Assembly: GCA_013812145.1 (NCBI GenBank)
Contig: JACCTY010000008.1
Span: 1-33,977 of the forward strand
Reading direction: 5' to 3'
DNA from: Geodermatophilaceae bacterium
GTDB lineage: Bacteria > Actinomycetota > Actinomycetes > Mycobacteriales > Geodermatophilaceae
DNA: 33,977 nt
Shown here: positions 1 to 33,977 of the stretch, piece by piece
Numbering within the stretch: the stretch's first letter is position 1
Layout of the letters: the number at the start of each line of letters is the position of its first letter
Notes under the pieces: generated by a model
The model's database searches: none
Told to the model about the DNA's origin: nothing
Seen by the model: the letters and a program-made list of their open reading frames with translations, nothing else
Position numbers and translations under genes: made by a program

Positions 1-421
1 GCCCGGCCGGGGTCTGCCGGCCGGCGCGGGGCAGCACCCGCGCCTCTACCTGGCGGGCGTGCTCCTCGGACAGGTCGGCGGTGGCGTCGGCGATGATCCG
101 GACCTTGGCCAGGCTCAACGTCCCGGAGCGCATCGCCGCAGCCGTGTCCGGCAAACCGCGCAGAACCTGCACGGCCAGGCCGAGTCGGTCCATCGCCGAG
201 CGCCGGGAGATCCGCAACGCCACCCCGATCTCCGCGGCGGCGATCTCCGCGGCATCGACCAGCCCTGGTGTGTCGGCCGGGGCGGTGATCCAGTCGGGTG
301 CGCGGCGGTACAGCTCGGCGATCAGCCTCAGCTGCTCGGCGTGCAGGACGGCGATCTGCCGCTCGGCCTCGCGGAGCCGGTCTACGACCTCGTCGTCTGC
401 AACACTCTCATACTCGAACAC
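1..421 (-). CDS. DUF222 (13E12-repeat type) protein, likely HNH endonuclease, 5' part only
   Basis: Reading the minus strand from a GTG at 421 gives an uninterrupted 140-residue frame that leaves the window at its left edge. The N-terminus is an acidic helix (VFEYESVADDEVVDRLREAE), followed by an arginine- and alanine-rich helical region with ISRRSAMDRL and LSLAKVRIIADAT. That is the look of DUF222 domains, which in Actinobacteria usually precede a C-terminal HNH nuclease. The HNH part would lie outside the window, so nuclease activity cannot be judged. A TACTAT -10-like box ends 7 nt before the GTG, so the mRNA is probably leaderless. A perfect LexA box covers the start codon, implying SOS induction, as known for several mycobacterial 13E12 proteins. 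The frame is clear. The start rests on the promoter geometry. Confidence 0.85.
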   Translation of the reverse strand, partial: MFEYESVADDEVVDRLREAERQIAVLHAEQLRLIAELYRRAPDWITAPADTPGLVDAAEIAAAEIGVALRISRRSAMDRLGLAVQVLRGLPDTAAAMRSGTLSLAKVRIIADATADLSEEHARQVEARVLPRAGRQTPAG

Positions 422-429
422 ATGTTCGA
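414..429. promoter_or_regulatory. LexA (SOS) box overlapping the DUF222 start codon
   Basis: TCGAACACATGTTCGA matches the mycobacterial/actinobacterial SOS consensus TCGAAC-R-NN-Y-GTTCGA at every fixed position, with perfect 6-bp arms. It abuts the -10-like TACTAT (429-434) and includes the GTG start (419-421). Bound LexA would therefore cover the transcription start. The match is direct; repression is inferred. Confidence 0.85.
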
Positions 430-454
430 TAGTACTCCTCAGCCGATCTGTCAA
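429..454 (-). promoter_or_regulatory. Putative promoter of the DUF222 gene
   Basis: On the minus strand a TACTAT -10-like hexamer (434 to 429) lies exactly 7 nt before the GTG at 421. A consensus TTGACA lies upstream (454 to 449). The spacer from TTGACA to TACTAT is only 14 nt. A second hexamer, TATCGA (431 to 426), gives the ideal 17 nt but would put the start point past the GTG. Which -10 is used is therefore open. Confidence 0.45.
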
Positions 455-487
455 CCCCCTGCGCACAAATCTGTGGACAACTAGAAC

Positions 488-518
488 GAGCCTGCTGGGT
501 GGCACGCTCAGCAGGCTC
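488..518 (-). terminator. Hairpin terminator downstream of the R-M remnant
   Basis: GAGCCTGCTG and CAGCAGGCTC form a perfect 10-bp stem around an 11-nt loop. It begins 13 nt beyond the stop at 531, and read on the minus strand it is followed by a T-enriched stretch (GTTCTAGTTGTCC). It fits an intrinsic terminator for the minus-strand remnant and insulates the DUF222 promoter. Confidence 0.6.
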
Positions 519-530
519 CCGATTCAAGGC

Positions 531-779
531 TCAGGCCGCCTGTATGGCGGCACCCCAACGGCTGGCGACGTAGCGCTGCCGCTCGGCCAAGTCGGTGATC
601 TCGCGGGTGCCGTTGCCGATCCGGACATAGAACGCCGTCCGCCTGGTCACCTGTCCTCCCTTGTCGACGGCCACGGTCGCCTCGACCGGGAACCTGCTCG
701 GCGGGACGTGCACCCGGCACAGGTCGGCGCCGTCGAGGGTATGCACCTGCACGGACACCGAACTCGCCACCGTCTCACC
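531..779 (-). pseudogene. C-terminal fragment of an R-M-associated protein
   Basis: After the HsdM fragment stops, the minus strand continues in another frame with about 80 plausible residues, including DLCRVHVPPSRFPVEATV and TAFYVRIGNGTREITD, ending at a TGA at 531. The phrase FYVRIGNGTRE is typical of the end of AlbA_2/Schlafen-type ATP-binding proteins, which often sit in restriction loci. There is no start codon with a ribosome site and no N-terminal domain, so this is a 3' remnant. It probably lost the rest in the same deletion that cut hsdM. The exact parent family is uncertain. Confidence 0.55.
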
Positions 780-1257
780 GCATCTCCAGGTTGGACACCG
801 CGTCGGGATGCAGGTCGATCTCGCAGAACTTCGACGTGACCAGATAGAGCAGCCCCGCCGCGTCGAGCCGGGCGACCTGGACCGGCAGGTCGAACTTCTC
901 CAGTAAGTCGCGAGCGCCGGAGGAGAAGGCCCGGGTGTAGGCAAGCAGGTTGTCGGCCACGTTGTTCGGGTCGTCGAGCACGCGGTGCATCGTCAGCGGT
1001 GAGGTGTTGTAGAACTGCTCGCCCGTCACCTGGCGCAGCAGGGGATCGACGTTTGCAACCCGCCCGGCCAGCGCCGAAGCGCGCTGTACAACTGCCTCTT
1101 TCGTCGGCTCCAACACGCAGTCCAGCCGCCGCAGTACGACGAACGGCAGGATCACCCGGCCGTACTCCGACTGCTTGTAGTCCCCCCTCAGCAGGTCGGC
1201 GACCGACCAGATGAACGCCGCGTGGTTGCGGATCGACTCCCGGTTCGGCACTGCCAC
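775..1257 (-). pseudogene. hsdM: Truncated HsdM: N-terminal domain of type I R-M methyltransferase subunit
   Basis: The 160-residue frame (VAVPNRESIRNHAAFIWSVA, then YGRVILPFVVLRRLD, EQFYNTSPLTMHRVLDDP and FDLPVQVARL) is the HsdM N-terminal helical domain. Full HsdM proteins are about 500-600 residues and continue into an adenine-N6 methyltransferase domain with an NPPF/Y motif. Here the frame stops right after the conserved SNLEM, where other HsdM proteins go on with GYIFEEL. The start is GTG at 1257, with GGGGG 6 nt upstream. No hsdS or hsdR is in view. A stable fragment might be made, but methylation is impossible without the catalytic domain. Confidence 0.8.
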
Positions 1258-1320
1258 CGTGTTCCCCCATGCACATCGCGTGATCGTCCCGCCCATCCTG
1301 GCACCAGCAAACCGAACGAG

Positions 1321-2046
1321 TCAGGTGCCGGCCAGCAGCAGCCGAGCGCCGAGCACGGCGATCGCAACCGTGCCGACGAGGAACAACAAGACCCAGACGA
1401 CGGCCGGCACCCGAGTCAGCCGGGCGAGCTGATCGGCATCGGAGGTTCGGGCGCGAGCAGATCGCCGCGCCCGGGCGAGTTCCAGGACGGGGCGGACCCC
1501 GCCGAGCAGCAGGAACCAGGCGAGCAGGTAGCCGAAGAGTGCCTGCACGTCAGCCGGCGCCCAGTACGAGACGGCGAGCACGATGCCGCCGGTGACGATC
1601 AGCAGGCCCAAGCCGAAGAAGTTCCGGATCTGCAGCAGCACGCCGGCCAGGAGCAGCAGCGTCCCCCACAGCATGGCGGTCACCCGGCCGGTGGCGAGCG
1701 TCGCCGCGGCGGCCAGTCCGAGCACCGACGGCGTCAGGTAGCCGACCGCAAGGGTCAGGATCATGCCGATGCCGGCCGGCCGGCCCACCGAGACGCTCAG
1801 GCCGGAGGTGTCCGAGTGCAGCCGGATACCGGCCAGCCGCCGGCCGGTGAGCAGCGCCAGCAGCGCATGACCGCCCTCGTGCGCGATCGTCAGGAGGTGC
1901 CTCGTCCGCGGCCACAGGCCCGGCATCAGGACACCCGCGGCGGCCACGGCGGCGGCGATGACGATCGATTCGATCGGCGGCATCGGCTGGACCGCCAACA
2001 CCGCATCCATCCAGGTCGGTGCGGTGCGGAGGTCGCCGTTCACCAT
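1321..2046 (-). CDS. M50-family-like membrane metalloprotease (HEGGH)
   Basis: The 241-residue integral membrane protein has a first membrane helix (ESIVIAAAVAAAGVLM) followed by LLTIAHEGGHALLALLTG. This carries the zinc-binding HExxH (H56, E57, H60), and at least four more hydrophobic segments follow. The arrangement matches the actinobacterial Peptidase_M50B-type proteins, which are compact and lack PDZ domains; substrates are unknown. An upstream frame could extend to 2157, but there is no ribosome site. A TACGGT -10-like box at 2051-2056 lies 4 nt before ATG 2046 and 7 nt before the adjacent in-frame GTG 2043, so a leaderless start at one of these is preferred. It is divergent from the aldehyde dehydrogenase gene. 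Confidence 0.75.
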   Translation of the reverse strand: MVNGDLRTAPTWMDAVLAVQPMPPIESIVIAAAVAAAGVLMPGLWPRTRHLLTIAHEGGHALLALLTGRRLAGIRLHSDTSGLSVSVGRPAGIGMILTLAVGYLTPSVLGLAAAATLATGRVTAMLWGTLLLLAGVLLQIRNFFGLGLLIVTGGIVLAVSYWAPADVQALFGYLLAWFLLLGGVRPVLELARARRSARARTSDADQLARLTRVPAVVWVLLFLVGTVAIAVLGARLLLAGT

Positions 2047-2056
2047 GACCACCGTA
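2041..2056 (-). promoter_or_regulatory. Leaderless-type promoter of the M50-like gene
   Basis: TACGGT (minus strand, 2056 to 2051) is separated by 7 nt from GTG 2043. This is the spacing repeated at several other genes in the window. No convincing -35 box was found. Confidence 0.35.
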
Positions 2057-2144
2057 TCCGTCGGCCCGGTGGGCACGACCCCTCTGCGGGAGGTTCCGGA
2101 CCGGGCGACGGTCATCGGGCTGGCCGGTGGCAGCGGAGGCTCGT

Positions 2145-2174
2145 TTGACACCGCCACGACTCCGCTTGTACGAA
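2145..2174 (+). promoter_or_regulatory. Possible promoter of the aldehyde dehydrogenase gene
   Basis: A consensus TTGACA (2145-2150) is followed after 18 nt by TACGAA (2169-2174), 6 nt before the ATG at 2181. The -10 lacks the final T, so this is a moderate call. If real, the transcript would be leaderless, which explains the missing Shine-Dalgarno sequence. Confidence 0.35.
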
Positions 2175-2180
2175 CAGTCC

Positions 2181-3638
2181 ATGGTGACTACCGAAGGACA
2201 CGTGGACTCCCGGCAGATCTACGCCCAGCTCTACATCGGTGGGAGCTGGATCCCCTCGTCGGGGACCGAGCTGATCGACGTCGTCAATCCGTACACGGAG
2301 GAGGTCATCGCCCAGGTGCCGGCCGGTGCGGCGGCCGATGTCGATGCCGCGGTGCCGGCGGCCCGTGCGGCGCTGCCGGCGTGGTCGCAGACGGCGGTGT
2401 CCGAGCGGGCGGCGTACCTGTCGAGGATCGCCGACGTTCTCGTTGACCGCACGGACGCGCTGGCGGAGGTCGTCTCGCGGGAGATGGGCTCGCCGCTGCG
2501 GATCGCCAAGCTGGTCCAGATCGGTACGCCGATCGGAACGCTCAAGACCTACGCGAAGGTGGCCGAGAACTACGAGTGGGAGACCGAGGTCGGCAACTCG
2601 CTGATCGTCCGCGAGCCGATCGGAGTCGTCGGCGCGATCACGCCATGGAACTACCCGCTGCACCAGGTGGTCGCGAAGGTCGCTCCGGCGCTTGTCGCCG
2701 GCTGCACGGTCGTCCTCAAGCCGAGCGAGGTCGCTCCGCTGATCGCCTATGAGTTCGCCGCGATCCTGGACGAGGTCGGCCTGCCGCCGGGCGTGTTCAA
2801 CCTGGTGTCGGGGACCGGGCCGGTCGTCGGCGAGGCGATGGCGGCGCACCCAGACATCGACATGATCTCGTTCACCGGCTCCGGCCGGGCCGGCCGGCGG
2901 ATCACCCAGCTGGCGGCCGAGACGATCAAGCGGGTCGCGCTGGAACTCGGTGGCAAGTCCGCCAGCGTCGTGCTGTCCGACCTCGACGAGGAGGGCTTCG
3001 CGAAGGCCGTCAAGGCGACAGTTTCGCAGTGCTTCACCAACGCCGGACAGCGCTGTACGGCGTTCAGCCGACTGCTCGTCCCGGCCCAGCGGTACGACGA
3101 GGCGCTGGCCGCGGCGGCGAAGACCGCGCAGGGGCACGTCGCCGGTGACCCGATGGACGAGGGCACCAAGCTCGGCCCGCTGGTCAGCGAGTCGCAACGC
3201 GAACGGGTGCGTGGGTTCATCGCGCGCGCGCAGGACAACGGTGCGCGGCTCGTCACCGGCGGGGCTGAGGTTCCGGAGGGGCTGTCGTCCGGATACTTCG
3301 TGCAGCCGACGGTCCTCGCCGACGTCGCTGAGGATTCGGAGTTGGCGCAGGACGAGGTCTTCGGGCCGGTCATCGCCGTACTGCCCTATAGCGATGTCGA
3401 CGACGCGGTGCGGATCGCCAACGGGACGTCGTACGGATTGGCCGCCGGTGTCTTCGGTGCGGACGCCGACGAGGCGTTGAAGGTCGCCCGCCGGCTGCGG
3501 GCGGGGCAGGTCGATGTGAACGGCGGCCGGTGGAACTTCATGGCGCCCTTCGGGGGTTACAAGCAGTCCGGCAACGGCCGGGAGCTCGGGGTGGCCGGCC
3601 TCGAGGAGTTTCTGGAGACAAAAGCGCTGCAGCGGTGA
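2181..3638 (+). CDS. NAD(P)+-dependent aldehyde dehydrogenase
   Basis: The 485-residue protein has the full ALDH fold: [12 protein letters not shown] (cofactor domain), the catalytic glutamate in ELGGKSA (E255), the nucleophile in NAGQRCTAF (C292), EVFGPV, and a C-terminal [13 protein letters not shown]. It oxidises an aldehyde to the acid; the substrate cannot be read from sequence. The length is normal for the family. ATG 2181 is chosen because alignable sequence begins soon after and a promoter-like element lies just upstream; GTG 2202, preceded by GAAGGA, is an alternative. The stop overlaps the GTG of the next gene (GTGA), so the two are translationally coupled. This suggests a short catabolic pathway making an acid that is then handled as a CoA ester. 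Confidence 0.93.
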
Positions 3639-4483
3639 GCGCACCTCCGGCCTCGGTGGTCGTCGTCGGCGGCGGGACCATGGGTGCCGGGATAGCGCAT
3701 TTGTTCGCCGCTGTCGGCTCGACCGTCGTCGTACTCGAGGCCGATCAGGCGTTGGCCGATGCGGCCATCGGGCGGGTCGGTGCGTCCCTCGCAAAGGCGG
3801 AGGAGAAGGGCAAGCTCGCTTCCGCTGCCGCGACGCTGGCGCGGATCTCGGCGGTCACCGAGGCGGCGGATCTGCCGGAAGCGGAGCTGTACGTCGAGGC
3901 GGTGCCGGAGGATGCGGCGCTCAAGGCGGCGGTCTTGCGCACGTTGGCGGGGGTGGCCGGTGCGGGCGCCGTACTGGCGACGAACACGTCCTCGCTGTCG
4001 GTCGCGGATCTCGCTGCTGCGGTGGAGCGCCCGGAGCGGTTCTGTGGGATGCACTTCTTCAACCCGGTGCCCGCCAGCGCCCTCGTCGAACTCGTCCGCC
4101 ATCCCGTGACGACGGACGAGGTTCTTGACCGCGTGCGGGGCTGGGTCGCCGCAGTGGGCAAGGAGGCGATCGTCGTACGGGATTCGCCGGGGTTCGCGAC
4201 CAGCCGGCTCGGCGTTGCCGTCGGCCTGGAGGCGATCAGGATGCTCGAGGAGGGAGTCGCCAGCGCGGACGACATCGACGCCGGCATGCGGCTGGGCTAC
4301 CGCTGGCCGATGGGGCCGCTGCGGCTGACCGATCTGGTCGGCCTGGATGTCCGGCTCGGAATCGCGGAGTACCTGGCGACGACCCTGGGAACGCGCTTTG
4401 ACCCGCCGCCGCTGCTGCGGGCGATGGTGGCGCGCGGGCACCTCGGCCAAAAGTCCGGGCACGGCTTCTACCGCTGGGACTGA
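3635..4483 (+). CDS. 3-hydroxyacyl-CoA (3-hydroxybutyryl-CoA) dehydrogenase
   Basis: The 282-residue cytosolic NAD-dependent dehydrogenase oxidises 3-hydroxyacyl-CoA to 3-ketoacyl-CoA. The N-terminal Rossmann motif is [13 protein letters not shown]. The family signature MHFFNPVP (with the catalytic histidine) follows, then [10 protein letters not shown] and a C-terminal all-helical domain ending in [12 protein letters not shown]. Length and motifs match the FadB2/PaaH/Hbd type. The GTG start overlaps the stop of the upstream aldehyde dehydrogenase, which marks a two-gene operon. The 3' end overlaps by 16 nt the convergent zinc-ribbon gene. The preferred chain length is unknown. Confidence 0.92.
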
Positions 4484-4692
4484 GGTAACCGGTCGAGCAG
4501 GAATGTCGGCATCAGGAAGATGTGCCGCTGGACGCAGCGCACACCCACATGCTCCACCGGTCCGTCGGTGCTCTCCAGCACGTCGCGTCGGGTGATCTCT
4601 GCGGGGGCGCCACAGTCCGGGCAGTTCGTCAGCTCTGGCAGCGCTGCACCGACGGCTGTCCCGGCCGGTACGACGTTCCTACGGGTGTTCAT
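4468..4692 (-). CDS. Small zinc-ribbon protein of unknown function
   Basis: This 74-residue protein has CPDCG followed by a C-terminal RCVQRH. The C-x2-C and C-x3-H pairs could bind one zinc ion. The start is well supported: GAGGAG lies 5 nt before ATG 4692. Similar small proteins with CPDCGAPAE and DGPVEHV are common and conserved in actinomycetes, but I know of no assigned role. Its leader contains an inverted repeat that can hide the ribosome site (see 4698-4741). The last residues overlap the convergent dehydrogenase gene. Confidence 0.75.
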   Translation of the reverse strand: MNTRRNVVPAGTAVGAALPELTNCPDCGAPAEITRRDVLESTDGPVEHVGVRCVQRHIFLMPTFLLDRLPQSQR

Positions 4693-4697
4693 CTCGT

Positions 4698-4741
4698 CTC
4701 CTCATTGGCTTGGCTGCTGCGATGGGTACGCCCATGAGGAG
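4698..4741 (-). promoter_or_regulatory. Inverted repeat sequestering the zinc-ribbon gene's ribosome site
   Basis: In the minus-strand leader, CTCCTCAT (4741-4734) is perfectly complementary to ATGAGGAG (4705-4698), which contains the Shine-Dalgarno GAGGAG. A competing structure uses CTGCT/AGCAG around ATGGG-CGTA-CCCAT (with arms near 4721-4735). The two folds share bases and cannot coexist. This resembles a translational on/off switch, but no known riboswitch class is recognised and an 8-bp match could arise by chance. Confidence 0.35.
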
Positions 4742-4831
4742 CAGTTCGGTTCGCGATCAGTACATCCGTGCCGCTACTGATGCGACGGGTGGGCACTACG
4801 CAGCACTTGCTGCATGAGATGCCTCTGGTCG

Positions 4832-4847
4832 TACGGTGATGGGCATG
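4832..4847 (+). promoter_or_regulatory. Leaderless-type promoter of the split-barrel gene
   Basis: TACGGT at 4832-4837 lies exactly 7 nt before ATG 4845, so transcription would begin at or next to the start codon. A weak -35 (TTGCTG, 4807-4812) sits 19 nt upstream. Confidence 0.45.
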
Positions 4848-5513
4848 TCGAGCCTGCCGCCGAGATCGGTGCCTGCGGCCCTGTCAGGGAGTACACGCAC
4901 GCGACTCGGCCGGCATCGCGAACGCGGCGCGGTTGACCGCGCGGCGCTGCACGAGGTCTTGACCGAGGCGCTGATCTGCCATCTCGGCTTCGTCGCAGAT
5001 GGCAGCCCTGTCGTGCTGCCGACGGGGTACGGCGTCGAAGCCGAGACGCTCTACCTGCACGGCTCGGTGGCCGGGCGACCCCTGGCCAGTACGCCGGGCC
5101 AGCCGGTGTGCGTCACGGTGACGCTGCTCGACGGGATCGTGCTGGCCCGCTCGGCGTTCCACCACTCGATGAACTACCGGTCCGCGGTCATCTTCGGCGT
5201 ACCCCGGGTGGTTACCGACCCGACCGAGAAGTTGCGGGCGTTGGAATGCATCACCGAACATCTGGCCCCCGGTCAGTGGACGGCGACCCGGCAGCCGACC
5301 CGCAGGGAGCTGGCGGCCACGTCGGTGCTCGCGCTGCCCCTCGACGAGGCGTCGGTGAAGGTGCGCAGCGGACCGCCGAGCGACGACGCGCAGGACGTAG
5401 CAGCCGGCGGTTGGGCTGGCGTACTCCCGGTGCGCCGCGGCTGGGCCGAGCCGGTGACCGCTCCTGACGTACCGGCGGGGATCCCCGTGCCGCAGCACGT
5501 CCGTCGCGGATGA
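4845..5513 (+). CDS. Pyridoxamine 5'-phosphate oxidase-like (NimA-type) flavin-binding protein
   Basis: The 222-residue protein has the FMN-binding split-barrel pattern of the PNPOx-like / NimA family. An N-terminal helix carries ALHEVLTEALICHLGFV, followed by VVLPTGYGVEAETLYLHGS, VCVTVTLLDGIVLARSAFHH, MNYRSAVIFG and a C-terminal LPLDEASVKVRSGPP. Such proteins bind flavin or F420 and some reduce nitroimidazoles; the actual substrate is unknown here. There is no ribosome site before ATG 4845, but a TACGGT box 7 nt upstream supports a leaderless start. GTG 4836 is in frame but lies inside the predicted promoter. The gene ends before a strong hairpin terminator. Confidence 0.85.
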   Translation: MSSLPPRSVPAALSGSTRTRLGRHRERGAVDRAALHEVLTEALICHLGFVADGSPVVLPTGYGVEAETLYLHGSVAGRPLASTPGQPVCVTVTLLDGIVLARSAFHHSMNYRSAVIFGVPRVVTDPTEKLRALECITEHLAPGQWTATRQPTRRELAATSVLALPLDEASVKVRSGPPSDDAQDVAAGGWAGVLPVRRGWAEPVTAPDVPAGIPVPQHVRRG

Positions 5514-5554
5514 GCCGGGCCGCCTGATCAGCGACCGGGTGCCATGACGTCGTG

Positions 5555-5603
5555 GGATCGGATGCGGATCTGGCCACCCAGCGACCGGATCCGCATCCGA
5601 TCC
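5555..5603. terminator. Bidirectional terminator hairpin, 16-bp perfect stem
   Basis: GGATCGGATGCGGATC (5555-5570) is perfectly complementary to GATCCGCATCCGATCC (5588-5603), with a 17-nt loop. It lies in the gap between the convergent split-barrel gene (ends 5513) and the HtrA-like gene (ends 5626), so it can serve both. Confidence 0.75.
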
Positions 5604-5625
5604 GGTCGATTGGCGCGCCGGCTGG

Positions 5626-6555
5626 CTAGCGGTCGACGAGTTCGGTCGGCAGGGCGATCACGTCGACCATCGCGCCATTGCGCAGGACGGTCAGCGGAAG
5701 GTCGGCGCCGATCGACTCGGTGAACAGCAGCCGCTGCAGGCTCTGCGCGTCGTCGACCGGGCGACGTCCGGCGGTGAGAACGAGGTCGCCGGCCTTGACG
5801 CCTGCGGCATCGGCCGGTGAGCCGGGAACTACCTGGACCACGCGCATCGCCGTACGACGGCGCAATCGCTCGACGAGTGGGGCAGGAACCGGCGAGGGGA
5901 CGCTGACCAGGCCTAGGTAGGCGCGGCGGACCCGGCCGTCGTGCATGAGCGCGGCGATGATGCGGTGCGTCGTGGCGTTGATCGGCACCGCCAAACCGAG
6001 TCCCGCACCGGCGACCGCGGTGTTGATCCCGACCACGTGGCTGCGCGCATCCGCGAGCGCCCCGCCGGAGTTACCGGGATTCAACGCGGCGTCGGTCTGG
6101 ATGACGTCCTCGATCACTCGGGCCGCGCTGCCGCTGCGCACCGGTAGCGACCGGCCCAGCCCGCTCACCACGCCGGCGGTCACCGAGCCGGCCATCCCGA
6201 GCGGGCTGCCGACGGCGACCACGAGTTGGCCGACGCGCAACTGGTCCGCGTCGCCGAGCACGGCCGGACCGGGCGTGGTCGAGCTGCTGCGTACGACGGC
6301 GAGGTCGGACAGCGGGTCGGTGCCGACAACGTCGACCCTGGCCTGGGTGCCGTCGGAGAACAGCGCCGTACCGCTGTACTGGTCACGGACCACATGGGCG
6401 TTCGTCAGCAGGTAGCCGTCGCCGGTGAAAACGACTGCGGACCCGCTCCCACGGCCGATCTGCAGGCTGGCCACGTGCGGGGTGAGTTCTGCCGCCACCC
6501 GGGTGACGACGGCCGAGTAGGCGTCGAGGGCATCGGCGTCGGACGTGGGTTTCAT
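5626..6555 (-). CDS. HtrA/DegP-like serine protease with one PDZ domain
   Basis: The 309-residue protein has a trypsin-like domain with the catalytic triad visible: H54 in LLTNAHVV, D84 in PLSDLAVV, S163 in LNPGNSGGAL. It is followed by a PDZ domain (roughly residues 215-300, with VVQVVPGSPADAAGVKAGD). HtrA enzymes usually degrade misfolded proteins in the envelope. Here no signal peptide or membrane helix precedes the protease domain, so the sequence points to a cytosolic enzyme. ATG 6555 is preferred over 6588 because GGGAA lies just upstream. The gene is divergent from the nitroreductase at 6642. Confidence 0.92.
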   Translation of the reverse strand: MKPTSDADALDAYSAVVTRVAAELTPHVASLQIGRGSGSAVVFTGDGYLLTNAHVVRDQYSGTALFSDGTQARVDVVGTDPLSDLAVVRSSSTTPGPAVLGDADQLRVGQLVVAVGSPLGMAGSVTAGVVSGLGRSLPVRSGSAARVIEDVIQTDAALNPGNSGGALADARSHVVGINTAVAGAGLGLAVPINATTHRIIAALMHDGRVRRAYLGLVSVPSPVPAPLVERLRRRTAMRVVQVVPGSPADAAGVKAGDLVLTAGRRPVDDAQSLQRLLFTESIGADLPLTVLRNGAMVDVIALPTELVDR

Positions 6556-6641
6556 CAGCGTTCCCAGGGTCTGATTACAGTGTTGCAAGGGTAACGCGAA
6601 CCTGCGCCGCAGATTCCCTTCCGTCGCGAGATGATGGCGCG

Positions 6642-7310
6642 GTGACCGAGCCGCCGTTCGTCCCGTACCGGCCGGAGCGCGTCCCGCCCGACGTGGGGCT
6701 GCGGCGAGGCCGGGAGTTTCTCGGTCACATGGACCGGCGTCGCAGCGTGCGGTCGTTCAGCTCGGCGCCGGTTCCGCACGAGGCGATCGAGCTGGCGGTC
6801 AGTGCGGCGAACACGGCACCGTCCGGCGCGCACCAGCAGCCTTGGACGTTCGTGGCCGTCAGCGACCCTGACGTGCGGCATCGCATCCGGCTCGCCGCCG
6901 AGGTCGAGGAACGCCGCTTCTACCGTGAGCGCGACCTGCCGGAGTGGCACGAGGCGCTGGCGATGCTCGGCACCGACGAGCACAAGGATTACCTGGACGT
7001 CGTACCGTGGCTGGTTGTCGTCTTCGCGCAGAAGCAGACCGTGTTGCCGGACGGCCGCCTGCGCAAGAACTACTACGTCAGCGAGAGCGTCGGGTTGGCC
7101 TGCGGGCTGTTCATCGCCGCCCTCCACACGATGGGGCTGGCCACGCTCCCGCACACGCCCAGCCCGATGGGGTTTCTGACTACGCTGCTCGACCGGCCCC
7201 CGACCGAGCGCCCGTACATCCTGTTCCCGGTCGGCTACCCGTCGTCGGACTGCCGCGTCCCGGATCTGGCCCGTAAACCCTTGGCCGAAGCGCTGGTCCT
7301 CCGGTCCTGA
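6642..7310 (+). CDS. Nitroreductase family, iodotyrosine deiodinase-like flavoprotein
   Basis: The 222-residue protein starts with the FMN-binding region MDRRRSVRSFSSAPV and NTAPSGAHQQPW, and ends with TPSPMGFL and FPVGYPSSDCRVPDL. This C-terminus is characteristic of the iodotyrosine deiodinase (IYD) branch of nitroreductases. The active-site lid carries E90, Y94 and K115. These have the same spacing (4 and 21) as the residues that hold the halotyrosine zwitterion in mammalian IYD (mouse E153, Y157, K178). I infer a reductive dehalogenase acting on halotyrosines or a related amino-acid phenol. GTG 6642 is the only sensible start. The 3' end overlaps the convergent YibE/F gene by 76 nt. Confidence 0.88.
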   Translation: MTEPPFVPYRPERVPPDVGLRRGREFLGHMDRRRSVRSFSSAPVPHEAIELAVSAANTAPSGAHQQPWTFVAVSDPDVRHRIRLAAEVEERRFYRERDLPEWHEALAMLGTDEHKDYLDVVPWLVVVFAQKQTVLPDGRLRKNYYVSESVGLACGLFIAALHTMGLATLPHTPSPMGFLTTLLDRPPTERPYILFPVGYPSSDCRVPDLARKPLAEALVLRS

Positions 7311-8557
7311 TCGTCGGGTCCCGGATCACTGCGGCTCACCGACTTCACTAGCAGTACGCCGATGGCCGTCGTCACCGGGACCGCCAGTACCAGGCCGATA
7401 CCGCCGACCATGGTGCGGACGATCTCCTCAGCAATCGCCTCTCCGGTGACGGTGTCCACGAAGGGTCGCTGGTAGATCTCCAGCAGGAGCAGGGCCGGCA
7501 GCGCCGCGCCGGCGTACGCGAAGACGATCGTGTAGACGGTGGACGCGATGTGGTCCCGTCCGATCCGCATCGCGCTCGTGAACAGCTTGCGGGCCGACAG
7601 TCCCGGAGCGAGTTCGTGCAGTTGCCACACCGCAGAAGCCTGCGTGATCGTGACGTCGTTGAGTACGCCGAGGCCGGCGATGATGATGCCGCAGAGCACG
7701 ATCCCGGCGGGGTCGACCTGACCGGTCAGATAGGTGAGCGTGAGGTTCTCCTCGCTGCTCAATCCGGTCAGCCGCGCCGTCGAACCCGCCCACGATCCGA
7801 GTACGGCGATGAGCGCCAACCCGAACAGTGTGCCCGCGAGCGCCGTCGTCGTACGCGCGGAGAACCCGTGCGCGAGATAGAGAACGACGAACATGATCGC
7901 CGCGGAACCGACCAGCCCCACGAGCACCGGCGGCTCGCCGTTGAGCAGTCCGGGCAACATGAACATGACCAGGATGAAAAAGGCGAACGCCAGGCCGACA
8001 AGTGCCGCGGCGCCACGCAGCCGGGCCACCGCAACCACGACGACAGCGAAGACGACCGCGAGCAGGGTGAGTGGCTTCTCGCGAGCGAAATCGGTGAAGC
8101 TGTAGCGCACCGGGAACTCGTCGAAAGCCGGGCTACGGAGCAGCCTCAGCCGGTCTCCCGGTTCGAACCCGGCGAGGAAGATCTCGGCCGGAATTGCGAC
8201 GGCCACGGCGGTGCCCGCGTCGGGGCCCTCCTCGACCTCGGCGACGACGTTGCCGCAGGTGAGCGTCGCGGGGACCGGCGAGCCCGGCCCGAGGCCGGGG
8301 CCCGAGCAGTCGATCGCCTCCACGGTCAGGACAGTCGCGTCGGCGAAGGAGCTGCCGGGGAGGACCTGCTCGACGGCCGCTTGCCGCGCGGCACTTTGCT
8401 GGCTGTCCGGCCAGAGCACGACCAGTCCGGCGAGGGTCGCCAACCCGACCGGGACAAGCACGAATGCCAAGAGGAGGACGGCGCGTCGGCGGTGGGCGAC
8501 CAGCCGTGGATCCGGCGTCGCCGACCCCGGGTCGATGGGCACGTGGGTGTGACTCAC
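7235..8557 (-). CDS. YibE/F family multi-pass membrane protein
   Basis: The 440-residue protein has one N-terminal membrane helix (AVLLLAFVLVPVGLATLAGL) and an extracytoplasmic domain of about 120 residues with two cysteines. About seven further membrane helices follow. The core LTGLSSEENLTLTYL, AGLGVLNDVTITQASAVWQL and MRIGRDHIASTVYTI is the hallmark of YibE/F proteins, whose biochemical role is not established. GTG 8557 begins the recognisable protein; the open frame runs on upstream to 9166 across the divergent acetyltransferase gene and looks non-coding there. The charged C-terminal tail overlaps the convergent nitroreductase gene. Confidence 0.9.
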   Translation of the reverse strand: MSHTHVPIDPGSATPDPRLVAHRRRAVLLLAFVLVPVGLATLAGLVVLWPDSQQSAARQAAVEQVLPGSSFADATVLTVEAIDCSGPGLGPGSPVPATLTCGNVVAEVEEGPDAGTAVAVAIPAEIFLAGFEPGDRLRLLRSPAFDEFPVRYSFTDFAREKPLTLLAVVFAVVVVAVARLRGAAALVGLAFAFFILVMFMLPGLLNGEPPVLVGLVGSAAIMFVVLYLAHGFSARTTTALAGTLFGLALIAVLGSWAGSTARLTGLSSEENLTLTYLTGQVDPAGIVLCGIIIAGLGVLNDVTITQASAVWQLHELAPGLSARKLFTSAMRIGRDHIASTVYTIVFAYAGAALPALLLLEIYQRPFVDTVTGEAIAEEIVRTMVGGIGLVLAVPVTTAIGVLLVKSVSRSDPGPDDQDRRTSASAKGLRARSGTRQSDDG

Positions 8558-8659
8558 GGGTTCGGGCGTCCTCTCCTGTGCTCTGGAGCGGGACAGGTAC
8601 GGCGACGCCCAGCGTGCCTGATCGTTCGCGCCAACCGCGGGAGGTGCGAGGCTGCAGCG

Positions 8660-9217
8660 GTGACGTCCGCTCCTGAACCACCCGAGATCCGTTGGGGGAC
8701 GCTGCTGCTGCGGCCGTGGTCGGCCGGGGACGCCAGCGTCGTACTCACGGCTCTCAACGACCCGGAAATCGCACTGTGGAATGCCTCCGCTGTCCGCACC
8801 GTGGAGGAGGCTACGGATTGGATTGTTCGGCGCGCGGACTGGAGCGCCGGCGACCACGTCTCGCTCGCCGTCGTCGACTCGCTGAGCGGTGAGCTGGTCG
8901 GCTCGGTGTCGTTGCACCAGATCGACCACGAGCAGGGCGACGCGGAGATCGGCTACTGGACCGCGCCGGCCGCTCGCGGTCGCGGCGTCGCCTCGGGAGC
9001 CGTTACTGCCCTGTGCCGGTGGGCGTTTCTGCAGTTGCCCATCGATCGGATCGAGTTGTGCCACGCGGCGGACAATCCGGCATCCGCACGGGTCGCCGCT
9101 AAGGCCGGCTTCACGCAGGAGGGCCGGCTGAGACAGTCCTACCGGTACGGCGATGGGCGCAAGCACGACGAGCTGCTCTGGAGCCTGCTCCGCGGGGACC
9201 TGCCGATAGATTCTTAG
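8660..9217 (+). CDS. GNAT-family N-acetyltransferase (RimJ/RimL-like)
   Basis: The 185-residue cytosolic acetyltransferase opens with TLLLRPWSAGDASVVLTALN. It has AEIGYWTAPAARGRGVASGA, containing the acetyl-CoA pyrophosphate-binding RGRGVA, and ends with the RimJ/L-type NPASARVAAKAGFTQEGRLR. The acceptor (protein N-terminus or small molecule) is unknown. The GTG start at 8660 is preceded by GAGG at 8 nt. The frame is open further upstream, but that part is antisense to the YibE/F gene. The next gene starts 2 nt after the stop but has its own promoter-like element inside this gene. Confidence 0.9.
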   Translation: MTSAPEPPEIRWGTLLLRPWSAGDASVVLTALNDPEIALWNASAVRTVEEATDWIVRRADWSAGDHVSLAVVDSLSGELVGSVSLHQIDHEQGDAEIGYWTAPAARGRGVASGAVTALCRWAFLQLPIDRIELCHAADNPASARVAAKAGFTQEGRLRQSYRYGDGRKHDELLWSLLRGDLPIDS

Positions 9218-9222
9218 CCATG
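9207..9222 (+). promoter_or_regulatory. Leaderless-type promoter of the gamma-glutamyltransferase-like gene
   Basis: TAGATT at 9207-9212 is 7 nt before ATG 9220 and lies within the end of the upstream acetyltransferase gene. It explains the absence of a ribosome site. No clear -35 was found. Confidence 0.45.
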
Positions 9223-10983
9223 TTCACGACTCGACCGGAACTCGCCGGCACGTTCGGCATGGTCGCCTCGACGCACTGGCTGGCCAGCCAGGCGGGGATG
9301 GCCGTGCTGGAGGACGGCGGCAACGCCTTCGACGCAGCGGTCGCCACCGCCTTCACCCTGCATGTCGTCGAGCCGCACCTGAACGGGCCCGGCGGCGACA
9401 TGCCCGCCATCATCACCACGGCCGATGACTCGACCCCGACCGTCCTCTGTGGACAGGGGCCGGCTCCCGCAGCGGCGACGATCGACCACTACACCGGCCT
9501 CGGCCTGGAACTGGTGCCCGGAACCGGGTTTCTCGCAGCCACCGTCCCCGGTGCGGTACCCGCCTGGCTGATGCTGCTGCGTGACCACGGCACCAAGTCA
9601 CTCGCTGACGTACTCCGCTTCGCGATCGGGTACGCCGAGAACGGCCACCCGCTGCTGTCCCGAGTCAGCGCCACCATCGGCACCGTCGCCGAGCTGTTCA
9701 CCCGGGACTGGACAAGTTCGGCCGACGTCTGGCTGCGCGACGGCCACCCGCCGGCCGCCGGTGCGCTGTTCCGCCAGCCGGCTCTCGCCACGTCGTACCG
9801 GCGGCTCGTCGAGGAGGCGGTGGGCACGAGTCGCGAGGCGCAGATCGATGCCGCCCTGCGGGCCTGGTCGGAGGGCTTCGTCGCCGAGGCGATCGACGAG
9901 TTCGCGCGGACCGAGGTGATGGACGACTCCGGTACGCCGCACGCCGGGTTGCTCACCGGGGGGGATCTTGCAGGATGGCAGCCGAGCTACGAGCCGGCTG
10001 TCACGCTGGACTGGGACGGCTGGACCGTGGCCAAGGCGGGCGCATGGACGCAGGGACCGGCGTTCCTGCAGCAACTGCAGCTGCTCGATCCGGACGAGGT
10101 CCGCTCGATGGATCAGGCGACCCTCGTTCACACCGTGGTGGAGACCACGAAACTGGCCTTCGCCGACCGGGAGGCCTGGTACGGCGACGCTGAGGTGCCA
10201 CTGGCCGGTCTGCTCTCGGCTGAGTACGCGGCTCAGCGTCGCACCCTCGTCGCGGAGACCGCCTCGATGGAGCTACGGCCCGGCTCGCCGGACGGGCGCA
10301 CTCCCCGGCTGCCGCGGTTCGTGACGGAGCGCCGCCGGGCCGAGACGACCGCCGCCGGCGTGGGGGAGCCGACGGTGTCCCGGTCGGGTGCCATCGGCGG
10401 CGACACGTGTCACATCGACGTCGTGGACCGCTGGGGCAACGTGATCTCCGCGACGCCCAGCGGCGGCTGGTTGCAGTCCTCTCCAACCGTGCCGGGCCTG
10501 GGCTTCTGCCTCGGCACCCGCGCCCAGATGTTCTGGCTGGAAGCGGGGTTGCCCAACTCGCTGGGACCCGGGAAGCGGCCGCGGATCACGCTGACGCCAT
10601 CGATGGCGCTGCGCGACGGCCGGCCGGTGCTGGCGTTCGGGACGCCGGGCGGTGACCAGCAGGAGCAGTGGCAGATGGTGTTCTGGCTCTGCCACGCCGT
10701 ACTCGGCCTCGATCTGCAGGCTGCCATCGACGCGCCGACCTGGCACACCAACTCCTTCCCGTCGTCGTTCTACCCACGGCAAAGCTCGCCGGGCGAGGTG
10801 GTCGTCGAGTCCCGCGTCGGTCATGAGGTTGTCGACGAACTGCGCCGGCGGGGGCACCGGGTCACGGTGTCCGACGCCTGGTCCCTGGGCCGGATGTCCG
10901 CGGTAGCCCGCGACCCCGAGACCGGCGTACTCCGTGCAGCGGCGAACCCGCGCGGTATGCAGGGCTACTCCGTCGGCCGCTGA
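9220..10983 (+). CDS. Gamma-glutamyltransferase family protein (YwrD-like Ntn hydrolase)
   Basis: The 587-residue protein has the family N-terminal FGMVASTHWLASQAGMAVLE, GGNAFDAAVATAF and LNGPGGDMPAII. The autocleavage/nucleophile site is in GGDTCHIDVVDRWGN, with Thr396 predicted to become the N-terminal residue of the small subunit. TPSMALRDG and FGTPGGDQQEQW follow. Family members hydrolyse or transfer the gamma-glutamyl group of glutathione-like compounds; some close relatives act on cephalosporin side chains, so the substrate is open. There is no signal peptide, unlike classical periplasmic or secreted GGT, which suggests a cytosolic enzyme. Length is normal. Confidence 0.92.
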   Translation: MFTTRPELAGTFGMVASTHWLASQAGMAVLEDGGNAFDAAVATAFTLHVVEPHLNGPGGDMPAIITTADDSTPTVLCGQGPAPAAATIDHYTGLGLELVPGTGFLAATVPGAVPAWLMLLRDHGTKSLADVLRFAIGYAENGHPLLSRVSATIGTVAELFTRDWTSSADVWLRDGHPPAAGALFRQPALATSYRRLVEEAVGTSREAQIDAALRAWSEGFVAEAIDEFARTEVMDDSGTPHAGLLTGGDLAGWQPSYEPAVTLDWDGWTVAKAGAWTQGPAFLQQLQLLDPDEVRSMDQATLVHTVVETTKLAFADREAWYGDAEVPLAGLLSAEYAAQRRTLVAETASMELRPGSPDGRTPRLPRFVTERRRAETTAAGVGEPTVSRSGAIGGDTCHIDVVDRWGNVISATPSGGWLQSSPTVPGLGFCLGTRAQMFWLEAGLPNSLGPGKRPRITLTPSMALRDGRPVLAFGTPGGDQQEQWQMVFWLCHAVLGLDLQAAIDAPTWHTNSFPSSFYPRQSSPGEVVVESRVGHEVVDELRRRGHRVTVSDAWSLGRMSAVARDPETGVLRAAANPRGMQGYSVGR

Positions 10984-11040
10984 TTTGTGGGCCGGGCGAC
11001 CACCTTTCGCTCGAACCGAGCCGGGCGGCAGGAGATCGCT

Positions 11041-11799
11041 CTAGCCGCCGACAAAGATCGGCGCCCACGTTCCGGCGGCAATGCTGGCGGCGGTCGCCGC
11101 GCCACACACCGCTAGCGCCGCGGCGATGTACAGCCAGTCACGCTGCCGCAGCACCGACCCGCGGGCGTTCGTCCGGACAATGCCCGAATCGAAGCCGCGC
11201 GCATCCATGGCGGTCGCCAGCCGAGAGCCACGCCGGATCGCGCCGACGAGCAGGGTGAAGATCGCGCCGGCGAAGAGCCGGGCCGCGGCGAAAGGATTGC
11301 GGCCGGCATCGACGCCGCGGGTACGCCGGGCCAGCCGGATCGTGGCGAACTCGGTGATGAGCAGCGGGATGAGCCGCAGCCCGGCGAGCGCGCCGTAGGC
11401 GAACCGGGTCGACACCCGCCAATGCGTCGTCAGCGCGTCGGCCATCCGGACCGGATCCGTGGAAGCAACCAGCAGTACGCCGGGCAGCGCCAGACTGATC
11501 ACCCGGAGGGCAAGTCCGAGGCCGACCAGCGGGCCGGCATCCTCGCTGATCAGGACGTTGACCACCCCCACCATGGTCGCGCCGAGCAGTAACGGCCAGG
11601 TCCGCCGGAACAGTTCGATCGGCGAGCGGATACCCGCCGCCGGCAACATCGCCAGCTCGATGAGGAGCACCAGCGTCGGCGTGACGATGTCCAGGGTGGT
11701 CAGCAGCGTGACGCTGACGATCCCGAGCGCCACGAGCTGGGCTACCGGGTTGATCGCCGACAGCCGGACCTGCGCGGCCGGGCGCAGCACCAGACTCAT
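11041..11799 (-). CDS. ykoC: ECF transporter T component (YkoC/EcfT)
   Basis: The 252-residue membrane protein, with about five to six helices, is the scaffold that couples the ATPase to the substrate-binding S component. The coupling motif AMDARGF is present, and the sequence around TDPVRMADALTTHW is typical of EcfT/CbiQ proteins. ATG 11799 overlaps the stop of the ATPase gene (ATGA), which shows translational coupling. It is the third gene of the TPP-riboswitch-controlled ykoE-ykoD-ykoC operon and converges on the gamma-glutamyltransferase-like gene with 57 nt between. Confidence 0.9.
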   Translation of the reverse strand: MSLVLRPAAQVRLSAINPVAQLVALGIVSVTLLTTLDIVTPTLVLLIELAMLPAAGIRSPIELFRRTWPLLLGATMVGVVNVLISEDAGPLVGLGLALRVISLALPGVLLVASTDPVRMADALTTHWRVSTRFAYGALAGLRLIPLLITEFATIRLARRTRGVDAGRNPFAAARLFAGAIFTLLVGAIRRGSRLATAMDARGFDSGIVRTNARGSVLRQRDWLYIAAALAVCGAATAASIAAGTWAPIFVGG

Positions 11800-13223
11800 G
11801 CCGGTACTTCCGTGCGGTCCGCCCCGAGAGCCAGCTCGTCGTCGGCGAGCAGGTTCACCAGGTCGCGATCGTGCGTGATCAGGCACAAGGCCCGCCCGGC
11901 CGTGCGCAGCTCGGCGAGCAACCGCACCACCTCCCGCCAGGTGCCTGCGTCCTGCCCGAACGTCGGCTCGTCCAGGACCAGGACCTGTGGAGATGTCGCC
12001 AGTGCCGTCGCGACGGACAGCCGCCGCTGCTGACCTCCGGACAGCGTGAACGGGTTCGCCTCGGCGTACGCCGTCAGCCCGAGCCGCTCGAGCAACCCGA
12101 ACGCGACCTCGCGGGCCCGCCCGGCCAGCACACCGGACCGCAGCGGCCCCAAGGCCAGCTCGTCACCAAGCCGCTGGGTGAGAAATTGGTGCTCGGGGTT
12201 CTGGAACACCGTCCCGATCCGGGTCACCAGCTCTGCGGCGCTCCACCGCGACGGCGCGCATCGACCCCGCCGTACGCCGCTGGCAAGTGCCGCCGACGCC
12301 CGGACGGTGCCGACACCCGGCGCGCGGAGCCCGGCAAGAAGCAGACCGAGGGTGGATTTGCCGCTGCCGTTCGGGCCGGTGACTGCCGTCGTCCGGCCGC
12401 CGACGAGGTCGACCGAGGTGGGGACCAGCGCGGGCGCGACCGAACGCGGGTAGCCGAACCCGGCCCCGGCGGTGGACAGCAGCGCCGATCCCGAACCGTC
12501 GCTGCGGGCAAACGTCAGCCCGGTCGCGCGCGAAACCGGCCGCCAACTGCGGGGATGCTCGACCAGGCCGCCGCCGGGCAGTATCTCGACCACCCGGTCG
12601 ACCAGCGGCAGCCACGGCGTGGCGTCATGATCGACGAGCAGCAGCGTGACGGACCGATCGGCAACCGCATGGCCGACGGCCGCGCGCACGAGCGCAGCGC
12701 CGGCTGGGTCCAGTTGCGACGTGGGTTCGTCCAACAGCAGCAGGCCCGGCTCGCGCACCAGGGCACCTGCCAGCACCAGTCGCTGCTGCTCTCCGCCGGA
12801 CAGCTCGTGGGTCTGCCGGTCCCGCCCGTAGCCGAACCCCACGTGGTCCAGCGCGGCATCGACCCGCGGCCAGATCTCCACCGGCGGTACGCCGGCGTTC
12901 TCCAGGCCGAACGCGACGTCGTCGCCCGCCAGCGTCATCACGAGCTGGCTGTCGGGATCCTGTGCCAGCAAGCCGAGCCGGTCTCGGGCGGCGCGAGGAG
13001 CAGCGCCGTCGACGGTGAGCTCACCGGTGAGTTCCACCGCGTCGGAGTCGAGCAGGCCGCCGACGGCGTACAGGAGGGTGGACTTGCCGGATCCGGAGCT
13101 GCCGGTGACGAGTACCCGCTCGCCCGGCTCGACCACCAGGTCGAGGGCGGACAGCGCCCAGGCCTGGCGGGTGGCGTAGCGCAGGCCGAACCCACGCGCG
13201 ACGACCCGACCAGGCGTCGGCAC
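11796..13223 (-). CDS. ykoD: ECF transporter ATPase with two fused ABC domains (YkoD)
   Basis: The 475-residue protein carries two ABC ATPase domains in one chain. Domain 1 has Walker A GSSGSGKST, signature LSGGEQQR and Walker B LLLLDEPTSQLD; domain 2 has GPNGSGKST, LSGGQQRR and VLVLDEPTFGQD. Both appear catalytically complete. Fused ATPases of this type power the YkoEDC ECF importer for hydroxymethylpyrimidine/thiamine precursors. GTG 13223 lies 9 nt after the ykoE stop. The frame is open further upstream inside ykoE, but that stretch is the shadow of ykoE. The exact start is moderately uncertain because the ribosome site is weak. Confidence 0.92.
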   Translation of the reverse strand: MPTPGRVVARGFGLRYATRQAWALSALDLVVEPGERVLVTGSSGSGKSTLLYAVGGLLDSDAVELTGELTVDGAAPRAARDRLGLLAQDPDSQLVMTLAGDDVAFGLENAGVPPVEIWPRVDAALDHVGFGYGRDRQTHELSGGEQQRLVLAGALVREPGLLLLDEPTSQLDPAGAALVRAAVGHAVADRSVTLLLVDHDATPWLPLVDRVVEILPGGGLVEHPRSWRPVSRATGLTFARSDGSGSALLSTAGAGFGYPRSVAPALVPTSVDLVGGRTTAVTGPNGSGKSTLGLLLAGLRAPGVGTVRASAALASGVRRGRCAPSRWSAAELVTRIGTVFQNPEHQFLTQRLGDELALGPLRSGVLAGRAREVAFGLLERLGLTAYAEANPFTLSGGQQRRLSVATALATSPQVLVLDEPTFGQDAGTWREVVRLLAELRTAGRALCLITHDRDLVNLLADDELALGADRTEVPA

Positions 13224-13231
13224 GGGGACGG

Positions 13232-13825
13232 TCAGACCCGCCGCTGCCCGACCGGAAAGGACGACAGCGCGCCGCTCGCGGCCAGCGCGCGGACGAGCAA
13301 CCACCCGCCGACCCCGGCGAGCAGCGCGCTCGAAAGGACGGTTAGCGCCCCATAGGCGACCCGGTCGCCCGTGCTGAACTCGGGGTAGTACAGCGACAAG
13401 TCCATGATCGTGGTGGACAGCCCGGCCGTTGCAGCGGCGAGGAGCGCGGCACCGAGCCCGAAGCGGCGGTACCGGGTCAACGCGAACCCGATCTCCGCGC
13501 CGAGGCCTTGGACGAGGCCGTACACGACGATGATTCCGCCGAACGGCGATCCGAGCAGCAGCGAGACTGTTGCGGCCAGGGTCGAGGCGAACAGCGCGGC
13601 GCCGGGCTTGCGGATCACCAGCCCGGCGATCACACCCGGCATCAGGAAAACACCGTTCAGCACGGCGAACGCCGCCGGGATGAACGTCAGCGCCGGTTGG
13701 GCGACGCCGTAGAAGAGGTTCCAGGCCCAGAAGACGACGCCGAACGCGACGCCCAGGATTGCGGTCACGACGATGTCGACGGTGCGCCACCGGGTCAGTT
13801 GCACACCGGTCGTGGTAGATGGCAT
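13232..13825 (-). CDS. ykoE: ECF transporter S component for HMP/thiamine (YkoE)
   Basis: The 197-residue membrane protein has about five to six helices and is the substrate-binding subunit. TVDIVVTAILGVAFGVVFWA, FLMPGVIAGLVIRKPGAA and SPFGGIIVVYGLVQGLGAE are characteristic of YkoE. With YkoD and YkoC it imports hydroxymethylpyrimidine or thiamine. The start is clear: GGGAGG ends 6 nt before ATG 13825. A TPP riboswitch lies upstream, so expression should fall when thiamine diphosphate is plentiful. Confidence 0.93.
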   Translation of the reverse strand: MPSTTTGVQLTRWRTVDIVVTAILGVAFGVVFWAWNLFYGVAQPALTFIPAAFAVLNGVFLMPGVIAGLVIRKPGAALFASTLAATVSLLLGSPFGGIIVVYGLVQGLGAEIGFALTRYRRFGLGAALLAAATAGLSTTIMDLSLYYPEFSTGDRVAYGALTVLSSALLAGVGGWLLVRALAASGALSSFPVGQRRV

Positions 13826-13873
13826 TGCGGACCTCCCAGTCCTGATCGGACGGGGCGAGACAGCAGCGAATCC

Positions 13874-13957
<84 letters not shown>

Positions 13958-14013
13958 TGCTTGGAGTTACCGTCCGACCGTAACACCGCCGGCACGCGGC
14001 CGCTCGGGGACGG

Positions 14014-14430
14014 TCAGGTGACCGACCCGCGCGGAACCACCCACTGAGTCGGTTGCCCCGTGACCTCCGCGATCAGGTCGAAGTCGCCGTCGTAGTGCAT
14101 GACAGTTACTCGATGTCGCAGCGCCACGGCCGCGACCAGAAGATCGGGCAGCGCCGCCGCCCGATGATGCCCGCGGTCGGCAAGCTCGGCCTGAGTTTGC
14201 ATCGCCACGCGGAAGTCCTCGTCGGCGGTGTCCAGCCATTCCAGACCGGACCGGCGTTGCCGCATGTCAGGGACATCGCCAGCACGAGCGGCAAAAGTCA
14301 ACTCCAGCTCAAGGATGCCGCAGGTAGCGACAAGTCCGCGCTCGATCAGAGGACCGAGAACGTGTGCAACCTCGGACCGACGAAGCCGTGCGGTCGCGCT
14401 GGTGTCCGCGAGGTACGGCGCTATCGCCAC
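14014..14430 (-). CDS. vapC: PIN-domain toxin (VapC)
   Basis: This 138-residue PIN-domain ribonuclease has the acidic metal-binding residues at D9 (YLADTSA), E41 (GILELEL), D96 (LPDLLVAA) and D114/D116 (YDGDFD). VapC toxins cleave specific RNAs, often tRNA or the rRNA sarcin-ricin loop, when released from antitoxin. The GTG start at 14430 lies within the end of the upstream vapB, with a 10-nt overlap, as usual for type II toxin-antitoxin pairs. All catalytic residues are present, so it appears active. Confidence 0.92.
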   Translation of the reverse strand: MAIAPYLADTSATARLRRSEVAHVLGPLIERGLVATCGILELELTFAARAGDVPDMRQRRSGLEWLDTADEDFRVAMQTQAELADRGHHRAAALPDLLVAAVALRHRVTVMHYDGDFDLIAEVTGQPTQWVVPRGSVT

Positions 14431-14627
14431 GCCGCGGCCATGATGTCGGGATCCAACGCATCCTCGTACGCACCATCGGACGCGGCCACCAGCTCTTCAT
14501 GGCGTAGCCGCAATGCCACCGCCTCACGCAATGCGGCATGCACGGTGGCCCGCTTGGTTGTCGTTTCGAGCAGCCGAGCCGCCTGCTTGAGCAGATCGTC
14601 ATCGATGTCGATCACCGTCCGAGACAC
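14421..14627 (-). CDS. vapB: Antitoxin (VapB, ribbon-helix-helix type)
   Basis: The 68-residue antitoxin has an N-terminal strand-helix-helix (RTVIDIDDDLLKQAARLL, then TKRATVHAALREAVAL), which is the DNA-binding ribbon-helix-helix fold. An acidic C-terminal tail (EDALDPDIMAAAW) would plug the toxin active site. GTG 14627 follows a purine-rich ribosome site (GGGGGAGGGA). It normally represses its own promoter together with VapC; no clean palindromic operator was recognised in the 80 nt upstream. Confidence 0.9.
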   Translation of the reverse strand: MSRTVIDIDDDLLKQAARLLETTTKRATVHAALREAVALRLRHEELVAASDGAYEDALDPDIMAAAWR

Positions 14628-14706
14628 AGTCCCTCCCCCTCAATGTGCACGATGGTCGCCGAGGAGGATATCGCAGCCATGCGCATTCGTATGCATAGCT
14701 ATCCCG

Positions 14707-15456
14707 TCAGCGGCGGCGGGCGGCTCTGGACAGCAGCGCTCCCCATGCGGCGACCGGGACGAACCGGGCGGTCTTCATCAGCAGCATCATGGGTAGCGGA
14801 AAGACCACCTCGGGCTTCTCCTTGGCGATCCCCTCGGCGATCTCCCGGGCCGCCCGTTCGGCGGAGACGATGAAGGGCATCGGGAACGTGTTGCGCTCGG
14901 TCATCTCGGTCTTGACGAACCCGGGGCAGACCGTCTGCACCTTCACGCCATGCCGGCGCAGGTCGACCCGCAGGGACTCGAGCAGGTTGATCTGGGCCGC
15001 TTTGGTGGTGCCGTAAGCCTCGGAGTTCGGCAGGCCACGGTAGCCGGCCACCGACGCGATCCCGACGATCAGCCCGGCGCGGGCTTCGAGCATCGCCGGC
15101 AGCACTGACTCGACGCCGTGTACGACGCCCATCAGGTTGACGTCGAAGTGTCGCCGGAACACCTCGGAATCCCACCGGTCCACGCGCACCTGGTCCCACG
15201 CGCCGGCGTTCAGCACCACAACGTCGATGCCGCCGAACGCCGAGCGGATCGAGTCCGCGGCAGCGAGCATGGCGTCCTTGTCGGTGACGTCGACTGGCTC
15301 GACGTGCATCCGCCCGCCGGCGACCTCGTCGAGCTTGTCCTTGCGCCGCGCCGAGATGGCGACGTGCGCGCCGCGCCCCTCCAACTCGCGGGCCAACGCC
15401 GCACCGATTCCACTGGACGCCCCGGTGACCCAGATTCGACTGCCCGCGATCCTCAT
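14707..15456 (-). CDS. Short-chain dehydrogenase/reductase
   Basis: The 249-residue classical SDR has the cofactor motif TGASSGIG, NAG in VVLNAGAW, catalytic serine in GIASVAG, and YGTTK (Y-x3-K). VCPGFVKTEM follows. The C-terminus ends in a hydrophobic stretch (VVFPLPMMLLMKTARFVPVA) suggesting membrane association, as in DltE/YqjQ-like SDRs that act on lipidic substrates. ATG 15456 starts just before the Rossmann strand; ATG 15468 is 4 codons upstream and cannot be excluded. The substrate is unknown. Confidence 0.88.
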   Translation of the reverse strand: MRIAGSRIWVTGASSGIGAALARELEGRGAHVAISARRKDKLDEVAGGRMHVEPVDVTDKDAMLAAADSIRSAFGGIDVVVLNAGAWDQVRVDRWDSEVFRRHFDVNLMGVVHGVESVLPAMLEARAGLIVGIASVAGYRGLPNSEAYGTTKAAQINLLESLRVDLRRHGVKVQTVCPGFVKTEMTERNTFPMPFIVSAERAAREIAEGIAKEKPEVVFPLPMMLLMKTARFVPVAAWGALLSRAARRR

Positions 15457-15532
15457 GACCGCAAGCATGCCCCAGCTACACCCGCGCGCCGCTGATGCCG
15501 CCGATGCCGATCATTGCGCCCGGCCGCGGGCA

Positions 15533-15545
15533 CTCGATCATCGAG
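15533..15545. repeat. Short palindrome upstream of the SDR gene
   Basis: CTCGAT-C-ATCGAG forms 6-bp arms around one base, about 77 nt before the SDR start. It could be an operator, or chance in GC-rich DNA. Otherwise nothing was recognised in 15457-15605. Confidence 0.2.
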
Positions 15546-15605
15546 AGGACTCCAGAAGGTCGACCGCAGGGCCGCCGTCTTTCAGGCGACCCCGCGGGAG
15601 AGCGG

Positions 15606-16394
15606 TCAGGTGATCGGTTCGCCGTACACGAAGTCGTCCATGACGACGGTGTCCTTGCGTCCGCCGTCGGCCAGCTGCGCGGGGACGTTCCCGGACCTGA
15701 TCAGCACCGAGGCGACCACGGCGTCGCCGAAGCTGACGCCGAGGAAGGACAGGCTCTGCGCACCCGGGCTCGCCGGTACGTCGAACTCAGCCAGCAACTC
15801 ACCGTCGACGTCGTAGTACTCGATCGACGTAAGGCCAGGGCGGTCGACGTCGGTGAACACCGCGCCGAAGCCGTGGGTGGTGGCCGGCGTCGTTGAGCCG
15901 GGCACGAAGAAGTGGACCTCGGTCGTCAGGGAGTCGAGCTGGGTGAACAGCCGCTGTGGGCTGAACGTGTCGAAGGTCGCCGAGTTGACCTGGTTGAGGT
16001 TCTCGAACTTGATCGGCCCGACGCCGTCGTTGGCGCTGACCTGGAACCGGCCGGTCCTGGTGGAGAAGACCACACCGCGGGGGGACGTGACGTTGAAGAA
16101 GTCCGCGGGCAGCAGGTTGGGTGCGGCGAGAGTATCGGGCACGCCGTCCCAGTTGATCTCTCGCCGCCCGACGCCGAACGAGCCGGGCTCGTTGGGGTTG
16201 AGGTCGCCGAGTCCGGAGCGGAAGGCGTCGACGGCGGACTGGATGGCGGCGGCACTGGTGCCGGCGGCCTGCTGCACGCGAACTCCTCGGACGTCGGTGT
16301 GGGCGAGAGCGGGTACGGCGGGAAGCACCGAGGCGATCGCGGCGGTGGCAACTGCGGCGACAAGGCCGCGCGCACCGCGGGTGTGCTGTGACAT
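15606..16394 (-). CDS. Secreted protein of unknown function
   Basis: The 262-residue protein has a clear Sec signal peptide (basic start, AAVATAAIASVLPAV core, likely cleavage after PALA near residue 31). The mature part is predicted to be beta-rich. It has a conserved-looking block GRREINWDGVPD, then FFNVTSPRGVVFST, FGAVFTDVD, LSFLGVSFGD and a terminal VVMDDFVYGEP, resembling secreted beta-sandwich proteins related to PEP-CTERM cargo but without any sorting signal. The start is secure: AAGGAG lies 7 nt before ATG 16394. No catalytic motif was recognised. Confidence 0.82.
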   Translation of the reverse strand: MSQHTRGARGLVAAVATAAIASVLPAVPALAHTDVRGVRVQQAAGTSAAAIQSAVDAFRSGLGDLNPNEPGSFGVGRREINWDGVPDTLAAPNLLPADFFNVTSPRGVVFSTRTGRFQVSANDGVGPIKFENLNQVNSATFDTFSPQRLFTQLDSLTTEVHFFVPGSTTPATTHGFGAVFTDVDRPGLTSIEYYDVDGELLAEFDVPASPGAQSLSFLGVSFGDAVVASVLIRSGNVPAQLADGGRKDTVVMDDFVYGEPIT

Positions 16395-16575
16395 TGCTGA
16401 ACTCCTTGCCGTTGGGGTGATGGGTTCGAGGCGGATACGCGCGGCGCAGCCGATTCGGTTCGGGCGTCTGGCCCGGTTGAAGTGCGAGGGGCTGGCGCTG
16501 CGTGCAGCGGAACAGGCCGCCGACGCGCAGGCGACGCCTACGGCGTTGTGGTAGCTCGCGGACGAGGCGCAGAAC

Positions 16576-16604
16576 TTGACGCAGAGCAGCTAAACCGGTT
16601 TATT
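16576..16604 (+). promoter_or_regulatory. Promoter of the LacI-controlled sugar operon
   Basis: TTGACG (16576-16581) and TTTATT (16599-16604) are separated by 17 nt and lie about 65 nt before the lacI-type ATG. The 12-bp palindromic operator sits in the spacer and partly over the -10, a typical position for repression. The rest of 16395-16669 shows no gene. Confidence 0.5.
16591..16602. promoter_or_regulatory. LacI-family operator palindrome
   Basis: TAAACCGGTTTA is a perfect 12-bp palindrome with a central CG, the hallmark of LacI/GalR-family operators. It stands out as an AT-flanked island in GC-rich DNA and lies just upstream of the regulator gene at 16670. I infer autoregulation and control of the whole 16670-24101 operon. 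Confidence 0.75.
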
Positions 16605-16669
16605 GAACAAGGCGTTGAGCGTGGCGGTCGGAGACCCGTCGCCGGGTTTGACTGCCTCAGGAGGCTGGC

Positions 16670-17779
16670 ATGCGATCCGGGCGGATCACGATCGCCGATG
16701 TTGCCCGGGCCGCCGGGGTCTCCAAGGGTGCGGTGTCCTTTGCGCTGAACGAGCGACCCGGTGTCGCCGTAGACACCCGAAAGCGGATCCTGCAGACGGC
16801 AGCGGACCTGGGCTGGGCCCCGAATCAGCGAGCCCGAGCGCTGTCGACCTCCCGCGCCCTCGCCTTCGGACTGGTTGTGGCCCGCCCCCCGGAGATCCTC
16901 GCCGAGGACGCCTTTTTCCCCGCATTCATCGCCGGGATCGAGGCTGAGCTGGTCGGCAGCGAATACGCGCTCGTGCTCCAGGTCGTGACGCCCGATCAAG
17001 AGCACAACGGCTATCGCCGGCTGGTACGTGACGGTCGCGTCGACGGCGTCCTTCTCACTGATGTCCGAACCGACGACAGCCGCATCCCGCTGTTGCAGTC
17101 ACTGTCGCTGCCGGCGGTCACGCTCAACCGAGCCCAACCGACATCGCCGTTCCCGGCGGTCAGTATCGACGACAAACCCGCCGTCATAGCCGCCGTGCGG
17201 CACTTGATCGATCTCGGCCACCGCGACATCGCCCACGTCGCCGGACCCAGTGGATACGTGCACGTCGTGGCCCGTCGTACGGCGTGGGCCGAGACGCTGG
17301 CGGCGGCGGGGCTCCCACCAGGATCGCTGGTCCAGGGAGACTTCTCGGCGCGCGGCGGGGCCAGCGCGACTCGATGGCTGCTCGACGGGCCACATCGCCC
17401 GACCGCGATCGTCTATGCCAGCGACATCATGGCCATCGCCGGTCTGGCCGCAGCCCGGGAGCGAGGGGTGGATGTGCCCAGGGACCTGTCCGTCGTCGGA
17501 TTTGATGACACACCGCTGGCCGCGCACGTTCACCCGGCGCTGACCACTGCCCGCGCAGACGTCGTCGGATGGGGACGCGCCGCAACCAGGGCGCTGGCCA
17601 GGTTGGCCTCCGGACGCGCGCAGCCCGATGTCGACTGCCCCCCGGCTGAACTGATCCTGCGTCATTCCACCGGCCCACCACCCCGCCGCCGGCGCGCAGC
17701 GGCCAAGCGCACGGCAGCCGAACGCCCGACACGCACCGGGCTGTCAGACCGTCCACAGAAGCAAGGGAGTCCAGCATGA
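16670..17779 (+). CDS. LacI-family transcriptional repressor
   Basis: The 369-residue regulator has an N-terminal helix-turn-helix (ITIADVARAAGVSKGAVSFA, residues 6-25) and a hinge. A periplasmic-binding-protein-like effector domain follows, with DGVLLTDVR, LIDLGHRDIAHVAG and DLSVVGFDDTPLA. The C-terminus is a basic tail. The effector is presumably a sugar imported by the adjoining ABC system. AGGAGG lies 5 nt before ATG 16670. The stop overlaps the ATG of the sugar-binding-protein gene (ATGA), so regulator and transporter are co-translated, which is unusual but makes autoregulation direct. Confidence 0.93.
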   Translation: MRSGRITIADVARAAGVSKGAVSFALNERPGVAVDTRKRILQTAADLGWAPNQRARALSTSRALAFGLVVARPPEILAEDAFFPAFIAGIEAELVGSEYALVLQVVTPDQEHNGYRRLVRDGRVDGVLLTDVRTDDSRIPLLQSLSLPAVTLNRAQPTSPFPAVSIDDKPAVIAAVRHLIDLGHRDIAHVAGPSGYVHVVARRTAWAETLAAAGLPPGSLVQGDFSARGGASATRWLLDGPHRPTAIVYASDIMAIAGLAAARERGVDVPRDLSVVGFDDTPLAAHVHPALTTARADVVGWGRAATRALARLASGRAQPDVDCPPAELILRHSTGPPPRRRRAAAKRTAAERPTRTGLSDRPQKQGSPA

Positions 17780-19065
17780 AACGCAAAGCGCTATCCACCC
17801 TGGCCGTGATCACGCTCGGTGTAGCGCTGTCCGCCTGTGGCGGCGACAGCGGGACCAGCCCCGACGAGGCAGCGACGGTCACCGGACCCATCGACATCTG
17901 GTACTCCAACAACCCCGAGGAGGTTGCCTGGGGTGAGGCGATGGTCGAGGCCTGGAACGCGGAGAATCCCGACGCCGAGGTGAGCGGGCAGGAGATCCCC
18001 GCTGGGACGTCGTCGGAAGAGGTCATCACCGCCGCCATCACGGCGGGCAACGCGCCGTGCCTCATCTACAACACGGCGCCGGCCGCCGTACCGCAGTTCC
18101 AGAAGCAGGGCGGGCTGGTCAATCTCAGTGACTTCCCCGACGGCGCCGAATACATCGAGACCCGCACGGGCGACCGATCCGCGCAGTACCAGTCGACCGA
18201 CGGCGGCTACTACCAGATGCCATGGAAGACCAACCCGTCGATGATCTTCTACAACAAGGACGTTTTCACCGCCGCCGGGCTCGACGCCGAGAATCCGCCG
18301 CTGGCCACCTACGACGAGTTCCTCGCCACCTCCCAGACACTGGTCGACAGCGGCGGTGTCCAGGCCGCCATCTGGCCCGCGGCGAGCAGCGAGTTCTTCC
18401 AGGCCTGGTTCGACTTCTACCCGCTGTTCATCGCCGCCTCCGGAGGCCAGCAGCTGGTCGAGGACGGCGAGAGCCAGTTCAACAACGAGGCCGGTCAGCA
18501 GGTCGCGGACTTCTGGGCGCAGCTGTACGAGCGGGGCTTGACGCCCAACGAGAACTACGAGGGCGACGCCTTCGCCGATCAGGCGGCGGCCATGTCCATC
18601 GTCGGTCCGTGGGCTATCAAGGTCTACGCCGACGCCGTGAACTGGGGAGTCGTCCCGGTGCCCACACCCGACGGTGCGGCTCCCGAGGAGGTCAGCACCT
18701 TCAGCGACGAGAAGTCGATCGGCCTGTTCTCGGCGTGTGAGAACCGTGGCACGGCCTGGGAGTTCCTCAAGTTCACCACCAGCGAGGACGCCGACGGCCA
18801 GCTGCTCGAGTTGACCGGGCAGATGCCGATGCGCGACGACCTCACGACGACGTACGCGGACTACTTCGCGGCGAACCCGGACTACGAGGTCTTCGCCGAC
18901 CAGGCCTCCCGCACGGTCGAGGTGCCCAACGTGCCCAACTCGATCGAGATCTGGCAGACCTTCCGCGACGCTTACTCCCAGGCGGTGATCTTCGGGGATG
19001 CCGACGTCGCGAGCACGTTGGACGACACCGCCGAGGAAGTCAACACCCTGGCGACAGACGACTAG
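17776..19065 (+). CDS. ABC sugar transporter, substrate-binding lipoprotein
   Basis: The 429-residue extracellular binding protein has a lipoprotein signal (MKRKALSTLAVITLGVALSA followed by Cys21, lipobox LSAC). The fold is that of cluster-1 sugar-binding proteins: IDIWYSNNPEE at the start, MPWKTNPSMIFYNKDVF, AAMSIVGPWAI and FLKFTTS. These bind oligosaccharides and deliver them to two permeases. It is followed by the two permease genes with very short gaps; no ATPase gene is present, so a shared MsiK-type ATPase encoded elsewhere is the likely energiser. Confidence 0.94.
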   Translation: MKRKALSTLAVITLGVALSACGGDSGTSPDEAATVTGPIDIWYSNNPEEVAWGEAMVEAWNAENPDAEVSGQEIPAGTSSEEVITAAITAGNAPCLIYNTAPAAVPQFQKQGGLVNLSDFPDGAEYIETRTGDRSAQYQSTDGGYYQMPWKTNPSMIFYNKDVFTAAGLDAENPPLATYDEFLATSQTLVDSGGVQAAIWPAASSEFFQAWFDFYPLFIAASGGQQLVEDGESQFNNEAGQQVADFWAQLYERGLTPNENYEGDAFADQAAAMSIVGPWAIKVYADAVNWGVVPVPTPDGAAPEEVSTFSDEKSIGLFSACENRGTAWEFLKFTTSEDADGQLLELTGQMPMRDDLTTTYADYFAANPDYEVFADQASRTVEVPNVPNSIEIWQTFRDAYSQAVIFGDADVASTLDDTAEEVNTLATDD

Positions 19066-19076
19066 CGGGTCTGCGA

Positions 19077-20000
19077 ATGTCCGCCACCTCGACCGCTGAC
19101 CGACCGGCTCCGCCCCGCTCGCGCTCGAGCCAGCGGGCGGGGCGGTCCCGGATCGGACCGCTGTTCATCGCCCCGTACGTCCTCTTCCTGGTCGCGATCT
19201 TCGCCTACCCGGTGGGCCTTGCGGTCTACATGTCCTTCCACGACTACTTCTTCGCTGCCCCGGGGGCGATCGTGGACAGGCCGTTCACCGGCCTGGACAA
19301 CTACGCCGAGGCCTTGCAGGACTCCGCGGTGCTGCAGTCGTTCGGCAACGTCGCGATCTTCCTGGTCATCAATGTCCCGCTGACCGTGGCGCTGGCGCTC
19401 GTCTTGGCCACCGCCCTCAACGCGGCTATCCCGTTCCGCACCTTCTTCCGGGTCAGTTACTACGTTCCGTACATCACGGCGAGCGTGGCCGTTGTGGGCG
19501 TCTGGCTGTTCCTGTTCAACGGGGCTGGGCTGATCAACAACCTCCTGGGGCCGCTGGCACCGGCCCCTTCGTGGTTCGTGAACTCGACCCTGGCGATGCC
19601 GCTGATCGCCATCTACGTGAGCTGGAAGCAGCTCGGGTTCTTCGTCCTGCTCTACTTGGCCGCGCTGCAGAACGTGCCGAAGGAACTCTACGAAGCGGCC
19701 TCGATTGACGGCGCGGGTCGGCTGCGGCAGTTCATGTCGGTGACCGTGCCCGGCGTCCGCCCGGCAACATTCCTGGTCACGCTGCTGGCCACCATCACCG
19801 GCGCCAACCTGTTCACCGAGCCCTACCTGCTGACCGGTGGCGGTGGGCCCAACGGCGCATCGGCTTCGCCCGTGCTGGTGATGTACCAGGAGGGCATCCA
19901 GCAGGGGAACGCCGGGTACGCCGCCGCGATCGGCATCATCCTGATCGTCTCCGTACTCGTGCTGGCCGGTGTCCAACGACTCGTGCTCGGGAGGAAGTGA
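19077..20000 (+). CDS. ABC sugar transporter permease (MalF-type)
   Basis: The 307-residue inner-membrane permease has six predicted helices, the first after a basic cytosolic N-terminus (GPLFIAPYVLFLVAIFAY). The EAA loop that contacts the ATPase is visible as ELYEAASIDGAGRLRQF. ATG 19077 lies 11 nt after the preceding stop. It pairs with the downstream MalG-type permease. Confidence 0.94.
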   Translation: MSATSTADRPAPPRSRSSQRAGRSRIGPLFIAPYVLFLVAIFAYPVGLAVYMSFHDYFFAAPGAIVDRPFTGLDNYAEALQDSAVLQSFGNVAIFLVINVPLTVALALVLATALNAAIPFRTFFRVSYYVPYITASVAVVGVWLFLFNGAGLINNLLGPLAPAPSWFVNSTLAMPLIAIYVSWKQLGFFVLLYLAALQNVPKELYEAASIDGAGRLRQFMSVTVPGVRPATFLVTLLATITGANLFTEPYLLTGGGGPNGASASPVLVMYQEGIQQGNAGYAAAIGIILIVSVLVLAGVQRLVLGRK

Positions 20001-20001
20001 C

Positions 20002-20910
20002 ATGGCCAGCGCCGCTGTCGAGGCACCCTCGACCGCCCCGGCGGAGGAGTCCGAGGAACACCGGACCCCACCTGCCGCCCGGCCGGAGCGGAGTTGGGTC
20101 CGCCTCGTCCTGCTTGCGGTAGGGGCCTTCGCCTTCCTCTTCCCCTTCTACTACATGATCATCGGCTCGCTGCAGCGCGACCCGGAGCCCGGACCGGGCG
20201 GAGCCTTCCCGAACCCCGCCAACATCACCTTGGACAACTACGAGAGCATCAACAGCTCCATCTCCCTGCTGCGGTCGCTGGTCAACTCCGGCGTCTTCAC
20301 CGGTGGCGTGCTGCTGGGGACGCTGGTGTTCGGACTGCTCGCCGGGTACGCGCTGGCCGTCCTGGAGTGGCGCGGACGCGGTGCCGTGTTCGCGTCCCTG
20401 CTGCTCGTGCAGATCATCCCGTTCCAGCTGCTGATGATTCCGCTGTACGTGATGATCGTGAGGAGCTACGGCCTTGCCGACAGCTACCTCGGCATGATCG
20501 TGCCCTTCGCGATCAACTCCGTCGCGGTGCTCATCTTCCGGCAGTTCTTCCTGGCGCTGCCTCGGGACCTGTTCGAGGCAGCCCGGATCGACGGCGCGAG
20601 CGAGCTGCAGATTCTGTGGCGGATCGCTATTCCGCTGGCCAAGCCGGCGATCCTGACGGCAGTCATCTTGACGTTCATCGGGCCGTGGAACGAATTCCTC
20701 TGGCCGTTCCTCGTGACCAAGGAAGCGGACCTGCAGCCGTTGGCCGTATCGCTGGCCAACTACATCAGCAACCTGGCCGGCCGGGCGGCCAACCCGTTCG
20801 GGGCCATCCTGGCCGGCGCCTGCGTTCTGGCGGCTCCCGCGGTCGCGGTGTTCCTGGCGTTCCAGCGGCACTTCATCAGCAGTGACCTCGGATCCGGGGT
20901 GAAGGGCTGA
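20002..20910 (+). CDS. ABC sugar transporter permease (MalG-type)
   Basis: The 302-residue permease has six helices and the EAA loop DLFEAARIDGASELQILWRI. The first helix follows ARPERSWVRLVLLAVGAFAF. The ATG is 1 nt after the previous stop, and GGAGG within that gene's last codons serves as the ribosome site. The partner is the permease at 19077. Confidence 0.94.
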   Translation: MASAAVEAPSTAPAEESEEHRTPPAARPERSWVRLVLLAVGAFAFLFPFYYMIIGSLQRDPEPGPGGAFPNPANITLDNYESINSSISLLRSLVNSGVFTGGVLLGTLVFGLLAGYALAVLEWRGRGAVFASLLLVQIIPFQLLMIPLYVMIVRSYGLADSYLGMIVPFAINSVAVLIFRQFFLALPRDLFEAARIDGASELQILWRIAIPLAKPAILTAVILTFIGPWNEFLWPFLVTKEADLQPLAVSLANYISNLAGRAANPFGAILAGACVLAAPAVAVFLAFQRHFISSDLGSGVKG

Positions 20911-21987
20911 GTGTCAGCGACGCAGCGCACCACCTTCCCGTACACGCTGACGCGCGCGGGTGTCGTCATGTCGCCCGAGCCCGGCGACGACCTCGAGGCC
21001 GAAGGCGTGCTCAACCCGGCCAGCGGCCGCAGCACGGACGGCGAGCTCTACCTGCTGCCGAGACTGGTGGCCCACGGCAACGTGTCGAGGGTCGGCCTGG
21101 CCAAGGTGCGCATCGAGGACGGCGTACCCGTGGGCGTGCAACGCGAGGGAGTGGTGCTCTCGCCCGACCAGGGCTGGGAGCGCGGCTACGGGCATGCCGG
21201 CGTCGAGGATCCCCGAACCACGTGGGTACCGGGGCTGGGTCTGCACCTGATGACCTACGTCGCCTATGGTCCGCTCGGACCACGAATAGCGCTGGCTGTG
21301 TCGGCGGATCTGCGGAAGTGGCGGCGACTCGGGCCGGTGCATTTCGGCTACCAGCCGGACCTGGGCACCGACCTCAACCTCTTCCCGAACAAGGACGCCG
21401 TCTTCTTCCCCGTCCCTGTTCCGGGGCCGGACGGGGAGCCGTCCTACGCGATGCTGCACCGGCCCATGTGGAATCTGTCCTGGGTGCGACCCGGAGCAGG
21501 CGTCCATCTCCCGGCCGATCTCGCCGACGCCCGGCCCGGGATCTGGGTCTCTTTCGTCGACGCGGCGGAGGTCGAGGCCGACATCCGCATGCTGGTGCGA
21601 ATGGGTGAGCACCGGTTAGTGTCACTACCCCAATATCAGTGGGAGAGCCTGAAGATCGGCGCGGGACCGCCGCCGGTCCGGGTCGAGGAGGGCTGGTTGC
21701 TGTTGCATCACGGCGTCGACGGTGAACTCGACGAGGGGTTCACTCTTCAGCCGCGGGCCTCGTACGCCGCCGGTGCGATGCTCCTCGACGGTGACGACGT
21801 GACGCGGGTCCTCGGGCGCAGCGAGACGCCGCTGCTTGCGCCGGAGACCATCGGCGAGCGCATCGGGACGGTGCCCAACGTCGTGTTCCCCACGGCGATT
21901 GAGGAGATCGACGGCATCCGCTACGTCTTCTACGGCATGGCCGACACACGGATCGGTGTGGCCCGGCTGGATCGGATCTGGCCGTGA
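20911..21987 (+). CDS. GH130-family glycoside phosphorylase/hydrolase
   Basis: The 358-residue cytosolic protein has a five-bladed beta-propeller pattern with the GH130 signatures GHAGVEDPR (the aspartate is the likely general acid), NKDAVFFP, YAMLHRPMW and VPNVVFPTAIEEIDG. GH130 enzymes mostly phosphorolyse beta-mannosidic linkages, though one branch hydrolyses beta-1,2-mannosides. The lysine and the HRP motif resemble the phosphate-binding residues of phosphorylases, so phosphorolysis is favoured without certainty. GTG 20911 directly follows the permease stop. The gene overlaps or abuts the secreted protein gene. The likely role is breakdown of the imported oligosaccharide. Confidence 0.88.
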   Translation: MSATQRTTFPYTLTRAGVVMSPEPGDDLEAEGVLNPASGRSTDGELYLLPRLVAHGNVSRVGLAKVRIEDGVPVGVQREGVVLSPDQGWERGYGHAGVEDPRTTWVPGLGLHLMTYVAYGPLGPRIALAVSADLRKWRRLGPVHFGYQPDLGTDLNLFPNKDAVFFPVPVPGPDGEPSYAMLHRPMWNLSWVRPGAGVHLPADLADARPGIWVSFVDAAEVEADIRMLVRMGEHRLVSLPQYQWESLKIGAGPPPVRVEEGWLLLHHGVDGELDEGFTLQPRASYAAGAMLLDGDDVTRVLGRSETPLLAPETIGERIGTVPNVVFPTAIEEIDGIRYVFYGMADTRIGVARLDRIWP

Positions 21988-22034
21988 GTAAACAACAGGA
22001 ACTCGTCATATCGGCAACAAGGTGGAGGTGCGCG

Positions 22035-24101
22035 ATGCGTTCGACCCGAGTACTCATCCGGATCAGGGTGGGAGTCGCGATCGCTGCGGCGGCGATGCTC
22101 CTCCCCTTGGTCACCGCCGCCGGGCCGGCTGCCGTCAGCGCGGCAGCGGCGCCGGCCCCAGCGCAGCTCACGAACCTGGCGCACCTGGACTTTCTGGGTG
22201 ACGAGGTCACGCCACCTGAGCAGGCCAACCACACGACGTACCACGTGGCCGGCGATCCCGGGCTGGGAGTGCTGTGGACGTACGCCGACGCAAATGACGA
22301 CGGAACGTTCACGCGGGTCGGTGGCGGTGAGTACGACCCCGTCACCAACACCTGGGGGCAGGGAGCCTATAACGCGGACGACATCTCGCGGGCCGCGATC
22401 GTGTACCTGCGGCACTGGCAGCAGTTCGGTTCGGACTCCAGCCGGGACACAGCGTTCGACCTGCTGCGCGGGCTCACCTACATGCAGACCGCCAGCGGCC
22501 CGAATGCCGGCAACGTCGTGTTGTGGATGCAGCCCGATGGCACCCTGAACCCGAGCGCGGAGCCGCCGGAACTGCCCGATCCCTCCGACAGCGGCCCGTC
22601 GTACTGGCTGGCCCGCACGGTCTGGGCACTGGGCGAGGGTTATGCAGCGTTCCAGGTGGAGGATCCGGCCTTTGCCGGCTTCCTGAAGGAGCGGATGGAA
22701 CTCGCTCTGGACGCGGTTGACCGCCAGGTGTTGACCCGCTACGGCACGTATCAGACCGTGGACGGTTTGCAGCGACCGGCCTGGCTCATCACCGACGGCG
22801 CCGACGCCTCCGCGGAGGCTGTCTACGGACTGGCGGCGTACGTCGAGGCCACGGGTGACCCAAGAGCCCGCGCCGACCTGCGGAAACTCAGCCAGGGTTT
22901 GGCCCTGATGACCGCCGGAGACGATCGGACCTGGCCGTTCGGCGCGATCCAGCCCTGGGCGCTCTCCCGTTCGGTCTGGCATTCCTGGGGGGACCAGATG
23001 AGCGGCGCGCTGGCCCGCTCCAGCGCCGTACTGGACGACAGGTCGTTCCTGGCCACGGCGATACGGCAGAACGCGGGCTTCACTCCGCACCTGCTGGCCG
23101 GCAGCGGCCCGGATCACTCGTGGCAGCCGGGGCCGACCAATCGCAGCCAGATCGCTTACGGCGCTGACGCCACGCTGCAGAATCTGCTTGCCGTCGCCCA
23201 GGAGACCGGGGAGGCGTCCTTCCGCGATCTGGCGGGGTTTGCCGCGTCGTGGTACTTCGGCAACAACCCGGCCGGCGAACCGATGTATGACCCGCAGACC
23301 GGCGTGACGTTCGACGGTGTGGAGATCACCGGGGACATCAACCGGAACTCCGGCGCCGAGTCGGCGATACACGGTCAGCTGTCAATGCTGGCATTGGACG
23401 CACACCCGGGCGTTGCCATCGCAGCCGCGGTCTCGCAACAGCGCAGCCGAGTGTCGTGGCAGCTGCAGGAGGCCGAGGACGGACGGCTGTCCAACGCGGC
23501 TCAGGTCGTGACGCCGGAGTCGGCGTGGACCGGCGAGGCCGAATGGAGCGGCGGAAGCTACGTCGAACTCGGGCAATCGGGGCGGGTGCTACAGACCGTG
23601 AAGCTGCCTGCTGCCGGGCGCTATCTGCTGATGCCGGTGTTCAACCGGCAACAGGTCCCGCTGATGACGGTGGGAACCCGCAGCCTCGTCGGACGGTTCC
23701 CGGCGGGTGTGGTGTACCAAGGCGGGGCGGGGCCGCAGGGCGTGTCTGCTGCGCCTGGCTATCTCGATGTCGGGACCAGCCAGCTGATGGAGGCGGTGAC
23801 GGCGGGTTCTCACGTCATGCTGACGCAGTACGTCGGTGACGGCACGCCTGCGCAACTCGACGCCGTACTGGTCCAGCCCGAGGTGGAGTGGCTCATCGTC
23901 AGCGGAGAGGGTCACGGCCGCGCTCTGCTGCACAGCTTCGCCGTGGACCAGCGCTCGGTGACCGTCACGGTTCCGGGTGACCGCAGGGCGTTGGTGTCGG
24001 TCTACAACGACCGGGGCCGGCTCGCGAGCAGAACATGGACCTCCGGTGCGACGGTCACGGTGACGGTGGAGCCAGGAGGGTTCACCATCGTCCAGCGCTA
24101 G
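22035..24101 (+). CDS. Secreted six-hairpin (alpha/alpha toroid) glycosidase-like protein
   Basis: The 688-residue protein has a long signal peptide (basic start, hydrophobic core to about residue 35). The catalytic-type helical domain (about 45-465) carries ADDISRAAIVYLRHWQ, SYWLARTVWALGEGYAAF, WYFGNNPAGEPMYDPQTG and NRNSGAESAIHGQLSMLALD. The GNNP and NSGAE phrases recall GH9 and related six-hairpin enzymes, but I cannot assign a CAZy family. A C-terminal beta-rich domain (about 480-688) may bind carbohydrate. ATG 22035 is chosen for the GGAGG 6 nt upstream. GTG 21984 overlaps the preceding stop and would spoil the signal peptide. It probably cuts or trims the polysaccharide outside the cell. 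Confidence 0.82.
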   Translation: MRSTRVLIRIRVGVAIAAAAMLLPLVTAAGPAAVSAAAAPAPAQLTNLAHLDFLGDEVTPPEQANHTTYHVAGDPGLGVLWTYADANDDGTFTRVGGGEYDPVTNTWGQGAYNADDISRAAIVYLRHWQQFGSDSSRDTAFDLLRGLTYMQTASGPNAGNVVLWMQPDGTLNPSAEPPELPDPSDSGPSYWLARTVWALGEGYAAFQVEDPAFAGFLKERMELALDAVDRQVLTRYGTYQTVDGLQRPAWLITDGADASAEAVYGLAAYVEATGDPRARADLRKLSQGLALMTAGDDRTWPFGAIQPWALSRSVWHSWGDQMSGALARSSAVLDDRSFLATAIRQNAGFTPHLLAGSGPDHSWQPGPTNRSQIAYGADATLQNLLAVAQETGEASFRDLAGFAASWYFGNNPAGEPMYDPQTGVTFDGVEITGDINRNSGAESAIHGQLSMLALDAHPGVAIAAAVSQQRSRVSWQLQEAEDGRLSNAAQVVTPESAWTGEAEWSGGSYVELGQSGRVLQTVKLPAAGRYLLMPVFNRQQVPLMTVGTRSLVGRFPAGVVYQGGAGPQGVSAAPGYLDVGTSQLMEAVTAGSHVMLTQYVGDGTPAQLDAVLVQPEVEWLIVSGEGHGRALLHSFAVDQRSVTVTVPGDRRALVSVYNDRGRLASRTWTSGATVTVTVEPGGFTIVQR

Positions 24102-24111
24102 TGGTCGTGGC

Positions 24112-24924
24112 CTAGGACATCCGGATGATCTGCCCGGTGATGAACCGGGCTCGCTCGGACGTGAGGAGCAGCACCACCTCTGCGACGTCCGCGGGTTCGG
24201 CAACGCGCCCGATCGGGCCGGCGTCGGCAGCGGCGGCCCGCACCGAGTCGGTGATCCAGCCGGTGTCCGTCACGGGCGGGTACACCATGTTGGCGGTGAC
24301 GCCGTACGCCGCCAGCTCGGCAGCGGCGGACATCGTGTAGTTCTCCTGCGCCGCCTTGGCCGCGCCGTAGGAGACCTCCTCGGGAAAACCGCCAGGTCCG
24401 CCGGAGGTGAGTCCGACGATGCGGCCCCAGGTTGCGTTCCTGCCGATGTGCCGGCGGGCGAACTCCGCGATCAGCAACGCGGGCGCCCTGGCGTCGACGG
24501 CGAACTGCCGGTCGTGGCTGGCCGCGTCCACGGCGGCCTGCCGACGGCCGAACCGATCCCGCCGCGCTGGCAGGAAAGTGTTGGCCAGCCAGCCGCTGGC
24601 GTTGTTAATGAGGATGTCCACCGGCCCGAAAACCGACTCGGCGCGGTCGAAGAGTGCCGGCACGGTCGACGGGTCGGCGAGATCGGCCTCCCTCGCCTCG
24701 ACCCGACCGCCGGCGAGGCGTATCCCCGCGACGACGTCGTCCGCCGATTGGGCTCGCAGCCGCGCGTACTCCGCGGGAAGAGCGGGGTCGGCGTGCTCAC
24801 CGGGCAGGCGCAGAAACGTCGCCAGCACGGCCGCGCCGTCAGCCGCCAGGGCTTCGGCGATGGCGGCACCGATGCCCTGGTTGGCTCCGGTCACGAGGGC
24901 CACCCGGCCGCTGAGACGGGGCAC
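24112..24924 (-). CDS. Short-chain dehydrogenase (3-oxoacyl-ACP reductase-like)
   Basis: The 270-residue SDR has TGANQGIG, NNAS in ILINNASGWL, catalytic serine in GLTSGG, Y-x3-K in SYGAAK, and a C-terminal FITGQIIRM. It has about 25 extra residues after the second strand (LRLPGEHADPALPAEYARLR) compared with short FabG proteins. The GTG lies 4 nt after the stop of the CFA-synthase-type gene, so it is the last gene of a four-gene lipid operon. A role in reducing or oxidising the modified acyl chain is inferred from context only. Confidence 0.88.
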   Translation of the reverse strand: MPRLSGRVALVTGANQGIGAAIAEALAADGAAVLATFLRLPGEHADPALPAEYARLRAQSADDVVAGIRLAGGRVEAREADLADPSTVPALFDRAESVFGPVDILINNASGWLANTFLPARRDRFGRRQAAVDAASHDRQFAVDARAPALLIAEFARRHIGRNATWGRIVGLTSGGPGGFPEEVSYGAAKAAQENYTMSAAAELAAYGVTANMVYPPVTDTGWITDSVRAAAADAGPIGRVAEPADVAEVVLLLTSERARFITGQIIRMS

Positions 24925-24928
24925 AGTG

Positions 24929-26218
24929 TCAGAAGCGGCTGCGGGCTAGGGAGAGTTGGCTGACGCCGAGGTAGCGCACCCGGAAGCCGGCCTCGCAGTA
25001 GCCGAGGTAGAACTCCCACATCCGGCGGAATGTCTCGTCGAAACCGAGCGCGGCGACCTCGGGCCAGTTCGCCACGAACCGTCCGCGCCACTGCCGAAGC
25101 GTCTCGGCGTAGTGCGGGCCGAGGTCGCGCCGCTCGACTATCTCCAGCGACGTGTGCGCGTCCAGGTTCTGCTCGATTGCCGGAATCGACGGGATGAAGC
25201 CGCCCGGGAAGATGTACTTGTGGATCCAGGTGTAGGACTTGCGGGTGGCGAGCATCCGGTCGTGCGGCATGGTGATCGATTGCAGCCCGACCCGTCCCTC
25301 CGGCGCGAGCAGCCGGTCCAGGGACTGGAAGTACGTCGGCCAGAAGTCCATGCCGACCGCCTCGATCATCTCCACCGAGATGACGGCGTCGTACTGCCCC
25401 TCCGCCTCGCGGTAGTCCTGCAGGACGAGGCGAACCCGGTCTGAACATCCGGCCGCGGCGATCCGCTTTTCGGCCAGCGCCTTTTGCTCCTCCGACAGGG
25501 TCAGGGTGACCACCCGGGCGCCCCGCTGCGCTGCGCGCAGCGCCAGCGCGCCCCAGCCGGTGCCGATCTCCAACACCTCGCTGCTGGCGCGGACCCGCGC
25601 GAAGTCGAGGATGCCGTCAATCTTGCGTCGCTGCGCGTCGGCGAGGGAATCGTCATCCTCGAACCAGGCCGAGGAGTACGTCATCGTCTCGTCCAAGAAC
25701 TGCGCGAACAGGTCGTTGGACAGGTCGTAGTGCCGGGCGATGTTGTCGCGGGCCTGATCGACGGTGTTCTCCTCCTCCGCCGGCTGCTGGCGCTCCACCG
25801 CGTTGCGGAACCGTTGCAGCTGCGGGTGGATCAGCCGCGCCATCCGCCCGGCGAACGGCGCGAGCAGGTCGGCCAGATCCGTCCCCTGACCGGTCGACCA
25901 GTCCCCGACCAGGAACGCCTCGCCGAAGCCGATCTTGGCATCGCTTCCGAGCCGGTTGAAGAAGTCGTCGGGCCGCTGCAGCCGCATCACCGGATCCTGC
26001 TTGCCGCCGCTGCCGACCACCGTGCCGTCGGGATAGACCACGCGCACCGGCAGGTCGCGGACCGCACGGCGGAACAATGCGTGGGCGATCCTGGCCTTGT
26101 ACGCGTTGCGGGGAGGTACGGCCAGGCCCGGCCAGATGCCCTGGTTCGGTCGTGGCACGACCCGCAACGCTGGACGTTGCTGGACCTGAGGATCCTGGTA
26201 AATAGGTGCGGCGGTCAT
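24929..26218 (-). CDS. Cyclopropane-fatty-acyl-phospholipid synthase-type methyltransferase (UfaA1-like)
   Basis: The 429-residue enzyme uses S-adenosylmethionine to add a methylene or methyl group across the double bond of a membrane acyl chain. An N-terminal domain (1-150) carries FGEAFLVGDWSTG. It is followed by the CFA motif NIARHYDLSNDLFAQFLD, MTYSSAWF, SAM motif VLEIGTGWG (215-223), ISVEMIEAVG and a C-terminal YLGYCEAGFR. ATG 26218 overlaps the stop of the DUF1365 gene. Gene order matches Rv0449c-Rv0448c-Rv0447c (ufaA1) of M. tuberculosis, whose UfaA1 has been linked to 10-methylstearate formation. The product could be a cyclopropane or a methyl-branched acid. Confidence 0.92.
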   Translation of the reverse strand: MTAAPIYQDPQVQQRPALRVVPRPNQGIWPGLAVPPRNAYKARIAHALFRRAVRDLPVRVVYPDGTVVGSGGKQDPVMRLQRPDDFFNRLGSDAKIGFGEAFLVGDWSTGQGTDLADLLAPFAGRMARLIHPQLQRFRNAVERQQPAEEENTVDQARDNIARHYDLSNDLFAQFLDETMTYSSAWFEDDDSLADAQRRKIDGILDFARVRASSEVLEIGTGWGALALRAAQRGARVVTLTLSEEQKALAEKRIAAAGCSDRVRLVLQDYREAEGQYDAVISVEMIEAVGMDFWPTYFQSLDRLLAPEGRVGLQSITMPHDRMLATRKSYTWIHKYIFPGGFIPSIPAIEQNLDAHTSLEIVERRDLGPHYAETLRQWRGRFVANWPEVAALGFDETFRRMWEFYLGYCEAGFRVRYLGVSQLSLARSRF

Positions 26219-26937
26219 TGGACGCCCTCCTGGGGCACGTGCGGGGGACGGTGGACAACGGGTAACCGGCGCAGCCAGAGCTTGACGCCTTGATAGCGAA
26301 TGAGGGCACTGACCAGCAGCGGCATGAACGGCTGCCGAACCGCAGCCCTGAGGACGGCGGACAGCGTCGCGGGCCGGGCGGTCCCTCGCAGGGTCGCGGT
26401 GAACGGTGTCGTGTCGCCCTGGCGCAGCGCCATCGTGACCGACAACCGCTCACCCGGCGGTGAGAAGCGCATCAGGTAGCGGCCGTCGACGGTGAGGAAC
26501 GGCGAGACGTAGAACTGCTTGTCCGTCTCGGCCCGGCCGCTGTCGTCCGGCCGCAGCAGGTACGCGTGCCGTTCGCCGTAGGTGTTGTGTACTTCCGCGA
26601 TCAGGCAGGCGAGGTCGCCGTCGGCGCCGTAGCACCAGTGGACGCTGATCGGGTTGAACACGTATCCCGCGACGCGGGCATTGGCCAGCATCAGCACCCG
26701 CCCCCCGGTGACGTCGACGCCGTACGGCGCGAGGAACTTGTCGATGTTGTCCCGGATCGGGAGGGCGGCATCGCCAAAGTGGTCGCGGCCCTCGAACCGA
26801 GCCAACCACCGCAGCCCATGCGGCAGTTGCGGTAAGTCGTCCAGGTCGACCAGCCACATGTGGACGCGGTAGGAAAAGGAGTTGTCGACCGGGCCGCGGC
26901 GGGTATGCGCCACCGTAGCGTCGTAGAGGGTCGTCAC
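26215..26937 (-). CDS. DUF1365 family protein
   Basis: The 240-residue protein has the DUF1365 signature: YDATVAHTRRGPVDNSFSY, HMWLVDLDDLP, YVFNPISVHWCY, EVHNTYGERHAYLL and KQFYVSPF. The function is not established; the family is almost always found between an FAD oxidoreductase and a CFA-synthase-type methyltransferase, as here, suggesting a joint role in acyl-chain modification. The GTG start overlaps the upstream stop (GTGA), and its own stop overlaps the next ATG, so the three genes are tightly coupled. A basic C-terminal stretch may aid membrane contact. Confidence 0.92.
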   Translation of the reverse strand: MTTLYDATVAHTRRGPVDNSFSYRVHMWLVDLDDLPQLPHGLRWLARFEGRDHFGDAALPIRDNIDKFLAPYGVDVTGGRVLMLANARVAGYVFNPISVHWCYGADGDLACLIAEVHNTYGERHAYLLRPDDSGRAETDKQFYVSPFLTVDGRYLMRFSPPGERLSVTMALRQGDTTPFTATLRGTARPATLSAVLRAAVRQPFMPLLVSALIRYQGVKLWLRRLPVVHRPPHVPQEGVQ

Positions 26938-28229
26938 CAGTCAACTCCGAGACTCGCCGCAGCCCGGACCCCGGCGGCGCAGCCGTCCTCGTGGAAGCCC
27001 CAGCCGTGGTAGGCGCCGGCGTACGCCGTGGTTCCTGTGTTCAGCTCGGGCAACCGGCTCTGCGCGGCGACCGAGGCGGGGTTGTACGTCGGGTGCGCGT
27101 ACACCATCGTGTCCACAATGGACTCCGGGGCGACTCGGTCGGCGGCGTTGAGCGACACGACGTAGTCCAGTGGCTCATCGATCTGGTGCAACCGGTTCAT
27201 CCAGTAGCTGACCGTCACCCGTTCCGAGCCGCTCATGTCGCACGCGGGCATCAGGTAGTTCCAGGACGCCCGCGCCTGGACCGCCCGAGGCAGGATCGAG
27301 GCGTCGGTGTGGAAGACCGTCTCGTTCGTCGAGTACTCGAACGCGCCGAGGACGTCCCGCTCGGCCTGCGAGGGGTCGGCCAGCAACGCCAGGGCCTGGT
27401 CCGGATGGGTCGCGACGACAACCTTGTCCACTGTGGAGAGTTGGTCGGCGTCGTCGCGGATCTCGGCTCCGTCCGGCGTACGACGGATCGACGTCACGGG
27501 CGTCTGCGTCTGCACTGCCGTCAGCCCCTTGGCGGCTCGCTCCACATAGGATCGCGACCCGCCCTCGACGGTCCTCCACATCGGCGATCCGGACACGCTG
27601 AGCATGCCGTGGTTGTCCAGAAAGCTGAACAGGTAGCGCGCCGGATAGAGCAGGGAAACGTCGGCGCCGGCGGACCAGACGGCCGAGACGACCGGGATCA
27701 TGAAGTGCCGCACGAAATACGCCGAGTAGCCGCCCATCGCGAGGAAAGCGCCCAGGGTAACGGCGTCGATCCGGGTGGGATCCCCGGACTCGTAGGCCGC
27801 CAGCAGTCGCCGGGCCTGCCGGTGGAACTGCTTTATCTCGGCGAGCATTCGCAGGTAGCGCGGATTCGCCACCGCGCGCCGCTGGGCGAAGATGCCGGCC
27901 ATTCCTCGCGCACCGGCGTACTCCAGGCCGCAGCCTTCACACCGGATGCTCATGCTCATCTCGGTCGGCCGGGTGCTCACGCCGAGTTCGGCGAACAACC
28001 GCAGCAGGTTCGGATAGGTCCGTTCGTTGTGGACGATGAAGCCGGTGTCGATCGGGATCACCCGGCCGTCCGGGGTGGGCACGTCATGAGTGTGCGCATG
28101 GCCGCCGAGCCGGTCGTCGGCCTCGAAGAGCGTGACGTCGTACCGGCGTTGCAGTAGGTACGCCGCGGTGAGCCCGGCAACGCCTGAGCCGACCACGGCG
28201 ACCCGCTCCCGCCCCCGAGTCGCATTCAT
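26934..28229 (-). CDS. FAD-dependent oxidoreductase (amine-oxidase/desaturase-like)
   Basis: The 431-residue flavoprotein has an N-terminal dinucleotide-binding motif VAVVGSGVAGLTAAYLL (G14, G16, G19), FEADDRLGGHAHTHD, and a C-terminal GTTAYAGAYHGWGFHEDGC. It belongs to the amine oxidase-like proteins that accompany DUF1365 and CFA-type genes. Relatives in alphaproteobacteria have been linked to acyl-chain desaturation on the way to furan fatty acids; that role is only a hypothesis here. ATG 28229 is the only start close to the Rossmann strand; no clear ribosome site is seen. The open frame upstream is antisense-like shadow of the hydrolase gene. Confidence 0.92.
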   Translation of the reverse strand: MNATRGRERVAVVGSGVAGLTAAYLLQRRYDVTLFEADDRLGGHAHTHDVPTPDGRVIPIDTGFIVHNERTYPNLLRLFAELGVSTRPTEMSMSIRCEGCGLEYAGARGMAGIFAQRRAVANPRYLRMLAEIKQFHRQARRLLAAYESGDPTRIDAVTLGAFLAMGGYSAYFVRHFMIPVVSAVWSAGADVSLLYPARYLFSFLDNHGMLSVSGSPMWRTVEGGSRSYVERAAKGLTAVQTQTPVTSIRRTPDGAEIRDDADQLSTVDKVVVATHPDQALALLADPSQAERDVLGAFEYSTNETVFHTDASILPRAVQARASWNYLMPACDMSGSERVTVSYWMNRLHQIDEPLDYVVSLNAADRVAPESIVDTMVYAHPTYNPASVAAQSRLPELNTGTTAYAGAYHGWGFHEDGCAAGVRAAASLGVDW

Positions 28230-28318
28230 GCCGCGCGCGCCCACCGAGAACTGAGGGCGCAGAGCGAGGCCCAGCCGAGTGTCAGGACGGGCAACGGTCT
28301 CGGTCTCCTTCTCTGCCG

Positions 28319-29062
28319 CTAGCGGTCGGTGGCCGCTCTGGTGCGAGGAACCTCCAGCGGGACACGCAATCCTGCTGGAAGCTCCTCGTGCATGGCATTC
28401 GTGATGAGTGGCCAGAGCGGTTCGACGCCGAGCATGCCCAATGCCGCATTGCGGGTGAACGCGTGCCAGTCCGACGCGCGCCGGAGCATGGCGTGACCGA
28501 CTCCATGCACCTCGAATCGGGCGACCTGGCGGTGGCCGAGCTTGGCCCGTACGGCGTACTGGTAGGAACCGCGCGGGTCCACCCAGCGGTCCCGGGTGCC
28601 GTGGGCCATCAGCACGGATCGACCGACCAGCTGCGGCATCGGCTCCTGCGGCGGCAGCCAGGGCGCCAGCGCGCAGACGCCGACCACCGAGGCATCGTCG
28701 GCTACCCGGAGCGCAGCCCGGCCCCCCATCGAGTGTCCGACGAGCACCACCGGCACCTCGCCGTACTGCTGGCGGATCTCGGCGAGTGCCCAGTGCGCGT
28801 CCCGGGCAGGGTCGGCCGCTGTGCCGTTCCAGCCCGGCACGCGGTAGTGCAACAGCCACGCGGCGACCCCGTGCGTCCGGCCGGAAGCGGCGATCTGTTT
28901 CTTGAACGGACGCATCCGCAGCATCGACAGGCTCATGTTCTTCGGCACGCCGGTGCCGTTGGCCTTGCCGCCGTGCAGCAGCAGAGCGACCGCCGCCACC
29001 GGCCCGGGCGGCTCGACGGTCTCGACAAAAGGGCGGTGCGTCGCCGCGGGCAGGTGTGGCAT
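28319..29062 (-). CDS. Alpha/beta hydrolase
   Basis: The 247-residue hydrolase has the oxyanion-type HGG in VALLLHGGKANG, the nucleophile elbow GHSMGG, an aspartate in GTRDRWVDP and a histidine in GVGHAM. These form a plausible Ser-Asp-His triad. There is no signal peptide. ATG 29062 is preferred over 29095 because a TACGGT box ends 7 nt before it. It lies 89 nt upstream of the FAD oxidoreductase gene on the same strand, so it may be the first gene of the lipid operon. An esterase or thioesterase role is possible, but the substrate is unknown. Confidence 0.88.
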   Translation of the reverse strand: MPHLPAATHRPFVETVEPPGPVAAVALLLHGGKANGTGVPKNMSLSMLRMRPFKKQIAASGRTHGVAAWLLHYRVPGWNGTAADPARDAHWALAEIRQQYGEVPVVLVGHSMGGRAALRVADDASVVGVCALAPWLPPQEPMPQLVGRSVLMAHGTRDRWVDPRGSYQYAVRAKLGHRQVARFEVHGVGHAMLRRASDWHAFTRNAALGMLGVEPLWPLITNAMHEELPAGLRVPLEVPRTRAATDR

Positions 29063-29075
29063 TGGCGACACCGTA
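29060..29075 (-). promoter_or_regulatory. Leaderless-type promoter of the hydrolase gene
   Basis: TACGGT (minus strand, 29075 to 29070) is followed by 7 nt and ATG 29062. This is the same hexamer and spacing as at 4832 and 2056. Confidence 0.45.
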
Positions 29076-29103
29076 TCCCGCCAGTCCTGGGACACTGGTG
29101 GTC

Positions 29104-30006
29104 ATGAGCATGCAGGTCCTGGTGGCTGGCGCGTCCGGGTTCGTCGGCCGGCGGCTGTGTCCGGCGCTGGAGGCGGCGGGCTACGCCGTACGGGCGATGA
29201 CGCGGCATCCCGAGAGCTATCACGGCGCGGGGGAGGCGGTGCGCGGTGACGTGCACGACGGAGCGTCCCTGGATGTCGCGCTTGCCGGTTGCGATGCCGC
29301 CTACTACCTGGTGCATTCCCTTAGCGAGGCGGACTTCGAGCAGCGGGACGCCGACGCGGCGCGCGCGTTCGCCCACGCAGCCGCCGGAGCGGGGCTGCGC
29401 CGGATCGTCTATCTCGGCGGCCTCGGCGATGACGCCGATGATCTGTCCACCCACCTGCGCAGCCGTCGCGAGGTGGAGAAACTGCTCGGATCCGGCGGCG
29501 TGCCCGTCACGACGCTGCGGGCGGGGATCATCGTGGGCCACGGCGGCATCTCGTGGGAGATGACGCGGCAACTGGTGGAGCACCTGCCGGCGATGATCAC
29601 ACCGCGCTGGGTGCACACCCGGACGCAGCCGATCGCGGTGGCCGACGTGGTGCGCTATCTCGTCGGCGTACTGGAGGTTCCCGATGCTGCAAAGCGCGCG
29701 TTCGACATCGGAGGGCCGGAGGTCCTGGCCTACGTCGACATGATGCGTCGGTTGGCCGCCATCGAGGGCCGGACGATGTTCGTGTTGCCGGTGCCGCTGC
29801 TGTCACCGCGACTGTCGTCGTACTGGCTGTCGCTTGTCACCGACGTGGACGTGCAGACCGGCCGATCGCTCATCGACTCGATGAGCAACGAGGTGGTGGT
29901 GCGCGACGACAGCATCCGGCGGCTGGTCCCCTTCGAACCCATGGACTACGACGACGCCGTGCTCCAAGCCCTCGGTGAGCGGGCCAAGGCAAAGCGGCCG
30001 CAGTGA
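29104..30006 (+). CDS. NAD(P)-binding NmrA/atypical SDR-like protein
   Basis: The 300-residue protein starts with the atypical SDR cofactor motif VLVAGASGFVGRRL. It continues with AAYYLVHSLS, RIVYLGGLGDD (no YxxxK at the usual place), TLRAGIIVGHGG and a domain ending before ALGERAKAKRP. It resembles the NAD(P)H-binding proteins of the NmrA/DUF2867 group that act as reductases or redox sensors. ATG 29104 is used; ATG 29110 is two codons on. A GACACT box 7 nt before 29104 may be a weak -10. The stop overlaps the GTG of the CPBP gene. Confidence 0.88.
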   Translation: MSMQVLVAGASGFVGRRLCPALEAAGYAVRAMTRHPESYHGAGEAVRGDVHDGASLDVALAGCDAAYYLVHSLSEADFEQRDADAARAFAHAAAGAGLRRIVYLGGLGDDADDLSTHLRSRREVEKLLGSGGVPVTTLRAGIIVGHGGISWEMTRQLVEHLPAMITPRWVHTRTQPIAVADVVRYLVGVLEVPDAAKRAFDIGGPEVLAYVDMMRRLAAIEGRTMFVLPVPLLSPRLSSYWLSLVTDVDVQTGRSLIDSMSNEVVVRDDSIRRLVPFEPMDYDDAVLQALGERAKAKRPQ

Positions 30007-30686
30007 CGACCAACCTCGAATCCGACGCGACGATGCGCCGGCGCCGGCGGATCGTCGGCGTGGTGTCGTTGGCCGGTGCCGGGCTGTTGGGCAAGTCACT
30101 GTCGACAAAGCCGGGATCCCCGGAGTTCTACGGCCTCACCCTCGGGGTGGCCGGGACCTGGACCCTGGGAGGGTTGGCCTCCGGCCCGGTGCACCGCGGC
30201 TGGGTTCAGGACCGCGACCAGCGACTCAGCCGGCCGGTCATCACCCCGGTGCTCACCGGAGTGGTTGCCTTTCTGGTGTTCTACCTGTGTGCGGTTGCCT
30301 CCCGGCACGTCCCGGTGCTCGACCGGGCGATCTCCAGTGTGCTGCGTTACGCCCGGGTCGGATCGAGCCGCTCCGTGCTGCTCACCACCCTGGTCAACGG
30401 CGCCGCCGAGGAGATCTTCTTCCGCGGCGCCCTGTACGCCGCGGTCGGCAAGCAACACCCGGTCGCCCTCTCCACGGCGGTGTACTCGCTGGCGACGACG
30501 TCGACCCGGAATCCTGCCCTGGTCCTCGCCTCAGCCGTCATGGGCGCGTTGTTCGGCTTGCAGCGCCAGGCCACCGGCGGGATCCAGGCGCCCATGCTGA
30601 CCCACCTGACCTGGTCCACATTGATGCTGCGCTTCCTGCCGCCGCTGTTCGACAACGACGTGCCAACGGCGGCTGCCCTGCGCTGA
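30003..30686 (+). CDS. CPBP-family intramembrane metalloprotease-like protein
   Basis: The 227-residue membrane protein has motif 1 of the CPBP (Abi/CAAX-protease-like) family as AAEEIFFRGALY (E136, E137, R141), and later LMGALFGLQRQ-type and APMLTHLTW (histidine) motifs within hydrophobic segments. Relatives cleave prenylated or membrane peptides; some serve in bacteriocin immunity. The GTG overlaps the preceding stop (GTGA), so it is coupled to the NmrA-like gene. ATG 30033 is an alternative start. The substrate is unknown. Confidence 0.88.
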   Translation: MTTNLESDATMRRRRRIVGVVSLAGAGLLGKSLSTKPGSPEFYGLTLGVAGTWTLGGLASGPVHRGWVQDRDQRLSRPVITPVLTGVVAFLVFYLCAVASRHVPVLDRAISSVLRYARVGSSRSVLLTTLVNGAAEEIFFRGALYAAVGKQHPVALSTAVYSLATTSTRNPALVLASAVMGALFGLQRQATGGIQAPMLTHLTWSTLMLRFLPPLFDNDVPTAAALR

Positions 30687-30705
30687 CCCGCCGGCCCGGC
30701 CGCGC

Positions 30706-30721
30706 TACCGTCCCGCGCATG
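30706..30721 (+). promoter_or_regulatory. Leaderless-type promoter of the phosphatase gene
   Basis: TACCGT at 30706-30711 ends 7 nt before ATG 30719. There is no ribosome site, so leaderless transcription is inferred. Confidence 0.45.
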
Positions 30722-31153
30722 GAGGCGCCGTGGGAACCGGCCGCGGCGGGTGTCCTCGAACTGCCCTCCGGGCGGCGAGTGCGAGGACGGGCGCTGTCGC
30801 GTCCGCTGCCGGCCGGCGCGCTGCCCCACTTCGGGCTGTTCCTCCTGGGCAGGCAGCCGCCGCCGGTGGCGTGGGGATCGCGCTGGCTGCGCTGGCCCGA
30901 CTTCGGCCTTCCGGCGGACCGGGCCGACGCCCGCCGTTGCCTCGTCGACGCGTGGGCGCTGGCCGACGGCGAGCGGGTCGAGGTCGCGTGCGCCGGCGGT
31001 CGCGGCCGAACCGGTACGGCGCTGGCGTGTCTCGCCGTCCTCGACGGTGTGCCGGCGGCTGAGGCAGTCGCATTCGTGCGCGAGCGGTACGACCCGCACG
31101 CCGTGGAGACACCGTGGCAACGCCGCTACGTCCTGCGCTGGGGCGACGGTTGA
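30719..31153 (+). CDS. Cysteine-dependent protein phosphatase (dual-specificity-like)
   Basis: The 144-residue protein carries the C-x5-R phosphate loop in VEVACAGGRGRTGTAL (C91, R97) and an upstream WPDFGLPAD, matching the WPD loop with general acid D61. Together these mark an active protein-tyrosine or dual-specificity phosphatase fold. The conserved histidine that normally precedes the cysteine is an alanine here (VACAGG), as in some atypical members. The protein is small and cytosolic. Targets are unknown, and no kinase gene is nearby. Confidence 0.85.
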   Translation: MEAPWEPAAAGVLELPSGRRVRGRALSRPLPAGALPHFGLFLLGRQPPPVAWGSRWLRWPDFGLPADRADARRCLVDAWALADGERVEVACAGGRGRTGTALACLAVLDGVPAAEAVAFVRERYDPHAVETPWQRRYVLRWGDG

Positions 31154-31190
31154 AAGTCGCCTCCGATGTCGCGGCCTGAGCACAAGCGCA

Positions 31191-31207
31191 TAACCTGAGC
31201 CCCCATG
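31191..31207 (+). promoter_or_regulatory. Possible leaderless-type promoter of the AceE-like gene
   Basis: TAACCT at 31191-31196 lies 8 nt before ATG 31205. The gene lacks a clear Shine-Dalgarno sequence. Confidence 0.35.
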
Positions 31208-33523
31208 AGCGACACCGCCGGCGCAGATGCTGGAGTCCTCCAGGCGATCGAGGCCAAGGTACTGTGGCTCGCGACGTCCATGGTCCACCACGCCAATCAC
31301 CTGCGACCGAACGACAGCGGTGTCAAGGTCGGCGGTCACCAGGCGTCGTCGGCATCGATCGTCAGCATCATGACCGCGCTGTGGTTCGACTCGCTCACCG
31401 CCGTTGACCGGGTCAGCGTCAAGCCGCACGCAAGCCCCGTCCTGCATGCGATCAACTACCTGCTCGGCGACCTGGACGCGTCGTACTTGACGCAGCTGCG
31501 GGCCTACCGCGGCCTGCAGTCCTATCCGAGCCGGACCAAGGACCCGGACACCGTCGACTACTCGACCGGCTCGGTCGGGATCGGGGCCACCGCGCCGATC
31601 TGGGCGGCGTTGTCCCGCCGGTACATCGATCGGCGCTTCAGCGATCTGCCCGGGCCGGCTGGCCGCCAGATCTCGTTGCTCGGGGACGCCGAACTCGACG
31701 AAGGGGCCTGCTGGGAGGCGATCCTGGATCCGACGGTGGTGCAGCTCGGCGAGGTGCTGTGGGTGGTCGACCTCAACCGGCAGTCGCTGGACCGCGTCGT
31801 GCCGCAGATCGCCGCCTCGCGGCTGGCGGGCATGTTCGCCGCTGCCGGCTGGCAGGTCATCACATGCAAGTACGGACCGCGGCTGCGCGCCCTGTTCGAG
31901 CAACCCGGCGGTGCGGAGCTACGGCGGCGGATCGACGAGATGGGCAACCCGGAGTACCAGCGGCTGCTGCGTTCCTCCGGACCGGAACTGCGGGAGCGGC
32001 TGCCCGGTGCGGGCACCGGCGCCGCAGCCCTGGGGCGACTCGCCGACGGGCTGGACGACGCCGACCTGCACGCCGCCGTGCGCGATCTCGGCGGGCACGA
32101 CCTGGCCGGTCTGTCCGAGGCGTTCCGAACCGTCGAGGACGACCGGCCGACGGTGCTCCTCGCGTACACGATCAAGGGCTACTCGCTGCCTACCGAGGGC
32201 CACCCGTCCAACCACTCCGCGCTGCTGAGCGGGGACCAGTACGCCGACCTGGCGGCCCGGCTCGGTGGCAGCGTCGAGCAGCCGTGGGAGCTGTGGCCGG
32301 CGGACTCTCCCGAAGCAGACCGCTGTGCCCAGGTGGCCGAGCGACTGAAGCGGCCGGCTGTGCAGCCGCGGGAGCCGCCAGCCGTGCCGGTCGATCTGGG
32401 CCGGACCCACCGCGGGACGGTCTCGACGCAGGCGGCTCTCGGCCGGGTGCTCGTCGACCTGAACCGCGACGCGCCCGAGGTTGCCGAGCGGGTGGTGACG
32501 ACGAGCCCGGACGTGGCCAGCAGCACGAACCTAGCCGGCTGGCTCAACAAGGTCGGCATCTTCGCCGTCGAGGAGGAGGTCAACTGGTTCGCCGACGACA
32601 CGGAGACCCGGCTGCACTGGCGCGAGCATCCGCTCGGCCAGCACATCGAACTCGGGATCGCGGAGGTGAACCTGGTAGGGCTGCTCGCCGAGTTGGGCGC
32701 GACCTGGAGCCGGTGGGGTCAGCCGCTGCTGCCGATCGGCACCATCTACGACCCGTTCGTCAACCGGGCGCTGGAGCCGTGGAGCTACGGCATCTACGCC
32801 GGCGGCCAGTCGATCCTGGTGGGTACGCCCTCCGGTGTGACGCTGGCTCCCGAGGGCGGCGCCCACCAGTCGATCACCACGCCGTCGACCGGGATCGAGC
32901 AGCCAGGGGTCCTGAGCTACGAGCCGGCGTTCACCCAGGATCTGGAGTGGTGCCTGCTGCGCTCGCTCGGCCTGCTCGGTCGCCCCGATGGCCTGTCGTC
33001 GTACTTCCGGCTGTCGACGCGGCCGCTGGACCAGACGACGGCCGCCGTGCCGGCGGATCCGAACGGGCGGTCGCACCGGCGCAGCCAGGTGGTGCGCGGC
33101 GGCTACCTGCTGCGTGACCCACCCGACGCGGTGGTCAGCCTGGTCGCGATGGGTGCGCTGATCCCCGAGGCGCTGGCGGCCGCAACGGAGCTGAGCGGCC
33201 ACGGCATATCCGCCCGGGTCGTGTGCGTGACGAGCGCCGATCTGCTGTTCCGGGCGGTCCAGCGCCGCCGCGGCCTGGCGATGGACGACCCGCTGGCTGA
33301 TGAGGCGATCCTGGCCGAGCTGTTCGACAGTCCGCTGCCGCTGGTGACCGTGCTCGACGGCCATCCGCACACGCTGGCCTTTCTCGGGTCGGTTCACGAC
33401 ACGCCGATCACGACGCTCGGGGTCACCGCCTTCGGTCAGGTCGGGTCCGTCGCCGAGGTGTACGACGTCCACAGCATCGGCGTGCGCTCGATCGTCGACG
33501 CCGCCCTCGACCTGCTCGACTGA
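31205..33523 (+). CDS. Thiamine-diphosphate-dependent pyruvate dehydrogenase E1 (AceE)/transketolase-like enzyme
   Basis: The 772-residue enzyme resembles the homodimeric E1/transketolase superfamily. The N-terminal domain has GVKVGGHQASSASI, STGSVGIGATAPIWAA and a TPP-magnesium motif GDAELDEG...N. The central pyrimidine-binding domain carries HIELGIAEVNLVGLLAELG with the catalytic glutamate (GIAE), and a transketolase C-terminal domain ends near VRSIVDAALDLL. It is over 100 residues shorter than AceE (about 890-930), mainly at the N-terminus. No E2 or E3 genes adjoin, so a 2-oxo-acid dehydrogenase role is doubtful; another C-C bond reaction is possible. It converges on the retropepsin-like gene with 8 nt between. 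Confidence 0.9.
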   Translation: MSDTAGADAGVLQAIEAKVLWLATSMVHHANHLRPNDSGVKVGGHQASSASIVSIMTALWFDSLTAVDRVSVKPHASPVLHAINYLLGDLDASYLTQLRAYRGLQSYPSRTKDPDTVDYSTGSVGIGATAPIWAALSRRYIDRRFSDLPGPAGRQISLLGDAELDEGACWEAILDPTVVQLGEVLWVVDLNRQSLDRVVPQIAASRLAGMFAAAGWQVITCKYGPRLRALFEQPGGAELRRRIDEMGNPEYQRLLRSSGPELRERLPGAGTGAAALGRLADGLDDADLHAAVRDLGGHDLAGLSEAFRTVEDDRPTVLLAYTIKGYSLPTEGHPSNHSALLSGDQYADLAARLGGSVEQPWELWPADSPEADRCAQVAERLKRPAVQPREPPAVPVDLGRTHRGTVSTQAALGRVLVDLNRDAPEVAERVVTTSPDVASSTNLAGWLNKVGIFAVEEEVNWFADDTETRLHWREHPLGQHIELGIAEVNLVGLLAELGATWSRWGQPLLPIGTIYDPFVNRALEPWSYGIYAGGQSILVGTPSGVTLAPEGGAHQSITTPSTGIEQPGVLSYEPAFTQDLEWCLLRSLGLLGRPDGLSSYFRLSTRPLDQTTAAVPADPNGRSHRRSQVVRGGYLLRDPPDAVVSLVAMGALIPEALAAATELSGHGISARVVCVTSADLLFRAVQRRRGLAMDDPLADEAILAELFDSPLPLVTVLDGHPHTLAFLGSVHDTPITTLGVTAFGQVGSVAEVYDVHSIGVRSIVDAALDLLD

Positions 33524-33531
33524 GGGACGAC

Positions 33532-33945
33532 TCACGTCTCCGGGTGGCAGTCCAGCCACTCGTGGTAGGCCGACAAGGTCACTCGGAACCGCTGCAGGAA
33601 TCCCTCCATGCCCAGCAGCTGGACAGGGAATGGCCATGGGTCGCAGAACCAGACGGTGGCATCCCAGTCGAATCTCTCGTTGGCGGATTGCAACCGCAGA
33701 GACACTTGCGCTGGTACCGCGCGGACCCGCGTGCCGCCGATGTGGACGTCCTCGGACACAGCCGAGTCCAAGTCGAGCCCGGCGAGGCCAGCCAGCTCAA
33801 GGGAAAAGCGGGTTCGTAAGGCGCCGGTGTCGACCAGGCAGACCAGCGGCGTAGCGTCGAATCCATCAAGCCACACGTCCACCGTTGGTCGTGGCGTGAT
33901 CAAGCCAGCCGTTGCCGCAGGGAGCTTGCGGAATGCGAACCGCAT
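33532..33945 (-). CDS. Retropepsin-like (aspartyl protease fold) protein
   Basis: The 137-residue protein has the active-site motif VDTGA (in CLVDTGALRTRFSLELA) near residue 40 and a C-terminal LLGMEGFLQRFRVTL. This matches the one-domain retropepsin-like aspartyl proteases that act as dimers. Proteolysis is not proven; the usual hydrophobic-hydrophobic-Gly that follows the flap is seen as LLGMEGF. ATG 33945 is supported by the frame only. Sequence beyond it (33946-33977) may hold the end of another minus-strand gene. Confidence 0.7.
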   Translation of the reverse strand: MRFAFRKLPAATAGLITPRPTVDVWLDGFDATPLVCLVDTGALRTRFSLELAGLAGLDLDSAVSEDVHIGGTRVRAVPAQVSLRLQSANERFDWDATVWFCDPWPFPVQLLGMEGFLQRFRVTLSAYHEWLDCHPET

Positions 33946-33977
33946 CGTTGCCTAGAACGGCGCCGCGCCGAAGACAT

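Follow-up and report, generated by a model that had tools for sequence, protein, structure and literature searches.

A predicted iodotyrosine deiodinase-type flavoprotein gene on a Geodermatophilaceae contig and its relatives in Actinomycetota

The window analyzed here, a stretch of 33,977 nucleotides, is one contig (C119) of a draft genome of 3.08 Mb that is 95% complete. Its forward strand carries an open reading frame at 6642..7310, the one picked out in the first-pass annotation, that starts with GTG and encodes 222 amino acids. GC content at the three codon positions is 0.72, 0.48 and 0.90, a coding-like pattern as expected for a real gene. Sequence, tree, profile and fold comparisons place its predicted product within the nitroreductase superfamily, among flavoproteins of the type of iodotyrosine deiodinase (IYD), an enzyme known chiefly from the thyroid, where it salvages iodide.

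Upstream and divergent lies a gene for an HtrA-type trypsin-like/PDZ protease (5626..6588, minus strand). The downstream gene is convergent, encodes a YibE/F-like membrane protein (7235..9166, minus strand) and overlaps the IYD frame by 76 nt. A YibE/F-like gene also adjoins IYD in four loci of close relatives (L004, L006, L007 and L008), where it is likewise followed by acetyltransferase and gamma-glutamyltranspeptidase genes; the protease gene adjoins IYD in L008 and not in the other three. None of the neighbors in the window points to a pathway. A pyridoxamine-oxidase-type flavoprotein (PF12900; 4836-5513, plus strand) is encoded nearby and recurs near IYD in the same four loci, lying directly upstream and in the same direction in L006. 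We also compared 25 YibE/F loci from other genomes of the family (L139-L163) as empty sites. Searches for eight other window genes gave no match within the stretches covered there, so insertion and loss of IYD are indistinguishable in this comparison.

The top entries of a phmmer search against all PDB chains, at 246.9 bits, were 5ko7 (FMN), 5ko8 (FMN plus iodotyrosine) and 5krd (FMN plus 2-iodophenol), all of them, by their titles, structures of Haliscomenobacter hydrossis IYD. Mouse and human IYD followed at 170.5-175.3 bits (mouse 175.3), and 6pz0, an IYD that we take to be from Thermotoga neapolitana, scored 76.5 bits; entries without an IYD label reached at most 58.6 bits. With a profile of 19 relatives, the scores were 311.8 for the H. 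hydrossis IYD, 241-246 for the mammalian enzymes, 110.8 for 6pz0 and 76.3 for the next nitroreductase. In a three-way alignment, the window protein was identical to H. hydrossis IYD at 114 of 217 positions and to mouse IYD at 96 of 214, while the latter two shared 97 of 214. The C-terminal part, which had been said to fit the IYD branch, does so: 'FPVGYPSSDCRVPDL' aligned to 'LPVGYPSRDATVPDL' of mouse IYD in the HMMER alignment.

Domain models gave a less specific picture. Pfam labels the frame as Nitroreductase (PF00881), with a sub-threshold match to TM1586, and there was no IYD model among the NCBIfam matches. Five NCBIfam matches were of equivalog type and all fell far below their cut-offs. 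They include two proteins that have the superfamily fold in common with the window protein: BluB (5,6-dimethylbenzimidazole synthase), which scored 54.2 bits against a cut-off of 150, and the C-terminal domain of the F420:glutamate ligase FbiB, which scored 47.8 bits against 249.55. Both were rejected as identities for the gene.

The residues expected to bind the substrate could be read directly from the translation. E90 (codon 6909..6911), Y94 (6921..6923) and K115 (6984..6986), all on the plus strand, are spaced by +4 and +21 as in IYD, and they fall in the same columns as the corresponding residues of Haliscomenobacter and mouse IYD with no intervening gap in the HMMER alignment, which bears out the spacing claimed in the first-pass annotation. 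T172 (7155..7157, plus strand) aligns with T173 of the Haliscomenobacter enzyme and with human T239, the Thr239 named in the PDB title of 5yak. We take it to be the IYD threonine at flavin N5, where Ser or Thr is expected. Counting along the HMMER alignment with the published numbering, we equate E90, Y94, K115 and T172 with human residues 157, 161, 182 and 239. All four belong to the 74 columns in which the proteins of the window, of H. hydrossis and of mouse agree. The codon stretch 33-64 (6738..6833, plus strand) contains RR33-34 and PSGAH60-64, which are identical in mouse and Haliscomenobacter IYD and are presumably FMN contacts. Residues 91-120 (6912..7001, plus strand), which hold Y94 and K115, align to the H. 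hydrossis enzyme without gaps and probably form the IYD substrate lid.

An AlphaFold2 model computed from a 19-row alignment had a pLDDT of 89.2 and is consistent with an IYD fold with a lid. Its minimum of 69 lies in block 101-110, which together with block 91-100 is among the lowest-scoring parts of the model and belongs to the expected lid region. When the model was compared with known folds, the top 12 of the 50 PDB entries listed were all IYDs, with Z scores of 23.2-27.2, and the next entry had a Z of 18.6.

The closest characterized counterpart is the IYD of H. hydrossis, an organism from a different phylum. The two proteins align nearly end to end, both have the E-Y-K triad and the HTPSPM flavin loop, and the iodotyrosine complex matches the model with a Z of 27.0 over 218 residues. 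They differ at P170, where the H. hydrossis protein has a threonine; other relatives have T, P, V or I in this column. The idea that P170 distinguishes the window's lineage was dropped, as distant relatives have it too. Mammalian IYD/DEHAL1 (3gfd, 4ttc; Z 27.2) retains the triad, T172 and the VGYPS..VPDL tail. It differs by an extra N-terminal membrane segment, the bacterial frame beginning at the start of the soluble domain, and it serves the recycling of thyroid iodide. The 192-residue 6pz0 protein (Z 23.8 over 184 residues) is shorter and more distant, at 31% identity; the protein of the window is of the full-length type seen in H. hydrossis.

We then calculated a quick tree of 82 rows, comprising the window, 48 of 80 close-relative loci, a further locus of the window's family (L088), 20 of 21 loci from an even draw of the phylum, the H. 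hydrossis and mouse IYDs and, as outgroup, ten nitroreductase-family matches from relatives. All 72 IYD rows, including both characterized enzymes, lie on one side of a long branch with an SH-aLRT support of 96, so that the window protein does not cluster with ordinary nitroreductases. The exact position of mouse IYD is unsure, given the tree program's warning that the long branches of mouse IYD and the outgroup meet. The window groups with L004-L008 (support 99) inside a larger 17-row group (97) of Saccharopolyspora, Amycolatopsis, Kibdelosporangium, Kutzneria, Lentzea, Kribbella, Mangrovihabitans and a Streptomyces-named record (L009). L088, the IYD of another genome of the window's family, is placed far from the window, and from this we infer that the family's two copies are not plain sisters by vertical descent.

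To describe the distribution of the gene we used an even draw of 396 Actinomycetota genomes, calling IYD at E 1e-30. It was present in 22 of them, the window's genome counted, and the E-Y-K triad was found in all 21 non-self genes. T172 was conserved in 20 of these 21, that is, in every one where the position was readable, and in 85 of 85 non-self loci read, four of which are second copies of the same genes. The triad was found in none of 24 weaker nitroreductase-family matches from the window's own genome and near relatives, eight of which have at least one triad column unaligned; the 24 are what the comparison returned from 26 loci fetched, L002 and L094 being the two that it did not return. 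Judged from these alignments, the triad match is more than chance. A scan of contigs for relatives gave 513 stretches encoding one at E 1e-3, from which the best 80 were kept (61-84% identity). Among these best 80 of 513, 75 come from records named Actinomycetota, and the closest matches of the window are mostly metagenome-assembled Geodermatophilaceae. All 80 have the triad, which is weaker evidence since one peptide pattern of that search contains K115 and the set was thus partly selected for it.

Nearer to the window, the gene separates clearly from its background and is unevenly spread. In the genomes of near relatives, the weakest IYD scored 202 bits and the next match 50 bits. Six of 59 such genomes, the window's own counted, have IYD: every one of the four from the window's genus, plus single genomes from two further genera. 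Among 24 genomes of the same order outside the window's family none has it. This patchy distribution, taken together with the tree, suggests horizontal spread of IYD.

We looked in the same 396 genomes for co-occurring tyrosine and halogen functions. HPPD (TIGR01263) exceeded its cut-off in 81 of them: 14 of the 22 genomes with IYD versus 67 of the 374 others (Fisher p 6.5e-6). When stratified over the nine families that have genomes both with and without IYD, 13 co-occurrences were observed versus 11.7 expected (P 0.28). The strata left out were f1, f68 and f69, in which the IYD genome is the sole one listed, and f26, in which no HPPD is over the cut-off; family, IYD and HPPD were tabulated by hand, the family being seen for 393 of the 396 genomes. 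Since the association is not seen within families, the co-occurrence may simply follow lineage, and we claim no functional link. The window's genome was counted as HPPD-negative, but it contains a 37-residue C-terminal piece of HPPD that ends exactly at the end of a 5610-base contig, so the gene is probably present and cut by the contig end. The match to hmgA (TIGR01015) in the same genome was weak, at 61.8 bits versus a cut-off of 510.75. At E 0.001, the tryptophan halogenase family PF04820 matched 197 of the 396 genomes, 172 of them above the 21-bit cut-off. The majority of the matches listed are short, low-scoring and reminiscent of FAD-binding regions in general, and E. coli, one of the control genomes, was also positive. 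With matches this unspecific and only four candidates scored per genome, we draw no association with halogenases. In the window's genome, there was no PF04820 match among the four of 28 candidates scored.

The surroundings of the gene in its relatives were examined in two ways. For regulators, all open frames of the 80 close-relative loci were searched with HMMs made from recurrent neighbors. A LysR gene directly upstream of and divergent from IYD was found in 15 of the 80 (seven Amycolatopsis, five Lentzea, and Kribbella, Kibdelosporangium and one Streptomyces-named record). A divergent Lrp/AsnC gene, of a family whose members typically sense amino acids, was found beside IYD in 16 (nine Streptomyces, three Nonomuraea, two Streptosporangium, and Kitasatospora and Thermoactinospora). 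This gives 31 of the 80 with one or the other. Neither type lies beside IYD in the window's own clade, nor in the approximately 1.0-1.5 kb upstream of the gene in 22 more distant loci (L113-L133 and L088). The LysR of L012, searched for elsewhere in the window's genome without a positive control, gave no match there.

For neighbors in general, 86 loci (the window and L004-L088) were passed through a simple high-GC gene caller, and 71 of them joined the IYD cluster; 12 loci, all within the 80, were left out of this census as no IYD gene was picked, while the regulator count uses all 80. By genus labels, which are coarse for metagenome-assembled genomes, LysR is the most widely kept neighbor (five labels), followed by three neighbors with four labels each: AsnC in the caller's picks, the TauE-type exporter of a Nanopelagicales-type group, and YibE/F, kept in the clade of the window. 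A Pfam scan of the neighbors found no halogenase and no tyrosine-pathway gene. Five Streptomyces-type loci carry, three genes upstream of IYD, a gene resembling FAD-dependent aromatic hydroxylases, and one Streptosporangium locus has a LysE exporter nearby. Other scanned neighbors resemble dihydrolipoamide dehydrogenase, 2-oxoacid:ferredoxin oxidoreductase, MFS transporters, thioesterase, NAD synthase, GntR regulators and helicases, and several had no match. In the Nanopelagicales-type loci L019, L020, L022, L023 and L046, IYD is divergent from an FAD-linked glycolate/lactate-oxidase-like gene with the TauE-type exporter adjoining. In Mangrovihabitans endophyticus, the gene immediately upstream of IYD (L065:3589-5904) encodes a heme peroxidase, matched by PF00141 in two stretches; of all neighbors seen, its product alone might in principle be capable of halogenating tyrosine.

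Sequence, predicted fold and active-site residues all agree with the proposed identity as an IYD-like flavoprotein, and the gene very probably encodes a bacterial IYD, a predicted halotyrosine dehalogenase. As to its chemistry, the protein is best read as an enzyme that would dehalogenate halotyrosine. In the IYD family, FMN sits between the two subunits of a domain-swapped dimer. The window protein would accordingly be a soluble FMN enzyme that reduces 3-halotyrosines (I, Br, Cl) to tyrosine and free halide. By analogy with the family mechanism, E90, Y94 and K115 would, together with the flavin, hold the charged ends of the halotyrosine and so bring the lid (approximately 91-120) to close, T172 would hydrogen-bond flavin N5 and favor one-electron steps, and two such steps would expel the halide. 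The likely benefit would be the removal or use of halotyrosines that stem from protein halogenated by peroxidases or from soil metabolites carrying halogens, and the tyrosine produced could then enter ordinary catabolism. The Lrp/AsnC genes beside IYD in 16 of the 80 relatives speak for this reading. Counting against it are the lack of a halogenase among the scanned neighbors and among the four candidates scored in the window's genome, the lack of a linked regulator in the window's clade and in the 22 more distant loci, and the HPPD link that is not seen within families.

Two other readings deserve weighing against this one. The gene might encode an ordinary nitroreductase, NAD(P)H oxidase or flavin reductase that has the triad by chance, as its PF00881 label and the lack of an IYD model among the NCBIfam matches would allow. 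The gaps in the tree, the profile scores and the fold comparison contradict this, the five equivalog-type matches stay far below their cut-offs, and the triad is found in none of the 24 weaker matches compared, so we consider it extremely improbable. An enzyme with the IYD fold and a tyrosine-binding site could alternatively have a different aromatic amino acid or a phenol as its substrate, such as nitrotyrosine or a phenolic compound from plants or soil, and turn over halotyrosine incidentally. Such a substrate would suit the aromatic hydroxylase-like gene of the Streptomyces-type loci, the patchy distribution and the scarcity of halogen or tyrosine chemistry, both among the scanned neighbors, the L065 peroxidase aside, and among the halogenase candidates scored in the window's genome. 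It sits poorly with the complete triad throughout the phylum draw and with the constancy of T172, a position at which a change reportedly turns IYD towards nitroreductase activity. We therefore regard the second reading as improbable as well, if less so than the first.

Returning to halotyrosine dehalogenation, the recurrent regulators allow a further, tentative proposal that we think unlikely to hold. The IYDs of Actinomycetota may be stand-alone inducible units for the dehalogenation of halo-amino acids, in which a divergent LysR (Amycolatopsis, Lentzea, Kribbella, Kibdelosporangium) or Lrp/AsnC regulator (Streptomyces, Streptosporangiaceae) senses the natural substrate. Belonging to the LysR tree group, the clade of the window would have lost its linked regulator. 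If so, the regulators would be a direct route to what bacterial IYDs are for, and a compound that induces a LysR- or AsnC-linked IYD promoter in Amycolatopsis or Streptomyces should point to the natural substrate. The lead worth following lies in these divergent regulators, each tied to certain clades, of relatives that can be cultured.

The first-pass annotation had also called a reductive dehalogenase in a soil-type actinomycete functionally interesting. The identity as a bacterial IYD stands, and the surprise is smaller than was thought, because a bacterial IYD-iodotyrosine complex (5ko8) is already in the PDB and 513 stretches, of which the best 80 were examined, encode relatives at E 1e-3. 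As bacterial IYDs are known and an iodotyrosine complex has been solved, the window gene is a well-supported further member of a known family and not a new kind. It is a clean actinobacterial IYD to which Pfam and NCBIfam give only nitroreductase or sub-threshold labels. Iyd is named as a subgroup of the superfamily in the available text of PMC6017928. Apart from that mention and titles in reference lists, the available parts of PMC3930498, PMC7538488, PMC6017928, PMC11055893 and PMC8913905 do not discuss bacterial IYD. A literature search whose scope left out most subscription journals returned no title or abstract on bacterial IYD, from which nothing follows about what is in print.

The remainder of the window holds several further features. 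A PIN-domain frame of the VapC toxin type (14014-14430, minus strand) scored 34.2 bits versus an NCBIfam cut-off of 80. A CbiQ-like permease and a double-ATPase ECF transporter protein are encoded at 11041-13892 (minus strand). The long ECF frame is probably over-extended, since its first ~230 residues are arginine-rich and without an ATPase match; another coding-like frame lies there at 13232-13825. A 772-residue transketolase/pyruvate dehydrogenase E1-like protein (31205-33523, plus strand) stays far below the cut-off of every NCBIfam model matched, reaching 192.4 of 859.9 bits for aceE. At 16670-24101 (plus strand), genes for a LacI regulator, a solute-binding protein, a permease (19969-20910) and a GH130 mannoside-phosphorylase-like enzyme form what looks like a cluster for mannoside uptake and breakdown; it includes a second coding-like frame (19077-20000) and, after the GH130-like gene, a 705-residue frame (21984-24101) with no Pfam or NCBIfam match. 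Finally, an SDR, a cyclopropane-fatty-acid-synthase-type methyltransferase, a DUF1365 protein and an FAD amine-oxidase-like protein are encoded in a row at 24112-29111 (minus strand), a probable lipid-modifying operon.
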